From Spirochaetota bacterium (GTDB lineage Bacteria > Spirochaetota > UBA4802 > UBA5550): a stretch of 64,000 bases of DNA. The stretch is from NCBI GenBank assembly GCA_025457915.1, contig JALOTL010000015.1, forward strand, positions 62,001 to 126,000. Direction: 5' to 3'. Positions 1 to 64,000 of the stretch are shown in pieces. A program made the translations under genes and the position numbers. Every line of letters starts with the position of its first letter. Position 1 is the first letter of the stretch. The notes beneath the pieces are model-generated. The model was given only the letters and a program-made list of their open reading frames with translations. It was not told the DNA's origin and did not search any database.

Positions 1-1032
1 CAGCCTCATCCATTCCTTTTCATCAACCGGTACTGGATCGATATCGCCATCGTCCCTTTTCATCATCGACATCGCGCCGGCAGGGCACGCGGAAACGCAG
101 AGCCCGCATCCGATGCATTTCCCCAGGACCCGGGCGGTACCGTCGATCTCTATCGAACCGACCTGGCACCTTTCCGCGCAGATGCCGCAGCCGTTGCATT
201 GCGACCCATCGACGGCCGCACGGTAGTTCGACCTGGCAACGGACCCATCGAGCCCCAGTTCCGTGATTCCCCTCAGAATTCCGCAGCAGCACCCGCAGCA
301 GTTGCATACATAGATATGACCCGTGCGCACGTTGGACGTCATATGTACCAGTCCGGATTCCTCGGCCCTTTCCAGAACATCGAAGGCATCCTCCATGGTT
401 ATCGGCCTGCCCCAGAAAAAATTATCGAAATACCCTTCTATCGGAGCGAGCGCCATGCAGACCTCCAGCGGATTTTCGCAGCCCTTCCCCTGCATCCTCT
501 TTTCCTTTTTGCAGATGCATTCGCCGAGCGCCCAGGCCCTGGCGTTCCCGATCAGGGCAGAAACGCGCTCATACGGCTGTATGACTGAACCGGCGGGTAT
601 CTCCTTTTCTATCGGAACGACCTTCATCAGCGGCGGGGTATGCTTGAAAAAATCACGGAAAAATTCCGGCGCATATTCCTCCGCCAGTTCGACGAACTCG
701 TCATCCATCCTGTTAATCTGGAATTCGTATACTCCGAAGACGAACGGCAGGAGCTTGTAGATGCCAAGCCCCCCTATCGTTGCCCCGAAAATCTGTCCCT
801 TGTCCCTCATCTCCGGCAGCATCTTCTCGAGGCGCTCCCTGTCAAGGCCGGTCCTGGCCGCGACGGCCTCCGGGGTTTCTAATTTCAGCAAAAGACGGGA
901 TGCGATATCCGCCTCCTCCTCCGTGAATATTTTTTTCAGCATCCTGATATCCGCGCCCTTTTCAGCCCTGGGATATCCGTTCGGGATCATATCAAGAACA
1001 TCTCTCAGCTTTTCATAAACGTCTTCTTTCAT
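1..1032 (-). CDS. 4Fe-4S dicluster ferredoxin-type protein with N-terminal HTH-like region (3' end cut by window)
   Basis: The reading frame is open from an ATG at 1032 to the window edge, so the C-terminus lies outside. An AAGGCGG ribosome site sits about 7 bases before the ATG. Residues about 36-82 look like a small winged-helix or helix-turn-helix domain. A CxC pair follows near 172-174, then a striking Cys cluster CNCCGCCC near 243-250. Two classical ferredoxin motifs follow, CNGCGICAERC near 277 and CIGCGLCVSAC near 304, each expected to bind a [4Fe-4S] cluster. No signal peptide or membrane segment is visible, so it is probably cytoplasmic. Proteins of this general build occur in anaerobic bacteria and archaea, but the exact role is not known to me. 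It may be a redox carrier or a redox-sensing regulator. The gene faces away from mazG. Confidence 0.85.
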   Translation of the reverse strand, partial: MKEDVYEKLRDVLDMIPNGYPRAEKGADIRMLKKIFTEEEADIASRLLLKLETPEAVAARTGLDRERLEKMLPEMRDKGQIFGATIGGLGIYKLLPFVFGVYEFQINRMDDEFVELAEEYAPEFFRDFFKHTPPLMKVVPIEKEIPAGSVIQPYERVSALIGNARAWALGECICKKEKRMQGKGCENPLEVCMALAPIEGYFDNFFWGRPITMEDAFDVLERAEESGLVHMTSNVRTGHIYVCNCCGCCCGILRGITELGLDGSVARSNYRAAVDGSQCNGCGICAERCQVGSIEIDGTARVLGKCIGCGLCVSACPAGAMSMMKRDDGDIDPVPVDEKEWMRL

Positions 1033-1108
1033 ATAAATCCGCCTTTAATAAATCCGGACATTAAAACAGCCGGCCGTTATATTGCAAACAAATATATATG
1101 AAAAAATA

Positions 1109-1136
1109 TTGACTGCGGCGGCGGCAGCCGTATCCT
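1109..1136 (+). promoter_or_regulatory. Candidate sigma70-type promoter for mazG
   Basis: TTGACT and TATCCT are separated by 16 bases. Transcription would begin near 1143, which makes the upstream ATG at 1152 almost leaderless and favours translation from the ATG at 1209. Confidence 0.45.
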
Positions 1137-1208
1137 ATCGCGGCGAGGACGATGGAGGCGGTCTCAATGCCCCCGGGGGGACAAAAATCTCATGACGAGG
1201 TTACGAAT

Positions 1209-1994
1209 ATGGAGTTCAAGGAAACAAGGCCGCTTTACCTGCTCGGCGAGATTGCTTCAATTCTCAGGGGCGAGGACGGATGCGCCTGGGACAGGGAACA
1301 GACGCCGCAGACCCTCAAGCCGTACCTCATAGAGGAGGCTTACGAACTATACGACGCGATCGACAAGGAAGACCCGGACCACATAAGGGAAGAACTCGGC
1401 GACCTGCTCTTCCAGGTTTACATCCATGCCCAGATCGCGAAGGAAAAGGGACTTTTCACAATTGACGACGTAGCTTCCGACGCGGCGGAAAAGCTGATCA
1501 GAAGGCACCCCCATGTTTTCGGGGACGATGAAGTTAAAAGCGCGAGCGAGGTGATAGACAGATGGGAAAAAATCAAGAAAAAGGAAAAGCCCCACAGGGA
1601 ATCGATTCTTGACGGCGTTCCCAGACATCTCCCGGCGCTGCTCAAGGCCTATCGCGTGCAGCAGAAGGTTTCACGCGTCGGATTCGACTGGGAATCATCT
1701 GAAGGCGCGCTGGAAAAGCTCGAGGAAGAGGTATCCGAGCTGAGGGAGGCCGCATCATCAGGCGACAGGGATTCGATTCTGGAAGAAAGCGGCGACATGC
1801 TCTTCAGCACCGTAAACATTCTCAGGCACATGGGGATAAACCCGGAGGACGCCCTCATAAAAAGCACCGAAAAATTCATCCGGCGTTATAAAAAAATGGA
1901 ATCAATCGCATCCGAACGCGGCCTCAAGATAGAGGACCTCGACATTAAGGGCATGGACTCACTCTGGGAGGAAAGCAAGAATAAAGGGTTATAG
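1209..1994 (+). CDS. mazG: Nucleoside triphosphate pyrophosphohydrolase MazG
   Basis: MazG hydrolyses NTPs and dNTPs to the monophosphate and pyrophosphate and acts as a house-cleaning enzyme. The 261-residue product has the two tandem MazG domains of the full-length bacterial form. The first has the metal-binding pattern EEAYEL followed by EELGDLL; the second has EEEVSEL followed by EESGDML. All acidic ligands are present in both. An in-frame ATG at 1152 would add 19 residues with no family resemblance. The ATG at 1209 has a GAGG ribosome site 8 bases upstream and starts just before the conserved region, so it was chosen. The 3' end overlaps the convergent batD gene by six bases. Confidence 0.93.
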   Translation: MEFKETRPLYLLGEIASILRGEDGCAWDREQTPQTLKPYLIEEAYELYDAIDKEDPDHIREELGDLLFQVYIHAQIAKEKGLFTIDDVASDAAEKLIRRHPHVFGDDEVKSASEVIDRWEKIKKKEKPHRESILDGVPRHLPALLKAYRVQQKVSRVGFDWESSEGALEKLEEEVSELREAASSGDRDSILEESGDMLFSTVNILRHMGINPEDALIKSTEKFIRRYKKMESIASERGLKIEDLDIKGMDSLWEESKNKGL

Positions 1995-3599
1995 GATGCC
2001 CTCTTTGATTTTCCTGATCTCCACGTAAATGCTTTTCATATCATCACCGTTTATTTTCCGGCCGGCGTACCTGTAGCCGGATATCGCTTCCCTCAATTCG
2101 GCCAGGCGCCCGGCGTCTCCGTCAGACGGACCGCTTGAAATCTCGTCGATCGCCTTCTCGGCAGACCTTATGAATGACGCTGAATCCATTTTATCGAGTG
2201 ACGACTTCATTTCGGCGATGCGGTCAGCCCCGACGGCGTCCCCGGTCTTTTCTTCATAGCGGTCATCCTTCACGCTTTTTTCCCCTGATATCTGCCTGTA
2301 TCTCCTTCTCTCCCAGATTATCATGAAGGTCATCCCGCCGGCTGCGGCAGCAGCGATCAGTGCGATATAAACCGGGTTGAATTCCGGACCGCCGTCACCG
2401 GCGTCTCCATCCGCCTGCGTCTTTTTCTTTTTTTCACCGGGCCTGACCTCGAACCTTATGCTGTCAGTCTCCGCCGCGCGGAACGCGCCGGCCTCGGCGT
2501 CAAAATAAGCCATCCTTACCTTCCCGAGATCAAGCGTTCCGGGCTTCTCAGGCACTATCGTGAATATGAATTTCTTTTCGCCCCTGAGCCTGTTGTTTTC
2601 GACGCTTATCCTGGTATCGCCCTCTTCCGCCAGGACCCTGGCTCCGTCCGCGTCTTTCGTGAAGCCCGGCTTGGCGAGGGTGATGAAATTCCCGGTGCCG
2701 CTGACGACAACGGTCACTTTTTTTTCCTCGTACGCCTTCACCGGGCTGCCGTTAAAATCGCTTTTAATGGCGAAAGAGCCCACGTCCCCGTTGAAGTCCT
2801 TCGGCCTTCCGGCCGCCGGGATCTCGACAACCTCGACGTCCTTATATCCGAACTGTATTCTTTTCTGCTGTGGAAAAACTGAAAGCATCCCGCCGCCACC
2901 CTCCATGACGACCGCGGTGCCCCCGCCGATTTTATGGCGCCCGGGTGACAGCGCAGCCATGGCGGAAATCATAAGGGGACTGCCTTCCGATGCCCTGTCG
3001 GACGACAGGTCGCGATCGTCAGGGGTGTCGATTCCCTTTGAAACAAAGCCTCGGATTTCCGGGGGCTTCTCGAACCCGCTGAATTCCATTATATTGCCGG
3101 ATGAAAGGAAGTATCTCATGATAAAGGGCTCGCCGACGTAAAGTTTCTTCTTCGATACGGTAACCGACGTTGAGAGGGGCTCTTCAATTGACTGCGGCCG
3201 CCCCCCCTCGCCCGAAACCGTCAGGGCAACCTCCCTGCTCTTGACCGTGTTTCCCCCGGCCTTAAAGACAAACGGCGGAATCCTGTAGACCCCTTTTTTT
3301 TCGGCCTGGATCATGAAGGTGAAGGAGACGCCGAAGCGGCTGACACCGTTGATGAATTCATAGTTTTTCTGTGTCCCGGTAAATGCGATCCTGAGTCCAG
3401 GGACCGCGGGATAGGAAACCGGCTCGATGTCGCCGCTCATGCCGGAAAACCTTATATGCATCTCGGTTGTTTCCCCGACGGAAATCCGGTTTCCCTCGAG
3501 AACCGTAGCCACTTCCGGAAACGCCCTTGCCGAGCATAAGAAAAACAGGGCGGCAATGAAAATAATTCTACCAGTTCTTTTCAAGCTGCCTCCTTTCAT
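1989..3599 (-). CDS. batD: BatD-type oxygen-tolerance protein
   Basis: The 536-residue protein starts with a signal peptide (hydrophobic core about 12-22, small residues near 25). It continues as beta-rich periplasmic domains typical of BatD, with one membrane segment near residues 408-427 and a charged cytoplasmic tail of about 110 residues. BatD belongs to the Bat set, first tied to aerotolerance in Bacteroides and also found in Leptospira. It is thought to work with the BatA/BatB von Willebrand proteins at the inner membrane, but its biochemical role is unsettled. The ATG at 3599 has a GGAGG site. An AAAGGAGG lying just inside the frame could instead drive a TTG start five codons later. 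The gene overlaps the end of batC by 32 bases, which suggests translational coupling, and is the last gene of the locus. Confidence 0.82.
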   Translation of the reverse strand: MKGGSLKRTGRIIFIAALFFLCSARAFPEVATVLEGNRISVGETTEMHIRFSGMSGDIEPVSYPAVPGLRIAFTGTQKNYEFINGVSRFGVSFTFMIQAEKKGVYRIPPFVFKAGGNTVKSREVALTVSGEGGRPQSIEEPLSTSVTVSKKKLYVGEPFIMRYFLSSGNIMEFSGFEKPPEIRGFVSKGIDTPDDRDLSSDRASEGSPLMISAMAALSPGRHKIGGGTAVVMEGGGGMLSVFPQQKRIQFGYKDVEVVEIPAAGRPKDFNGDVGSFAIKSDFNGSPVKAYEEKKVTVVVSGTGNFITLAKPGFTKDADGARVLAEEGDTRISVENNRLRGEKKFIFTIVPEKPGTLDLGKVRMAYFDAEAGAFRAAETDSIRFEVRPGEKKKKTQADGDAGDGGPEFNPVYIALIAAAAAGGMTFMIIWERRRYRQISGEKSVKDDRYEEKTGDAVGADRIAEMKSSLDKMDSASFIRSAEKAIDEISSGPSDGDAGRLAELREAISGYRYAGRKINGDDMKSIYVEIRKIKEGIL

Positions 3600-4266
3600 C
3601 GGACCCTCCCATGCGCCTCCTTACGGGACTGTTCTTCAACGAATTGAGCATGTTTTTCATCTGGATCTCGTCGAGCTTTCCCGCGCCCCCGGAGGCCCGA
3701 CCGGCCCTGTTTTGCGCGTTGCGGCTGTCATCACCCTGCTTTTTGCCGTCCTTCCCTGACCGGCCTCCGTCATCTCCCCGCTGTCCGCCGTCCTTCCCTG
3801 ACCGGTCCCTGCCGCCCTCGCCGCTTTCCCCGGTCTTGTTTTTCAATATGTATTCAATATTTTTCTTGGCGCCCGGGTGTGCGGGATCGATCCTCAGGGC
3901 GTTCATGTAGGCATTGACCGCCTCCCTGTAGTCGCCCTTTTTCATGTATGTGTTGCCCAGATTGAACATCGAGGACGACTGCACTTTTTTATCCTCCGAC
4001 CCGAGGCCTTCCCTGAAACTGGCGGCGGCGGAATCGTAATCACCCAGCATGTAATCCGCATCGCCCTTGTTGAATGAGAGCTTTCTTTTGTCCTCTTCCC
4101 CGGGCGCGTACCTGTCGGCGGAATTGTAATGCCCCTTCGCCTCCCTGTATTTTTTTCCGGAGAATTCCCTGTTGCCGTCGGAAACCCTGTCCCTGAAGGG
4201 ATCTATCCATGCGGCATTAATAAAAACCGCCAGTAATAATAAAATTTTATAAATTCTTGGATCCAT
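3568..4266 (-). CDS. batC: BatC-like TPR protein
   Basis: The 232-residue product has an N-terminal hydrophobic segment (residues about 5-20, signal peptide or anchor), then about three tetratricopeptide repeats (residues about 30-145; one reads FNLGNTYMKKGDYREAVNAY). A strongly charged low-complexity stretch of Gly, Asp, Lys and Arg follows, with the word RSGKDG twice, and then a short basic tail. TPRs mediate protein contacts, and BatC proteins of this layout accompany BatA, BatB and BatD. I chose the ATG at 4266; a TTG nine codons upstream is also in frame. Two kinase genes separate it from batB, so it sits apart from its usual partner but on the same strand. Confidence 0.8.
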   Translation of the reverse strand: MDPRIYKILLLLAVFINAAWIDPFRDRVSDGNREFSGKKYREAKGHYNSADRYAPGEEDKRKLSFNKGDADYMLGDYDSAAASFREGLGSEDKKVQSSSMFNLGNTYMKKGDYREAVNAYMNALRIDPAHPGAKKNIEYILKNKTGESGEGGRDRSGKDGGQRGDDGGRSGKDGKKQGDDSRNAQNRAGRASGGAGKLDEIQMKNMLNSLKNSPVRRRMGGSDERRQLEKNW

Positions 4267-4440
4267 CTTTAAACCCGATAGAGAATCAGACAATGATGAC
4301 GTTTAAAAGTTACCCACATATCAGGCCAATCCGTTTTCTTGTAAAGTTTTTTTCCGGTCAATGACGGGCCATGTTGTAAAACAGGTAATTCAATAAATTC
4401 AACGCCGAGCAGTATTAATCGTTTCCGGGGGGATTGGAAT

Positions 4441-7400
4441 CTAATTGAAATTTTTAAGATGGATGCCTATGACGGTAATATCGTCGTTTTCATTTATTCT
4501 TTTTTTGTAATTCAGGAACGACGTCAGCTCGTCTATCACCTCGTTGATGATTTCCTTCAGGGATGAATTCATTTTTCTCTCTATTACCCCGAACATCCTG
4601 TCCTGCCCGAAGGTCTTGCCGTTTATGTCGAACTGCTCGTATAATCCGTCCGTAAGGAGAAACAGCCTGTCGCCGGGTTCTATCGCCACCTCCTCGGTGC
4701 CGTATGAGGATTCCTCGGTGAGACCGATTATCCTGCCGGTCCTCCCGAGATGAAGTATCCTGTCCTTCTTGATCAGGTACTGGCTGGGGTGTCCGGCGCA
4801 GGAATAAAGGATCCTCCTGTTTTTAGTGTCTATGTCAAGGACCATGCAGGTAAACATCATGTGGATCGACGAATAAAACCTGACCGATATGCCGTTGAGA
4901 ATTTTTATGATGGAAGCCGGACCGTCCGCGGATTTCTTCACCTTCTCGTATTCGCTCATTATTATCATCGTGACGAGGGCCGCCTGGACCCCGTGACCGG
5001 TGGCATCGGCGATCAGCACCCTGATATATCCGTCCTCGATCTGGCAGACGTCGTATATGTCGCCCCCGACCTCGCTCATCGGATAATAATGTATGAAAAA
5101 CTCCGCGCAGGGGATATTTTCAAGGTCCCTCGGAAGAATGCTTTCCTGGATGCTCCTCGCCAGCGAAAGGTCCTCCTTTATGATACCCATGGCCTCGCTG
5201 ATGGAATTGTAGGCGATCCCCAGCTCTTCGTTCGCCCTGTTCAACTCCACGGTCCTCTCCCTTACCTTCAGTTCAAGGTTCTGATATAGATAGGCGTTTT
5301 CTATCGCAATCCCGGCCTGGGCCATGAACACGCCGAGTATATCTGCCTCCTCCTCGGTAAACACCCCGCTGGACAGCGGGTTGTCGAGATAACAGATGCC
5401 GGTTACGCTTTCCCTGTACTTTATCGGAATGCACAGGATTGACTTCAAACCGTACCTCATGACGCTCTGTATCATCGAGAGGGCGTCATCCTTTTCCGCG
5501 TTGGTCGTGATGATGGTTTCGCCCTTCTTTAAAACCGTCTGGAGGATGGTGTTCGAGTATTCCGGCTTCTCGTCCATTATCGTGTTCTTGGCGACCTTTA
5601 GATCCAGCTCGCCGCTTTCAATATTTTTTACGAAAAGATAGCCCCTCTGCGCGCCGGTAACCTCGAGGGCTTTGGACATTATATGGTCAAGAAGATCGTC
5701 TATATTCAATATTGAGCTTATGTCCTGTGACAGCTTTATGATGGTGGACAGCCTGTTCCTGTCATGCAGCTTCTTGCCGTAATGGTCCTCTTCCTCGAAT
5801 TCCGCCATACCGAGAAGCTTGCCGGAGCGCCTGATATACTCCCTGGCCCCGATTTCATGGAATATCCTGTAGGCGGACTCTATTTTTTTTCTTCCCAGCT
5901 CCTGGTCGCTTTTCCTGACAAGGAATTCTCCGTAATCAAGAAGGGTCCTGGCCGTCTCGAACCTCCTTCCGTATCTTGAAAGATGATCAATGCTTTTCTG
6001 AAACAGCGACTCGGCCTTTCCGCTGTTTAAAAGAAGTGAATTGAAAAGGGCGCTCACCCTCATAGCCGTCCCGGAATGATTGGACCATTTCCCTGTCTTT
6101 TTCAACGCGAGCCTGCAGAGCCTTCCTATCCTTCTTATTTCCGCCGAATCACGTCTGAGAAGGCCCTTGTGGTCCGCAAGGTATTTCTTGAGATGGGCCT
6201 CCGCAAGATAATTGTAGAGGTGAACCGTATAATCCTTGAGAAAGCTGTTCCTCCTGTCCATCTCCATCGCTTTCTCCAGGTGGCGGATGGATGCTTCGTA
6301 ATCCCGGCTCTCGAGACAGAGATAGCCTTCTATTATATAATTCACGCATTCGTTGAATTTCAGGCTGTGCTTTTTACAAATATTGAGGGACTCCCTGCAG
6401 TATTCCCTCGCGTTATCGAACTCCCCCATCTCAATGAAGCACAGGGAAAAATACTGGTAGCACCTGCTGAGGCCGTAATGGTCGGACAGCTTTCTTGAAA
6501 TGACCTGGTACTCCCTGCCCCTGGCGAAGGCGCTCTCATAGTTGGAGCTCATGTAGTCGTTGTAGAACATCCCGCCGAGGATCATGCCGATCTCCCAGAG
6601 GTCGCCTATTCTCCTGAAGATCTCGAGCCCCCTCGTGAACTCGTCGTTGCTTTCCTTGTAATTACCCTGCCAGGAATAGCAGTACCCGGACCACTGCAGG
6701 CTCTGTCCGACGCCCCATTCATCCCCGTTCCTTCTTCTCATGTCAATGGAAAGCCTGTGAAACTTGTGCGCGAGGTTGAAATATGGGATCGCCATGCACA
6801 TGCTGGCAAAGGCGCCGAGGCTCTGCCCGAGCTCCTTCGACTCGCCTATCCTGCTTTCGGAAATGTTGAGCATCCTCAATATGCTGTTTATGAACTTCTT
6901 CAGGTCCGAGAGTATGTACATCCAGTTCATGGTAGAATACAGGAACACCTTCAGCGTGCTTTTCCGCCCGGGCGCGGTGCGTGGATTGCGCCTGAATACT
7001 CCCGGGAAAACGATATGCAGGACGTGCACCGCCAGTTCTTTTATTATCCTCGTGTGAAGGTAAACGCTGTTGATCGGGAGCCTTTCGCCGAGCAGCCTCA
7101 GCCCGAGCCGCCCGTATTTTTCACACTGGACCCAGTCCCCCATTTTGAAATACGCAAGGCATATCTGCCGGTATATGAGGACCTTGTCGTATTTGCTTTC
7201 AATCCGTGTAAGTATGCTGTTGTAAAGCCCTATGGCCCTGTCGAGCACGCCGATGGTGAGATATATCTCGCCGAGCTCCTTGTGGCTCTTTATCCAGAGT
7301 TCCAGGTTTTCACTTGTCGCCTTTCCTGAAGCGACTTCACCGTCAAGAATATCGTTCACCACGGTAAAATACTTGATGGCCTCATTGTTGGCATAGCTGC

Positions 7401-9684
7401 CCTTGGCCTTCATTGCGGCCGGGAAGGCATACTGGAGCGTTTTCGACGGGCAATTGCATTCGATAAAATGATACGCGAGGTCGAACTGCATTTCGTCCCT
7501 TTCACCGTCGTAAAGCCCTTCAAGAACGGTGGCCGCGATGAAGTGCAGGTCCCTTCTTCTCTGGGGATCAAGCCCTGAATAAAAAATCTCCTTGATTTTT
7601 TCATGACTGAACGAAAGAAGCCCCTTTTCCTGCATGTCCCTTTCCATCAGCTGCAGAGAGATCACATTGTCTATCATTCCGACCACCCTCTTGTGGTCGG
7701 GAACGTTCCCGTTGAGCACGAAGGATATCGTGCCGTCCGGGTCCTTTCGATTCACGCATCTCTTCAGCCGGTCCATGCCGATGAGTATATCGGTCCTGAT
7801 CGTCCTTCCCATCACCGACGCGCAGGCCAGCAGGTCTTTTTCATCATCGCTTAAAAATGAGATCCTCTTGATGATCACGTCGATCAGCTTCTGCGAAATC
7901 TCGATTTTCCTGAACACCGACGGGTCAAAATTCCACCTGTCCTGATTGTAAACGATGGCCTTTTCATCTATCATCTGCTTGAGCAGTTCGATCGCGAAAA
8001 AAGGATTGCCGTTTGTTTTCCTGTATATGAGCTCCGTGATCCCGACCGTATCGGCCTCCTTCTGATAAAGGAGCCCGGAAACTAGTTTCCCCATCCCTGT
8101 TTCATTGAGCGGCTTTAAAAGCATCTCGGTTATATGATAACCGCTTTCCTTGGCCCTTGAAACAAATTTGCTCATGGAGTGGTTTTCGGTCAATTCCTCG
8201 GTCCTGAATGTGCAGAATATCAGGACCGGGACCTTTTCAATGGTCTGGGACATCTCCAGAAGAAGGGAGTATGTTCCCTCATCGGCCCACTGGAAATCGT
8301 CTATAAGAAACACAAGCGCGCCTTCTATCTCTCCTATAATCTTGAAAAGCCTGGCCGAGATCATCATGAACCGCTGAATTTCCCTGTCGGGCTCAAGCTG
8401 CACGAGGTCAGGGCATTCCCCGATGATCTCCCTCATCGCCGGATTCAGCTGTATCGCTATCTGGCCGAGGTCCTTCAGCTCGCCCCTTATCCTTGAGCTT
8501 ATCTCACTCCTCTCCCATTCCGGCCTCTTCCTGTAGCTGGCGGCATAAACATTAAGAGCGTCCCTGAACGGGCCGTAAGGGATCCTGTTCACGGATTTAT
8601 AGCATCTGCTTTCAATAAACATTCCCCCGGTGGGAAAAACCTGCGGCCTTATCTCCTCCGCCAGTCTCGTTTTTCCCATTCCGGCCTCGCCCCCGATCAG
8701 GCATATACCGCCGTTTCCCTTGAGGGTCCTGCCGTACATCTTCTTCAGGAAATTCAGTTCGTCGTCCCTTCCGACAAGCCCGGACCTGAAACTGAGTTTT
8801 ATCACCCTGTCGTATTCGCCAGGCGTAAAATCCATGAATCCGTCCCTGAACCTTTTCAGATCGTTGAGTAGTCCCCTCGCGCTCTGGTATCTCTTCTCCG
8901 GCTCTTTCTCAAGCAGTTTCAGGACTATTTTCCACAGGACATCGGGCATATCCGGGGAGAATTTTTTATGAATGACCGGCATTACGGCGATGTGGCTGTG
9001 TATGAGGCTGCTGATGTTGTCGCTCTTGAAAGGCAATTCTCCCGCGAGGAGCTGGAAGAGGATCACGCCGAGCGAATAGAGGTCGCTCCTTTCATCAACC
9101 TGCCGCTTCAGAGCGCCGCTCTGTTCCGGCGACATGTAACTGAAGGTCCCGACGATTTCATCCGGGTCCGATATGGCGCTGTATTCCTTTATCTGCGACA
9201 GGCCGAAGTCAATCAGCTTCACCGACAATTCCCCGGGAAGCGATTTGTCACGCCGGACAATAATGTTGCTGGGCTTGATATCCCTGTGGATTATCCTGTT
9301 CCCGTGCACGTAATCCAGCGCCCTGGATACCTGCATGGCGATCTCTATTATTTCATTGACGCTGAAGCCGGCGTCCAGGAGCTTATCGAGGCTGTGCCCC
9401 TCGAGGTATTCCATCAGAATGTAATTCTGGTTGTTCATGTTTCCCGCATCAATGACCTTGACGATATTCGGGTGGGACAGGCCGGAGGTTATAGAAACTT
9501 CGGAATTAAACCTGATTAAATCCTCTATCCTGTTAGAGATGCTTTTATCCTTGAGCACCTTCAGCGCGAGCTTCCTTTCCGGCTCGCCCTGCTCGTGCGC
9601 AAGATAAACCACGCTGATGCATCCTTCCGCCAGCATGCGGTCAATCTCGTACCTGTCGAAAAGGGATGTCAACCCGGGGTTCAT
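4441..9684 (-). CDS. Giant Ser/Thr kinase-ATPase-TPR-GAF protein with C-terminal SpoIIE/PP2C phosphatase
   Basis: The 1747 residues form, in order: a Hanks-type kinase (about 11-271) with the ATP lysine in ALKVLK, HRDIKPSN, DFG and SPEQ intact; an AAA-type ATPase (from about 300) with Walker A GGEAGMGKT and Walker B LVFLIDD; a long helical TPR-like region; a GAF sensor domain (about 1325-1465); a coiled coil; and a SpoIIE-type phosphatase (about 1530-1745). The phosphatase metal motifs GGDIYD, DATGHG, LTDG and ENDDIT are present. The glycine loop is reduced (LAEGCISVVY) but the sister protein has a similar one. It is presumably a cytoplasmic signalling hub whose phosphatase would act on STAS-type partners. 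The start ATG overlaps the sister gene stop (ATGA) and follows a GGAGGGGGA ribosome site. Ligand and targets are unknown. Confidence 0.92.
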   Translation of the reverse strand: MNPGLTSLFDRYEIDRMLAEGCISVVYLAHEQGEPERKLALKVLKDKSISNRIEDLIRFNSEVSITSGLSHPNIVKVIDAGNMNNQNYILMEYLEGHSLDKLLDAGFSVNEIIEIAMQVSRALDYVHGNRIIHRDIKPSNIIVRRDKSLPGELSVKLIDFGLSQIKEYSAISDPDEIVGTFSYMSPEQSGALKRQVDERSDLYSLGVILFQLLAGELPFKSDNISSLIHSHIAVMPVIHKKFSPDMPDVLWKIVLKLLEKEPEKRYQSARGLLNDLKRFRDGFMDFTPGEYDRVIKLSFRSGLVGRDDELNFLKKMYGRTLKGNGGICLIGGEAGMGKTRLAEEIRPQVFPTGGMFIESRCYKSVNRIPYGPFRDALNVYAASYRKRPEWERSEISSRIRGELKDLGQIAIQLNPAMREIIGECPDLVQLEPDREIQRFMMISARLFKIIGEIEGALVFLIDDFQWADEGTYSLLLEMSQTIEKVPVLIFCTFRTEELTENHSMSKFVSRAKESGYHITEMLLKPLNETGMGKLVSGLLYQKEADTVGITELIYRKTNGNPFFAIELLKQMIDEKAIVYNQDRWNFDPSVFRKIEISQKLIDVIIKRISFLSDDEKDLLACASVMGRTIRTDILIGMDRLKRCVNRKDPDGTISFVLNGNVPDHKRVVGMIDNVISLQLMERDMQEKGLLSFSHEKIKEIFYSGLDPQRRRDLHFIAATVLEGLYDGERDEMQFDLAYHFIECNCPSKTLQYAFPAAMKAKGSYANNEAIKYFTVVNDILDGEVASGKATSENLELWIKSHKELGEIYLTIGVLDRAIGLYNSILTRIESKYDKVLIYRQICLAYFKMGDWVQCEKYGRLGLRLLGERLPINSVYLHTRIIKELAVHVLHIVFPGVFRRNPRTAPGRKSTLKVFLYSTMNWMYILSDLKKFINSILRMLNISESRIGESKELGQSLGAFASMCMAIPYFNLAHKFHRLSIDMRRRNGDEWGVGQSLQWSGYCYSWQGNYKESNDEFTRGLEIFRRIGDLWEIGMILGGMFYNDYMSSNYESAFARGREYQVISRKLSDHYGLSRCYQYFSLCFIEMGEFDNAREYCRESLNICKKHSLKFNECVNYIIEGYLCLESRDYEASIRHLEKAMEMDRRNSFLKDYTVHLYNYLAEAHLKKYLADHKGLLRRDSAEIRRIGRLCRLALKKTGKWSNHSGTAMRVSALFNSLLLNSGKAESLFQKSIDHLSRYGRRFETARTLLDYGEFLVRKSDQELGRKKIESAYRIFHEIGAREYIRRSGKLLGMAEFEEEDHYGKKLHDRNRLSTIIKLSQDISSILNIDDLLDHIMSKALEVTGAQRGYLFVKNIESGELDLKVAKNTIMDEKPEYSNTILQTVLKKGETIITTNAEKDDALSMIQSVMRYGLKSILCIPIKYRESVTGICYLDNPLSSGVFTEEEADILGVFMAQAGIAIENAYLYQNLELKVRERTVELNRANEELGIAYNSISEAMGIIKEDLSLARSIQESILPRDLENIPCAEFFIHYYPMSEVGGDIYDVCQIEDGYIRVLIADATGHGVQAALVTMIIMSEYEKVKKSADGPASIIKILNGISVRFYSSIHMMFTCMVLDIDTKNRRILYSCAGHPSQYLIKKDRILHLGRTGRIIGLTEESSYGTEEVAIEPGDRLFLLTDGLYEQFDINGKTFGQDRMFGVIERKMNSSLKEIINEVIDELTSFLNYKKRINENDDITVIGIHLKNFN

Positions 9685-12600
9685 TCCCCCTCCCGCTCCC
9701 TCTTTCTGAATTCTGTCGGGGTAACCTTCATTATTTTCTGGAAGGCCCTGTTGAATGTCCTGAGGCTCTCAAAACCTACGGCATAGGCTATATCGACTAT
9801 GTTATCTTCGCTGCCCGTCAGCTTTTCCACCGCGTCCCTTATCCTCAGTTCATTGATGAACTCCCCGATCTTCTTTCCTGCATAGGTCTTGAACTGCTTC
9901 CCGAAATGGTCAGGGTGTACCTCGACCATCGCGGCCAGGCCCTCCCTCGAGATGTCGGAGGTGTAGTTCTCGGTTATGAAGTCTATAACGCTCCTTATCT
10001 TCTCCTCGGACACGGGCGTCACCATGCCTTTCTTCCTGTCCTCGTCGTTGAAGTCCATTTTTTTATGTATGATTGCGTTTTCGATCGCGAAGGCAATCTG
10101 GGACATAAAGGCCGCAAGGAGGTCCGCTTCCCTTTCGGTAAAAACGCCGCTCGAGAGGGAATTGTCAACGTAACACACGCCCAGTTTTCTTTCACCTGCC
10201 GTTATCGGCACGCACAGCACGGATTTCATTTCATGAAGCGAGACGCTGTCCTGGTTCATGAACCTGTCATCCGCCGACGCGTCGGTAGTTATCACATAAC
10301 TTCCGCCCGTGTAGGCCTTCCCGGCGATGGTCTGGGAAAATTCGAACTTATCCGGGCCTTCGAGGTTCTTCGACACAAGGATCCTCAAATTACCGCCGCT
10401 GTCGGAAACGAAAATCACGCCGCTCCTCGCGCCGGATATTTCAAGACATCCCTTCAGCGCCTCTTCGACGAGCCTGTCCGGATCGGACATTCCGCAAACC
10501 TGTTTTGAAAGCTTGATCAGGGAATAATACCTCTCCCTGTCCAGGAGCCTTTCGAGGATGCTGCCCTCCTGCTGATCGGAGCTGACGTGGAGTATTTCGC
10601 CGATGCGTTTCCTGTACAGGGCTGATTTTATCTGGCTGAATATCCTGTACGCCTCTTCGAGGTATCTCTTTGAATTTTCAGTGTCCCCTTTCATGGAAAG
10701 CATGAGTCCGTATTCATAGAGGCACCTCGCCTCTTCATACTTCCTGCCGGATTTCCTTAGATTTTCAAACGCCGCATTGAAATATTTTTCGGCCCTGTCC
10801 AGGCCCCCTGTAAGGTAATGATACCTCGCAAGGACCGCGAGTGACGAACCGTAATGGGAAGGCCACCTCTTCGTCCTCCTGACGGATTCGCGGCAGGTCT
10901 TCCTTATCCTTGACAGGTAAACCTTCTTTTCCCCGGGTTCGAGGGAATCCCTTTTCTCAACATACTCCGACAGCCTCGCTTCCGCAAGCCATGTAAACAG
11001 ATAAACCGTGTAGTGCTTCAGGAAATGGTTTGACAGGTAAAGAGACCTGGCCTTTTCGAGGTTTTCGATGGCTGCTGCCGAATCCCCCTTCTCCATGAAG
11101 ACCCTGCCCAGTTCGCAGCAGGCCCTGCAATTTGTAAAAAGAAGGTTGTTCTTCAGGCTGACTTTATATGCATGCGCCCCCTCTTCCTCGGCCTTTACCA
11201 GATCGCCGATTTCAAGATGGCACCCCGTGCTGTAGGTGTATGTTTCGCTTATTCCGTAAACGTCGCCGGTCTTCGCTGTTATGTCCCTGTACTGGTTGAC
11301 ATTGGCCATGGCCATGTCGTATTCGGACATCAGGTAATAATTGTATATCAGCCCCGCGATCGACATTCCTATTTCCCTGCTGTCGCCAATCCTCCTGAAT
11401 ATATCAATGCTCCTGTTGAAATTCTCTACGCTTTCCAGGTAATCCCCCTTCCAGTTCAGCGAGAAGCCGATAAGCTGGTGCGTCTGCGCCACCCCCCAGA
11501 TATCGTTCAGACTGGTTCTCAGTTCAAGGGCCATAGTGTGGTACTTGATGCAGAGCTTGAAAACAGGGATAGCCGCCCAGAGATTGCCGTAAGCCGACAG
11601 CATCATCCCCAGCTCGCTCGACCTGCCTATCTTGCTTTCGGCTATGTTGAGGCCCCTGATTGTCGACCAGATGTATTTTAAAACGTCGCTCAGTATGAAT
11701 GTCCAGGCGAGGGATAGATAAAACCATATTATTGCCCTGTGCCTTCCTCCAGTCTTCCGCGGGTTCTTCCTGAAGAACAATGCGGGGAAGGCTGAATGAA
11801 GCAGGTGTACCGCCAGTTCCCTGGCAATGCTCAGAACGATGACTCCCTTTCGCGACGGCATCCCTTCCCTGAGAAGGAGGAGGCCCATCCTTGCGTATTT
11901 TTCGCAATTGTGCCAGTCCCCCTTCTTGAAATAAGCCTGGCTTATCTGCCTGAATATATTCACCTTTTCATCTTTGTCTGAAATCGGCTGGAGCCTGTTG
12001 AAGAGATCGATCGCCCTGTCGTTGCTCCCGACAGTCAGGCACACCCTTCCCATCTCCTCGATGCACTCCTTCCATAGCTGGCGCTTGCCGCCGGACGACG
12101 GCGGCACGTCTATCCCGCCGATCAGCTCGAGCGTCAGCGTGAAGTATCTCATCGCGTCCTCGTTGGCATAGTCCCTCATGGCCTTCCTGCCCGCCGGGAA
12201 CGCGTATTCAATGGATTTTTCCCTGTCTCCCCCTTCGATATAATGGTGCGCGAGATCGAAAACCACAGCATCGGGATCTATCCTGTGCATGTCCTCAAGC
12301 ACCCTCGCCGTAAGGAGATGCAGCTTTTTCCTGTCGGATTCCCTCATGCTCCTGTAAAAGGCGTCGGTTATGCGGTCATGCACGAAAAGTATCACGCCCT
12401 TCTCCTGCGGGTCCTGCTCGAGAAACTGGAGGCTTATCGCCCTGTCGACGGCGCCCACCACCTCGTGGTGTGGCAGGCCGCCGAGGGAAAAAAGCAGCTC
12501 AAGCGCGAATTTCTTTCCTATTACCGCGGCGCACGACAGGATCCCGATCTCCTTTTCGCTCAGCAGGTCCATCCTGGCCAGGATGATGTCGACCACGGAC

Positions 12601-14366
12601 TGGTTGATTCCAATATTCGGCCCGAGAAGATCATGCCTCCAGGTCCCGGCGTCCTTCGTGAAAATCTTTTCCTCTATCAGCCTCTTGAGGATCTCGATGG
12701 CGAAAAACGGATTTCCGCCGCTCTTGGACAATATAAAATCCGAAAGCTTGACCGTCTTCTCTTCGTCCTCGAAAAGCATCTGTGAAATGAACCTGTTCAT
12801 CTGGGGACCGTCGAACGGATCGAGCCTGATCTCGTCCACCGGCCATTTCTTTTTCCTGGCGTCCCTGATGAACTTCGAAAGGCTGCCGGTCTTCCCCGCC
12901 GTGAGTTCCCTGTAGGTGCCGATCACCATCAGGCCGTGGTTTCCGATATCGCCGGTTATTTCCGCGAGGAGATCAAGGGTCCCGTCGTCCGACCAGTGAA
13001 GATCGTCAAGAAGTATAACGAGTCCTTCTGAAAGCTCGCTAAGCCTGAACAAAAACTGGGATGATATCATCAGGAATCTTTTATATTCCCTGTTGGGCTC
13101 GAGTGATATCGGTTTGGGGTGACTGCCTATTATCTCGCTCATCAGGGGGCACAGTGTCAGAATTATGTGACCCAGATCCGAAAAATCGTCAAGGAGCGCG
13201 CTTTTTATCTCCTCCTTCCTGGTCCGGGGAAAGGTGCCGAAGCTCCTCACGTAGGAATTGAGGGCGTCCCTGAAAGGCCCGTAGGGAATTTTATTTTCGC
13301 CCGAGAAGCATTTGCCCCCGATAAGCATGCCTCCGCCGGCATATATATAATCCATTATGTCCTCTACGAGCCTCGTCTTGCCTATGCCGGCCTCCCCGCT
13401 GAGAAGGCAGAGCAGCCCGGCCCCCTTTTTTGATTCATCATAATAGACCCTGAGGGAGTGCATCTCCTTCTCCCTGCCGACCAGGCTCGTCCTGTAGGAA
13501 AGCCTCGGCGATTTGTCTTCGAACCCGAGGGGAAAATCGCTTTCTCCGCCCTTGAATTTTTCAAGGTCCCTGGTAAGGCCCGCGGCGCTCTGGTATCTCT
13601 TCTCCGGCTCCTTCTCGAGCATCTTCATTACAATTCTTGAAAGCATAGGCGGCACTGCCCGGTTCACATCAGACGGCTCCTCAGGCACGACGGCGACATG
13701 CTTGTGTATTACAGAGCAGATGTCGTTCCCGGAAAAAGGCGGTTCCCCCGTAAGCATTTCATAGAAGACGACGCCGAGGGAATAAAGATCGCTTCTTTCA
13801 TCGGTTTTTCTTTTAAGTATCCCGGTCTGTTCCGGGGATATATAACCGAATGTCCCGGTAACGGCATCGGGATCCAGCGATTCGGAATAATTCTTGATCT
13901 GCGAAAGGCCGAAATCGATGAGTTTAACGGCATCTTCCGCGACCAGTATATTGCCTGGTTTGATGTCCCTGTGGATGATTCCGTTTGAATGTATGTAGGT
14001 GAGGGCGTTGCTTATTTCAAGTATGATTCCCGCGCTTTTTTCAACGGACATGCCGCGTTTGATGTGGATCGAGAGGCTTTCCCCGCTGAAGTATTCCATT
14101 ATTATATAATGGAGATCCAGCACTTCGCCGATTTCATGTATCTTTATTATCACAGGATGCTTGAGTCTTGAAACGGTAAGGGCCTCGGATCTGAAACGGA
14201 TGATATCCTCTATCCTGTCAGATGTAGACGAGGTCTTCAGGATTTTAACCGCAACGTTTTCTCCGCTGACGGTATCCGCGGCGAGATAAACATAGCTCAT
14301 CCCGCCCTCTGCAAGCAGCCGGGATATCTTATATCGGTTGCCGATTACTATTCCGGAAAAATTCAT
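9681..14366 (-). CDS. Giant Ser/Thr kinase-ATPase-TPR-GAF protein with C-terminal AraC-type DNA-binding domain
   Basis: This 1561-residue paralogue of the downstream gene has the same front end: kinase (about 10-270) with VAVKILK, HRDIKPGN, DFG and SPEQ; ATPase with Walker A SGEAGIGKT near 325 and Walker B LVILLDD; TPR-like helices; and a GAF domain (about 1295-1435). In place of a phosphatase it ends in an AraC-family double helix-turn-helix (about 1452-1555) carrying the family signature IAYAVGF followed by FNRAFQK and TPTEFRK. The protein could therefore both phosphorylate and bind DNA, which is inference. No clear ribosome site precedes the ATG at 14366, and 131 bases separate it from batB, so an own promoter is possible. 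The stop overlaps the next start by four bases, indicating tight co-translation with the phosphatase sibling. Confidence 0.92.
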   Translation of the reverse strand: MNFSGIVIGNRYKISRLLAEGGMSYVYLAADTVSGENVAVKILKTSSTSDRIEDIIRFRSEALTVSRLKHPVIIKIHEIGEVLDLHYIIMEYFSGESLSIHIKRGMSVEKSAGIILEISNALTYIHSNGIIHRDIKPGNILVAEDAVKLIDFGLSQIKNYSESLDPDAVTGTFGYISPEQTGILKRKTDERSDLYSLGVVFYEMLTGEPPFSGNDICSVIHKHVAVVPEEPSDVNRAVPPMLSRIVMKMLEKEPEKRYQSAAGLTRDLEKFKGGESDFPLGFEDKSPRLSYRTSLVGREKEMHSLRVYYDESKKGAGLLCLLSGEAGIGKTRLVEDIMDYIYAGGGMLIGGKCFSGENKIPYGPFRDALNSYVRSFGTFPRTRKEEIKSALLDDFSDLGHIILTLCPLMSEIIGSHPKPISLEPNREYKRFLMISSQFLFRLSELSEGLVILLDDLHWSDDGTLDLLAEITGDIGNHGLMVIGTYRELTAGKTGSLSKFIRDARKKKWPVDEIRLDPFDGPQMNRFISQMLFEDEEKTVKLSDFILSKSGGNPFFAIEILKRLIEEKIFTKDAGTWRHDLLGPNIGINQSVVDIILARMDLLSEKEIGILSCAAVIGKKFALELLFSLGGLPHHEVVGAVDRAISLQFLEQDPQEKGVILFVHDRITDAFYRSMRESDRKKLHLLTARVLEDMHRIDPDAVVFDLAHHYIEGGDREKSIEYAFPAGRKAMRDYANEDAMRYFTLTLELIGGIDVPPSSGGKRQLWKECIEEMGRVCLTVGSNDRAIDLFNRLQPISDKDEKVNIFRQISQAYFKKGDWHNCEKYARMGLLLLREGMPSRKGVIVLSIARELAVHLLHSAFPALFFRKNPRKTGGRHRAIIWFYLSLAWTFILSDVLKYIWSTIRGLNIAESKIGRSSELGMMLSAYGNLWAAIPVFKLCIKYHTMALELRTSLNDIWGVAQTHQLIGFSLNWKGDYLESVENFNRSIDIFRRIGDSREIGMSIAGLIYNYYLMSEYDMAMANVNQYRDITAKTGDVYGISETYTYSTGCHLEIGDLVKAEEEGAHAYKVSLKNNLLFTNCRACCELGRVFMEKGDSAAAIENLEKARSLYLSNHFLKHYTVYLFTWLAEARLSEYVEKRDSLEPGEKKVYLSRIRKTCRESVRRTKRWPSHYGSSLAVLARYHYLTGGLDRAEKYFNAAFENLRKSGRKYEEARCLYEYGLMLSMKGDTENSKRYLEEAYRIFSQIKSALYRKRIGEILHVSSDQQEGSILERLLDRERYYSLIKLSKQVCGMSDPDRLVEEALKGCLEISGARSGVIFVSDSGGNLRILVSKNLEGPDKFEFSQTIAGKAYTGGSYVITTDASADDRFMNQDSVSLHEMKSVLCVPITAGERKLGVCYVDNSLSSGVFTEREADLLAAFMSQIAFAIENAIIHKKMDFNDEDRKKGMVTPVSEEKIRSVIDFITENYTSDISREGLAAMVEVHPDHFGKQFKTYAGKKIGEFINELRIRDAVEKLTGSEDNIVDIAYAVGFESLRTFNRAFQKIMKVTPTEFRKREREGE

Positions 14367-14497
14367 ATAGGGAACTATCGGAAAAATAGCATAATCATTT
14401 GGAAGGGGATTTTATAAAAAATCAAGTTAATAAATATTTGAGCGGGAATTAATTAAAAAAGATCCGGGAGGGTTGAACAAAACAAGTCTGGTTTACA

Positions 14498-15535
14498 CTA
14501 TAGAGTTTTTTTTATTTTTTTTCTTACGAATTTGACAATGTTTCCGGATCTTTCGGCCATCAGCATCTCGAAAGAAAGCAATAAAAAAAGCACGACTGCG
14601 AATATCTGGAACCTCTCGATCCTTTCATTCACAATCCTGGTTCCGTATTCATTTTTTCGCTGGTCGGAAATTATATCAAGTATCGATCCCATGCCGGAAA
14701 GATCCCCTGTTATGTCGATATAATTACCGCCGGTAGACACGGCCAGCTTTTTCAGCAATGAGGAATTCTTTTTAGTCCTGACCAGGTTTCCCGACGAATC
14801 CCTGATAAAACCCTTTGTTCCGGATTGCCCCTCTCCCGAGGGAATGAAGTCGCCGTCATCCCTGCCTATGCCGACCGTGTATACGGAAACGCCCAGGTCC
14901 CTGAACGCCGGTATGGCGTCTAGCGCCGTGCCCTCATTGTCCTCGCCGTCCGTTATGACAACCAGCACCTTTGTCGTCAGCCTCTTTTTTGTGAAGACCC
15001 TCGCCGCTTCGCGAAGCGCCTTGCCGATGTCGGTGCCGCGGAGCCCGATCGAGTCCGGGGATGCTCCGTCAAGGAACATCATGAACGCGCCGATGTCGTT
15101 AGTCAGGGGACATTGCAGAAAAGCGTCCCCGGAAAAAAGTATAAGCCCCATCCTGTCGCCCCCGAGGGACATGGCGAGCCACTTGACGGCGTCCCTGGCC
15201 CTGTCAAGCCTGCTTGGATTAACGTCGCCGGCAAGCATGCTCGGACTCACGTCGAGAGCGATAAGAACGTCCGAGCCCTCGCTTTTAACCTCGCGCGGGA
15301 CGCTCCCCCACTGTGGACGCAGCAACAGGAAAGCCGAAAGCAGAACGGATACGGCGATTATCGCCTCCCTTGCCGCGGACACCGTCCTGGATCCCTGCAC
15401 GATTCGGATCTGGCCGCCCCTGAATATCGCTGAAAGCATTCTTCTCTTCCATAATACGTACAGAAGAAAAAGGGAAAGGGTCAGACCGGACAGGGCGGCT
15501 ATGTATATCATGTATTTATAGTTTCCGAAGCCCAT
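14498..15535 (-). CDS. batB: BatB, von Willebrand A domain membrane protein
   Basis: The 345-residue protein has membrane segments near residues 8-28 and 56-72, a VWA domain with the metal-binding MIDAS motif DVSPS at about 95-99 and an ITDGEDN motif, and a final membrane segment near the C-terminus. This is the usual BatB/BatA layout. The ATG at 15535 overlaps the batA stop by one base; a GTG one codon earlier is possible. An AGGAAG lies about 8 bases upstream. It is expected to sit in the inner membrane and to pair with BatA through the VWA domains; the molecular function of the complex is not established. Confidence 0.9.
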   Translation of the reverse strand: MGFGNYKYMIYIAALSGLTLSLFLLYVLWKRRMLSAIFRGGQIRIVQGSRTVSAAREAIIAVSVLLSAFLLLRPQWGSVPREVKSEGSDVLIALDVSPSMLAGDVNPSRLDRARDAVKWLAMSLGGDRMGLILFSGDAFLQCPLTNDIGAFMMFLDGASPDSIGLRGTDIGKALREAARVFTKKRLTTKVLVVITDGEDNEGTALDAIPAFRDLGVSVYTVGIGRDDGDFIPSGEGQSGTKGFIRDSSGNLVRTKKNSSLLKKLAVSTGGNYIDITGDLSGMGSILDIISDQRKNEYGTRIVNERIERFQIFAVVLFLLLSFEMLMAERSGNIVKFVRKKIKKTL

Positions 15536-16533
15536 CACGGTATCTTCCTGTAAAAAACAGACCTGAGGATGACCTCGAGAAAAAAAAGCGAAATCGACGC
15601 TAGAAGAAAATCGAAAAACCTGTCGTGAAACTCGTGATATGATTTGAGATCTATCTCGCTTTTTTCCAGCCTGTCGATGTCGCTGATATTTTCCCAGAGC
15701 ACCCCCGTGGACGCGGCGCGGTAGTATTTACCGCCGGTCATCCCGGAAATTTTTTCAAGAACAGCCGGGTCAAAGTGATTGTCGACGTATCTCCTTCCGA
15801 AAATGGACCCAGCCGGCCCCGGGTAAGGGACCCTGCCGTCCCTGCCGATGGCGACGCTGTATATTTTTATGCCCAGTCCGTTCATCGCCTTTGCCGCCGT
15901 CTCCGGATCGACGCTCCCCCTGTTGTTCACCCCGTCGGTGATGAGAAGAATGATTTTAGATTTGGATTTGCTGTCCATCATCCTTGACCCGGAAAGGGCC
16001 AGCGCGTCCCCTATGGCCGTGCCGTCGACCGGCACGGTTTCGAAATCAATATCATCGATGATCTCCTTCAAAATATCATGCTCGATGGTGAGGGGACACT
16101 GGAGATACGCTTCGCCGGCAAAAACCGTCATCCCGATCCTGTCGCTTTTCCTGTTTTCTATGAAACCCTTGACCACCTGCTTTGCCACCGCGAGCCTGTT
16201 GTTCGGCTGGAAGTCCTCGCCCCTCATGGACCCGGAGACATCGAGCGCGATCATGATATCTATTCCAAGGTTTTTAACGCTGGTGTAGTCAATGCCCCTC
16301 CCGGGCCTGGAAAGAGCGATGATCAGGAAAAAAAGCGCGAGAAATCTCAGGACCGGAAGGAACCTGTATGTGCGCGCCCTTATGGAATCCCTTTTTTTAA
16401 GTATGCCGCGGGAGGGCACGGATATCGCCGATTCGCTTTCATATAGTTTCGCGAAAATATATAAGAAAACCATCGCCGCGTATGGAACCAGGAGCAGCAG
16501 GAACATCGGGTCCCTAAACTCTATCCGGGACAT
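15535..16533 (-). CDS. batA: BatA, von Willebrand A domain membrane protein
   Basis: The 332-residue product has two N-terminal membrane segments (about 10-28 and 60-75), a VWA domain with MIDAS motif DVSGS at about 98-102, a conserved DGTAIGDAL segment and ITDGVNN, and a C-terminal membrane segment near 305-325. The ATG at 16533 follows GAGGGAG by seven bases and was preferred over a TTG two codons earlier. It overlaps the end of the preceding gene by 20 bases and touches batB, so the three are likely translated together. BatA and BatB share roughly the same architecture and are probably products of duplication. Confidence 0.9.
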   Translation of the reverse strand: MSRIEFRDPMFLLLLVPYAAMVFLYIFAKLYESESAISVPSRGILKKRDSIRARTYRFLPVLRFLALFFLIIALSRPGRGIDYTSVKNLGIDIMIALDVSGSMRGEDFQPNNRLAVAKQVVKGFIENRKSDRIGMTVFAGEAYLQCPLTIEHDILKEIIDDIDFETVPVDGTAIGDALALSGSRMMDSKSKSKIILLITDGVNNRGSVDPETAAKAMNGLGIKIYSVAIGRDGRVPYPGPAGSIFGRRYVDNHFDPAVLEKISGMTGGKYYRAASTGVLWENISDIDRLEKSEIDLKSYHEFHDRFFDFLLASISLFFLEVILRSVFYRKIP

Positions 16534-17503
16534 TCCCAATCTCCCTCGATATTCTCTCCGCGAGCCTGACCGCGGACTCCATGTTCCCGATCATCGTTTC
16601 CCTGGATGGAGAGAATTCAGCGTATTTTGACAGATCCCACAGCGAGAAACACGAACTCATGTCGTCGAGAAATTTCCGCCAGCCCGGCCTCGACGCGACC
16701 GTTTTAAGTATTTCATCGGAGGTCATGTCCATGGCGTCGAAAGACATCTGGAGGGAGAGGTATCCCCTGAATATCATAGAAATCCCGAAGGCGTATTTTG
16801 CGGCCATGCCGTCTTCGATCAGCTTCATGCCGTTGAATTCGTCCATCTGCCTCCTGAAAACATCGATCGGGGGGACCCGCGCCGGCGGCGGGACTGATTG
16901 CTCCTTTCTTCTTTTGAAATACCTGTATGCGAAGAAGGCGATCGCGCAGGCGGCAGCGAGACCCAGTACTGCCAGTATAATCCTGTAATAATTTCCCCCT
17001 AGATCAAGAGGAGGGTCGATCTCCTGGAAGGTCCCTTCCCTGTTGATTTCATTGACCTCGATCTCCGGTATCCTGTATCCGACCTTCGTACCGTCCCCGT
17101 CCCTGATATCAATCTCGGGAAGCTGGTGGCGGCCCGGCCTGTAATAGGAGAGCTTCATGGAAACCCTGATGCCGCTGCCCCCTTTAACCACGCGGTACTT
17201 TTTTGCATCATTTATTGAATAGACTGGGACATTCGATGAAGGATTTTTATCATTCCCGGAGGAGTTTTTTTTCGGATCGTCCTTTTCCGGGGGATAGTAG
17301 TTCTTTTTCCCGGGGACGGTTATATTGAGAGCGTCGGATCCGTCACCCGTGATTTTAACCTCGTATTCGATTTCATCGCCTACGGTCGCTTTTTCGGCGG
17401 AAACCGCGGCCCTTATTTCCGGGTACGCTCCGGCCGCGGTTGAAACCGCAATGACCAGCAGCATTGACGGAAACGCGCGTTTTAATGAATTAATAAACTG
17501 CAT
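16514..17503 (-). CDS. BatD-like short protein of the bat operon (signal peptide, beta domain, one TM)
   Basis: The 329-residue protein has a signal peptide (hydrophobic 12-24, cleavage likely after AGA), a beta-type extracytoplasmic domain, a membrane segment near 171-190 (followed by the basic YRYFKRRKE), and a helical cytoplasmic tail of about 135 residues. The layout resembles a shortened BatD or the DUF4381-type proteins that usually lie between the DUF58 gene and batA in such operons. No catalytic motif is visible. Position suggests it is a membrane partner of the MoxR and VWA proteins. It starts seven bases after the DUF58 gene ends and overlaps batA. Confidence 0.75.
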   Translation of the reverse strand: MQFINSLKRAFPSMLLVIAVSTAAGAYPEIRAAVSAEKATVGDEIEYEVKITGDGSDALNITVPGKKNYYPPEKDDPKKNSSGNDKNPSSNVPVYSINDAKKYRVVKGGSGIRVSMKLSYYRPGRHQLPEIDIRDGDGTKVGYRIPEIEVNEINREGTFQEIDPPLDLGGNYYRIILAVLGLAAACAIAFFAYRYFKRRKEQSVPPPARVPPIDVFRRQMDEFNGMKLIEDGMAAKYAFGISMIFRGYLSLQMSFDAMDMTSDEILKTVASRPGWRKFLDDMSSCFSLWDLSKYAEFSPSRETMIGNMESAVRLAERISREIGNVPDRV

Positions 17504-17509
17504 AAAAAA

Positions 17510-18358
17510 TCATCCCTGGTCGCGCCTGACGAGCCTGGTCCTGTTTCTCTTTTCAAAAAACCTGAGTATGGGAATCTCTATAGGTTCCGACGTGCTGACA
17601 TGTATGGCGTCGAAATCGGCCAGCACGGGAAAGGCGCCTTCCTCGGGAATCATGTCGTAAAGAAAACTTTCCCCGGTCTCAAGGTCCGCGAACTCCGCTA
17701 GCCCGAATATCCTCATGGCCTTCTCCATCGGGTCGGACACCTGCACGGGGATGATATCGTGCTTTTCTCCCAGGAGCCTCAGCTTGAGCTTGTAGTCCTT
17801 CCGGCCGTCTATGAAATCCGAAATCAGGAATATGACGCTCCGCTTTTTCAGCACCCTCCTGGCGAAATCGACCGCCGCGCCGATGTCCGTCCTCCTGTCC
17901 GCCGGCCTGCACCTGGCGATCTCGTCCATCACCTTGAGTATGAATTTGCGTCCTTTCTTGGGCCTGATGAATTTCTCAACGCCCCCGCTGAAGAGAATGA
18001 CGCTCACCCTGTCGTTGTTCATCTGGGAGAGGTAAAGAAAAAGCGCCGCGATCTCCAGGACTACATCGCTCTTTTTTCTTTCACCGCCGAAATCCGTAGA
18101 ACCGGACACGTCTATCATCAGCACAACCGAAAGCTCCCTCTCCTCTATGTATTCCTTTATGTAGGGATGGTTCATCCTGGCGGTGACGTTCCAGTCGACG
18201 TTCCTGATATCGTCGCCGTAATCGTATTCACGGACCGAATCGAACGAAAGGCCGAACCCCCTGAATGCCGAATGGTATTCTCCGACGAACAGGGTGTTGA
18301 TCTTCCTTCCGGTCCTGATTTTTATTTTTTTCAGGAGGGCTGAATCGGCCGTTACCAA
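17510..18358 (-). CDS. DUF58 domain protein (VWA-like)
   Basis: This 282-residue protein has the DUF58 signature FRGFGLSFDSVREYDYGDD followed by the DWNVTAR stretch (residues about 32-62), and a VWA-like fold with DVSGS at about 88-92. DUF58 proteins travel with MoxR ATPases and are presumed to be their clients or adaptors. The only sensible start is a TTG at 18358, just after the moxR stop and preceded by GGAGG at eight bases; no ATG lies nearby in frame. No membrane segments are seen, so it is probably cytoplasmic. Confidence 0.9.
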   Translation of the reverse strand: MVTADSALLKKIKIRTGRKINTLFVGEYHSAFRGFGLSFDSVREYDYGDDIRNVDWNVTARMNHPYIKEYIEERELSVVLMIDVSGSTDFGGERKKSDVVLEIAALFLYLSQMNNDRVSVILFSGGVEKFIRPKKGRKFILKVMDEIARCRPADRRTDIGAAVDFARRVLKKRSVIFLISDFIDGRKDYKLKLRLLGEKHDIIPVQVSDPMEKAMRIFGLAEFADLETGESFLYDMIPEEGAFPVLADFDAIHVSTSEPIEIPILRFFEKRNRTRLVRRDQG

Positions 18359-19342
18359 TCAGGGGACCTCCACCGAATCGAAAATCATCCTCACGACGTC
18401 GTCGGGACCCCTGCCGTCAGCCTCCGCCTCGTAGGAAAGTATGATCCTGTGCCTGAGAACGTCGGCGCCTATCTCCTTGACGTCATCCGGGGTGGCGAAT
18501 CCCCTCCCCCTCATGAATGCCACGCACTTCGCGGCCTTCATGAGCGCGATCGACGCCCTGGGGCTTGCGCCGTATTCGATGTATTTCTTGAGCTCCTTCC
18601 GCCCGGGGTTCCTCGTCTCTCCGGCTACCGAAACAATGTAATCGACGAGCTTCTCGTCCATGTAAATCGAATCTGCGATTTTGGATTTTTTAAATATTTT
18701 TTCAGGGGTTATTATCTGTCTGATGTTGGCGACGTCCAGTTCGCCGAACCTCGTCAGTATCTGGCGCTCCTCATCCCTGCCTGGGTATCCGACAAGCACC
18801 TTCATGAAAAACCTGTCAAGCTGGGCCTCCGGAAGGGGATATGTCCCCTCCTGTTCAATCGGGTTTTCAGTGGCCATGACCATGAATGGGCTGTCGAGAC
18901 TGTGCGTTTCCTCTCCGATGGACACCTGCTTCTCCTCCATGGCCTGGAGCAGGGCCGACTGGACCTTGGCCGGAGCCCTGTTTATCTCGTCAGCGAGCAG
19001 GAGGTTCGTGAAAATGGGGCCTTTTTTCGTAAAAAAATCGAGGTCCTTGGGATTGTATATTCTTGTCCCTATAAGGTCTGCGGGAAGAAGGTCCGGCGTG
19101 AACTGGACCCTCATGAAATCAGTATTGATGCATTTCGCGAACGACCTCACGGCAAGCGTCTTCGCAAGCCCGGGAAGCCCTTCAAGAAGGATATGCCCCC
19201 CGGACATGAACGCTATGATCATCCGGTCCAGCAGGTTTTCCTGGCCTATTATGACTTTTGACAATTCGGATTTTATCTCTCCGATGAACCCGTTTTCAGA
19301 TTTGACCTTTTCGGTCAGCTTTTCGATTGCAGCATAATCCAT
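18359..19342 (-). CDS. MoxR family AAA+ ATPase
   Basis: The 327-residue protein is a MoxR-type AAA+ ATPase: Walker A GLPGLAKT at 55-62, Walker B LLLADEINRAP near 115-125, sensor motif ATENPIEQEGTYPLPEAQLD, and a C-terminal lid domain. MoxR ATPases act as chaperones that load cofactors or remodel VWA proteins. It is the first gene of the locus, with GGAG eight bases before the ATG. The upstream 295 bases separate it from the divergent aldolase gene and should hold its promoter, but I could not pin one down. Confidence 0.93.
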   Translation of the reverse strand: MDYAAIEKLTEKVKSENGFIGEIKSELSKVIIGQENLLDRMIIAFMSGGHILLEGLPGLAKTLAVRSFAKCINTDFMRVQFTPDLLPADLIGTRIYNPKDLDFFTKKGPIFTNLLLADEINRAPAKVQSALLQAMEEKQVSIGEETHSLDSPFMVMATENPIEQEGTYPLPEAQLDRFFMKVLVGYPGRDEERQILTRFGELDVANIRQIITPEKIFKKSKIADSIYMDEKLVDYIVSVAGETRNPGRKELKKYIEYGASPRASIALMKAAKCVAFMRGRGFATPDDVKEIGADVLRHRIILSYEAEADGRGPDDVVRMIFDSVEVP

Positions 19343-19530
19343 ATATCAGCTCCGGTTGTTTCTCGGCATTCCCTCCCGGGAGCACCATGGAAGACTTATT
19401 TAAAAAACCGCCATTCTGTCCACTAAAATTCCCTGCGGCGTCTTTTATCGAATCATCAAATTCAGAAAAACCGCGTGATCATATGTTACAGGATGCGCAT
19501 GTTTCCAATAAAATAATGGGGAAATTTATC

Positions 19531-19559
19531 TTGATTTTTTTATTCAAAAATGATATTAA
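19531..19559 (+). promoter_or_regulatory. Candidate sigma70-type promoter for the aldolase gene
   Basis: TTGATT and TATTAA are separated by 17 bases in an AT-rich stretch about 80 bases before the aldolase ATG. Transcription would start near 19567. Confidence 0.45.
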
Positions 19560-19637
19560 TCTGACAACGGCGGTTTTTTAGTAATGCATGCATGATAAAC
19601 GCCGGGCACAAACAGAAAGACCCCGAGGAGGATGATT

Positions 19638-20921
19638 ATGGCACAATTCAGCAAGGAATTTGAAAAGGCCCTTGAAATCGGAAGGCCGCCCAATATAAAA
19701 AAACTGTTCCCCTATTCCAAGGCGATGATTGTCAGCGGCAAGGTGATAGACAGGGCATTGCTCGCCAAAGGAAAGTCGATGACCATAGCCGCAAACGGCA
19801 GGAGTCATATCGTAATAAGGGGCGCGCTTCAGGCGGCCCAGAAGGCCAACGCGGCATTGATCATAGAAATCGCCAAGTCAGAGGGCGGCGGGAGCTCATA
19901 CTGCGCCGTAAATTTCTGGAACATGGCCTTCCATGTAAACACCATCTGCAACGAACTCGGATTGACCGTACCCGTAGCGATTCATGCCGACCATTACCAG
20001 ATCAAGGACGACAAGGACATCGCCGCCGCCAAAATCGAGATCCCCAGCATGTTCGACTTCGGAATAACCTCGATCGCGATAGACGCGTCCCACATGCCCG
20101 ACGACAGGAACCTCCTCGCCAACATAGAATTGAATCCGTACATACCGAAGTGGGCCGGCCTGGAGACCGAGGTGGGTGAAATCAAGGGAAAGGAAGGCCT
20201 TTCAACGGTTGAAGAAGCGCTCTTCCTGATACAGGGACTCAACGCGCATGACATCTTTCCAGACTGGATCGCGCTCAACAACGGCACCACCCACGGGATA
20301 GAGGCGTCCGACCAGGGAATACAGGTCGGTCTGACCGCGGACATACACAGGGCAATTGATAAATACAAGATTTCCGGGGCGCAGCACGGCACCTCGGGAA
20401 ACAACTCCGACAGGCTCAGGGAAATCGCCACGAAGACCAACACGACGAAGGCTAACGTCGCGACCGCGCTGCAGATGATTTCATGGGGTCTGGAAGTCAA
20501 CGATTTCGGCAACGCGCAGCTCGATGAAAACGGCAATTTCAAAAAAATAAAAGACGCCGGCGTCAGCGAAGAGATCTGGTCCGCGATGGTCGAGTACGCG
20601 GGCGGAAAGGGGCTGAAGAAGGGCGACTACAAGAAGCTGAATCTTCCCTTTGAAAATAAAATACTGGGACAGACGAAGGAAATACGGGATAGAATGGCCA
20701 AGGCCGTTGAGGATTTCATATACAACCTGCTCATCAACGTTTTCTACGCCAAGGACACCGCCCCGCTCGCGATAGAAGCGATACTCAAAAAGAGTTCGTT
20801 TGACATGGGCCCGAAAGGCTCAAGGATAGAAAACCCGGAAGAATGGACGACTGAAAAAATCACGCAGAAAGGCAAGCTTCTCGCCCCGGACAAGGGGCCC
20901 CAGGGAAATTTCGAAGATTGA
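19638..20921 (+). CDS. fba: Class II fructose-bisphosphate aldolase
   Basis: This enzyme splits or forms fructose 1,6-bisphosphate using a bound divalent metal. The 427-residue sequence keeps the class II motifs: the metal-ligand segment AIHADHYQ, GLETEVGEIKGKEG, NGTTHG and the phosphate-binding QHGTSGN. It is longer than the common 285-345-residue class IIA/B enzymes and looks like the long group. The ATG at 19638 has GAGGAGG with a six-base spacer; an in-frame ATG two codons earlier has no room for a ribosome site. A strong terminator follows, so the gene is probably transcribed alone. Together with the phosphofructokinase, FBPase and phosphoglycerate mutase of this window it serves glycolysis and gluconeogenesis. 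Confidence 0.93.
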   Translation: MAQFSKEFEKALEIGRPPNIKKLFPYSKAMIVSGKVIDRALLAKGKSMTIAANGRSHIVIRGALQAAQKANAALIIEIAKSEGGGSSYCAVNFWNMAFHVNTICNELGLTVPVAIHADHYQIKDDKDIAAAKIEIPSMFDFGITSIAIDASHMPDDRNLLANIELNPYIPKWAGLETEVGEIKGKEGLSTVEEALFLIQGLNAHDIFPDWIALNNGTTHGIEASDQGIQVGLTADIHRAIDKYKISGAQHGTSGNNSDRLREIATKTNTTKANVATALQMISWGLEVNDFGNAQLDENGNFKKIKDAGVSEEIWSAMVEYAGGKGLKKGDYKKLNLPFENKILGQTKEIRDRMAKAVEDFIYNLLINVFYAKDTAPLAIEAILKKSSFDMGPKGSRIENPEEWTTEKITQKGKLLAPDKGPQGNFED

Positions 20922-20928
20922 CTGCATT

Positions 20929-20960
20929 CCGACGGCGGGAATCCCCGCCGTCGGTTTTTT
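20929..20960 (+). terminator. Rho-independent terminator after the aldolase gene
   Basis: An 11-bp perfect stem (CCGACGGCGGG with CCCGCCGTCGG, loop of four) is followed by six T residues, starting eight bases after the stop codon. Confidence 0.92.
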
Positions 20961-21010
20961 GTAACATTATTCAAAAATAAAACACTATATTCAAAAAAAA
21001 GGATTTCATA

Positions 21011-21721
21011 ATGTCATATCTGATTGTAATCTTAATCATAGGCTTCATTATCACCATTCATGAGCTTGGCCATCTTATCGCCTCAAAAATCGCGGGCATA
21101 CCCGTCGCGGTTTTCTCAATAGGATTCGGTCCGAAAATAATCGGCATGAAAATCAATAAAACGGAATACCGCGTATCGCTTGTCCCCCTGGGCGGATACG
21201 TCCTCCCCGAAATGCAGGACGAAAATATTTTTTTCTCAATTCCGCCGTCAAAAAGAATCATTTTCTCGGCGGGAGGCATAGCCGCGAACATCATGCTTTC
21301 CTTCATGATTTACGCGGCAATTAATCTTTCCCTGGGCCTTTACGGCTTCAGCGGAGCGATCATGGCGTCGGCAGGCAGGCTGACGGACGTGATTTTCAGG
21401 ACACTCGCGGCCCTGGCCGGGGTGTTTACATCCCCGGAAAACCTTTCCGGCCTGGTGGGGCTGGTTAAGATCGGCGGCGATCACCTGGGTACAGGCGTAT
21501 TGAGCATGGCGGGTTTCGCGGCCCTTATCAGCATAAACCTGGCGGTTTTTAATCTGCTTCCGCTTCCCGTTCTGGATGGCGGCAAAATTCTTATGTATCT
21601 TATCGAAAAAATCACGCCGAAAGCGAAAAAACTGCATCTCCCTCTCAGCGCGGCCGGATGGATCGTGATCCTGCTGATGACGATCTATGCCACCGCGCAC
21701 GACATAGCAAAAATAATATGA
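21011..21721 (+). CDS. Small M50 (site-2 protease type) membrane metallopeptidase
   Basis: The 236-residue protein is an intramembrane zinc protease of the RseP/SpoIVFB superfamily. It has HELGH in the first membrane segment (residues about 17-21) and the second zinc-site motif NLLPLPVLDGG near 180-190, with four or more hydrophobic segments. The usual RseP has about 450 residues with PDZ domains between these motifs; here only about 160 residues separate them and no PDZ is evident. It probably cleaves a membrane-bound regulator, but none is encoded next door. It stands alone between the aldolase terminator and a convergent gene. Confidence 0.85.
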   Translation: MSYLIVILIIGFIITIHELGHLIASKIAGIPVAVFSIGFGPKIIGMKINKTEYRVSLVPLGGYVLPEMQDENIFFSIPPSKRIIFSAGGIAANIMLSFMIYAAINLSLGLYGFSGAIMASAGRLTDVIFRTLAALAGVFTSPENLSGLVGLVKIGGDHLGTGVLSMAGFAALISINLAVFNLLPLPVLDGGKILMYLIEKITPKAKKLHLPLSAAGWIVILLMTIYATAHDIAKII

Positions 21722-21738
21722 CCTGATCCGGTACCGCG

Positions 21739-21920
21739 CTATATGCTGTAGAACACTGCAGCATTATAGCCGAGCGTTTCGTCTCTCACGGTTTTCGATC
21801 TGCCGGTATATATGGAGCTCCTGTTTATATGATATATAAGATAATCAAGGCTCGCGCCCAGCTCGAAAGAGACACCCGTACCGGGAAGTATACGCAGGAT
21901 GATGCGAATCCTGTTATTAT
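21739..21920 (-). pseudogene. Out-of-frame C-terminal remainder of the barrel protein gene
   Basis: On the minus strand, a frame shifted by one base from the preceding gene is open from about 21920 to a TAG at 21739. It encodes about 60 residues with alternating hydrophobic and polar positions (for example GVSFELGASLDYLIYHI), ending in the aromatic and hydrophobic tail VFYSI. That is what a last outer-membrane beta-strand should look like. The in-frame tail of the main ORF over the same stretch lacks this pattern. A single added A near 21920 would join the two frames. This is either a true frameshift mutation or a sequence error. Confidence 0.65.
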
Positions 21921-23063
21921 TCCCTTCGCATTACCACCGGCAAAATATAACGACTCGTTCTTTTCGCTAAATGACAATATAAACGCTGTGATTTTCGGGG
22001 AAAGATAATGAGTCTTTCCTATCGGATACTTCAACGAAAATCCAACCTCGGGCCCAAGGCCGGAAAATTTAGACCTGAAGTCGTATGGGGAGCTATAATA
22101 AGCGACATATGACGGCGGAGGAGGCATCAAATACCAATAACCGACACCTATCGTCTTTGATCCCCTTTGTTTAAAATAATACCCCTGGTATCTCACGCCA
22201 AAGACAAGGTCGACCTTTTCAATGACTGTCAGGTTGATGGCGATCTTGCTGTCATATTTCTCCAGGGTTCTCTCATAACAGATAAAAGAATTACCCGGCA
22301 ATCTCATAACTGGAACTAGCGGAAGGTAATAATAATAAAAAAGAGACATTTCAAGAAGAGTTTTATGCGAACTTAAATTTACTAAATTCTTTCGCCTGTC
22401 CCTCGCAAATGATCCGGACATGAAAATCTTCAATTTATCATTGATCGCGAATAAAATTTCCGGCTGGTACGACAGCATCGGATGTATGCTTTTATTCTGG
22501 TAGAAACCCGTATAAGAATCCCTTTCCCTTCTCCAGACAGGATACCATTTGATCCTGCCAATTCTCAACCCGGCGGTAAATCTCGGCGTTTTTTCTTTTT
22601 TCCCGTCCTTTTTGACATCAGTCTTTTTTTCATCTCCCTTCTTTTCATCTCTGACCATCAGCTCCACTGGCCTGCCGTCTCCGAACACGACCCTGGCGGC
22701 AAGGTCCCTGTTTATTACCAGGAATATTTTTGAATCATCGGCGGTATACGAAATATAACGCTCCGTGACTTTTTGTATCCTTCCCTTAAGAACGACCCCG
22801 TCGTAAAGATAAATGCTGTCAAGGGGCGGCATACCCGTCAGGGTGAACTCCCTGCCGTCGTCATACCTGATTTTTTTGACGCCCTCCACGGGGACCTCCT
22901 CGGCCTTTCCCGGTTCAGGTTCGTACCTGATATTTTTATCGTTTATCTGGACGACGCGGCCTTTTAAAACCCTGTCATCCTTCATTATCAATTCGTCAGC
23001 GACGGAGTATGATACCAGCGAGAAAATAAATACAAGAAAGGAAATCAATTTTCCTGACGTCAT
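21825..23063 (-). CDS. Predicted outer-membrane barrel protein with two N-terminal repeats (C-terminus frameshifted)
   Basis: The 412-residue frame has a signal peptide (1-22), then two imperfect repeats of about 55 residues (about 24-78 and 83-137). Each reads like a hydrophobic strand, DGxxLKGRV, a strand with IxY, and a closing IxYxDGR. A Lys/Asp-rich linker (about 138-158) follows, then about 250 residues of alternating strands rich in Tyr, Phe and Arg, typical of an outer-membrane barrel. No family is recognised. The last 30 residues are likely out of frame: the neighbouring frame continues a convincing final strand to 21739. A GGGAG ribosome site precedes the ATG at 23063. It would sit in the outer membrane; the role is unknown. 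Confidence 0.72.
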   Translation of the reverse strand: MTSGKLISFLVFIFSLVSYSVADELIMKDDRVLKGRVVQINDKNIRYEPEPGKAEEVPVEGVKKIRYDDGREFTLTGMPPLDSIYLYDGVVLKGRIQKVTERYISYTADDSKIFLVINRDLAARVVFGDGRPVELMVRDEKKGDEKKTDVKKDGKKEKTPRFTAGLRIGRIKWYPVWRRERDSYTGFYQNKSIHPMLSYQPEILFAINDKLKIFMSGSFARDRRKNLVNLSSHKTLLEMSLFYYYYLPLVPVMRLPGNSFICYERTLEKYDSKIAINLTVIEKVDLVFGVRYQGYYFKQRGSKTIGVGYWYLMPPPPSYVAYYSSPYDFRSKFSGLGPEVGFSLKYPIGKTHYLSPKITAFILSFSEKNESLYFAGGNAKGIITGFASSCVYFPVRVSLSSWARALIILYII

Positions 23064-23388
23064 AAATAACTCCCTGATAATGCTTGATTATGAGTACACC
23101 TAAAAATCAGAAGTTTCCCTGGCATTATCAATTATAACTCCTGATTTTATCAGATGTTATGCCCACAAGGGAAACCCCTTAAATTATACCCTTTATTATT
23201 TCAAAAGGGCAAAAAAAATGCATCATGTTCGAAATCAGCCGCGAGCATGAAATTTCAGCGTCGTCTAAGATCAGTGCCGTCTTGTCCCGGTCTTTTAATA
23301 ACAAAGCGCGCTCCGTCATTCTTTTCTGTTTTTTAAAATATAACCCGGCATGGATTATTTCAACATAAAATATCCGCTGTCGAAAAAA
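23064..23388. repeat. Intergenic stretch with a degenerate copy of the dispersed repeat
   Basis: No gene is seen in these 325 bases. Positions about 23105-23190 hold pieces also found in the better copies near 27.6 and 54.2 kb: CTCCTGATTTTATCAG, GCCCACAAGGGAAAC and, reversed, AGGGAAACTTCTGATTTT. The order is scrambled relative to those copies, so this would be an old or rearranged relic. A short open frame at 23154-23336 has no ribosome site. Confidence 0.4.
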
Positions 23389-24288
23389 TTATCTCAATGA
23401 TGCTATGTGCCTGACCTGGGCGGTAAGATTCATGATGTAGGCGTTTCTTTCCTGGAAAATCGTTCCCTTTTCGTCGTATTCCCTGCGCACGATTTCGGAT
23501 ATGGCGGATTCCACGTTTCCTCCGGCGGCGTCCAGGTATTCCTCGAGAATTTTTCTGTACTCGAAGGTAGCGCCGTACGACCTCTCGAGAAAATCCATTG
23601 CGTCCTCATCCGTGAAGGCAAAGCCGTGACCTATCGCGATGAACCGCGGCTCAAGGTCGATCATGCGCCGGATGGACCTCAAATAATCCTCGAACGATGA
23701 CAGAAACTCCACCTGCACCGCGCCGCCGCCCGTCCCCTGCGGCACGCCGGCGGCCTCGCCGGGAAACAGGGCGCGCGTCTCCGGAAAGTAATATGCGAGG
23801 CAGTCCCTCGTGTGGCCGGGAACCTCCATCACCCTGCATGTAAGCCCGCCGAGGTCGAATTCGTCCCCTTCCCTGAGCTCGATGTCCAGCCTGATGGGCG
23901 TGAGCCGGACGTCCTCGTCGCCGGCGATATCGCCGAAGCTTACCCTCTGGTGCTCAATGAGGCCGTTCATCCTGGCGATGACGGATTCCTTCTGTAAAAG
24001 GTCATTGATATAAGGCGCGCCGCCGATTTTTATCGAAGGGATCCGCCTCTTCAGGTAAGGCGCAGATCCAAGATGGTCGTAATGGGAATGCGTGATGAAA
24101 AGATAATCCAGCCTGTCCGGCGTCCCCAGGATTTCAGTCAGTGATTTAGTATAAAGCGGTCCGAAAAGGTTTATGCCGCAGTCTATCATCAGGTTCTTTG
24201 ATGAACCGGTTACCACATAGGCCGGGTACATCGGATTCGCGGCCACATGGACGCGGTCGTATACATTGCCCTGGGAAATCTTTTTCAT
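23389..24288 (-). CDS. Metallo-beta-lactamase fold hydrolase
   Basis: The 299-residue protein has the MBL metal motif HSHYDH at 67-72, a PGHTRDC motif near 163 and a GHG motif near 224, followed by a helical C-terminal extension of about 75 residues. This layout resembles the glyoxalase II-like branch of the superfamily, which hydrolyses thioesters or related esters, but the substrate cannot be told. An AAGAGG site lies nine bases before the ATG at 24288; an ATG two codons earlier and a TTG three codons earlier are alternatives. It diverges from leuB with its own promoter-like sequence. Confidence 0.88.
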   Translation of the reverse strand: MKKISQGNVYDRVHVAANPMYPAYVVTGSSKNLMIDCGINLFGPLYTKSLTEILGTPDRLDYLFITHSHYDHLGSAPYLKRRIPSIKIGGAPYINDLLQKESVIARMNGLIEHQRVSFGDIAGDEDVRLTPIRLDIELREGDEFDLGGLTCRVMEVPGHTRDCLAYYFPETRALFPGEAAGVPQGTGGGAVQVEFLSSFEDYLRSIRRMIDLEPRFIAIGHGFAFTDEDAMDFLERSYGATFEYRKILEEYLDAAGGNVESAISEIVRREYDEKGTIFQERNAYIMNLTAQVRHIASLR

Positions 24289-24309
24289 TGCCATCAACCT
24301 CTTTTTTCA

Positions 24310-24339
24310 AGAGTATGAATCCCCGTGCCGCCGTGTCAA
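24310..24339 (-). promoter_or_regulatory. Candidate promoter for the MBL hydrolase gene
   Basis: On the minus strand TTGACA (24339-24334) and TACTCT (24315-24310) are 18 bases apart. The transcript would have a very short leader that still includes the AAGAGG ribosome site. Confidence 0.45.
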
Positions 24340-24415
24340 TTTTTTTTAATCGTGAAAAAACCGGGTATTACAGAGATATATCAGCGGGGAAAATGAATTT
24401 TACAGTCATTTTCTG

Positions 24416-24444
24416 TTGACAATAAAATATGATATGGTTATCAA
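24416..24444 (+). promoter_or_regulatory. Candidate promoter for leuB
   Basis: TTGACA and TATCAA are separated by 17 bases. This leaves a leader of about 60 bases before the leuB start. I see no leader peptide or T-box in that leader. Confidence 0.55.
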
Positions 24445-24486
24445 CGCATTGAATTTACCTGGATTTTAATGTATTAATTATTCTAA

Positions 24487-25578
<1,092 letters not shown>

Positions 25579-25657
25579 TACTAATTTAATTTATAATTAA
25601 ATCGGAAGATCCAATATAAAATTTATCTTCATTATTGTATATACAAGCCCATTTTAC

Positions 25658-25687
25658 TTGACTAAAAAAATTAAAGCCACATATGAT
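25658..25687 (+). promoter_or_regulatory. Candidate promoter for cstA
   Basis: TTGACT and TATGAT are separated by 18 bases, about 35 bases before the cstA ATG. Confidence 0.5.
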
Positions 25688-25722
25688 GGATACGTGAATC
25701 ACATCCTCATGGAGGCCTGCCG

Positions 25723-27459
25723 ATGAATATTCTCATTGTATTGTTCATTTCAGTCGCTGTTCTAATCCTCGGGTATTTTTTCTACGGGCGCTTCATCGAA
25801 AAAAACTTCGATGTTGACGGAACCCATGTCACGCCTTCGGTCGAAATCAACGACGGCGTCGACTACGTCCCCACGCATAAAATTGTCATATTCGGCCACC
25901 ACTTCGCTTCAATAGCCGGGGGCGGTCCTATCATCGGACCGTGCGTGGGTCTGATTTTCGGTTTCGTTCCCGTCTGGCTCTGGCTCCTTCTAGGAACCGT
26001 ATTGATTGGCGCGGTCCATGATTACTCAGCGCTCCTTGCATCGATGCGTGAAAAGGGAAAATCCATGGCAGAAATAGCGGAAAAGACCCTGGGAAGGACC
26101 GGCTTTCTGCTTTTTATAAGCTTTACGATAGTCATGCTTCTAATGGTGACGTCAGTTTTTCTGACACTTACCACTACCGCGCTGTCGTCGAAGTACCCTG
26201 TCGAGTTCTTCGGAACCGGCGATATAGGAATCAGAACAATCGTTGAAAACGGGGTAACATACGCCATTATTGGCGGGATTGCATCGACATCCGTTATTTT
26301 TGTTACATGCTGTTCGCCCATCATCGGTTACCTGCTGTACAAGCGCGGCGCCAACGCGTACGTGATGTCGCTGGTCGCAATTGCTGTATGCGCGGTTTCA
26401 ATTCAATTCGGCCTGATGTTCCCGATAAAAATTGATTCATTCGTATGGATGATCATTCTCTCGATATATACTATATTCGCGGCAGGCGTGCCGGTATGGC
26501 TGGTACTGCAGCCCAGGGACTTCACAAACTCGTTCCTCCTTTACGGCGGCATCCTCGCAATGTTCATCGGTGCGGTGATAATGGGATTCAAGGGCGCTGT
26601 AATCGAAACGCCCCTCATCAACATGGCCGCCGGTACCGAAAAGCTCGGGTCGCTCTGGCCGATCCTTTTCATTATCGTCGCCTGCGGCGCGATAAGCGGC
26701 TTCCATGCCCTGGTTGCCGGCGGAACAACCGCCAAGCAGGTCATGTATGAAAAGCCGGATTCAAGAATCGTCGCTTACGGAGGCATGGCGATCGAGGCCC
26801 TGCTCGCGGTAACCGTCATCATCACCATAGCATCGGGACTCAGCTTCGACCAGTACTGCGGCATAGTGTTCCCGTCCGATCCGGGCGTTAAGGACAATCC
26901 GGTGCTCGCCTTCGCGCTCGGGGTCGGCGGACTTTTAAACAAGTCAATGGGTCTCCCGATTGTATACGGGGCCGTATTCGGAATAATCATGGTCGAGGGG
27001 TTCGTCGTAACGACGCTCGATACGGCTGTCCGTCTGAACAGGTATCTGCTTGAAGAGCTCTGGAAAATGATGCTGAAGAAAGTGCCTAAAATCCTCAACA
27101 CCTATCTTTTCAATTCGATGCTATGCGTCGTTCTCATGTTCATACTGGCTTATTTCAACGCATTCAGGGAACTCTGGAAGCTCTTCGGAGCGGCCAACCA
27201 GCTGCTCGCGGCACTTACCCTGATAACCATAAGCGTATGGCTGATTAAAAAAGGAAAAAAATATCTATACACAATGATTCCCGGCTTATTCATGCTTGTC
27301 ACCACAGTGGCCGCCCTTGTAATGGTGCTCATGAATGACTATATCCCGAAAGCGAATATCATGCTTGCCGGAGGGGATTTAGTGCTTATCGCCCTTGCCA
27401 TAGGAGTCATAATTCTCAGCATCAAGCAGTTTATTTCCATGAAAAAATCAGCCGCCTGA
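25723..27459 (+). CDS. cstA: CstA-family carbon starvation protein (peptide or pyruvate transporter)
   Basis: The 578-residue protein is hydrophobic throughout, with about 15 membrane segments, and carries CstA hallmarks: YVPTHKIVIFGHHFASIAG near 48-66, GPIIGP, and a central GAISGFHALVAGGTT stretch. CstA proteins are proton-linked uptake systems for peptides, and some (BtsT) take up pyruvate. The length is close to the shorter CstA group of anaerobes, since E. coli CstA has about 700 residues. GGAGG lies seven bases before the ATG. A good terminator follows, so it is a monocistronic unit. Which substrate it carries cannot be decided from sequence. Confidence 0.92.
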   Translation: MNILIVLFISVAVLILGYFFYGRFIEKNFDVDGTHVTPSVEINDGVDYVPTHKIVIFGHHFASIAGGGPIIGPCVGLIFGFVPVWLWLLLGTVLIGAVHDYSALLASMREKGKSMAEIAEKTLGRTGFLLFISFTIVMLLMVTSVFLTLTTTALSSKYPVEFFGTGDIGIRTIVENGVTYAIIGGIASTSVIFVTCCSPIIGYLLYKRGANAYVMSLVAIAVCAVSIQFGLMFPIKIDSFVWMIILSIYTIFAAGVPVWLVLQPRDFTNSFLLYGGILAMFIGAVIMGFKGAVIETPLINMAAGTEKLGSLWPILFIIVACGAISGFHALVAGGTTAKQVMYEKPDSRIVAYGGMAIEALLAVTVIITIASGLSFDQYCGIVFPSDPGVKDNPVLAFALGVGGLLNKSMGLPIVYGAVFGIIMVEGFVVTTLDTAVRLNRYLLEELWKMMLKKVPKILNTYLFNSMLCVVLMFILAYFNAFRELWKLFGAANQLLAALTLITISVWLIKKGKKYLYTMIPGLFMLVTTVAALVMVLMNDYIPKANIMLAGGDLVLIALAIGVIILSIKQFISMKKSAA

Positions 27460-27488
27460 CTTTTGATCTTTTGATGAAAGCATATAAA

Positions 27489-27516
27489 AACTCCGGCTTC
27501 GTGCCGGAGTTTTTTT
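27489..27516 (+). terminator. Rho-independent terminator after cstA
   Basis: A nine-bp stem (AACTCCGGC with GCCGGAGTT, loop TTCGT) runs into a T tract, 30 bases after the stop codon. Confidence 0.9.
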
Positions 27517-27601
27517 AATTGATCCGCTAATAATCCAATACCTTCCTGTTTTACTTTCTGGATATCAATTCGTATTAATTATGAGCACCTGTATAAATCA
27601 A

Positions 27602-27682
27602 TTTTTGTGACAGCCCTAATTTATACATTGAAAGTGCCCGTAAGGGAACTTCCTGATTTGATTATTAGAGGTTACCTTATTA
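27602..27682 (+). repeat. Dispersed repeat, copy A
   Basis: About 79 bases beginning TTTTTGTGACAGCCC and ending near GGTTACCTTAT match the reverse complement of 54214-54293 with only about ten mismatches. They also match, with an internal gap of about 18 bases, the reverse complement of 43690-43754. The element is internally partly palindromic around GGGAAC and the TGATTTGATTAT stretch. No coding function is apparent. It ends directly before the ribosome site of the gene at 27700. Confidence 0.8.
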
Positions 27683-27699
27683 AAACCCGGGAGGTAAAT

Positions 27700-28179
27700 G
27701 TGTTTATATATACAACAGTTAATCTTGATTTATCACTGCTGCAGGAACTGTCCGCAACGGCCGGCAGGATAAAGATATCAAAAAGCGAACTTGTTTCACG
27801 CTTGATTATCATGTTCATGAAAAAAAATAATATGAAGATCAGAATGTTTCAAAGAGTCATTTATCAGGAAAGAAAATTGGAATCATCCTGGCACAGGCTG
27901 CATATAAATATAAAACCGCAAGTATACGAATATTGCCTTGATTTAAGAAAGCTATATAAGATGTCTGTATCAAATATCATCGCTTACGCTTTAAAAAATT
28001 TTTTATTTGGAGTCGAGGCGGATATTAAAACTGGTCGAACCGATAACTATTGTTTAAGCTATGTTTTTTATTTGAATGTAAACAATGATGTCTTTTCATT
28101 CACTTTATTTTGGGATTTACCTGATAAAAAACTGGGTTCTCTATTCAATAATGAATCTGTTATTATTGAACGAAGGTGA
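27700..28179 (+). CDS. Unrecognised protein with two ribbon-helix-helix-like segments
   Basis: I do not recognise the family. The chosen start is a GTG preceded by GGGAGG with a five-base spacer; an upstream in-frame GTG at 27607 lies inside a repeat. In the 159-residue product, residues about 3-40 (strand YTTVNLDL, helix, turn, helix ELVSRLIIMF) look like a ribbon-helix-helix DNA-binding unit. Residues about 62-100 (strand RLHINI, helix QVYEYCLDLRKLYK, then VSNIIAYALKNF) repeat the same layout. The tail of about 55 residues is beta-like. A single chain with two such units could mimic an RHH dimer. The gene is noticeably more AT-rich than its neighbours, which may point to transfer. Function is inferred from fold pattern only. 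Confidence 0.65.
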   Translation: MFIYTTVNLDLSLLQELSATAGRIKISKSELVSRLIIMFMKKNNMKIRMFQRVIYQERKLESSWHRLHINIKPQVYEYCLDLRKLYKMSVSNIIAYALKNFLFGVEADIKTGRTDNYCLSYVFYLNVNNDVFSFTLFWDLPDKKLGSLFNNESVIIERR

Positions 28180-28350
28180 AACTCTAAAAAAATAGATAAT
28201 AATGTAAAACTGCTGAAAAAAATCGGCATTTCTTATTTTTCATGATATTCTAAGCCTGATTTATTGAAGTGTACATAAATAATATTGACAATAATTAAAT
28301 TTAATCCCTTTTTGCCATAACAAGGTATTAAATCAACAGGGGAAACGCCG

Positions 28351-29601
28351 ATGTCTTACGAAAGCCTGAAAAAAAACGATCCGGAAATTTTTGAAATAGT
28401 CCAGATGGAAAGCAAAAGGCAGGAGGATAACCTAATCTTGATAGCTTCGGAGAATTACGTCTCAAGGGCTGTCCTAGAGGCATCATCATGCACTATGACC
28501 AATAAATATGCCGAAGGCTATCCCGGCAAAAGATATTACAACGGATGCCAGTGCGTCGACCAGGCCGAAAGCATGGCGATCGATAGAATAAAAAAACTTT
28601 TCGGTGCGGCCGCTGCAAATGTTCAGCCTCATAGTGGTGCCCAGGCCAATATGGCAGTCATGATGTCAGCAATCAAGCCGGGTGAAACATTCATGGGTAT
28701 GAACCTTGCCCACGGCGGTCACCTTTCCCATGGATCGCCGAAAAACTTCTCAGGAATGTATTTCAATGTTGTATCATACGGCGTAAAAAAAGATACAAAT
28801 ATAATCGATTATGATGAGGTTGTGAAAAACGCCAGGGAGCATCGGCCCAAACTCATAATAGCCGGAGCCTCGGCTTATCCGAGGATTATCGACTTTGCAA
28901 AATTCAAGGAAATCGCAGATGAAATAGGCGCCAAGTTCATGGTGGACATCGCCCACATTGCCGGGCTTATTGCCGCAGGCGAGCACCCCTCCCCGGTGCC
29001 ATATGCTGATTACGTCACGATGACGACCCATAAAACACTTCGCGGCCCAAGGGGCGGTGTGATTCTCGGCAAAGGCGAATACGAAAAAGACCTGAATAGT
29101 TATATGTTTCCTGGCGTGCAGGGTGGTCCGCTGATGCATACGATCGCCGCAAAGGCAGTCTGCTTCAAAGAGGCCCTGTCTCCGTCATTCAAGGAATACC
29201 AGAAACAGGTCATAAAAAACGCGAAGGCTCTCGCGGATACACTCCTCTCCAGCGGCTTGAACCTCGTCTCGGGCGGAACCGACAATCATCTCATGCTGGT
29301 TGATTTGAGAAATAAGGGTCTTACCGGAAAAGATGTCGCGAACAGGCTGGATGAAGCAGGAATAACATGCAATAAAAACGGCGTTCCGTTCGATGACAAG
29401 TCTCCCTTTATTACCAGCGGAATAAGGCTCGGCAGCCCGGCATTGACGACCAGAGGACTGAAGGAAGATGAATTCAAAAAAATTGGAAAAATGATAACCG
29501 ATATTATCGGGAACATATCCGACGACGGCGTTCTGAAGAGAGTCAGGGGGGAAGTGTCGGAAATCTGCAAAACACATCCAACAGAAATGCTGAGACTTTA
29601 A
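28351..29601 (+). CDS. glyA: Serine hydroxymethyltransferase
   Basis: GlyA interconverts serine and glycine while charging tetrahydrofolate, using pyridoxal phosphate. The 416-residue sequence is of normal length and has [23 protein letters not shown], the HSGAQAN cofactor segment, the [13 protein letters not shown] stretch and the PLP-lysine motif [12 protein letters not shown] (Lys about 229). AGGGGAAACGCCG before the ATG serves as ribosome site. A small lipoprotein gene follows six bases after the stop, so the two may be cotranscribed. Confidence 0.96.
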
Positions 29602-29607
29602 AAATTG

Positions 29608-30417
29608 ATGCGCATTGTATTTAAAGCCATAGCTTTATCATGCTTCGCGGCTGTTTTCATCATCGGGTGCAATTTTTCCTCAAACATTAAAAGCATCCCG
29701 GGTATAACATTCGTAATAACAGGAAATACAAGCCCGTCTTCGCCCTTTACCGGTTTCACGGAAAGGCTCTCCCAGCTTATAGACAAAATAAACAGGGAAA
29801 ACCCGGTCCTGGTCATCCATACAGGAAATTTGATCCAGGGCGGAAACGAGTCGATGGGGATCAAGGACAAGGATATCAAACGCCAATTTAAAATATTCAA
29901 ATCACGCTTTTCAAAGCTGAATTCGATTTTATACACAGCCGCGGGAGAAAAGGACTATTATAATTCATCAACAGATTTCTATACCAGAAACACAGGGAGA
30001 AATCTGAACTATTCCTTCAATTACGGAGGAATTCATTTTATAATCTTTAATACGGTGGGCGAGGACTTTCCCGCCCCTTCTAAAAAAACGATGAAATGGC
30101 TGAAAAACGATCTTGAAAGGAACAGGGAATCCTCCGCTATATTCGTCTTTACGAATCAGCCTGTCATCTCCCATCCGAGAATTAAAACGTCCTACAGGGA
30201 ATTTGATGAGCTCCATAAACTCTTTTCCGCATACCCGGTTAAGGCCGTGATATCAGGTAATCCCGTGGAATACCTTGAAACCAAAAAGGACAATATTTTT
30301 TATATCATCGCGGGATGCGGAGGCTTTACCGAGGAGGACAAATACAGGTACTGCAGCCAGTTTTTTACCCTTGTAATAAAAAACAACGAAATCACGATAT
30401 CAGGAAAAAAAATATAA
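29608..30417 (+). CDS. Lipoprotein resembling a calcineurin-type phosphoesterase with degenerate active site
   Basis: The 269-residue product begins with a lipoprotein signal peptide and lipobox FIIGC (Cys about 21), so it is probably membrane-anchored outside the cytoplasm. The remainder follows the order of a metallophosphoesterase: first strand ITFVITGN, then VIHTGNLI where active enzymes have GDLV, AAGEKDYY in place of the GNHD block, FTNQPV in place of THHPL, and VISGNPVEY in place of SGHxH. Every expected metal ligand is replaced, so catalysis is unlikely; a binding or structural role is an inference. The ATG at 29608 was chosen over a TTG one codon earlier. It follows glyA closely. Confidence 0.75.
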   Translation: MRIVFKAIALSCFAAVFIIGCNFSSNIKSIPGITFVITGNTSPSSPFTGFTERLSQLIDKINRENPVLVIHTGNLIQGGNESMGIKDKDIKRQFKIFKSRFSKLNSILYTAAGEKDYYNSSTDFYTRNTGRNLNYSFNYGGIHFIIFNTVGEDFPAPSKKTMKWLKNDLERNRESSAIFVFTNQPVISHPRIKTSYREFDELHKLFSAYPVKAVISGNPVEYLETKKDNIFYIIAGCGGFTEEDKYRYCSQFFTLVIKNNEITISGKKI

Positions 30418-30492
30418 CCCGGAATTCCTCTTTAATAATGCCCGGCCGGGCTTCTATCACTTTAATTTTATCGGACCCTGATAAAATATAAA

Positions 30493-30522
30493 TTGACACC
30501 CACGCAACCAGCTTTCTAGAAT
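30493..30522 (+). promoter_or_regulatory. Candidate promoter for fbp
   Basis: TTGACA and TAGAAT are 18 bases apart, giving a leader of about 115 bases before the FBPase ATG. Confidence 0.5.
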
Positions 30523-30642
30523 AAATCCATCCTCGGCAGCAGGGGCGTTATCCGGACCTTGTGTCGATTATTAAAAAACAACCTTGCACCGAAGAATTAA
30601 ATCGCCTGAGACACGCTTTGAAAAAACCTGGGGTTAAATAAA

Positions 30643-32439
30643 ATGACACCGAAACTCAGTCTCACCGAACTTCACGATGCCATCAGGGAGCTCACCGAGA
30701 TTGAATCCGAACTGGGTAGAAACATCGAGACCACCATGTGGATCAGCGATCCGCATGGCGCCGGAGAAAGATTCGTTTCAATACTCAAGGGAAGGTTCGG
30801 ACTCATATGGAGGACCCTTCAGGAAGCCCTGCCCAAAACCTTTTCAGTGGAAAAACTGGATTATCTTGATCATATCATCCAGAAGGAAAAATACTTCGTG
30901 TCAGAAAACTTCTTCATGGAGAGGCAGGACGTAATTTCTTCACTGGCAAAAATTATCAGATACAGGGTCGATGATGTCGTGGATTTCGACCATATAAGGG
31001 GCCATATCAACAGCGACCTCAGGGTTGTTCTTGAAAACCTGATTTTGAATTACCCGGTTCCGAACATAGTATACGAAAATATTCTCATAACTGACAATGT
31101 GATCACCGCCCTCGCAAAGATTGTCAAACTCGTCATCCTTGGACAATTGATCGTACTCGGGGATGTTTTCGACCGCGGAGACGAGCCTGATAAAATACTC
31201 AGGATCCTTTCCCAGAAAGAAATAAAGCCGTACGTAAAATTCGTATGGGGAAACCACGACATCCTGTGGATGGGCGCCGCGGCGGGAAATAAATCCCTTA
31301 TCGCGGAGGCGCTGAGAATCAGCGTAAGATACGATAACCTGGCCTTTATTGAAAGGCTTGGCATCAATCTTTCCAGGATCAAGGAGCTTGCGGAAAAACT
31401 GTATCCCGGAGATATCACCGGCAAATTCAAGGCAAAACAGGAAATATCCCGCAAGATGGAAAAGACGCTTGCCATGATCCAGTTCAAGCTTGAGGAAAAA
31501 ACCATCAAGCAGTATCCTCAGCTTCAAATGGAACCACGTCTCAATCTTGAAAAACTCGCCGACATGCTGAAAAAAGGCGAAACCGACGGACTCACAGACT
31601 CTCATTTCCCGACCATCGACCTCTACGATCCCCTGAAGCTGACCAAGGAAGAAGAAAAGATAATAAACGACCTTGCCAAACAATTCACAAGCAGCCCTCA
31701 GATAAAAAGATTGATGAAGTACCTCTTCGAGGAAGGAAAGCTTTACCATATTAATAACTACATACTGAACGTTCACGCGCTGATTCCTTCCACTGCCGAC
31801 GGCCAATTCGATGAAATTTATGGAAAAAAAGGAAAGGAGCTGTTCGACCACCTGGAACAGATGATTAAAGACGTGGGCAGGATTTACCTTGAGGGCAGCG
31901 AACAGGAACCATTCAATCTTGCCGTCATGTTCTATCTGTGGTGCGGACCGAAATCACCGTTTTTCGGAAAACACGCCATGAAAACTTTCGAAAGATATTT
32001 TTACAAGGACAAAGAAACGCATAAGGAAAAGCTCCTGTACTGGGGCGAAAACATCAAGAAAAAAGAGTTCATGGATTTGATTATGAATGATTTCGGCACT
32101 GAGAGAATTGTTTACGGTCACACCCCGGTCGATATAACAAAAGGGGAAAAAATAGCTTCAACGGACGGAAGGGCGATAAATATCGATGGCGGATTCTCGG
32201 AGGCCTATCTTGCCAGGGGTCATGCGCTTATACACACGCCCTATTCGATATATGCAATTATACTTCCCACACCGGACGAGATAATAGAGGCCAAAGACAA
32301 GATGGAACCCGCAAAACTGATGTTTGAAAAAATAGCGACCTTTGAAAAACCGAAAAAAATAAAAGATACATTCAGGGGCAACCAGCTGATTAAAAGGAGG
32401 GATGAACTGCTCAAGACAATCAAGCAGCCATCCCGTTGA
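30643..32439 (+). CDS. fbp: Class III fructose-1,6-bisphosphatase
   Basis: The 598-residue protein is the large FBPase type best known from Bacillus and Clostridium. It removes the 1-phosphate of fructose 1,6-bisphosphate in gluconeogenesis. It carries the calcineurin-type metal motifs WISDPHG (33-39), LGDVFDRGDEPD (near 172-183) and VWGNHDILWMGAAAG (near 200-214), and a late VYGHTPV motif with histidine, all intact. A GGGG-containing site precedes the ATG. It is convergent with the Fe-ADH gene, with only eight bases between stops. Its presence beside a phosphofructokinase in the same genome segment implies regulation to avoid futile cycling. Confidence 0.94.
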   Translation: MTPKLSLTELHDAIRELTEIESELGRNIETTMWISDPHGAGERFVSILKGRFGLIWRTLQEALPKTFSVEKLDYLDHIIQKEKYFVSENFFMERQDVISSLAKIIRYRVDDVVDFDHIRGHINSDLRVVLENLILNYPVPNIVYENILITDNVITALAKIVKLVILGQLIVLGDVFDRGDEPDKILRILSQKEIKPYVKFVWGNHDILWMGAAAGNKSLIAEALRISVRYDNLAFIERLGINLSRIKELAEKLYPGDITGKFKAKQEISRKMEKTLAMIQFKLEEKTIKQYPQLQMEPRLNLEKLADMLKKGETDGLTDSHFPTIDLYDPLKLTKEEEKIINDLAKQFTSSPQIKRLMKYLFEEGKLYHINNYILNVHALIPSTADGQFDEIYGKKGKELFDHLEQMIKDVGRIYLEGSEQEPFNLAVMFYLWCGPKSPFFGKHAMKTFERYFYKDKETHKEKLLYWGENIKKKEFMDLIMNDFGTERIVYGHTPVDITKGEKIASTDGRAINIDGGFSEAYLARGHALIHTPYSIYAIILPTPDEIIEAKDKMEPAKLMFEKIATFEKPKKIKDTFRGNQLIKRRDELLKTIKQPSR

Positions 32440-32447
32440 TTCCTTTA

Positions 32448-33713
32448 TTAAAACTTCTGACCCTTTCCGCCTTTCTTTATCAATTTTCTATTCAGGGGTA
32501 TCCCTTCATATGCATGCTCAAGAACCATAAGCGCATCATCATAGGTTATTTCTTCGGTATTGTAAACCTTGCTCCCATCCCCGATAGCCGTTTTGGCTAT
32601 CAATGGCAATGTTTCCTTTGGAACCAACTGCTTTCCGCTTCTGTCCGTGATTTCCTTGAGGTTCCTGAAATGTCTCCCTCCTGTAGCGTCGTGAAGATCC
32701 TGGTTCAGCTGCCTGATGCAGGCTACGGCCTTTTCAGGTCTCGCTTTCTTCGGCGTTTCAGCGAAAACCTCTGCGCCGGCGATCGGATAAAGAAGATCTC
32801 CAATCAAATCGCCAACCTTGTGAAAATTGTATTCGAGACCATAAGGCAAAAATATGCTCATGCACGCTCCATGCGGTACGTGGCATACGCCGCCAGTTGC
32901 GTGGCCCAGGTTGTGTACCAGGCCCACCATTGAATTTGAAAAAGATAATCCTGCAAGCGCTGAAGCATTGGCAAGGGCCAGTCTTCCATTCAAATCATTC
33001 GGGTTTTTTACTACTTTAAGAAGGTTCTGGCTTACGAGCTGAATGGCCTGAAGCGCGGAAGTATCGCTCAACGGATTCTTCGCGAGCCCTATGTAAGCCT
33101 CGCATGCGTGCGTAAATGCGTCCATCCCCGTCGGGGCGGTCAGAAACGGAGGTAGAGTTTTTGTCATCCTTGGATCGAGAACCGCTATATCCGGCAGAAG
33201 AAAATACGAAGGAAATGCCATCTTTATATTTCTATCCTTGTCGGCGATGACGGCAACGAGAGTCATTTCTGACCCGGTTCCGGAAGTTGTCGGGACGGCT
33301 ATAAGCGGTTTCAGCTTCTGCTTGACGGAACCCGAACCGCAGTAATCGAGCAGATTGTTGCCGCCCAGTGAAACCAATATATTCACGCCCTTTGCCGTGT
33401 CTATCGGGGAGCCGCCGCCCACGACGATTATCGAATCGCATCCCTTGCTCCTGTATATCTTGGCTATGGCGTTGACTACCTTGTAATCGGAATCCGCGGG
33501 AACATCGTCATAGATGGCGCCTATCTTGACCTTTTTCCCTACAGCACCGGATACGAGCTTTATGAGTCCGGCTCCTGAAACGCCCTTGTCGGTTATAATC
33601 ATCGGCCTGAAAGAGTTCATCCTTGCAAGCGCTCCCGGAATCTTTTCCAGGGCCTTCTGGCCGGAAATCGTTTTTACCCTGCAGCAGAATTCATAATAAC
33701 TTGGAAGTATCAT
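32448..33713 (-). CDS. Iron-containing alcohol dehydrogenase
   Basis: This 421-residue NAD(P)-dependent dehydrogenase belongs to the Fe-ADH family. It has the nucleotide motif GGGSPIDTAKG, PTTSGTGSEMT, and all four metal ligands: Asp and His in MDAFTHACEAY (near 198), and His in GHATGG and PHG of VPHGA (near 275). An insertion of about 30 basic residues near the C-terminal domain makes it longer than the usual 380-390 residues. GGAG lies six bases before the ATG. It is the last gene of a five-gene operon with a MoaD-like protein and an aldehyde oxidoreductase, so alcohol-aldehyde interconversion is the natural role; the substrate is unknown. Confidence 0.92.
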   Translation of the reverse strand: MILPSYYEFCCRVKTISGQKALEKIPGALARMNSFRPMIITDKGVSGAGLIKLVSGAVGKKVKIGAIYDDVPADSDYKVVNAIAKIYRSKGCDSIIVVGGGSPIDTAKGVNILVSLGGNNLLDYCGSGSVKQKLKPLIAVPTTSGTGSEMTLVAVIADKDRNIKMAFPSYFLLPDIAVLDPRMTKTLPPFLTAPTGMDAFTHACEAYIGLAKNPLSDTSALQAIQLVSQNLLKVVKNPNDLNGRLALANASALAGLSFSNSMVGLVHNLGHATGGVCHVPHGACMSIFLPYGLEYNFHKVGDLIGDLLYPIAGAEVFAETPKKARPEKAVACIRQLNQDLHDATGGRHFRNLKEITDRSGKQLVPKETLPLIAKTAIGDGSKVYNTEEITYDDALMVLEHAYEGIPLNRKLIKKGGKGQKF

Positions 33714-33743
33714 ATCTGACTCCTATTGATGGTTTTTTTCAGC

Positions 33744-34286
33744 CTAAACGGTAAAGGTCCTAACATAAATCAGGATCCTGTTGATGTGCTTTCTGACCGG
33801 GGAAAGTTCCGACCACTTCGGGTACCTCTTAACCGCCAGCTTGGTTATGATTTTTGGAAGCAGGTAAACCTCAACAAGATCGAGAACCCTGACTATCGCC
33901 AGCGCATTGGTTAGATCGCCGTCAACGATAAACCTGTCATGGGCGAAGGCCACAGTTGTCGATTCCTGAAAACTGAAAACCAGGAAGGCCACCTCCATGT
34001 TTTTTATTCCCATTTTCAGATCCAGCTTTTTCCCTGCAGGGTTCCATCCCATATATTTCACTTTGCCCTTCTCGTTCTTTCCGACTATCATGTAAGGGCC
34101 GTTCGGAAGTATCCCGAGACTGAAGGTAAATCCATCGGGCAGATCCTCGAATTCCTTTTTTATAGTTTTATCGATCCTGGATGCGGCCTGCATCGCCCTT
34201 CCGACGATGAAGAGCATCACTGCGATATATATTTTCTTAATGTACTTGACCCCTGGCTTGATTTCCGGATACTTATTAATGTTCAT
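33744..34286 (-). CDS. Small protein with SCP-2-like (sterol carrier) domain
   Basis: The 180-residue protein has a hydrophobic stretch near 17-33 and then a region (about 50-150) whose pattern resembles SCP-2 lipid-binding domains. It includes FSLGILPNGPYMIVG, an amphipathic middle and a FIVDGDLTNALAIVRV stretch. SCP-2 proteins bind fatty acyl groups or other lipids. The assignment is moderate because no catalytic residues exist to check. It lies between the two Fe-ADH genes with an AGGAG site and tight spacing, so it may present a hydrophobic aldehyde or alcohol to the enzymes; that is inference. Confidence 0.6.
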   Translation of the reverse strand: MNINKYPEIKPGVKYIKKIYIAVMLFIVGRAMQAASRIDKTIKKEFEDLPDGFTFSLGILPNGPYMIVGKNEKGKVKYMGWNPAGKKLDLKMGIKNMEVAFLVFSFQESTTVAFAHDRFIVDGDLTNALAIVRVLDLVEVYLLPKIITKLAVKRYPKWSELSPVRKHINRILIYVRTFTV

Positions 34287-34306
34287 TTCAGACTCCTCTA
34301 CCTTTA

Positions 34307-35470
34307 TTAAATAAAAGATTTTCCTTCGTAAGCGTGCTGTAGCACATCCAGGCAGACCTGTTCCTTGTACTTCTTTCCGCTCGCATTAAAAGCTATTTTT
34401 GCGGCTTCATTCAAATGATATTCGGGTATTTTCATGTCTGACAGTTTTTCCGGAAGTGCGCCCTTGAGGCTTTTTATCAAATTTTTAATCAGCCCGAGCG
34501 ACCGGACCGCCATCTCCTTTTCAGGGGTCTTAACGTATTCATCAAGGCCTGCAAGCGCGAGAAGAAGTTCGCCCCTGATCTCAAGCTTTTTACTGATCTT
34601 ATATTCAAGTCCGAAAGGCAGAAGCACGCCCATCATGGTTCCGCGGTTGTGGCCCGTAATGCTTGAAAGGGCATCCGCGATCGTATGGATCAGCCCGGCC
34701 GGCGCGTTGGCAAATGTTATTCCTGCCATCACCGCCGCGTTGGCAAGGGCAAGTCCGGCCCTGGCGTTTCCGAGACTCTTTACGCCCTTCGCGAGGTTTT
34801 CATATATGAATTGTATCGCCGAGTGAGCGTATGTGTCGCTGACCGGATTGTAGTGCGCGACAGACGACGCCTCAATCGCGTGCGTAAGGGCCGTCATCGC
34901 GGTTGATACGACGCATTCCCTGCAGCAGCCTTTTGTGGCGCGTGGATCCATTGCTATGATGTCCGGGTATAAAAAATCCGACTTTATGATCCTGTGGTCT
35001 ATGCAGGCGACATTGGTCATCTCCGTGCCATCGGAATATGAAACCGGTATGTATACGAAGGGCTTCAGCCTGGTTTTAACCTTGCCCTCTCCGATGAAGG
35101 ACAGGAGATCTTCATTTTTCTCGGATACCATTATGTTGACGCCTTTCGCGACATCGGCAACCGATCCCCCCCCGAAGGCTATTATTGAATCGCAGCCCCT
35201 GCCCTTGAACAGGATTGACAGCTCCTTCGCGAGCGAAAAGCTTGAATGCTCCGGTACCTCATCGAAGATGCCTCCGATAATGGTGTTTGAATCATAAAAA
35301 GCTTTTGCGAGCACCCTGTCCAGCTTCGCACCGCTTACCGCCTTGCTGGTTACCACAAGGGGCTTTCTGGAATTGAAGCCGTCCAGTTCAATTGGAATGT
35401 GTTCCAGGGCCTTTTTGCCGGATATTATTTTCGCCTGGTTAAGGAATTCAAAGTATTCTGGAGTTTGCAT
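34307..35470 (-). CDS. Iron-containing alcohol dehydrogenase paralogue with degenerate metal site
   Basis: The 387-residue protein aligns without gaps to the neighbouring Fe-ADH over the metal-binding region. Three of four ligands differ: MDAFTHA becomes MTALTHA (Asp to Thr, His kept), GHATGG becomes ADALSS (His to Asp), and VPHGA becomes HNRGT (His to Arg). The PTTSGTGSE loop is also changed to PVSYSDGTE. The nucleotide motif GGGSVADVAKG is retained. It is therefore unlikely to bind iron in the usual way. It could be a regulatory or structural partner of the active paralogue, or use another metal geometry. It is cotranscribed between the AOR gene and the SCP-2-like gene. Confidence 0.87.
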   Translation of the reverse strand: MQTPEYFEFLNQAKIISGKKALEHIPIELDGFNSRKPLVVTSKAVSGAKLDRVLAKAFYDSNTIIGGIFDEVPEHSSFSLAKELSILFKGRGCDSIIAFGGGSVADVAKGVNIMVSEKNEDLLSFIGEGKVKTRLKPFVYIPVSYSDGTEMTNVACIDHRIIKSDFLYPDIIAMDPRATKGCCRECVVSTAMTALTHAIEASSVAHYNPVSDTYAHSAIQFIYENLAKGVKSLGNARAGLALANAAVMAGITFANAPAGLIHTIADALSSITGHNRGTMMGVLLPFGLEYKISKKLEIRGELLLALAGLDEYVKTPEKEMAVRSLGLIKNLIKSLKGALPEKLSDMKIPEYHLNEAAKIAFNASGKKYKEQVCLDVLQHAYEGKSFI

Positions 35471-35541
35471 TTTGTCCCTCGCGTATATTAAATCTTACGG
35501 GATATCCGGCCCGGGTAAATCCCCGGGTCGGATAATTATCA

Positions 35542-37416
35542 CTATTTTTTTACGATCCCGAGTCTTTTCAGCGTTCTGTCTTTGGGGATGCCGTTTTTAT
35601 CATAGCCCCTGATCTTGTAGTATTTTCCGAGCATCCTGTCTATTGGAACGACTTTCTCCTTCGGATCGCATTTTCTTCCCTCGTAAAGCAGCCTGTCCGG
35701 AAGCGTATCGTCTTTTTTCGATATCCCCTCCCTAGTGTTCATATACCTTTCAAGAACATGCACCCTTTCCCCGATCTTCATGAACTTGCGCATGCTTAAA
35801 AGAGGAATATATGTTTTACCCACTATCGAATACCAGATCTCGGGCCACAGGCTCACGTCCATGAGGCTTAGGGCAATGGGCGTGAGATTCTGCGTGAGAA
35901 GCTTGAGCATCGGTACCGGCGTAAACTTTATTAGCGGCGGCTCAAGGAAAACAGCGAAGGCCGTAAACTGGCATATGTGCAGCGAGTTTACCGCCGCAAA
36001 TATGTTTTCCATGAACTTGACCATGGTCGGCTTGCCCCTCTTGGCATTCGGGCTGGCCATGTTGAAATAGGCCTCGAGGGTGAAAAGCGTTGTTGAAAGA
36101 TGGCAGGCGCCCCTGTTAGCCACGGCATATGAAAGGCCGTGCCCTATCGCGCCCCTCGGGTCATACGCGGCCATTTCGAGTCCCTTGACATGGATTGCAA
36201 AATCCTCGCCGCCGTATTTTTTCGAAAGCGCCTTCGAACCCAGACCGAGTTCCTTGCCCAGGCCCCTTCCGTGGCCGATATCCTTGAGCATCTGGGACAC
36301 TCCTTCCTTCGAGCCGAATTTAAGGTTCGAATTTATCAGGCCTTTTTCAGTGGCCTCCATGACCCAGGCCAGCGTTCCGCCGGCCGAAATCGTGTCCATG
36401 CCGACCTCGGTGCAGATATCGTTCCATTCCGAAATCGCAACCGGGTCGAAAATTTCAAGATTCGATCCCATCAGCCCGGTTGTTTCATATTCCGGCACCT
36501 GCCTGTAGTTGCCGTCAAAATTTCCTTTATGACCGCAGAGTATCGTACAGGGTCTGCAGGTGGAATACTTGGTGTCGTGTTTTTCCGCCATGGTCTCGCC
36601 GCTGATCTTATGGGCCTCGCCATGCGACCCACCCGTAAAGTTCCTGACGGGCAGTATTCCGGCGGCATTGGAAAGATTTACATTGGCATTCGTGCCGAAG
36701 TTCCTGTAGCTGCCGGATGTGATGCTGTTCGAATTGATGTACCTGTTGAATTTATTTTTTACCCTGTCGAACCTTTTCTGCTTTTTGGGAACTATTTTAA
36801 ATTCTTTTCCCTTTGCCACGATGGCTTTGAGGTTTTTAGATCCCATCACGGCCCCCATGCCCCCCCTTCCGAGGAACCTGTGGCCGGAACATATATTGGC
36901 ATACCTTACGAGGTTTTCCCCTGCCGGTCCTATCACTACTGCGCCGGAACCGATTTTTTCGAGGACCTCCTGTGTCTTCTGCGTGTCCTTCCCCCACAGC
37001 GATTTGGCGTTTTCAAATTTAACGCCCTTTGAATCGATATATAAGTAAACCGGTTTGCTCGCCCTTCCCTTGACGATTATTGCGTCCCATCCGGAAGTTT
37101 TCAGCGCCATTCCGAAAGGACCCCCGCATGAGGCGGCGGTCATAATGCCGGTTTGAGGGGATTTCGTGACGGCATCGAACCTGCCGGAACATGGTGCGCC
37201 TGTCCCCATGAGCGCGCCCATGCAAAAAGCGATCATATTTTCCTCTCCCAGAGGATCTACACCGGCCCTCATCCTGTCGTACAGGAATTTAAGTCCCATG
37301 CCCTTTCCGCCCAGAAACATGTTCCTGTCTTTTTTTGATATCTCGAAAACCTCAAACTTCTGTTTTGTAAGGTCTATCTCAAGACATCGGTTGCTTGTTC
37401 CAATAATTTCTTGCAT
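35542..37416 (-). CDS. aor: Aldehyde ferredoxin oxidoreductase (tungstopterin enzyme)
   Basis: AOR interconverts aldehydes and carboxylic acids with ferredoxin as electron partner, using a bis-pterin tungsten cofactor and a [4Fe-4S] cluster. The 624-residue sequence has the family N-terminus with FLGGKGMGLKFLYDRM, the SGRFDAVTKSP and GRGGMGAVMGSKNLKAI stretches, and the four cluster cysteines: CRPCTILC near 289 and one in LHICQF near 482. Length is normal. A GGAG site precedes the ATG. It lies directly after the MoaD-like gene and before two Fe-ADH genes, which suggests an aldehyde node shared by acid reduction and alcohol oxidation. Confidence 0.94.
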   Translation of the reverse strand: MQEIIGTSNRCLEIDLTKQKFEVFEISKKDRNMFLGGKGMGLKFLYDRMRAGVDPLGEENMIAFCMGALMGTGAPCSGRFDAVTKSPQTGIMTAASCGGPFGMALKTSGWDAIIVKGRASKPVYLYIDSKGVKFENAKSLWGKDTQKTQEVLEKIGSGAVVIGPAGENLVRYANICSGHRFLGRGGMGAVMGSKNLKAIVAKGKEFKIVPKKQKRFDRVKNKFNRYINSNSITSGSYRNFGTNANVNLSNAAGILPVRNFTGGSHGEAHKISGETMAEKHDTKYSTCRPCTILCGHKGNFDGNYRQVPEYETTGLMGSNLEIFDPVAISEWNDICTEVGMDTISAGGTLAWVMEATEKGLINSNLKFGSKEGVSQMLKDIGHGRGLGKELGLGSKALSKKYGGEDFAIHVKGLEMAAYDPRGAIGHGLSYAVANRGACHLSTTLFTLEAYFNMASPNAKRGKPTMVKFMENIFAAVNSLHICQFTAFAVFLEPPLIKFTPVPMLKLLTQNLTPIALSLMDVSLWPEIWYSIVGKTYIPLLSMRKFMKIGERVHVLERYMNTREGISKKDDTLPDRLLYEGRKCDPKEKVVPIDRMLGKYYKIRGYDKNGIPKDRTLKRLGIVKK

Positions 37417-37451
37417 AGGTCGTCTCCAAATCTCTTTATTTATTTAATTAA

Positions 37452-37709
37452 TCATCCACCGCCTGACACCTTGAGGCAGGAAACCTCATCGTTATCATTC
37501 AGTTTCGCCCAGGCACTTATCCTCTCGCCATTTCTGAAGATTGCGAATCTTGATACCTTTTTAAGTCCGAATCCGACGAGCACGGATCTGAGCCTTTTTC
37601 TGCCGGGTAGTTTGATTTCAACTCCTTCAGCCGGATTATAATTTAAAAGACCGAGCTCTTTATCTATCCCGGAAAAAAATTTGATTCTTACTTTAATTTC
37701 TTTTCCCAT
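37452..37709 (-). CDS. MoaD/ThiS-type sulfur carrier protein
   Basis: The 85-residue product (from the ATG at 37709) has the beta-grasp pattern and ends in the exposed glycines VSGGG that carry the thiocarboxylate in MoaD and ThiS. MoaD donates sulfur for the dithiolene of molybdopterin or tungstopterin. As the first gene of the AOR operon it probably serves the tungsten cofactor of AOR. No strong ribosome site precedes this ATG. The frame remains open upstream, with an ATG at seven codons and a TTG at 18 codons, so the start is uncertain. A leader of about 160 bases separates it from the likely promoter. Confidence 0.82.
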   Translation of the reverse strand: MGKEIKVRIKFFSGIDKELGLLNYNPAEGVEIKLPGRKRLRSVLVGFGLKKVSRFAIFRNGERISAWAKLNDNDEVSCLKVSGGG

Positions 37710-37876
37710 CACGTCAAAGCCGATCGACATCAAAACGCATGCATGAATCAAAAAATTGAACAAATCTTCTAAAGGGATCGCTGATTTACGCTAGGGCCTT
37801 TTAATATTAATTTCAACTAAAATTTTATTATTAGCCCAGTTAATGAAGACTATTCTGTTGTTTTGTTAAACAGGTT

Positions 37877-37905
37877 ATGATAACATGTATAAAATTACAT
37901 GTCAC
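37877..37905 (-). promoter_or_regulatory. Promoter with palindromic operator for the moaD-aor operon
   Basis: On the minus strand GTGACA (37905-37900) and TATCAT (37882-37877) are 17 bases apart. The spacer, together with the last bases of the -35, is a perfect inverted repeat ACATGTA, six bases, TACATGT (37883-37902). A palindrome between -35 and -10 is a classic repressor or MerR-type position. The regulator is not identifiable here. Confidence 0.55.
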
Positions 37906-37908
37906 GCC

Positions 37909-37930
37909 AAAAACAGAATGATCTGTTTTT
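37909..37930 (-). terminator. Hairpin, possible terminator of the methyltransferase gene
   Basis: AAAAACAGA and TCTGTTTTT form a nine-bp stem with a four-base loop. The stem ends in T runs on either strand, and it lies 66 bases beyond the stop of the minus-strand methyltransferase gene, just before the moaD promoter. The GC content of the stem is low, so efficiency is doubtful. Confidence 0.45.
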
Positions 37931-37995
37931 GTCCACAATAGGGGGTTGATATCTGGAATATTAAATCGAGGCTATAAAACGCTTTATCTGCAATC

Positions 37996-38649
37996 TCATT
38001 TAAAAAGCCTGAACAGCCTTTTTTTGATTCCCCTGAATGAAAAAAGCGACGGATCCGAATAAAACCCGCCTGAAAGGGGGAATTCCTCCCCTTCCCTTGA
38101 ATATGAGAAGGTCTCCCTGGGGACTATTGTCTTCTTCCCGGACCTGTCTATTCTCATGTAGACCCCGAATTCAGGAACCAGGTCCTTGAAGTATTTGATC
38201 GCGAAACCCATTGGAATCCCGGCGGAAACAATCTCCTTTTCCGCTTCCTTCAGGACGATGTACTTGATTTTTTCAAGATGCCATCTAACGCCGCCGATCT
38301 GGCCGGTCCAGAAATCAGGATAAAGGGTGCAGATGTGATACCAGAATTCCGGCGTATAAAACATCCTGTGGCCGTGAAGAAACGCGTTCCTGTGGAAGCC
38401 GTAGGGTGTCCAGAACTCTATGGTCGCGCCGTCCGCCGCGACCCTGCTTACCTCGTTAAGGAAAAAAACAGGGTCCTCAACATGCTCGAGAAAATGGGCC
38501 GAGTAAAAGTAGTCGGCGCTCTTGTCCGGGAAGGGCATCTTTTCCCTGCTCAGGTCCAGAACGTGATCCACGCCGGGAAATTTTTCAATATCCACACCGA
38601 CAAAACCTTCTTTTTTTGCGCTGCCGCATCCCGCGTCTATTTTTAACAT
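37996..38649 (-). CDS. Class I SAM-dependent methyltransferase
   Basis: The 217-residue protein begins with the SAM-binding motif LKIDAGCGSAKKEGFVGVDI, followed by the acidic DLSREKMPFPDKSADYFYSAHFLEHV region typical of the type 11 group. The C-terminal half is aromatic and basic and probably binds the substrate. The acceptor cannot be told; related proteins often sit in polysaccharide clusters, but none is present here. The ATG at 38649 has a GGTGCGGGA leader. The gene stands alone between the AOR operon and the MFS gene. Confidence 0.87.
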   Translation of the reverse strand: MLKIDAGCGSAKKEGFVGVDIEKFPGVDHVLDLSREKMPFPDKSADYFYSAHFLEHVEDPVFFLNEVSRVAADGATIEFWTPYGFHRNAFLHGHRMFYTPEFWYHICTLYPDFWTGQIGGVRWHLEKIKYIVLKEAEKEIVSAGIPMGFAIKYFKDLVPEFGVYMRIDRSGKKTIVPRETFSYSREGEEFPLSGGFYSDPSLFSFRGIKKRLFRLFK

Positions 38650-38823
38650 TCCCGCACCCTACCGTTATTTTTTCCCGACCGCAACCGTTATAAGGCCGCA
38701 ACAGACGCCGTCATTTTTGGAAACGACGCGTTCCGCCCGGCCACCTGCATATAAACATATGATAATCGAAAAAAAGGCGGTCGTGTCAAGAATAAAAAAC
38801 CGCGGGCTGCAAGGCTTGCCGGC

Positions 38824-40131
38824 TCACCTGTTCTCCTTCACGAAAAACAAAAGGAGCGTCATTGATACTGCCGCGAGAAACGCGCCGAACCCGAAAGCGG
38901 CCGCCGCTCCGAAAAACTTGTAGATGAACCCGAAGATGACGCTTGAGGGCAGGGCGCCGAATCCCACGCAGAAATTATACATGCCGAACGCGCTCCCCGC
39001 ATTCTCGCCCCTGACCATGTCCGCAACGAAGGCCTTTTCCACGCCCTCGGTCAGGGCGTAATACAGCGCGTACACGGCGAAAAGCGCGAAGATCGCAGGA
39101 AGCCTTTTATCTCCAGGAAGCATGTCGACGAAAGCGAAACCGGCGTAGACCGCGGCATAGACGATCCATCCGGCGGTTATCACCCTTTTCCTTCCGATCC
39201 TGTCGGAAAGACTGCCGAAGGGAGTGGAGAATAAAACCTTTATCACGTGAAAAAACGCCCATATAAGAGGCAGGATAAGAATGTTCAGCACGGTCTTCCT
39301 CGCCTCGACCCCGTTAAACATTTCCACGATGTTTTTCACCGGACCTATACCGCATAAAATCGTCTCCATGACGCCGGAGTCATGAAGGGCCTCTCCGGCC
39401 CTGAACAAAAGGAAGGCATCGGAAGAATTTCCCAGCGTGAAAAGCGTTATGACAAACAGGTACATCCTGAAATTGCCGTCAAACAGCCCCAGGGAAAACC
39501 TGAACTCCGACGATCCGCCGGCCGGTTCCCTCCTGTCCCTTACGAAAAACAGGAGCACCGCAAAGGCGAGCATTCCCGGGATAAGCGCCAGGCCGAACAT
39601 CATCCTGAGCGCCGTTTCAGGATTCGAAACGCCGAATCCCAGAAAAAGGACCATCAGGACCGCGATTGCCATAATCGGGCCCGCTACTGCGCCGGCATGG
39701 TCCATCGCCCTGTGAAACCCGAAGGCCCTTCCCCTCTGGCCTTCTTCAACCGTAAGGGTTATCAGAGCGTCCCGGGGGGCGGTCCTGATGCCCTTGCCTA
39801 CCCTGTCCGACATCCTCACGAACACTATCTGCCATGCCTGGGTCACGAAAGCGATCAACGGTCTGGACAGCCCGGATATCCCGTATCCGATCAAAACAAA
39901 AAGCTTCCTTTTTCGCAACCTGTCTGATAAAATTCCGACAAGGAGCTTCAGCATGCTGGAAGTTGTCTCGGCCACGCCTTCTATGAAGCCCAGTACTACG
40001 GGTCCGGATCCGAGCGCGGAGATGAAAATCGGAATAAGGGGATAGATCATTTCCGAACTGGCGTCCGTCAGGAAGCTGACAAGCCCGAGCATTATTACGT
40101 TTACCGGTATGCGTCTGTTTCCGTTTTTCAT
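38824..40131 (-). CDS. MFS transporter
   Basis: The 435-residue protein has about 12 membrane segments and MFS loop motifs, for example LVGILSDRLRKRK after the second segment and FGSLSDRIGRKR in the matching position of the second half. Conserved RMSDRVGKGIRTAPRDALI is typical of a bacterial group of uncharacterised multidrug-like MFS proteins. Direction is probably export, but the substrate is unknown. The ATG at 40131 has GGAG seven bases upstream and fits the start of the first helix; a TTG 14 codons earlier is unlikely. Confidence 0.9.
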   Translation of the reverse strand: MKNGNRRIPVNVIMLGLVSFLTDASSEMIYPLIPIFISALGSGPVVLGFIEGVAETTSSMLKLLVGILSDRLRKRKLFVLIGYGISGLSRPLIAFVTQAWQIVFVRMSDRVGKGIRTAPRDALITLTVEEGQRGRAFGFHRAMDHAGAVAGPIMAIAVLMVLFLGFGVSNPETALRMMFGLALIPGMLAFAVLLFFVRDRREPAGGSSEFRFSLGLFDGNFRMYLFVITLFTLGNSSDAFLLFRAGEALHDSGVMETILCGIGPVKNIVEMFNGVEARKTVLNILILPLIWAFFHVIKVLFSTPFGSLSDRIGRKRVITAGWIVYAAVYAGFAFVDMLPGDKRLPAIFALFAVYALYYALTEGVEKAFVADMVRGENAGSAFGMYNFCVGFGALPSSVIFGFIYKFFGAAAAFGFGAFLAAVSMTLLLFFVKENR

Positions 40132-40272
40132 GGCAGGCTCCGAAAAAAATCTGGAAATATTGATCCACGGCAAACCGGCAGGTCAAGATATAAACGGCGC
40201 CATCCGAATTAATTATTTGCAATTAAAACGCATAATACTGTAATATCGAAAAAACACCCCGGGTAAACCCGC

Positions 40273-41142
40273 ATGGAAAAAAAAACGATAAAACTCCTTG
40301 CCGCCCTGATAAGACACATGGGATCAAAAAACATGAACAGGGACATGATCGGGTTCAGCATAGAATCCGGCGAGCTTGAAATTAAAAGGGACGATGTCAT
40401 GCTGTACGCGGAAGCCACCGGAGACCGGATGGACCGATACGGCGGCGATAAGCCGGAAGCGCCCCCTTTTTTCATATCAAAACTCCTCTTCCCGTTCATC
40501 AGTGAAATAATCATCCATCCGGACCTGAACTTCAATCTGCTGAAAATGGTGCACGCGACCCTCGAGGCGTCGTGGAACGGCCGGATCCGTACCGGCGATC
40601 TTGTGAAAATAAAAATTATGGTGAAAAACATATTCGACACCCCGGCCGGCGAAATGATCGAGATAGCGGGGAGCTGTCTGAAGGATGGAAGGACCGCGGT
40701 CGAGGGTATAATGGGCTTCCTGGTCAGGAAAAAAACAGCAGCGCACAGGCCGGTCAGCCATGAATCCGAGCGGTTCAGGGAGATCGCCAGGCTTGATGCC
40801 GCGACTGCCAGGGGCCAGGAGTTAAAATACGCCGGTGCCTCCGGCGACAACAATTTCATCCATACCAGCCCCATTCTTGCAAGGCTGGCCGGATTGCCCG
40901 GCACGATTATGCAGGGCGTCTGCGTTACGGCAATATGCGCGAACTCGCTCGCGGACAGGCTCGCCGGCGGCGATACCGGAAGGCTGGCAGGAATCAGTGT
41001 CAGGTTCTCCAGGCCCGTGATTCCCGGAGACAGGCTTTCGATCGCGGTCTACGAATCGGACGTTAAAAATGAATATCCCTTCGAGGTCTTCGGCCCGACC
41101 GGCAGGCAGGTTTTGAGAAACGGGCTCCTGAGGCTTAAATAA
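40273..41142 (+). CDS. MaoC-like double hot-dog hydratase
   Basis: The 289-residue protein has two hot-dog halves. The C-terminal half carries the hydratase-2 motif YAGASGDNNFIHTSP with the catalytic Asp and His, followed by GLPGTIMQGVC. The N-terminal half keeps the fold pattern but not the motif, as in two-domain R-specific enoyl-CoA hydratases. The substrate is probably a 2-enoyl thioester of CoA or ACP. No strong ribosome site is seen before the ATG, though GGGTAAACC lies near. It lies divergent from the MFS gene and convergent with the SDR gene. Confidence 0.85.
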   Translation: MEKKTIKLLAALIRHMGSKNMNRDMIGFSIESGELEIKRDDVMLYAEATGDRMDRYGGDKPEAPPFFISKLLFPFISEIIIHPDLNFNLLKMVHATLEASWNGRIRTGDLVKIKIMVKNIFDTPAGEMIEIAGSCLKDGRTAVEGIMGFLVRKKTAAHRPVSHESERFREIARLDAATARGQELKYAGASGDNNFIHTSPILARLAGLPGTIMQGVCVTAICANSLADRLAGGDTGRLAGISVRFSRPVIPGDRLSIAVYESDVKNEYPFEVFGPTGRQVLRNGLLRLK

Positions 41143-41234
41143 AGGTCTGATCAGATGGCGATCCAGCCGCAACAAAAATATAAAATATTTCATGTCGCCG
41201 GAATTGCGGCATCTCCAGAAAAAAAATTTTAATA

Positions 41235-42242
41235 TCATTTATTCTTCAAATAATCAAGCGTCTCCGTTATCCCCCGGATAAGATCCTCTCGGGAATGATG
41301 ATATCCGATTTCCCTGCCCGCCTTTGACGAGTCGATATAATGGAACGCTGACCCGAGAAGGGCCTGTTGCCTGTTGATCATTACCCTCATCGCCGAAAGC
41401 ATTCCCGCGAATCCCGAAGTAAGGCGCATCACCGGCAGCCGCGGCACCTTCATGCCGAATTGACGGGCCACGGACCTCACCAGAAGGGCGAAGTCCTTCA
41501 TCGACATGTTTTCACCCCCGAGGAGATACCTCCCCCCCGGTTTCCCGTTTTCAAGCGCCAGCACTATCCCGCCGGCGACAGTTCCGGCGGACGCATAACT
41601 CGCCCCGCCGGACAGAACGGGAAGGCCCTTCATTATATTCGCAATCAGCTTCACGTTCGTGGTAGTGGCCCGGCCTTTTATCCCGCCGACAAGGGACCCC
41701 GGCTCAACGATAACGGCCGGCACCCCCTTATTGGAACAGGCTTCCATGACGAGATCCTCCGCTTCCCTCTTTACGTCGCAATAAACCGAGAGCCCCTTTT
41801 TATACAGGTCCGTCCCCTCGTCTATCAATGTTCCGGCTTCCGGCTCCCGTTCAAAAAAACCCCTTGAAGAGACGCTGCCGCAAAAAACGGTTTTTTTCAA
41901 TATGCCTTCTTTTTTAAGCAATACGGCTATATCCATGAATCCGCGGGCCGTATCCACGTTGAACCTTTTCGATGTTTCATAATCATGATGGTAGTCTACC
42001 GAACCCGCAAGCGATATCAATAACCCCGTTCCATCACCCGTCAGCGCCCTGCCGATTCTCGAGACGCCGCCAGGGTCGAGAAGATCGCCCTCGATGAATC
42101 CCCGCACAAGTCCGGAAATGACCCCTTTATCTGAACCGGGCAAAACGAGCGCCGATACATCATACCCGCCGGCAGCCAGTCCGGCGCAGACCCTCGCACC
42201 GATGAAACCGTTCGCTCCGGCCACGAATACTTTTTTCCCCAT
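41235..42242 (-). CDS. NAD(P)-dependent epimerase/dehydratase (extended SDR)
   Basis: The 335-residue protein has the Rossmann motif GANGFIGARV at the N-terminus, a catalytic YCDVK pair (YxxxK) near 150, and an extended substrate domain. Overall it resembles dihydroflavonol reductase or 3-beta-hydroxysteroid dehydrogenase-type SDRs, often involved in lipid or terpenoid modification. The ATG at 42242 has GAGG nine bases upstream and starts right at the Rossmann fold, so the 18 upstream codons were left out. The substrate is unknown; the MaoC hydratase next door hints at lipid chemistry. Confidence 0.88.
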   Translation of the reverse strand: MGKKVFVAGANGFIGARVCAGLAAGGYDVSALVLPGSDKGVISGLVRGFIEGDLLDPGGVSRIGRALTGDGTGLLISLAGSVDYHHDYETSKRFNVDTARGFMDIAVLLKKEGILKKTVFCGSVSSRGFFEREPEAGTLIDEGTDLYKKGLSVYCDVKREAEDLVMEACSNKGVPAVIVEPGSLVGGIKGRATTTNVKLIANIMKGLPVLSGGASYASAGTVAGGIVLALENGKPGGRYLLGGENMSMKDFALLVRSVARQFGMKVPRLPVMRLTSGFAGMLSAMRVMINRQQALLGSAFHYIDSSKAGREIGYHHSREDLIRGITETLDYLKNK

Positions 42243-42338
42243 GCACGACCGCCTCTGATGAAAATTTATCTTTACAACAGAACACTCCCCTGTCACTTAT
42301 AATACCGGAAAACAGTCCATCAAGCAATAAAAGACATA

Positions 42339-43064
42339 ATGAACAGCATAAAAGAAATAACCGGTCTCCTTAAGGCGGTGGGAGCGGATGAGAAATTTAT
42401 CCGTGATTATATTGAAGGTCTATCCGCGCTCGGGAGCGGTTACGGCCGGTTCGAGGTGAACCCGGAGCCGAGATATGATACGGGAGACCATCCGGCGGGG
42501 TTCGTGGACGCGGAATGCGAATTCGCCGCCCGCCATATCAGGAATAAATCGCCGGAACGCATCCTTGACGTGGGATCATACAGGGGATTCATCATAGGGA
42601 TGCTGGCCGGCTACGGGGTCACCACCCTGGACGTCAGGGGAAGGAAATCGTCCCTTGAAAACGAGACCGTCATCACATGCGACGCGAAAAGCATACCCGT
42701 GCCGGACGGCTCATTCGACGCGGTCGTTTCCCTGTGCGCCTTGGAGCATTTCGGCCTCGGCAGGTACGGCGACGAATTCGATCCCGACGGGGACGTAAAG
42801 TCATTCAGGGAAATGATAAGGGTCCTCAGGCCGGGGGGGATACTGGTCTTCACCACGACCATCACCGCGATGGCCCCGTCCATATCATTCAACGCCCACA
42901 GGATTTACGACAGGCCGGCCCTGCATTCATACTGCGCCGGGCTTGCGCCCCTGGAGGAAAAATATTACAGCCTCTTGCGAAAATCCTTCTGCGATTTTGA
43001 CGGGGTCACGAAACATCCGAGGGCCTGGGACGTATACATGGGATGCTGGGAAAAAAAGGCATGA
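42339..43064 (+). CDS. Class I SAM-dependent methyltransferase
   Basis: The 241-residue protein has an N-terminal helical lead, the SAM motif RILDVGSYRGFIIGML near 73-88, an acidic strand end TLDVRG, a motif II region DGSFDAVVSLCALEHFGLGRYG, and RVLRPGGILVFTTTI. It fits the type 11 group, with C-terminal residues resembling sugar or small-molecule methyltransferases. It diverges from the epimerase gene. The acceptor is unknown. Confidence 0.86.
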   Translation: MNSIKEITGLLKAVGADEKFIRDYIEGLSALGSGYGRFEVNPEPRYDTGDHPAGFVDAECEFAARHIRNKSPERILDVGSYRGFIIGMLAGYGVTTLDVRGRKSSLENETVITCDAKSIPVPDGSFDAVVSLCALEHFGLGRYGDEFDPDGDVKSFREMIRVLRPGGILVFTTTITAMAPSISFNAHRIYDRPALHSYCAGLAPLEEKYYSLLRKSFCDFDGVTKHPRAWDVYMGCWEKKA

Positions 43065-43153
43065 TGTCTGCATAATTTTATTAAAGCTGTTTGACAAAAA
43101 TTCTCCATCCGTCATATAAACCATATCCGGATTTATAAATCGAACCAGATATC

Positions 43154-43687
43154 ATGGGAAAACAGGAATTATTAAAACAGTCCAAGATAAGCATCATTCT
43201 CGATTCTTACGACGACATCTTCTCCGACTTCGATCCGAGGTTTTACTCGGAGAGGTCTCTTTCTGACGACTTTTTGAATGAAACAAAAAAAGTCTGCAGG
43301 GGCAAAAATTTCATCTATTCTTCCCTCCAGCTGATGCTCCCGACTAAAATGAGGGATAAAAAGTACGAAGACATGATAGCCGACAGGCTTCACAGGTACT
43401 TTGAGAAGCATTATTATTCAACCATGGAGGAAATAAAAGCGCAGAGGAAACGGGGCGCCGTATTCATGGCCTGCGGCGTCATTTTGATGTCTTTAGCCAC
43501 CTACCTGTCTCTCGAGGGCGGAAAATCCTTCATCATGAACTTTTTAAGGGTCCTTGTCGAACCGGGCGGATGGTTTTGCCTGTGGAACGGCTTCGACCAG
43601 ATAATATTCGCGCCGAATCAGAAAAAAACGGACCTGTCCTTTTTCGATACCATGTCAAAAATTGACATAAATTTCATCCCCTTTTAA
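43154..43687 (+). CDS. Unrecognised protein with two C-terminal membrane segments
   Basis: I do not recognise the family. The 177-residue protein has a polar, mostly helical N-terminal part of about 95 residues (rich in Asp, Lys, Arg and Tyr), a membrane segment near 99-117 (AVFMACGVILMSLATYL) and a second hydrophobic stretch near 125-150. The tail is short. Topology with the N-terminus in the cytoplasm is likely. It lies 89 bases after a methyltransferase gene and ends directly before a repeat copy. Confidence 0.7.
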   Translation: MGKQELLKQSKISIILDSYDDIFSDFDPRFYSERSLSDDFLNETKKVCRGKNFIYSSLQLMLPTKMRDKKYEDMIADRLHRYFEKHYYSTMEEIKAQRKRGAVFMACGVILMSLATYLSLEGGKSFIMNFLRVLVEPGGWFCLWNGFDQIIFAPNQKKTDLSFFDTMSKIDINFIPF

Positions 43688-43689
43688 TA

Positions 43690-43754
43690 TAAGGGAACCT
43701 CTGATAATCAAATCAGGATGTTCCCCTGTAGGCAAATTTGGGCGGTCACAAAGG
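43690..43754 (-). repeat. Dispersed repeat, copy C
   Basis: Read on the minus strand the stretch begins TTTGTGACCGCCC and ends GAGGTTCCCTTAT. It matches copies A and B except that about 18 bases in the middle are missing. It begins within three bases of the stop codon of the preceding gene. Confidence 0.75.
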
Positions 43755-43776
43755 ATGCCCCTGACAGCAGGCCCGT

Positions 43777-44823
43777 TTACAGGAATTTCTTCTCGAAATC
43801 AAGCCTTCCATAAATCTTATCGTCTATCCTTTTAGCCCCGGGCTGCGCCTGGTTATTGTATTTCCTTGAAAAACCCGCTAAAATAAAAAATCCCCATCTG
43901 TCGCACTGGTCCCTGAATAGTCTCAGCCTGAAATGGCTTTCAATCTGCGTCCTGTATCTGGTATAGTTATCGAAGACGGGAACGTAAAAAAAGGAGGCTT
44001 TCATCTCGATCAGGTCCTCCCAGGGAGTTATAATTATCCTGCCCCTGTATGAGGCCCTCCACTGGCTCTTTGGAGATCCCTCCTTGTGCTTTTTGTAATA
44101 ATCCGCGATATCATAAATCGTCAGATTCTGGACCTTCGAGAAATCCGTTGATTTGTATTTATACCTGACAAACTGCTCGTATTGATACAGGGGGGCGGCG
44201 CTGGCGTCGGTCTGGAGGTACCTGTTGCGAATTAAAACTAATTTTGCGCCGAATCCGGTATTGGTGCGCAATTTAATCTTCTGCCTGAGGTCGTCGTAAA
44301 ACTCAGAAAACACGAAAAGCTCGATCCTTTGGGAAACGAACCTGTCCAGTCTTATAATTTCTTCCCCGTTGTTTTCATTCTGTTTCCTGTTGAATTCTCC
44401 GTAAAATCTCTTGCAGGAGGTTAAAATCTCCGTGATTCCATCGTTATAATTAATGGATATAAGACCGTTCGTGCTGAAGGTATTGGTATTGCCGATTTTT
44501 TTTTCAAAAAAACCGCCCGCGGTTAACCTGCACCTGTCCTTCGTCCTCTCTTTAAGATCGTCTGTTGATATGACATCGTAGAAAAATCCCGGCTTTTCCT
44601 CTCCAGTGTTCTTTTCAATTTTATTTTTTTCCTGTTCGCCGGCTTTTTTTCCGTTTTCCACCCGGGGTTTTTCCGTCACAACGGCTTTTTCATCCGTCTG
44701 TGACAGCAATTCACTGGAATTGAGGAGTAGAATTATTGAAAAGGATGCCTGTAAAATGGTATTCAGGACTGAAAAGCGCCCGGATTTTATTCTTTTTATT
44801 CTCTGGTGGCTTAAAGGATACAT
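43777..44823 (-). CDS. Predicted outer-membrane barrel protein, unrecognised
   Basis: The 348-residue protein has a basic N-terminus and a hydrophobic signal segment near 20-40, a charged linker rich in Glu and Lys (about 45-75), and then about 270 residues of amphipathic strands rich in Tyr, Arg and Phe, ending in the strand-like GRLDFEKKFL. That suggests an outer-membrane barrel with a possible similarity to DUF481-like porins, which I cannot confirm. No cysteine lipobox is seen. It is separated from the lysine-rich small gene by about 130 bases. Confidence 0.72.
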   Translation of the reverse strand: MYPLSHQRIKRIKSGRFSVLNTILQASFSIILLLNSSELLSQTDEKAVVTEKPRVENGKKAGEQEKNKIEKNTGEEKPGFFYDVISTDDLKERTKDRCRLTAGGFFEKKIGNTNTFSTNGLISINYNDGITEILTSCKRFYGEFNRKQNENNGEEIIRLDRFVSQRIELFVFSEFYDDLRQKIKLRTNTGFGAKLVLIRNRYLQTDASAAPLYQYEQFVRYKYKSTDFSKVQNLTIYDIADYYKKHKEGSPKSQWRASYRGRIIITPWEDLIEMKASFFYVPVFDNYTRYRTQIESHFRLRLFRDQCDRWGFFILAGFSRKYNNQAQPGAKRIDDKIYGRLDFEKKFL

Positions 44824-44902
44824 AAATTTGAATTAATGCTGAAAGAATCACGGATTATTTTATGAGACATGATTAAACCGGCATGGAAATTCACTGATAT
44901 TT

Positions 44903-44936
44903 ATTAAAAATAAAGGCGGGTTATTCCCCGCCTTTA
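44903..44936 (-). terminator. Rho-independent terminator after the lysine-rich small gene
   Basis: A ten-bp stem (TAAAGGCGGG with CCCGCCTTTA, loop of six) is followed on the minus strand by TTTTTAATAA, 22 bases beyond the stop of the 30-residue gene. Confidence 0.85.
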
Positions 44937-44957
44937 TTTCAGAAGCTAGCCGATATG

Positions 44958-45050
44958 CTATTTCTTTTTCGTTGTCTTCTTCGTGGTTTTTGCACCAGCT
45001 TTTTTGGTCGTCTTTTTGGTGGTGGATTTTTTTGTGACGGCTTTTGGCAT
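44958..45050 (-). CDS. Lysine-threonine rich 30-residue protein (histone H1 tail-like)
   Basis: An ATG at 45050 preceded by AGGAG and an eight-base spacer opens a 30-codon frame. It reads MPKAVTKKSTTKKTTKK, then AGAKTTKKTTKKK, and ends at a TAG at 44958. Half of the residues are Lys, the rest nearly all Thr, Ala and Ser, with the unit TTKK repeated. A strong terminator follows. Such a chain resembles the C-terminal tail of histone H1 and the AlgP/Hc1-like DNA-binding tails of bacteria, so binding to nucleic acid is a fair guess. Ribosome site, terminator and repeat structure together argue for a real gene. A longer frame on the same strand crossing this spot looks like a shadow. Confidence 0.72.
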   Translation of the reverse strand: MPKAVTKKSTTKKTTKKAGAKTTKKTTKKK

Positions 45051-45582
45051 TGTAGTTACTCCTGATTTTTTTTATTTTTATCAGCCTGGTTTTTTTTTCG
45101 ATCAAAAATAAAATTTTTTCAAGAAAAAAATGGTTTGAAGGAAAAAAATTTAATTTTTTATTTTTAAAAATGATCCGGTAAAAAAATTCAACATCATCCG
45201 TTGACGGTTTCAATGTTGAATGATATTCGTATTTCATTTTACGACAGGACGAATGAAAAAAATTCCGTGGTAAATCTTCCGTGTGCGTGAAACTCTCATG
45301 CTTGATTTATCAGGCCCGCAGAGCCGATCTTCGGTCTATAAAAAAATATTTGCGTGAAATTTTCCGTGAAGGACATTAAAAGATTTCCATTTGATACAAT
45401 ATTCAACAAATTTTTTTATTTTACCCCGCCAGACCTCCCTATGGCCGGTTTTCGCGGTTTTTTATTCAATATTGAGTTAAAGAAATGATTTTTCTGCGGA
45501 TTTCATGCCTCGCCATATCCATGATTTTTCTTCAAATCGTATATTGAAATTATTTTTGAGGCAATCTCGCGTTAAGCGGTCA
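45051..45582. other. AT-rich intergenic region without a recognised gene
   Basis: These 532 bases between the lysine-rich gene and hypC are very AT-rich with long A and T runs. I see no convincing frame, RNA or repeat. The stretch next to 45050 should contain the promoter of the lysine-rich gene, but the homopolymer runs make a call unreliable. Confidence 0.5.
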
Positions 45583-45825
45583 TCAAATATTGAGCGGTTT
45601 TTCCTTTTCAAGCGTATCCATATATTCCTTCCATGTCTGCTCTATGGCATCGGCCTCCGAATCATCCAGCCTTTCAATGATAAATCCCGCGTGAACGATC
45701 ACCCTCTCGTTCAATTTTACCCCGGGCATCAGCGATATGTTTACAAGGGTCTGGACCCCGTTAGCCTCCGCGACTGCCATCGGGCCGTCTATTTTTACAA
45801 TTTTCATCGGTATCGCCAGGCACAT
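45583..45825 (-). CDS. hypC: Hydrogenase maturation chaperone HypC
   Basis: The 80-residue protein starts with MCLAIP, whose Cys2 binds the hydrogenase precursor and HypD, and continues with the expected beta-barrel strands (VNISLMPGVKLNERVIVHAGF). HypC, with HypD, carries the Fe(CN)2CO unit into NiFe hydrogenase. AAAAGGAG lies before the ATG. It is the last hyp gene here, 175 bases downstream of hypE. Confidence 0.93.
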   Translation of the reverse strand: MCLAIPMKIVKIDGPMAVAEANGVQTLVNISLMPGVKLNERVIVHAGFIIERLDDSEADAIEQTWKEYMDTLEKEKPLNI

Positions 45826-46000
45826 CGAATTCTCCTTTTATATAATCTCTTTATATATTTCTTTTATGAGCATTTCATCTACGACCGGACGGTATTTTCA
45901 TGAGAGCGGCCTTCTTCATGGAAAAATACCGTGAATTATATGACAATATAATTACAAAACATTAAATTGCAAATTCATATATCACTACAAAGGCGAAAAA

Positions 46001-47005
46001 TCAGCAAATCCTCGGCAGCTGCTCTTCAATAAGCAACGGGAGAAGCCTTTTACCGCCTATTTCAGTCTCTATATAAGCCTTGCCGGGAAATTCCTCGTCG
46101 ATTTCGCCTATGATCGCCGATTCCAGGCCATTATCATCGCGTTTCATGACATCGAGGATTCTTTCAGCTGCATCCTTTGAGGCTATAATGACAACCTTGC
46201 CCTCGTTGGCAACGTATAAAGGGTCGATTCCCAGCATGCCGCAAACGCCCTTCACCTCGTTTCTTACCGGGATATTCTCCTCGAAAAGCCTTGCCCCGAA
46301 GCTCCTGCCCTTCGTTATCTCGTTCAATACCGAGGCCACTCCGCCCCTGGTAGGGTCGCGCATGAACTTGATCGCGCCGGGAAATGAGTCCGTAACCTTC
46401 TTTATGAGATGGTTGAGGTGCGCGCAGTCGGATTTAAGGGCCCCGGAACTTGCAAGCCTGTTCCTCTCGGACATCACAGCCATCCCGTGGTCGCCTATGG
46501 TGCCGTTGATCAGTATCCTGTCCCCGGGAACGATATCCCTTCTTTCAGGATCCCTTTCAAAAACGCCTATACCGGAGGTATTTATATATATTTTATCGCC
46601 CCTGCCGTGAGGAACTACCTTCGTATCGCCTGTCACGATGCTGACGCCGGCTGAATCCGCCTCGGATTTCATCGAGAGGAGTATCTTTTCCAAGTCGCCA
46701 GTATCAAAACCCTCCTCGAGGACCAGCGCGCAGGAAATATATACAGGCGCCGCTCCCATGACCGCCAGGTCGTTAACCGTGCCGTTTACCGCGAGCCTGC
46801 CGATGTCTCCCCCGGGAAAAAAAATCGGCGTGACGGTGAATGTGTCAGTCGTAAAGGCTATCCTCCCATGCGGGAGCTTCAGGACCGCGGAATCGTCAAT
46901 CTGAACCGATGAACCCCCGAATATTCTCCTGATGGTGTTCTCTATAAGGTCGTTCATCATCTTGCCGCCGCTGCCATGGCCGGGCAGAATTTTCTTATTC
47001 ATCAT
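46001..47005 (-). CDS. hypE: Hydrogenase maturation protein HypE
   Basis: HypE dehydrates a carbamoyl group on its C-terminal cysteine to make the cyanide ligand of NiFe hydrogenase. The 334-residue sequence has the PurM-like start HGSGGKMMNDLI, DDSAVL, and the C-terminal PRIC with the reactive Cys as last residue. The ATG at 47005 overlaps the hypD stop (ATGA); the next codon is also ATG and would have better spacing from GGGAG. The frame stays open 47 codons upstream inside hypD, but that part has no HypE resemblance. Confidence 0.94.
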   Translation of the reverse strand: MMNKKILPGHGSGGKMMNDLIENTIRRIFGGSSVQIDDSAVLKLPHGRIAFTTDTFTVTPIFFPGGDIGRLAVNGTVNDLAVMGAAPVYISCALVLEEGFDTGDLEKILLSMKSEADSAGVSIVTGDTKVVPHGRGDKIYINTSGIGVFERDPERRDIVPGDRILINGTIGDHGMAVMSERNRLASSGALKSDCAHLNHLIKKVTDSFPGAIKFMRDPTRGGVASVLNEITKGRSFGARLFEENIPVRNEVKGVCGMLGIDPLYVANEGKVVIIASKDAAERILDVMKRDDNGLESAIIGEIDEEFPGKAYIETEIGGKRLLPLLIEEQLPRIC

Positions 47006-48069
47006 TTTCTCCCGTATTTGTAATAAGCGGAGCACGGCCCTTCGGATGAGACCATACAGGCCCCGACGGGCCTTTCCGGTGTGCAGGCTTTGCCGAAAAG
47101 CGGGCAGTCGTAGGGTATGATAAGGCCCCGGAGAAGCTCTCCGCACCTGCAGCCTGGGTGCTCCCTGGGTTCCGGGGGCGTCACGGGGAACTTCTTCCCT
47201 GCATCAAAAGCCGCGTACTTTTCCCTGACCGCGAGCCCGCTGCCCGGGATCATGCCTATTCCCCTCCATTCGGCGTCGCAGGGCTCGAAAACCGTGAACA
47301 TTACATCCATCGCGTGCCTGTTTCCTTCGCTCCTCACCACCCGCGAATATTCGTTTTTAAGCTCGCATTTCCCCCCGGAAATCAATTCCAAGAGCGCGAG
47401 CACCCCGATTATCAGGTCGTGCGTCTCGAATCCGGCAACGACACAGGGCTTGCCGTAATCCGACGCGATGAACTGCCACGCGGAGGAACCTATTACCGCG
47501 CTGACATGCCCGGGCAGGATGAATCCTTCTATCGCGGTCTCGCCGGAATCCAGCAGCGCCTTAACCGCGGGCACCGTGAGCTTGTTACCCGAAAGAATCG
47601 AAAAATTGCGGATGCCTCTTTTATCCGCCTCGATAAGCGTGGCCGCCTCGGCAGGCGCGGTGGTCTCGAAACCGACGCTGATGAACATGTACTCCCTTCC
47701 GGGATCTTCCCCGGCCGCCCTGATCGCGTCCATCGGCGAATAAACGACCATGACATCCATTCCCTCCGCCTTTTCAGCCGACAGCGAGCTGTAGGACGAA
47801 GGAACCTTCATCATGTCGCCGAACGTGGCAATTACCGGTTTATGGACCCTTCCGATCTCGATTGCCCTGTCCAGGTAATCGTTCGGGGTGACGCACACGG
47901 GGCATCCCGGTCCGTCTATCAGGATGAGTCCGGCTGGAAATATATCCTTGACCCCGCTCCGGAAAAACTCGGTGGTATGGGTCCCGCAGACCTCCATTAT
48001 CCTTGTCTCTCCGTCAAGCTTCAGGCTTTTAAGCCTTCCGGCAAGTTTCTTAAGCAGTTCTTTTTCCAT
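47002..48069 (-). CDS. hypD: Hydrogenase maturation protein HypD
   Basis: HypD holds an iron-sulfur cluster and assembles the Fe(CN)2CO centre with HypC. The 355-residue protein has CGTHTTEFFRSG near 25-36, GPGCPVCVTP near 56, GFETTAPAEA, and the C-terminal cluster motif with HPGCRCGELLRG and later CPLFGKAC and GPCSAYYKYG. All key cysteines are in place. The start ATG follows CGGGA. It is translationally coupled to hypE through a four-base overlap. Confidence 0.95.
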   Translation of the reverse strand: MEKELLKKLAGRLKSLKLDGETRIMEVCGTHTTEFFRSGVKDIFPAGLILIDGPGCPVCVTPNDYLDRAIEIGRVHKPVIATFGDMMKVPSSYSSLSAEKAEGMDVMVVYSPMDAIRAAGEDPGREYMFISVGFETTAPAEAATLIEADKRGIRNFSILSGNKLTVPAVKALLDSGETAIEGFILPGHVSAVIGSSAWQFIASDYGKPCVVAGFETHDLIIGVLALLELISGGKCELKNEYSRVVRSEGNRHAMDVMFTVFEPCDAEWRGIGMIPGSGLAVREKYAAFDAGKKFPVTPPEPREHPGCRCGELLRGLIIPYDCPLFGKACTPERPVGACMVSSEGPCSAYYKYGRK

Positions 48070-48165
48070 AAAAATCCCGTTTATTCCGAGCTGGATTGAA
48101 TACCCCGCAGCGTTCGACTGATTTCACGCCTGAGTCTCTGCAGCGAAAAAGTTTTTGCGAAAAAC

Positions 48166-48236
48166 AAAAATACCCGCCGATGCCGCAGTCGTAGGCCGCT
48201 GCCATAGCAGCAACAGCCTGCTGCGGGGTATTTTTA
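48166..48236. repeat. Imperfect inverted repeat between hypA and hypD
   Basis: AAAAATACCC at 48166-48175 pairs with GGGTATTTTT at 48226-48235, enclosing a GC-rich interior with partial pairing. On either strand it could act as a weak terminator or an mRNA processing or stability hairpin inside the hyp transcript. It overlaps the end of hypA. Confidence 0.5.
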
Positions 48237-48581
48237 TTCAATCTCTATGCTCGACACGGTCAGCTCCCTTCCCGAAAGGAGTTCCATGTTCCCCGACTGG
48301 CATTTTTCGCAGTAAAACTTCCAGGTATCCCTGTCGAAAACCTGCTCATGACCGCATTCCCTGCATTTCACCCTCGCCTCGACCCTTTCAATGTTGAGTT
48401 TGGCGCCGTCGGCTACCGTGTCCTTGCTCAGCATATCGAAATAATTCTGGGCCCAGTCCGGTATGACGTCGGAGAGCACACCTATCCTGAGATTTACCCC
48501 GGTTATTCTTTTAGCATTGTTGTTCCTGGCGTATTCAAGTATGATATCCAGTATGCTGCTCATTATGGAAAGTTCGTGCAA
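48234..48581 (-). CDS. hypA: Hydrogenase nickel incorporation protein HypA
   Basis: HypA delivers nickel to NiFe hydrogenase. The 115-residue protein has the essential MHELSI start (His2 binds nickel) and a zinc-binding CRECG with CEKCQ near 73-95. It is the first hyp gene on this strand, followed by hypD after 165 bases. HypB, which normally partners HypA, and HypF are not encoded in this window. Confidence 0.94.
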   Translation of the reverse strand: MHELSIMSSILDIILEYARNNNAKRITGVNLRIGVLSDVIPDWAQNYFDMLSKDTVADGAKLNIERVEARVKCRECGHEQVFDRDTWKFYCEKCQSGNMELLSGRELTVSSIEIE

Positions 48582-48726
48582 GTTTCGCTACCATTTTCAA
48601 TTTCTTACATACCAGTCGGCCGTTTTCATATGTCAATAATAATTCGGGGGTTATCGTGGTCGCGCCGGCTTCAGGGAATGATTGACTGACTGCTTTACTG
48701 GATACGCGGAACGGGACAGGATCCCG

Positions 48727-49353
48727 TCACGGCTCCTCATCCTTGAGCAGGTCAAGGGCGATCCATGTCTTGTCGTTGCGGTCGTTCTTGAACTTTATCT
48801 TGCCCATTTTTGAAAGTCTGTCGATCACGGAGATTATCCCGTCGGTCGACATGGAAAATTTCTTCTCGAACCTGTCTATGATATTGTCAAGGTCAAGGAC
48901 GCAGTACCTTCCGGACCTGTCCTTCTTCCCGCTGATGAGCATTTCGTTGAGTATCTCGACCATGAACCTATAGCTCCTCTGCCTGTCCTTGAGCACGGGA
49001 ATGGCCTCGGTCGTGATCCTCAGTCTGTCGGAAAGGAACTGTATTACGTTCATGGCGAACTGCCTGTTGGTGTATACGCTGTTTTCAAAATAGTTCCTGT
49101 CCATGCGGATCAGCTCGCAGTCCTCGATGGCTATGGCATTGGCGGACCTGGGCATGGCGTTGATTATGGCCATCTCTCCGATGAACTGTCCCTCGCCGAG
49201 GACCAGGATCTTCTCGTCGGCGTCGCCGATGTCCTTGCTTATCTGCACCCTTCCCCTGTGTATCAGGTAAAGGGAATCGGCCGGATCCCCCTCCTTGAAG
49301 ATGTAGTCCCCCTTTTTGATCCTCATCCCGTAATGCTTGAAAAGCTCGCTCAT
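48727..49353 (-). CDS. Crp/Fnr-type cyclic nucleotide-binding regulator
   Basis: The 208-residue protein has a cNMP-binding fold at about 10-115 with the phosphate-binding pattern GEMAIINAMPRSANAIA, followed by a helix and a small C-terminal domain. The C-terminal part does not show the classical Crp helix-turn-helix motif but looks like a winged-helix. The pattern GExAxxxxxxRSA suggests nucleotide binding, but no cyclase is visible here. GGGAGGGATC precedes the ATG. It may be autonomous or regulate the neighbouring hyp genes; the sequence does not decide this. Confidence 0.82.
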   Translation of the reverse strand: MSELFKHYGMRIKKGDYIFKEGDPADSLYLIHRGRVQISKDIGDADEKILVLGEGQFIGEMAIINAMPRSANAIAIEDCELIRMDRNYFENSVYTNRQFAMNVIQFLSDRLRITTEAIPVLKDRQRSYRFMVEILNEMLISGKKDRSGRYCVLDLDNIIDRFEKKFSMSTDGIISVIDRLSKMGKIKFKNDRNDKTWIALDLLKDEEP

Positions 49354-49398
49354 GATCCCTCCCAGGTGGTCCTCAGTATTTTAGATATTACAGAAAAA

Positions 49399-49740
49399 TC
49401 AAGCCTTAAAAATAAAATAAACCGCGCCTACAAGGCACAGTCCCGCCCAGAGAAAATTCAACTTCAGGGGCTGGTTCATGTAAAGAACGGCAAAGGGCGC
49501 GAAAACCGACAGCGCGATGACCTCCTGTAAAATCTTGAGCTGGGCGAGATTCATCTCAGTATAGCCTATCCTGTTTGCCGGGACCTGGATCAGGTATTCG
49601 AAAAGCGCTATCCCCCAGCTTGCGAAGGCGGCGAAATACCATGTCTTCCCCCCGAGGTTCTTCAGGTGGGAATACCAGGCAAATGTCATGAAAATGTTCG
49701 ACGCGATCAGCAGTATTGATGTTTTAAAAATTACCGGCAT
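49399..49740 (-). CDS. DUF486 family membrane protein
   Basis: The 113-residue protein has four membrane segments and the DUF486 hallmarks MTFAWYSHLKN, WGIALFEYLIQVPANRIGY and the LKILQEVIAL stretch. The family is related to small drug or metabolite transporters, but no substrate has been established. The ATG at 49740 has AGGGG eight bases upstream; a TTG two codons earlier is in frame. It is close to rlmI (17 bases) on the same strand. Confidence 0.9.
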   Translation of the reverse strand: MPVIFKTSILLIASNIFMTFAWYSHLKNLGGKTWYFAAFASWGIALFEYLIQVPANRIGYTEMNLAQLKILQEVIALSVFAPFAVLYMNQPLKLNFLWAGLCLVGAVYFIFKA

Positions 49741-49757
49741 ATGCAAACCCCTGAATT

Positions 49758-50945
49758 TTATTCAACGTAAAGGGCGAGGCCCTTGAGATATTCACCCTCG
49801 GGGTGAAACGCACTCACCGGATGGTCGGAAGACTGGAAAAGCCTTTTTATTATCCTGACGCTCCTTCCCGCCTCAATGGCCGCGGACATCACGGTTGAAT
49901 AGAAAAGGTCCCTGTCAATCACCTGCGAACATGAAAAGGTGAAGATGATCCCTCCCCCGGATATTATCTTCATTGCGCGGCCGTTGACATATTTGTAAGC
50001 CATGACCGCCCTGTGTCTCTGGTCATGCCTCTTCGCAAAGGCCGGCGGATCGAGTATGATGAGGTCGTATCCGGCATCGGCCTCCGAGAGAAACCTCTTG
50101 GCGTCGATCACGAACGACCTGTGGCGGCTTCCGTCGAGCCCGTTCAGGGCGATATTTTTTTCCGCGAGCTCGACCGAACGGGCCGAGCTGTCGACGGAAT
50201 CGACGGCGGAAGCGCCCGATCCCAGCGCGTAAACCGAAAAAGCGCCGGTATAGCAAAAGGCGTTCAGGACCCTTCTGCCGGCCGCGAACCCGGATGAGAT
50301 GAGCCTGTTCTCCCTCTGGTCCAGAAAGAAGCCCGTCTTCTGCCCGCCGGGTATGTCCACCAGGAACCTGAACCCGTTTTCAGAAAACGATGTCTCGGTC
50401 ACTTCGCCATAGAGAAGGCCGTCATGCGATTCGGCCCCGGAGTAGGAAGACATCGACTCGGAGCTCTTGTCGTATACGGACCTTATCCTTCCGGGAAGAA
50501 GCTCCGAGATAATCCCGGAGATCAATTCCCTTGTCCTGTGCATCCCGTGCGAATGGGCCTGTATCACAGCCGTGGACCCGTACACGTCCACCACCAGTCC
50601 GGGCAGTCCGTCGCCCTCCGCGTTTACGAGCCGGAAGGCGTTATCACCGGCGGCTGCCGCGATTCCCAGCCCTTCCCTCATCCGCAGGGCCGACAGTATC
50701 TTCCCCCGCCAGAAATCTCGGTCAGGCATGGCCCTTTCGAAGGACAGGACCTTGGCCGCGATCGATCCTCCCTGGTAGTGGCCGATGGCGAGAAACTCAC
50801 CCCCGCTTGAACGGAGCTCCACGACATCGCCCCGGGATATCCCGTCGTCCATTCTTCCGACGGCCCCGGAAAATATCCACGGGTGGAACCTCCTGCATGG
50901 ATCCTCCCTCCCGGGTCTCAGAGTTATTATTGGCAGCTCTGTCAT
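49758..50945 (-). CDS. rlmI: Class I rRNA methyltransferase RlmI-type
   Basis: The 395-residue protein has an N-terminal PUA RNA-binding domain (start of about 80 residues with HPWIFSGAV) and a C-terminal SAM domain. Motif I is seen in VLNAFCYTGAFSVYA and the catalytic DPPAFAK near 295. RlmI methylates a cytosine of 23S rRNA, C1962 in E. coli. The length is close to that of RlmI at about 396 residues. A role in methylating the homologous base is likely but not proved. Confidence 0.9.
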   Translation of the reverse strand: MTELPIITLRPGREDPCRRFHPWIFSGAVGRMDDGISRGDVVELRSSGGEFLAIGHYQGGSIAAKVLSFERAMPDRDFWRGKILSALRMREGLGIAAAAGDNAFRLVNAEGDGLPGLVVDVYGSTAVIQAHSHGMHRTRELISGIISELLPGRIRSVYDKSSESMSSYSGAESHDGLLYGEVTETSFSENGFRFLVDIPGGQKTGFFLDQRENRLISSGFAAGRRVLNAFCYTGAFSVYALGSGASAVDSVDSSARSVELAEKNIALNGLDGSRHRSFVIDAKRFLSEADAGYDLIILDPPAFAKRHDQRHRAVMAYKYVNGRAMKIISGGGIIFTFSCSQVIDRDLFYSTVMSAAIEAGRSVRIIKRLFQSSDHPVSAFHPEGEYLKGLALYVE

Positions 50946-50973
50946 GGCATGAATCGCGGCTTGATTTGATTGA

Positions 50974-51894
50974 TCACTGTTTTCTGTTTCTAAATTTCCA
51001 CAGCATGAAAAAAACGGCCATGGAAAGAATCGCGAGGCTGAGTATTATCCAGAAGGCAAGGGGATGATCGGTGAGCGGGATCTTTACATTCATGGAAAAT
51101 GCGCTTACCACGAAGGTCGGAACCATTATCGCGATGGTAATTATGTTAAGGGTCTTCATGAGCACGTTTAGATTGTTGCTTACTATGGACACCCTCGCGT
51201 CCATCAGGCCGGCAAGAATGTTGGAATAGATCTCCGCCTGTTTGTAGCACTGGTTGTTTTCTATCAGGATATCCTCGACCAGCTCGGCGCATTCGGTGTT
51301 GAACCCGATTTTCTCTATATTGCTTTTAAGCCTTTCTATCACGTATGAATTCGCGTTTATCGCGTTCAGGTAATAAACCAGGCTTTTTTCCAGGGTAAAA
51401 AGATTGATCAGGTATCTGTTTTCCAGCGACCTGTTGATTTTCTGTTCAAGCGATTCCGATATCATGTTGATGGCCTTCAGGTGCTCCAGGTAATGGAATA
51501 TTATCCGGTACAGGGCCTTTAAAAACACGTCATGCGGCGACTGGACGGCATTAAACACCTTGCCGTCGAAAAGCGATATGTCGTCGGGAAGAACTATCAC
51601 CAGCCTTTCCCTGAAAAGGAAAAAACCTATGGAATTCACCTTGAAAAGGTACTCGTCTTCGCTCGAATAGTTCTTGGGCTTTTTAAAGATCACAGCCAGG
51701 TGTTCCGGTTCAAACTCTATCCTGGAGAGCTCGTCAGGGTCAAGGGCGGAATTAAGGGTGTGCTCATCGAGCAGGAGATCGTTCACAAGGTATTTCTTTT
51801 CGGCATCATCCGGGTTTACATATACCTGGATTTCACCCGGGTCCCCGTCCGATGGTTCGATCCTGCCGCTGATTATTTTGAATAGTTTTTTCAT
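50974..51894 (-). CDS. CorA-like divalent cation transporter with variant GMN motif
   Basis: The 306-residue protein has the CorA design: a soluble N-terminal domain, a long helix, and two C-terminal membrane helices. The loop after the first membrane helix reads AFSMNVKIPL where most CorA proteins have YGMNF, so the glycine is replaced by serine. GMN forms the pore filter, and the variant may alter ion preference. It lies between rlmI and the fadD terminator. The usual substrate is Mg2+, but Co2+ or Zn2+ are options. Confidence 0.87.
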   Translation of the reverse strand: MKKLFKIISGRIEPSDGDPGEIQVYVNPDDAEKKYLVNDLLLDEHTLNSALDPDELSRIEFEPEHLAVIFKKPKNYSSEDEYLFKVNSIGFFLFRERLVIVLPDDISLFDGKVFNAVQSPHDVFLKALYRIIFHYLEHLKAINMISESLEQKINRSLENRYLINLFTLEKSLVYYLNAINANSYVIERLKSNIEKIGFNTECAELVEDILIENNQCYKQAEIYSNILAGLMDARVSIVSNNLNVLMKTLNIITIAIMVPTFVVSAFSMNVKIPLTDHPLAFWIILSLAILSMAVFFMLWKFRNRKQ

Positions 51895-51989
51895 CGGTTA
51901 ACCTGCCGGTCCCCGCAGGGACAGATGAATGATTTTAACATACCCGCTTTTGTCCACAAAAATTTACCCGGTTGAAAATCCATGTCCTG

Positions 51990-52029
51990 AAAAAAAAGAA
52001 GCAATTCCCGATAAGGGAATTGCTTCTTT
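51990..52029 (-). terminator. Rho-independent terminator after fadD
   Basis: A 15-bp perfect stem (51995-52009 with 52015-52029, loop of five) ends on the minus strand in a run of eight T residues. It starts about 20 bases beyond the fadD stop and separates it from corA. Confidence 0.92.
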
Positions 52030-52049
52030 GCAATAGGCTTTTTTTCTGT

Positions 52050-53867
52050 CTATTCGGCATCCGCGGGGTACATCGCCTCTATCTCTTTCTCGTACTTCGC
52101 CTCGATAATCCTTCTCTTTACCTTCTGCGTCGGGGTAAGTTCTCCCGTATCCTGGGTCCACTCTGCATCAAGAAGGGTGAACTTCCTGACCTGCTCAACC
52201 CTGGAATACTGCTTCGTGTATTTCTGTATCTCGGCGTCGATAAGCTTGGAGACCGCATCATTCTTGATGATGTCTTTATTGGTCGCAAGCGTGATCCCCT
52301 GCCTCTTGGCCCACTTCTTCACTTCTTCGAAAGCAGGTATGACGAGGGCGGAGAGATATTTCCTCCTGTCCCCGATAATGGCGACCTGCTCTATGTAAGC
52401 CGATTCCTTGAGGCTGTTCTCTATGTTCTGCGGTGATATGTTCTTTCCGCCGGCTGTAACGATGATGTCTTTTATACGGCCGGTGATGGCGAGAAAACCG
52501 TCCTCGTCTATCCTGCCTATGTCGCCGGTCTTGAAGAAACCGTCTTTAGAAAAGACCTCTTTTGTCGCCTTGGGGTTTTTGTAATACCCCTTCATGACCT
52601 GCGGACCTTTGATGAGCACTTCGCCGTCATCGGCGATTTTCACGATGGTCTGCGGAATATACGGGCCGACCGTGCCGGGCTTGATGAAATCCGGCCTGTT
52701 ATAGTTGGTGATCGGCGTGGTTTCCGTCAGTCCGAATCCCTCGCAGATCTTGAATCCCATTCCTATGAAGAATTCGCAGTCCGAAACGGCGAGCGGGCCG
52801 CCGCCTGAGATCGCATACCTGAGCTTGTCCATGCCGAGCGTGTCTTTCAGCTTGGAAAAAACAAGTTTGTCGGCCAGGTTATATCTGAACTTCAGGCCGC
52901 CGGTCCTTGGAAGATCGCGGCATGCATATGGAAGATTGTCCTTGGCCGCGTTCATGGCGAAGTTGAATATCTTTTTCTTGAGGCCCGGCGCATCCGCAAC
53001 CTTGGACAGTATTCCGGCATGGACCTTTTCATAAATCCTGGGTACGCTGATGATGCAGGTCGGCCTTACCTCCTGAAAATTCTCCATCAGCTTGGAAACG
53101 TCCTCGGCAAAACAAACCTTGGCGCCGATCTCTATCGGAATGTAATAACCGGCCGTCCTTTCCAGCGAGTGCGAAAGGGGAAGAAATGACATGAATACAT
53201 CTTCGCTTGAGAGGTATTTCCCTATGCCGCCGGCCAGCGCGTTTCTCGCGTTCGAGAGAAAGTTATTGTGCGTGAGCATTACGCCCTTCGGATTTCCGGT
53301 CGTACCGGATGTGTAAAGTATAGAGGCAAGATCATCGGATTTAATGCTTTTCATCCTCTTGTCAAAGTTGGCCTTGACCTTGTATGACTCACCTTTCTTG
53401 TACGCCTCTTCCATGGTCAAAACGTTCGGCCTTTTCTTTTTCGGTTCGTCGAATATTATCAGGGTTTTGCACTTGGGGAGCTTGCCCTTGACGGAAAGGA
53501 CCCTGTCGAGATGGGACTCCGTTCCGCAGAAGCAAAGCCTCGATTCCGAGTTATCAAGTATATATCTCGACTCCTCGGCGGAGTTGGTCGCGTAAATCGG
53601 CACGTTCACGGCTCCGATGGATTCGATCGCGAGGTCCGCGACCCACCATTCATACCTGTTCGGAGAAAAAAGGCCTATCTTGTCGCCCTTCTTCACGCCG
53701 ATTGAAAGCATGTAGTAAGCAAGATTATGGACCATTTCATTCATGGTGTTCCATGAAATATCAACCCAGACCCCACCCTTCTTATAAGCGGCGATCGCCT
53801 TGCTGCCGTATTTCGCGGCCTGATTCTGGAACACATGAACCATAGATACTTCTTTGATTTTCGACAT
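52050..53867 (-). CDS. fadD: Long-chain fatty acid-CoA ligase (AMP-forming)
   Basis: FadD-type ligases activate fatty acids to acyl-CoA through an acyl-adenylate. The 605-residue protein has the P-loop LYTSGTTGNPKGV near 185, GFGLTETTP, the TGDIGRIDEDGFL hinge region and the catalytic-lysine C-terminal domain. It looks like the long-chain group (about 600 residues) of spirochaetes and deltaproteobacteria. The ATG at 53867 is spaced five bases from AAGGAGG; an ATG one codon earlier is too close. An upstream promoter, a TetR-type palindrome and a downstream terminator mark it as its own transcription unit. Confidence 0.93.
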   Translation of the reverse strand: MSKIKEVSMVHVFQNQAAKYGSKAIAAYKKGGVWVDISWNTMNEMVHNLAYYMLSIGVKKGDKIGLFSPNRYEWWVADLAIESIGAVNVPIYATNSAEESRYILDNSESRLCFCGTESHLDRVLSVKGKLPKCKTLIIFDEPKKKRPNVLTMEEAYKKGESYKVKANFDKRMKSIKSDDLASILYTSGTTGNPKGVMLTHNNFLSNARNALAGGIGKYLSSEDVFMSFLPLSHSLERTAGYYIPIEIGAKVCFAEDVSKLMENFQEVRPTCIISVPRIYEKVHAGILSKVADAPGLKKKIFNFAMNAAKDNLPYACRDLPRTGGLKFRYNLADKLVFSKLKDTLGMDKLRYAISGGGPLAVSDCEFFIGMGFKICEGFGLTETTPITNYNRPDFIKPGTVGPYIPQTIVKIADDGEVLIKGPQVMKGYYKNPKATKEVFSKDGFFKTGDIGRIDEDGFLAITGRIKDIIVTAGGKNISPQNIENSLKESAYIEQVAIIGDRRKYLSALVIPAFEEVKKWAKRQGITLATNKDIIKNDAVSKLIDAEIQKYTKQYSRVEQVRKFTLLDAEWTQDTGELTPTQKVKRRIIEAKYEKEIEAMYPADAE

Positions 53868-54071
53868 CATTTCCTCCTTGTATTATATGTATGTATCATT
53901 TCAAAAATCCCTTTTGATAAAATAAAAAGCAACGGCATCAAATCCGGGCCTGCAAAAGGCACAAATTCAATCCCGCTCCTGCATCACAGGGATTTATGGT
54001 ATACAAAAAATTATACGCCATGAGCGTACAAAAATGAATACTGTATATGAAAATGTATATATTAGACACTC

Positions 54072-54099
54072 ATTATACCTTCGCTCACTTTGTTGTCAA
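54072..54099 (-). promoter_or_regulatory. Consensus sigma70 promoter upstream of fadD
   Basis: On the minus strand TTGACA (54099-54094) and TATAAT (54077-54072) are both perfect consensus, 16 bases apart. The transcript would have a leader of about 200 bases before fadD. Confidence 0.75.
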
Positions 54100-54150
54100 C
54101 ATATTAATAATTTAAAAAATTCCGGCCGGAATAAAATTCTCGGGAGCCGT

Positions 54151-54168
54151 TATGAATGATCATTCATA
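54151..54168. promoter_or_regulatory. 18-bp palindrome resembling a TetR/FadR-type operator
   Basis: TATGAATGATCATTCATA is a perfect palindrome about 50 bases upstream of the fadD -35. Its TGAATGA and TCATTCA half-sites resemble the TetR-family FadR box described for Bacillus fatty-acid genes. The distance suggests a role upstream of the promoter or in a second promoter. The regulator is not encoded nearby. Confidence 0.55.
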
Positions 54169-54213
54169 CCACCTGTTGTTAATTTTAACCGTTTTTTTTT
54201 AAACATCATACGA

Positions 54214-54293
54214 CATAAGGGAACCCCTAATAATAAAATCAGGATGTTGCCTTGTGGGCACTTTCAATGTTTAAATTAGGGCGGTCACAAAAA
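54214..54293 (-). repeat. Dispersed repeat, copy B
   Basis: Read on the minus strand it matches copy A over about 79 bases with only about ten differences: TTTTTGTGACCGCCC, ACATTGAAAGTGCCC, CATCCTGATTTTATTATTAG and GGTTCCCTTAT. It is oriented oppositely to copy A. Confidence 0.8.
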
Positions 54294-54356
54294 CCAGTTT
54301 TTTCAATACTTGCGCCCTATGGTAGGCACAAAAACGGTAGTTTTTGTGATCACCCA
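54278..54356. repeat. Inverted ends flanking the outer side of repeat copy B
   Basis: GGGCGGTCACAAAAAC at 54278 reappears in inverted form as GTTTTTGTGATCACCC ending at 54356, with only slight mismatch. The terminal word of copy B is therefore duplicated as an inverted repeat enclosing about 45 bases. This looks like the arrangement of a small non-coding mobile element. Confidence 0.55.
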
Positions 54357-54520
54357 TTAGATTTTTTCAGCGGTTTTACAATGAGAAATCTAATTTATAG
54401 AAGTGACCATAATTATTTTGATGGTCCCGGGATTGACGAAAATAATAATCGGGGGCACGGGTGGCATTTGCCATTCATGTCTCATCCATCCGGCGGATCA
54501 TGATCCACAGGGCCCCCGGC

Positions 54521-54555
54521 AAAAAAATATGCCGCGCATATTTTGCGCGGCATAT
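54521..54555 (-). terminator. Rho-independent terminator after the alpha/beta hydrolase gene
   Basis: ATATGCCGCGC and GCGCGGCATAT form an 11-bp stem with a seven-base loop, followed on the minus strand by a run of seven T residues, about 50 bases past the hydrolase stop codon. Confidence 0.85.
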
Positions 54556-54605
54556 CCGGGTAATCGATTCAGCTGTGGTTTGAAAAATAATCAATTAAAA
54601 ACTAT

Positions 54606-55511
54606 CTATAATTTGCAGACATTGTTCATCCAGTCCCAGATCTTCTTGAACAGCTCGTTCCTGTTCACCTCGTTGAAATTTTCGTGATAGTTGTCTTCAT
54701 ACTTCTTCAGGGTAAGCAGATTTGCCGGAATTTTCCTCATCGCTTCTTCGCTGATCGCTGGATCTGCAAGATGATCCTGGCCCGCTATCACGGTGAAAAC
54801 CGGAAATTTTTCCCACCTGGAAATATTGTTGAGGACCCATTCCTGGGTTTTCATGGATTCAACGCCAAGTTTTGCGGAAACAGTCGTTCCTCGCAGTCCG
54901 AGCTTTTCATCCTCATAATGCCTGGCGGTTATTTTTTCATCGTGCGTCAGTTTGTCCGTCACTGCCGGCGGCGCAACCTCGAACATCGGCTTGATCTTTG
55001 CGAGGAACTTCGATATAAAAATGACCACCGGGGAAATGGCCACCTTGTTTTTAAGCCAGGGAGAAGATACGACAAATCCGGCTATGTCCGTTCCCTTTGC
55101 CCTGTTGAGACCGTACTTGAGAGCAATAAGTCCGCCGTTGGAATGGGATATTATGAATATCGGGACCTTCGGGTTTTTTCCCCTTACCCATTCATAGAAC
55201 TTGTTTATGTCATTTTCATATTCATCATACGAATTGATGTGGAAAAACACCTTGCCGCCCTCGTTTAACTGGGCATATGTTCCGTGCCATCTCAAATCAA
55301 GGGCATATGTAGCCACGCTCTTCTCCTTGAAATACAGGGCCGGGGTGACCCAGTCGCCGGCAAGGGCCATGCCGCCGTGTATGGCTATAAAAATGGCCTG
55401 AGGTTTTTTTTCCGGAAGCCAGATATGGGCCATCAATTTGGTTTTTTCATCCGCCTGAAATATTTCGCATTTTGTCTGTGAAAATCTCGTGGTAGCGTCT
55501 TTTTTATCCAT
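54606..55511 (-). CDS. Alpha/beta hydrolase (lysophospholipase or monoglyceride lipase-like)
   Basis: The 301-residue protein has the alpha/beta hydrolase order: oxyanion stretch IAIHGGMALAGDW, nucleophile motif ISHSNGG near 124 (the usual GHSMGG), acid in AGQDHLADP near 250 and the final histidine in NYHENFNE near 277. The family acts on acylglycerols or lysophospholipids. There is no signal peptide, so it acts in the cytoplasm. GGAG lies ten bases before the ATG and a terminator follows, so it is a single-gene unit. Confidence 0.9.
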   Translation of the reverse strand: MDKKDATTRFSQTKCEIFQADEKTKLMAHIWLPEKKPQAIFIAIHGGMALAGDWVTPALYFKEKSVATYALDLRWHGTYAQLNEGGKVFFHINSYDEYENDINKFYEWVRGKNPKVPIFIISHSNGGLIALKYGLNRAKGTDIAGFVVSSPWLKNKVAISPVVIFISKFLAKIKPMFEVAPPAVTDKLTHDEKITARHYEDEKLGLRGTTVSAKLGVESMKTQEWVLNNISRWEKFPVFTVIAGQDHLADPAISEEAMRKIPANLLTLKKYEDNYHENFNEVNRNELFKKIWDWMNNVCKL

Positions 55512-55715
55512 AAGTTAGGATCTCCTGAAATCTTTATTTAATTGGAATGATAAATTGGAATTTTCATATAACATCATCGAATACGTTTTGTCTCGTCAAA
55601 TTTAATTTGAATTTTTTTTGTCTAAATTATCGACAGGGGTAAAAAAATCCGCTTTCAACCACCAGGATAATGCGGATCCTGAAGAGTCACTGCATGGATA
55701 GAATAACTGAACAAT

Positions 55716-55883
55716 TCAACTGATTCTTTCCAGTAGCACTTCAAGCTGCTTTTCTCTTTCCTTCAGGAACTCCTTGTACTCGCGATGACTCGCATGATTT
55801 ATTTCAATTTCCGTCTCTTTTAGTTCTTTTGATAAAAGGGTCTTCACGAGATACGCTTCCTCATTGTTCATTTCCAGCTTCAT
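55716..55883 (-). CDS. Small helical coiled-coil protein, 55 residues
   Basis: An ATG at 55883 preceded by GGAGG and a five-base spacer opens a 55-codon frame to TGA at 55716. The product is almost wholly helical, acidic and basic residues alternating with Leu and Ile (EEAYLVKTLLSKELKETEIE, then a middle of NHASHREYKEFLKEREKQLE, and LLERIS). The pattern resembles a family of small bacterial proteins of 55-60 residues with LL..L..L and a basic second helix, whose function is unknown. A good ribosome site and codon pattern support it as real. It stands alone between the hydrolase and DUF2752 genes. Confidence 0.7.
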   Translation of the reverse strand: MKLEMNNEEAYLVKTLLSKELKETEIEINHASHREYKEFLKEREKQLEVLLERIS

Positions 55884-56114
55884 GTTATCCTCCAAATATT
55901 CATCAAGAGGTTAAAACTGATCATCATTGAAATGATCACAAGTACCCATTAATAAAATAAAAACAAAACCGATTGAAAACAAACTTTTTCTTAAACGTTT
56001 AATATTAATAGCAGCCTGTAAAATTTTAAATTACTGCTTGAAACCGCTATTATTATACATAATAATCCGGATTTTTAAGCAAAACAGGATGCAAAATATA
56101 AATCAAGCATTTAT

Positions 56115-56552
56115 TCAGAGGAAAAATTTATCTAAAAAAAACAGGACTTTCATCAGAAGCGCTGATCTGTTGAAATCCATCGGCGGTCTGTCCGGGAAAA
56201 GTACTGCCATCCTGATTATCCATACGGTTATAAAAATAAAAAGGACGGAGTACCAGAATGCGTCGCTGGAGTAAAGGGTATTGAAGGGGCGCCGTTTTTT
56301 TAAAAGTATGATCCCAGCAAGTAAAAACACCAGAATAAACAGAGGGTGCCAGTAGAACGCACCCACAAAATCGAATTCGAAGAGACTGATCATCGCCCTT
56401 GTCAATCCGCATCCCGGACAGGGCAGCCCGACCAGCCCCTTCAGATAGCAGAACCTTCCGTCGCTCACGCAGTAGATGAATGCCTCGGATGCGGCAAGTA
56501 TCCCTGCGAGTAAAGCGGCGTTACGCCATCTATTGCTGCTCCCAGATCTCAT
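56115..56552 (-). CDS. DUF2752 membrane protein
   Basis: The 145-residue protein has the DUF2752 marker PCPGCGLTRAMISL near 42-55 and three or four membrane segments. The cysteines of CPGCG may bind metal or a disulfide. The function of the family is unknown. The start lies inside the end of the upstream DUF4234 gene (23-base overlap), and no strong ribosome site is seen, so translation is probably coupled. Confidence 0.9.
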   Translation of the reverse strand: MRSGSSNRWRNAALLAGILAASEAFIYCVSDGRFCYLKGLVGLPCPGCGLTRAMISLFEFDFVGAFYWHPLFILVFLLAGIILLKKRRPFNTLYSSDAFWYSVLFIFITVWIIRMAVLFPDRPPMDFNRSALLMKVLFFLDKFFL

Positions 56553-56877
56553 TCATCTTGCTTTGCATAATCGCCATGTCTACTATGAACAGGCCGAAAA
56601 TGGCGACTATGAGATACAGCACCGTATCGTCTGAAGGCTGTTTGCCGGCCTTCTTCTGGGCGTCCATTATCAGCAGCCCGTATTTATATGACCAGTAGAT
56701 AAGATACGGAAAGCATATCATGCTCAGAATAAGGTCGGTCCCCGGATTGAGGTCCTCTCTTCCGAGATAATCCTTAATCTCCCTCGAAAACTTGTATATC
56801 CAGACAAGCGCGTAAATTCCGCAGGTTATTATCGAAAAAATAATAACGGCGGCCGGATTTCGGATTTCACCTTTCAT
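56530..56877 (-). CDS. DUF4234 membrane protein
   Basis: The 115-residue protein has the family start RNPAAVIIFSIITCGIYALVWIYKF, three hydrophobic segments and a polar C-terminal helix. The family is common in bacteria and of unknown function. AAAGGAGGGG precedes the ATG. It probably forms an operon with the DUF2752 gene, and both may be small membrane regulators. Confidence 0.9.
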   Translation of the reverse strand: MKGEIRNPAAVIIFSIITCGIYALVWIYKFSREIKDYLGREDLNPGTDLILSMICFPYLIYWSYKYGLLIMDAQKKAGKQPSDDTVLYLIVAIFGLFIVDMAIMQSKMNEIWEQQ

Positions 56878-56945
56878 GAACCCCTCCTTTTAAATTAAAG
56901 CAATTTATATCGGCGGTTCCCGGACCATCAATCCGGGCATTAAAA

Positions 56946-59522
56946 CTAAGAGATGCTCTTCAGATAGCTCTTCAATTCAGCGACTGCTTCGCGTATCCTG
57001 CCGGCATCCGTCAGGGTCACTTCATTCTTCTTCGAGGAGTAATCTATCCTGACCATCCCATTCAGGGACAGGTACTCGACGGCGCTGCCGTAGTTGGGCA
57101 TCGAAAGCGACTCGGCCAGATTTATCTCGCCGAGATGGAGCATCCTGATCCCGTTCTTCCTGATATCGCCCATCAGTTCCTTCCTGCCCGGTCTGCCCCT
57201 GGCTTCGGCCACAGTGGACAGCACGACCAGATATGATTCAAAGATGTCCTCCAGGAACTTGGCGAAAAAAGCCACCAGGTCCCTGTTGAGGACTTCAACC
57301 CTTGCCCCGTCTCTCCTGATCGCAGAGCACCTCTCCATATACCCGGTATATTTTTCAAATGTCCCGTCGACATCCTCATTTTCATCCGAATATATGTATT
57401 CGTTGGAAAAAAGCCCTTTAAGAAAAACGTATTCATCCTTGATCCTGTCCGTTTTTCTCTCCCTGTCGTCCAGTTTCATGAGGGCCAGGCAGATGAACGC
57501 CATGGGAAGCGCGTAATGTATGATGTTGTTCCTGTAAAAATTGATCCTCGACCTGTCCTCCTCGTTGAGGACGTAAACACCCTCGAGTAACCCTGAACCG
57601 TCCTTTGACGGATCGAACTTAATCTCTCCTATTATCCTGTCGTTTTTATAAGAATCTATCACGTTCGATATGGCCGATTCCATATCATCATCGGTATCCA
57701 TGGGTCGCGTGAAAGAGGCCCCGGTGAACTTGAAGTAGTCCCTCAGTACGATCATCCCGTTTTTAAGAATATCCCTGGAGAATCCCCTGGACGAGGTATT
57801 CAGCAGGACGGATGACGCCATCGCGAATGGCGTAACCAGGGCCTTTTCGTTTACTTTTTTTACGACCAGCATCGCTATCTCATTCATCAGTTCCGGGCCG
57901 TCGCCGATCGATTCCCTCAGCGTCGAAAAGCATATCGGGTCGCTGAATTCAAGGTATACCGAACCGTATTTTCTCTTTAAAAGGTTTTTACTTTTCACGA
58001 ACTCGGCCGTGGATTCCTTCTTCTTCTCCTTGCCCTTGAGCTCCATGTGATAAGACGATTCCTCAAGTATCCTGTCGTAGTTGATGGATACCGGCACGAA
58101 GACCATGTCCTTGTTGTAACCCTCCTCGATGGCATCCATGAGGTATTTCAATATGCCCATCTTCGGAAGAGAGACCTTGCCGGTCCTCGTCCTTCCACCC
58201 TCGATGAAAAACTCGATGCTGTATCCCTCGTTTATCAGGGTCTTTATGTATTGCTTGAAAATGGCCGAATAAAGCGCAAGGCCCTTGAAGGACCTCCTCA
58301 TGAAAAACGCCCCGCACCTCCTGAATATCTGTCCCATAGGAAAAAACGTAAGGTTTACCCCGGCCACAATGTGGGGCGGTATGATCTTGTTCATGTAAAA
58401 GATGCTTGATACCAGGAGATAATCCATGTGGCTCTTGTGACAGGGCATTATGATGAGAGGCCCCTTCTGTGACGCCTCCCTGACCTTTTTCAGATCTTCG
58501 ATGTTGAAATGAATGGAATCGAAAATCTTCTTGAAGAGAATGTCCTGGACGGACCAGTTGAAGAACTTTATGAAAATTATGGAAAAATCAGCCGCGATTT
58601 CCCTGTAATACCGGTAGGCTTTCTTACGGAGCCTTTTTTCAGATTTGCCCTCTTCCACGCCCACCGATTCTATTACTTCAATGATATTCCTGTGGTACAG
58701 GACCTTTTCCATCATTTCCTGCTGGGTCTTGATGACCGGACCGAGAATGGCCCTTTTTTCCCTGTTGTATATTTCCAGGAGCCTGTTCCTGAGGTTTCTG
58801 GCCATCTGCCTGGAGTCTTCGGAAGCCGAGTCCGCCATCTCCTGCTTCAAATTTATCGGCGGTGAAATCCTTATGAATGAAGGGGTAAGGCTTTTCAGGA
58901 CCGCAAACGCGGCCGAAAGGAACCCGAGATCCCCGGTCGCCCTCATCGCAAGAAACGTCTTCGTCCTTTCGGGATTTGAATTCCAGAAGGTTATCTTGGG
59001 GTAAAGAAAAATCGGCTCATCGGTTTTTTTCTGTATCTCGATCAGGTCCTGGAGGATGTCGGTTTTGACCTCCATGTACCTGCTGAGAAAAAATTTCTTG
59101 GAAAGAAGCGATATTATCAGCGGGGTGTTTTCATCAAGCGCCGCTTTTATGCAGTCCAGGTCTGATACGGGAACGGACTTTCTTTTATGAAAAAAATCAT
59201 ATATCCCACGGTAGGTCCGCTTCAAAGTGCTCGATATGATCTGGAGCAGATAAGGCGTGAACTCGAGCGCCAGGACGGGGACCAGCAGGCCGTGCCTCCT
59301 GAGAATGTTTATGAAAACAAGAAGCGACGTGGTGGACGACTGGTAGGAAACATAGACGCGCTTCCCCTTTCCGTCGCTTTCCTTGAGATTAAGAAGGCTT
59401 TCCTTATCGAGATCCAGGTTCCTGAAAAAAATACCGATGAACCTTTCAAAAAAAAGATTCGATCGTCTTTCGACAATAGAATTGGTAATAAAAGAAGAAT
59501 TAGTATATTTTATATCGATCAT
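56946..59522 (-). CDS. plsB: Glycerol-3-phosphate acyltransferase PlsB-type
   Basis: PlsB transfers an acyl chain to the sn-1 position of glycerol 3-phosphate. The 858-residue protein has the acyltransferase motifs PCHKSHMDYLL near 358 (HxxxxD catalytic pair), FFIEGGRTRTGK near 435 (substrate site) and VPVSINYDRILEE near 465. The length is that of the large PlsB group (807 in E. coli). The ATG at 59522 starts 13 bases after the STAS gene stop. A TTG 13 codons upstream would overlap that gene. Linkage to a STAS regulator is unusual and suggests that acyl transfer may be linked to signalling, which is inference. Confidence 0.92.
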   Translation of the reverse strand: MIDIKYTNSSFITNSIVERRSNLFFERFIGIFFRNLDLDKESLLNLKESDGKGKRVYVSYQSSTTSLLVFINILRRHGLLVPVLALEFTPYLLQIISSTLKRTYRGIYDFFHKRKSVPVSDLDCIKAALDENTPLIISLLSKKFFLSRYMEVKTDILQDLIEIQKKTDEPIFLYPKITFWNSNPERTKTFLAMRATGDLGFLSAAFAVLKSLTPSFIRISPPINLKQEMADSASEDSRQMARNLRNRLLEIYNREKRAILGPVIKTQQEMMEKVLYHRNIIEVIESVGVEEGKSEKRLRKKAYRYYREIAADFSIIFIKFFNWSVQDILFKKIFDSIHFNIEDLKKVREASQKGPLIIMPCHKSHMDYLLVSSIFYMNKIIPPHIVAGVNLTFFPMGQIFRRCGAFFMRRSFKGLALYSAIFKQYIKTLINEGYSIEFFIEGGRTRTGKVSLPKMGILKYLMDAIEEGYNKDMVFVPVSINYDRILEESSYHMELKGKEKKKESTAEFVKSKNLLKRKYGSVYLEFSDPICFSTLRESIGDGPELMNEIAMLVVKKVNEKALVTPFAMASSVLLNTSSRGFSRDILKNGMIVLRDYFKFTGASFTRPMDTDDDMESAISNVIDSYKNDRIIGEIKFDPSKDGSGLLEGVYVLNEEDRSRINFYRNNIIHYALPMAFICLALMKLDDRERKTDRIKDEYVFLKGLFSNEYIYSDENEDVDGTFEKYTGYMERCSAIRRDGARVEVLNRDLVAFFAKFLEDIFESYLVVLSTVAEARGRPGRKELMGDIRKNGIRMLHLGEINLAESLSMPNYGSAVEYLSLNGMVRIDYSSKKNEVTLTDAGRIREAVAELKSYLKSIS

Positions 59523-59535
59523 AGGATAACCCGAA

Positions 59536-59865
59536 TTACAGGGTGTCTTCGCTGGAAGCAATGTGGAAAAACTGATCCACCCCTACCATTGAAAGCAGGG
59601 ATTCGACCCTCGCGGTGGGATTTATTAAAACAAGCTCTATACCCTCGTCAAACAGATGGTCCTTTACTTTAATAAGCTCACCCAGACCGGAACTGTTAAG
59701 GTATTCCTTCTTGGTCATGTCAAAGGCTATTCTATTGGACTTGCCTTCATTGATTTTTAAAATCTCTTTAATAAAAATCGAAACGTCATCAATTGAAAGC
59801 TTACCATCATTTTCCGAGATGTCTATAATCAGCACGTTATTTACAAATTTATAGACAATGTCCAT
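59536..59865 (-). CDS. STAS domain protein (anti-sigma factor antagonist-like)
   Basis: The 109-residue protein has the STAS fold with the phosphorylatable serine in YLNSSGLGEL near 58, the usual position of SpoIIAA and RsbV. AGAGGACATAT precedes the ATG. It belongs to partner-switching systems in which an RsbW-like kinase phosphorylates the serine and a SpoIIE or RsbU phosphatase removes it; both kinds are encoded in this window. It lies directly upstream of plsB. Confidence 0.9.
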   Translation of the reverse strand: MDIVYKFVNNVLIIDISENDGKLSIDDVSIFIKEILKINEGKSNRIAFDMTKKEYLNSSGLGELIKVKDHLFDEGIELVLINPTARVESLLSMVGVDQFFHIASSEDTL

Positions 59866-60336
59866 ATATGTCCTCTTGCTTGTAAAATCCGGATTTGAAT
59901 CATTATTGGCATCTTAAAAAATCAGGACGTGAAATGCTTAAAAAATAAATCTCCTGATTCTTTCAATAATCTGGCCCGCAAGGAAACTTTATTAATCAAT
60001 ACATTAAGATGTTTCCTTAATGATATAATGCTATAAAAACTGATATATAATTTAAAAAAAGTAAATAAAAAAATATAAAAAAAAGCCTTATGGAGCGTTT
60101 GCTTGAATCTAAAATAATGCCGGAACTTATGCAAGTACTTTTTCCATTATCGTTTTTATTGACCTTTGCCGTATGGCGCGGATTTGAACCGTCTTCTTCA
60201 TGTTTGATATTCATATTGCCGTAATCAGTTGAAAAAACATTAAAAAAGCGGGAATATGATGCAGTACAAATAGTATTAATGAAAAAATTAATTGCAAATA
60301 TAAACATATTGTAAATAAAATGACTTTATTAATTAA
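59866..60336. other. Intergenic region with degenerate repeat words
   Basis: These 471 bases between the STAS gene and the tRNA hold no confident gene. Around 59925-60000 words related to the dispersed repeat appear (AAAAAATCAGGACGT, CTCCTGATTCTTTCA, GGCCCGCAAGGAAAC). The rest is AT-rich. The last part contains a likely tRNA promoter. Confidence 0.5.
60292..60321 (+). promoter_or_regulatory. Candidate promoter for the tRNA and downstream genes
   Basis: TTGCAA and TAAAAT are 18 bases apart, ending about 16 bases before the tRNA. A transcript could continue into the RsbW-like gene. Confidence 0.45.
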
Positions 60337-60411
60337 CGGGATGTAGCGCAGCCCGGTTAGCGCGCTTCGTTCGGGACGAAGAAGTCGGGAGTTCGAATCT
60401 CCCCATCCCGA
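60337..60411 (+). tRNA. tRNA-Pro (anticodon CGG)
   Basis: The 75-base sequence folds as a cloverleaf: acceptor CGGGATG with CATCCCG, D-arm GCGC/GCGC, anticodon stem CTTCG with CGAAG and loop TTCGGGA, T-arm GGGAG-TTCGAAT-CTCCC, discriminator A. The anticodon CGG reads the proline codon CCG, and the C1-G72 pair with the CGGG start is typical of bacterial tRNA-Pro. CCA is not encoded. Confidence 0.97.
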
Positions 60412-60482
60412 AATATTAATGATTAAAAAATATAGAAAAAAAATCTCAATGCCTCTCCATTAAAAAAGTCGAACGGTAGCGG

Positions 60483-60914
60483 ATGGCTTTTCATGACATG
60501 AAAGACCACAAAGAACTCTTAAACAACTCATTTCCTTCGGATATCAAATCCAGGAAAAAAATCGTCGACTCCATAACTGATAAGATTCTCAAATCCGGAA
60601 AAAGAATAGTGCTTACCGGCGAGGAGCTGTATCTGACCATCGATGAGGCAGTGACCAATGCCATGGAACACGGCAACAAGTGGGATCCCCTGAAAAAACT
60701 TCACGTCAGGATAACCTCCAACTCAAATCATCTGCATGTCGTAATCTCGGATGAAGGCAACGGCTTCAACACCAGAAAAATCGAGAAAGGCATACGGAAA
60801 AGGGACGTCCTGAGCACCAGGGGAAGGGGCATCTACATCATCAACCAGTTCTGCGACATCAAATGGAACGATAAGGGCAACCAGATAGACCTTCAGCTCA
60901 AGATTGATCAATAA
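60483..60914 (+). CDS. RsbW/SpoIIAB-like anti-sigma regulatory kinase
   Basis: The 143-residue protein has a GHKL-type ATP-binding fold with N-box DEAVTNAMEHGN near 54-65, G1 box DEGNGFN near 92-98 and G2 box GRGIYII near 114-120. RsbW proteins bind a sigma factor or phosphorylate a STAS antagonist. It lies upstream of 6-phosphofructokinase and a STAS gene, with 15 bases to the former. The ribosome site is weak (GCGG). Its partner may be the STAS protein at 62035 or at 59536, which is inference. Confidence 0.9.
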   Translation: MAFHDMKDHKELLNNSFPSDIKSRKKIVDSITDKILKSGKRIVLTGEELYLTIDEAVTNAMEHGNKWDPLKKLHVRITSNSNHLHVVISDEGNGFNTRKIEKGIRKRDVLSTRGRGIYIINQFCDIKWNDKGNQIDLQLKIDQ

Positions 60915-60929
60915 TCCCGGAGATACTCA

Positions 60930-62012
60930 TTGAAAAAGAAAAGGATCGGAATACTGACCGGAGGCGGAGACTGTCCCGGTCTGAACGCCGTGATAAGGGC
61001 CGTCGTTAAAAGGGCGGTCATCGATTACGGTTCCGAGGCCGTCGGATTCATCGACGGCTACAGCGGGCTGGTGACCGACAACAGCGTGACCCTGACATAC
61101 GACTCCGTATCAAGCATACTCAACATGGGCGGAACAATACTCGGCAGCTCAAACAGGGACAATCCTTTCGAATTTTACCATGAAGGCAGGAAAGACCCGG
61201 CGGATGAATCGGGAAAGGCCGTCGAGGTGTACAATAAACACGGCCTCGATGCGCTCGTCTGCATCGGCGGGGACGGTACCCTGACCATAGCCCACAGGCT
61301 TGCCGGAATAGGGATCAACGTGGTGGGAGTGCCGAAGACCATCGACAACGACGTCCAGGGCACCGACCAGACCTTCGGTTTCGATACGGCCATGTCCACC
61401 GCGACATTCGCCATCGACAAGCTAAGGACTACGGCGGCAAGCCATCACCGGGCAATGGTCATTGAACTCATGGGAAGGACCGCCGGCTGGCTCACCCTGT
61501 TTGCGGGGATCGCGAGCGGATCGGATGTTATAATAATCCCGGAAATCCAATTTGACATAGACAAGGTATGCGATTTTGTAAAAAACAGGAACATTAAAGG
61601 AAAAAAATACAGCCTGCTGGCGGTCGCCGAAGGCGCTGTAAGCAGGAACGGAAAGGTAATAACCAGGGAAGCGATGAACACAAGGACCGGGCTGCCCAGG
61701 CTGGGCGGCATCGGCACCTTCCTTTCCGATGAAATAGAAAATAGAACGGGGATAGTATCCAGGCCCACGGTACTGGGCCATCTCCAGAGGGGGGGGTCTC
61801 CCACCCCTTTCGACAGGATCCTCGCAACCAGGTTCGGGGCCCTCGCCGCGCAGCTCGCCATGGAGGGCGTTTTTGACGTGACCGTTTGCCTGAAAGGCGG
61901 CACGATAGAGTATTTCCCGCTTGACAAGGTCGCGAACAATCCCAGGCTAGTACCAATAGATTCCGAATTCGTACGGATAGCCAGGTCAACCGGGGCCTAT
62001 CTGGGCGATTGA
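60930..62012 (+). CDS. pfkA: 6-phosphofructokinase (PfkA family)
   Basis: The 360-residue protein has the PFK motifs GGGDCPGLNAVIR, GGDGTL near 113-118, PKTIDND near 134-140 and GRTAGWL. The first donor-determining position is Gly, as in ATP enzymes; the second is Lys in PKTIDND, as in pyrophosphate-type enzymes. This combination is known for ATP-dependent members of the mixed group, so ATP is the likelier donor. Translation begins at a TTG with GGAG seven bases upstream; no other start fits. It sits between the RsbW-like and STAS genes. It produces fructose 1,6-bisphosphate in glycolysis. Confidence 0.92.
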   Translation: MKKKRIGILTGGGDCPGLNAVIRAVVKRAVIDYGSEAVGFIDGYSGLVTDNSVTLTYDSVSSILNMGGTILGSSNRDNPFEFYHEGRKDPADESGKAVEVYNKHGLDALVCIGGDGTLTIAHRLAGIGINVVGVPKTIDNDVQGTDQTFGFDTAMSTATFAIDKLRTTAASHHRAMVIELMGRTAGWLTLFAGIASGSDVIIIPEIQFDIDKVCDFVKNRNIKGKKYSLLAVAEGAVSRNGKVITREAMNTRTGLPRLGGIGTFLSDEIENRTGIVSRPTVLGHLQRGGSPTPFDRILATRFGALAAQLAMEGVFDVTVCLKGGTIEYFPLDKVANNPRLVPIDSEFVRIARSTGAYLGD

Positions 62013-62034
62013 GAAGATCCAGCAAGAGGATGCA

Positions 62035-62334
62035 ATGAAATTCAACACAGTTGATTCGGACAACGAAAGGACCTTCATCCCAGAAGAGGACCTCGTGGCA
62101 CCGAGGATTAACAAATTCGAGGAGAGCATCTTCAAATTTATTCTCTTCGACAAGAGAGACGTCATTATAGACATGAAGAACGTCGGCAAAATCGATTCCA
62201 TGTCCATAGCCGCGCTCATCAGGCTTAAAAAAAAGATCACCGAAGAGAACAGAAATTTCTACATGATAAACCCGAACGAATCGGTCTACAGGGTCCTTGA
62301 GCTGTCCGGGCTCGACAATTTTCTTCTGGATTGA
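62035..62334 (+). CDS. STAS domain protein (anti-sigma factor antagonist-like)
   Basis: The 99-residue protein has the STAS fold with conserved serine in IDSMSIAALI near 56 and a C-terminal strand LELSGLDNFLLD. GAGGATGCA precedes the ATG. It shares the likely partner-switching role of the STAS gene at 59536. It is 22 bases downstream of phosphofructokinase and next to gpmI. Confidence 0.9.
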   Translation: MKFNTVDSDNERTFIPEEDLVAPRINKFEESIFKFILFDKRDVIIDMKNVGKIDSMSIAALIRLKKKITEENRNFYMINPNESVYRVLELSGLDNFLLD

Positions 62335-62339
62335 ACGAT

Positions 62340-63989
62340 ATGAAACTGGTAAAATCCGAATCCATAAAACGGTGCGGACCGCTCGTTCTCGTCATAATGG
62401 ACGGCGTCGGCATCGGAAAAAACAACGGGGGCAACGCCTTCTACCTGGCAAGGACGCCCGTGCTTGACGGGCTCATGAAGGACTGCCCGTTCATCACCCT
62501 GAAAGCGCACGGCACGGCAGTCGGCCTGCCCAGCGACGACGACATGGGAAACTCGGAGGTCGGCCACAACGCCCTCGGCGCCGGCAGGATCTTTTCACAG
62601 GGAGCCAAGCTCGTCTCCAGGGCCATCGAATCCGGCGAAATATTCAAAACCGGAATCTGGAAAGAGCTTATTGATAAACCCGCCGCAGGTAAAGCGGTCA
62701 TGCACCTCATCGGACTTCTGTCGGACGGCAACGTCCATTCGCATATCGACCACCTGATCAGAATCCTGGAAAAATGCTCCGAAGCCGGAATTAAAAAGGC
62801 AAGACTCCACATACTGCTTGACGGAAGGGACGTCCCGGAAACCTCGGCCCATACCTATATCGGCCGCATCGAAGACGTGCTGAAAAGGCTCAACGCCGGC
62901 GGTCTTGATTACAGGATCGCGTCTGGCGGCGGCAGGATGGTAACAACAATGGACAGGTATGAGGCCGACTGGGAAATAGTCAGGCGCGGATGGGAGGCGC
63001 ATGTCCTGGGCAAGGCAAGGCCCTTCGGGTCGGCAATGGAGGCCCTGGAGACATTCAGGAGCGAAAATCCTTCGATAACCGACCAGTACCTTCCCTCCTT
63101 CACCATTGCAGACGGCGGCGGCCCCGTCGGGGCCATAAATGACGGCGACTCCGTTATCTTCTTCAACTTCAGGGGCGACAGGGCGATAGAGATATCCAGG
63201 GCCTTCGAGGAAGACGATTTCACCCAATTCGACCGCGAAAGAAGGCCGGACGTTGTCTATGCCGGAATGATGGAATACGACGGCGACCTCAAGATACCGA
63301 AAAAATACCTGGTGTTCCCGCCCATGATAGACCGGACGATAAGCGAATACCTGGCGGACTCGAAATGCAGGCAATTCGCAATTTCCGAAACCCAGAAGTT
63401 CGGTCACGTCACCTATTTCTGGAACGGCAACAGAAGCGGCAAATTCGACGAAGGGATGGAAGATTACGAGGAGATACCTTCCGACAGGCTTGAATTCAAC
63501 CAGAGACCATGGATGAAGGCCGCGGAAATCACCGACAGCGTCATAAAAGCCGTAGAAAGCGGCAAATACGGTTTCATACGTCTCAATTACGCGAACGGCG
63601 ACATGGTGGGCCACACCGGGGACCTCAACGCCGCGGTGATCGCCGCGGAAACGGTTGACCTGTGCCTCGGCAGGCTACTCAAGTCGGTAAAAAAGTCCGG
63701 GGGCATTGCCCTCATTACCGCAGACCACGGCAATCTCGACGAAATGTTCGAGACCGATAAAAAAACCGGCGAGATATCGATCGACAAGAAGACCGGTCTG
63801 CCCAGGAACAAAACATCACATACCCTGAACCCGGTCCCGTTTATCATATACGACCCCGGGTTCATGAACGAGTACGGCCTTTCCGGCGTCAAGGACGCCG
63901 GTCTCGCCAACGTGGCGGCCACCATACTGGTGATTCTGGGCTTCGAGCCGCCCGAGGGCTATCTGCCGCCGCTTATAGAATTGAATTGA
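62340..63989 (+). CDS. gpmI: 2,3-bisphosphoglycerate-independent phosphoglycerate mutase
   Basis: GpmI interconverts 3- and 2-phosphoglycerate through a phosphoserine intermediate and two Mn ions. The 549-residue sequence has IMDGVGIG at the N-terminus, the catalytic serine in DMGNSEVGHNALGAG (Ser about 72), SGGGRMVTTMDRYEADW, FNFRGDRA and TADHGNLDEM. It is at the long end of the family (usually 505-515) and resembles the longer eukaryote-like group. The ATG at 62340 lies five bases after the STAS stop; an in-frame TTG at 62331 overlaps that stop. It is the fourth gene of the RsbW-pfk-STAS-gpmI cluster. Confidence 0.94.
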   Translation: MKLVKSESIKRCGPLVLVIMDGVGIGKNNGGNAFYLARTPVLDGLMKDCPFITLKAHGTAVGLPSDDDMGNSEVGHNALGAGRIFSQGAKLVSRAIESGEIFKTGIWKELIDKPAAGKAVMHLIGLLSDGNVHSHIDHLIRILEKCSEAGIKKARLHILLDGRDVPETSAHTYIGRIEDVLKRLNAGGLDYRIASGGGRMVTTMDRYEADWEIVRRGWEAHVLGKARPFGSAMEALETFRSENPSITDQYLPSFTIADGGGPVGAINDGDSVIFFNFRGDRAIEISRAFEEDDFTQFDRERRPDVVYAGMMEYDGDLKIPKKYLVFPPMIDRTISEYLADSKCRQFAISETQKFGHVTYFWNGNRSGKFDEGMEDYEEIPSDRLEFNQRPWMKAAEITDSVIKAVESGKYGFIRLNYANGDMVGHTGDLNAAVIAAETVDLCLGRLLKSVKKSGGIALITADHGNLDEMFETDKKTGEISIDKKTGLPRNKTSHTLNPVPFIIYDPGFMNEYGLSGVKDAGLANVAATILVILGFEPPEGYLPPLIELN

Positions 63990-64000
63990 AAAACCAGTTC

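Follow-up and report, generated by a model that had tools for sequence, protein, structure and literature searches.

The Bat proteins have no known function in any organism (PMC3557215). The locus described here lies in a window of 64,000 nucleotides, which is the whole stretch of DNA analysed (G000:C8:62001-126000), and it has the same gene content and order as the Leptospira-type bat operon, with the difference that about 10.2 kb carrying two kinase genes separates batB from batC in the window. For Leptospira biflexa, independent promoters seemingly drive the bat-cluster genes (PMC3557215). BB0173 of Borrelia, a BatA-type protein, is described as having its VWA domain on the periplasmic side (PMC5700661), and in L. 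interrogans the loss of PerRA, a peroxide-responsive regulator, lowers a gene for a GAF-domain Ser/Thr kinase (PMC8638967).

In the open-access literature, the nearest described kind to the two kinases of the locus (K2 and K1) is that of the cyanobacterial dual Ser/Thr-His kinases. Like K2 and K1, these cbSTKIII proteins (HstK-type; Alr2258 HstK) have an N-terminal Ser/Thr kinase and a GAF domain before the C-terminal output, and they show a large lineage-specific expansion; two of them, Alr0709-Alr0710 (Pkn40-Pkn41), form an adjacent, co-transcribed pair to which K2-K1 can be likened (PMC2176072). Their output end is a His kinase, whereas K2 ends in an AraC-type HTH and K1 in a SpoIIE phosphatase; neither K1 nor K2 has the C-terminal HisKA plus HATPase of cbSTKIII, and the terms "AraC" and "SpoIIE" are absent from the text of the cbSTKIII survey (PMC2176072). 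With the same general build and other output ends, K1 and K2 are thus a variant and not members of cbSTKIII. Among spirochaetes, dual Ser/Thr-His and TPR-bearing kinases with related domains are described from L. interrogans; the relevant passages of that source give them a His kinase output or TPR, and mention neither a bat operon nor AraC or SpoIIE ends (PMC1262709). The TOMM system kinase/cyclase fusion protein (TIGR03903) has kinase and ATPase regions in common with K2 (residues 290-750; whole-protein E 6e-69), but the score of 233 against a cut-off of 706 indicates that K2 shares domains only.

Results

The window belongs to a genome of 3.66 Mb in 50 contigs. FlaA, the flagellar sheath protein, had three matches in this genome versus 0 in 14 control genomes, and the best matches of BatA, BatB and BatC were Leptospira models; judged from these sequences, the genome is placed in Spirochaetota. 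A contig scan with K2 recovered two planctomycete kinases alone, at 37% over the kinase domain.

Read along the minus strand from 19342 to 1989, the genes follow the order moxR, DUF58, BatD-like, batA, batB, K2, K1, batC, batD (Table 1), so that the moxR-DUF58-batA-batB-batC-batD order is kept on one strand despite the intervening K2 and K1. Open reading frames, Pfam and NCBIfam agreed with the earlier note on gene order, coordinates and the single strand, and also on the 131-nt gap ahead of the first kinase. The gap that it had placed after K1, at 4267-4440, exists as well but is better set at 4264-4440, because batC probably begins at the ATG at 4263, judged more likely than the TTG at 4293. 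Its kinase-ATPase-TPR-GAF description of both genes was supported by Pfam, and it had missed their output ends. Genome-wide, AAA_3 matched moxR alone, and batB is likewise single-copy. The BatD-like protein matched no family in a Pfam scan; its gene has a homologue in the equivalent position in most relatives.

Table 1 Features of the bat locus and of the two kinase genes in the window
Feature	Position	Strand	Description	Basis
moxR	18359..19342	-	AAA+ ATPase, first operon gene	Pfam AAA_3, E 2.7e-63
DUF58 gene	17510..18358	-	DUF58 protein	Pfam DUF58, E 5.6e-59
BatD-like gene	16514..17503	-	BatD-like / LB_053-like protein	NCBIfam LB_053_fam, E 2.6e-11, under family cut-off
batA	15535..16539	-	VWA protein	top NCBIfam match Leptospira BatA, E 6.4e-81
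batB	14498..15538	-	VWA protein	top NCBIfam match Leptospira BatB, E 1.9e-48
batB-K2 gap	14367..14497	-	131 nt, G+C 0.31	no same-strand terminator called
K2	9681..14366	-	1561 aa: Pkinase, AAA_16, TPR, GAF, AraC-type HTH	Pfam
K1	4441..9684	-	1747 aa: Pkinase, AAA_16, TPR, GAF, SpoIIE/PP2C phosphatase	Pfam
K1-batC gap	4264..4440	-	177 nt, G+C 0.40	no same-strand terminator called
batC	3568..4263	-	TPR protein	top NCBIfam match Leptospira BatC, E 4.7e-37
batD	1989..3599	-	BatD	Pfam BatD, E 1.3e-24

Repeats and further genes were also observed around the operon. A tandem 37-nt repeat in batC (window:3727-3805, 86%, spacing 42 nt) falls in a low-complexity Gly/Lys/Asp region, and a pair of 15-nt inverted repeats (window:19401-19415 and 19566-19580, 93%, 150 nt apart) lies in the divergent region upstream of moxR. 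Directly downstream of mazG and batD, the minus strand encodes a 360-aa protein with 4Fe-4S domains (window -51 to 1032; L134:15951-17033). In one relative (G008), a gene for a membrane protein with 4Fe-4S domains was found between DUF58 and the BatD-like gene (L081:6504-8046).

At the C-terminus of K2, HTH_18 was matched at residues 1477-1556 (E 5.8e-19) over all 80 of its positions, and the region is predicted to form the double HTH of the AraC/XylS type (about 100 residues). K1 carries the SpoIIE/PP2C phosphatase at residues 1551-1742 (E 2.3e-37) with all four metal-binding Asp motifs of the PPM type (GGDIYD, ADATGHG, TDG and NDD). The catalytic Lys, HRD, DFG and Walker A motifs are intact in both proteins, and K1 has an unusual glycine loop (LAEGCISVVYLA). 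By domain content, both are members of a modular kinase-ATPase-TPR-GAF family. The two genes overlap by 4 nt, suggesting translational coupling. For the middle region of K2, a PDB sequence search returned TPR proteins alone. The ATPase region was also compared with the MalT-like STAND ATPases, a class with a NACHT/NB-ARC-type P-loop, a winged helix and superhelical repeats: structure models from both window proteins were of too low confidence for use (mean pLDDT 51 for K2 residues 275-760), Foldseek with the K2 model found no match at E <= 0.001, and TPR_MalT gave a weak match in one paralogue, which is neither K1 nor K2. In PADLOC, the matches of K1 and K2 to defence kinases (PD-T4-6, mad6) were confined to the kinase domain.

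To place the arrangement among relatives, 46 genomes of the order were compared; in 33 of them batB and batC share a contig and a strand (32 relatives and the window's own genome). The two genes are 8-284 nt apart in 29 of the 32 relatives versus 10,237 nt in the window, where the batB-batC adjacency or fusion of the spirochaetal bat operon is thus absent; in the remaining three, the spacing is 1194-1498 nt. Six of the 29 closely spaced relatives (G005, G023, G032, G040, G042 and G045) hold batB and batC within a single open frame, as in the fusion on record for L. biflexa (PMC3557215). The slot between batB and batC is occupied by a receiver-GGDEF gene that runs in the direction of the operon in G015 (L087:14848-16347) and G017 (L089:14630-16130), and by an IS200-like transposase on the opposite strand in G012. 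No kinase was found at the batB/batC junction of any of the 32 relatives in the order, and a search with K1 and K2 of 40 bat loci (728,935 bases, distant phylum members included) gave no kinase or AAA match.

The earlier note had stated that bat genes are usually contiguous, as the 29 relatives confirm, and that the kinases are integrated into the locus. The latter is right in so far as K2 and K1 lie inside an otherwise conserved operon, on its strand and with no terminator called; the view that they are a conserved or integral part of it is not supported, since all searched relatives lack a kinase at this place and the homologues sit at unrelated places. The comparison of gene order which that note had proposed therefore largely gave the outcome that it had named as contrary to its view, with the bat genes contiguous elsewhere and the kinases scattered. 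It had also raised the possibility that the Bat VWA proteins are substrates of the kinases. Phosphorylation of BatA or BatB would agree with the gene position alone, whereas relatives whose bat operon lacks these kinases have the same Bat proteins, the predicted DNA-binding output of K2 points to transcription and not to Bat as the target, and the BatA-type VWA domain is described as periplasmic (Borrelia BB0173, PMC5700661) while the kinase domain set is cytoplasmic. We consider such phosphorylation highly improbable.

A simple scan of 14367-14497 and 4264-4440 called no intrinsic terminator on the coding strand in either gap. The short gaps and the lack of a called terminator make co-transcription with bat plausible, and perhaps the AT-rich 131-nt gap contains a promoter, which would be compatible with the result of the scan. 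The same-strand position and the operon-like gaps would also fit selection for coupling to Bat. K2 and K1 could then be a dedicated Bat regulator, in which the HTH of K2 binds the promoter region of moxR or batC and K1 resets the switch. Consistent with such a role are the position within the operon and on its strand, the two gaps (131 and 177 nt), which are operon-like in size and hold no called terminator, and the presence of signalling genes (receiver-GGDEF) in the same slot of G015 and G017; the GAF-bearing Ser/Thr kinase of L. interrogans that is lowered on PerRA loss (PMC8638967) offers a loose hint. Nevertheless, no relative has a kinase at the bat junction, kinases and Bat occur independently across genomes, and the upstream regions of K2 and moxR have no common motif: an operator motif sought among the upstream regions of K2, moxR, batC and the AraC-type kinases of relatives scored no better than in shuffled sequence. 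Control of Bat by K1 and K2 is possible, but we regard a dedicated regulator as unlikely.

Apart from the paralogous kinase repeats and those internal to batC, no direct or inverted repeats and no trace of a mobile element were found flanking the insert. In codon usage, K1 and K2 show correlations of 0.93 with the bat genes and of 0.90-0.92 with other genes in the window, and such host-like usage does not indicate a recent foreign origin; a foreign origin was accordingly set aside as unsupported. These data also bear on the assembly. The genome is the sole representative of its genus in the comparison set, and the K2/K1 junctions are seen in one fragmented assembly, so a kinase pair from elsewhere in the genome, or from another genome, might have been misjoined into the bat operon; 50 contigs, a single genome of the genus and a repetitive kinase family that favours mis-joins all speak for this. 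Against it, two mis-joins would be needed, each exactly intergenic and leaving batB and batC intact, with K2 and K1 abutting each other, and the codon usage is that of the host. Moreover, K1 and K2 are just 32-48% identical to all other sequences found, which means that they offer no long shared repeats at which a mis-join could arise. An assembly artefact is thus very unlikely.

Homologues of K1 and K2 are common and dispersed across genomes. In G011 a kinase homologue shares a contig with bat, at a distance of about 115 kb; G017 has four AraC-type giant kinases arrayed in one 26-kb stretch (L120, L121; G017:C38), and G005 has two SpoIIE-type copies in tandem with a 4-nt overlap as in K2/K1. 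The K2-K1 pairing itself was not repeated in any neighbourhood of homologues examined. Long kinase matches occur without a BatD match in G037, G049 and G054, and Bat is present with no more than weak kinase matches in G001, G003, G016 and G026. As far as these matches tell, the kinases and Bat are distributed independently of each other. The output ends of the family are of at least four kinds (AraC HTH, SpoIIE, GGDEF and PAS-HisKA-REC).

A tree of 37 proteins with the output ends removed, built by a quick method with SH-aLRT support only, paired K2 with the AraC-type L116 of G020 (SH-aLRT 98) and K1 with the SpoIIE-type L141 of G005 (SH-aLRT 100), and K1 and K2 sit in different supported larger clades. 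The separate clades indicate that the pair is not a recent local duplicate, and a recent tandem duplication was rejected on this ground. Duplication in situ followed by a swap of output domains would account for two adjacent genes whose products are 41-42% identical across about 1450 residues, and tandem arrays of the family do exist in G017 and G005; however, the output-free tree joins each protein to relatives of its own output type in other genomes, and we hold this origin to be highly improbable.

The same genome holds further genes of this kind. A third giant gene of 2105 aa (Pkinase-AAA_16-GAF-PAS-HisKA-HATPase-REC; minus strand, G000:C8:54850-61168, L134:8851-15168) lies before window position 1, about 3 kb downstream of batD, giving three giant kinase genes within about 22 kb. 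The SpoIIE end of K1 has more than 40 matching places in its own genome, and STAS has 28 matches, of which two fall inside the window, at about 59542-59805 and 62077-62325. With these numbers, partner-switching regulation looks heavily expanded in this genome.

Discussion

The arrangement probably reflects an insertion, limited to this lineage, that placed two resident genes of a dispersed, modular family between batB and batC. The pair would have entered a standard spirochaetal bat operon, whose flanking genes were retained. Each genome carries many genes of the family, and the bat operon takes up about 7.4 kb of about 4 Mb; on a rough, uncomputed estimate, a single hit on the operon among 46 genomes would in itself be unsurprising. 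Neither control nor phosphorylation of Bat is needed to account for the arrangement.

The domains suggest how the inserted pair may work. K2 would be a large cytoplasmic one-component regulator, in which GAF, TPR and ATPase sense and gate a signal, the kinase acts on K2 itself or on partners, and the AraC-type HTH binds DNA. K1 may serve as a kinase/PP2C-phosphatase switch that dephosphorylates K2, in a putative K2-K1 partnership, or STAS-type partners, for which the 28 STAS matches in the genome are candidates. Transcription that starts at the bat promoter probably reads through into both genes, which perhaps have an additional promoter of their own. That K2 and K1 form a self-contained switch wired into the bat operon, so that Bat expression follows a cytoplasmic signal, is a doubtful extension of this scheme.

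For the bat locus, these results mean that two large regulatory genes can come between the members of a tightly kept gene pair, one that is even fused in some relatives. Within this family, foreign genes have entered the batB/batC junction on at least three occasions (kinases, receiver-GGDEF and transposase). For the kinases, one sensory scaffold with exchangeable outputs (DNA binding, phosphatase, diguanylate cyclase and His kinase) provides a comparable set of proteins, useful for asking how Ser/Thr kinases relay signals to different outputs. Should a natural regulatory link to Bat be demonstrated, it would offer a way into Bat function.
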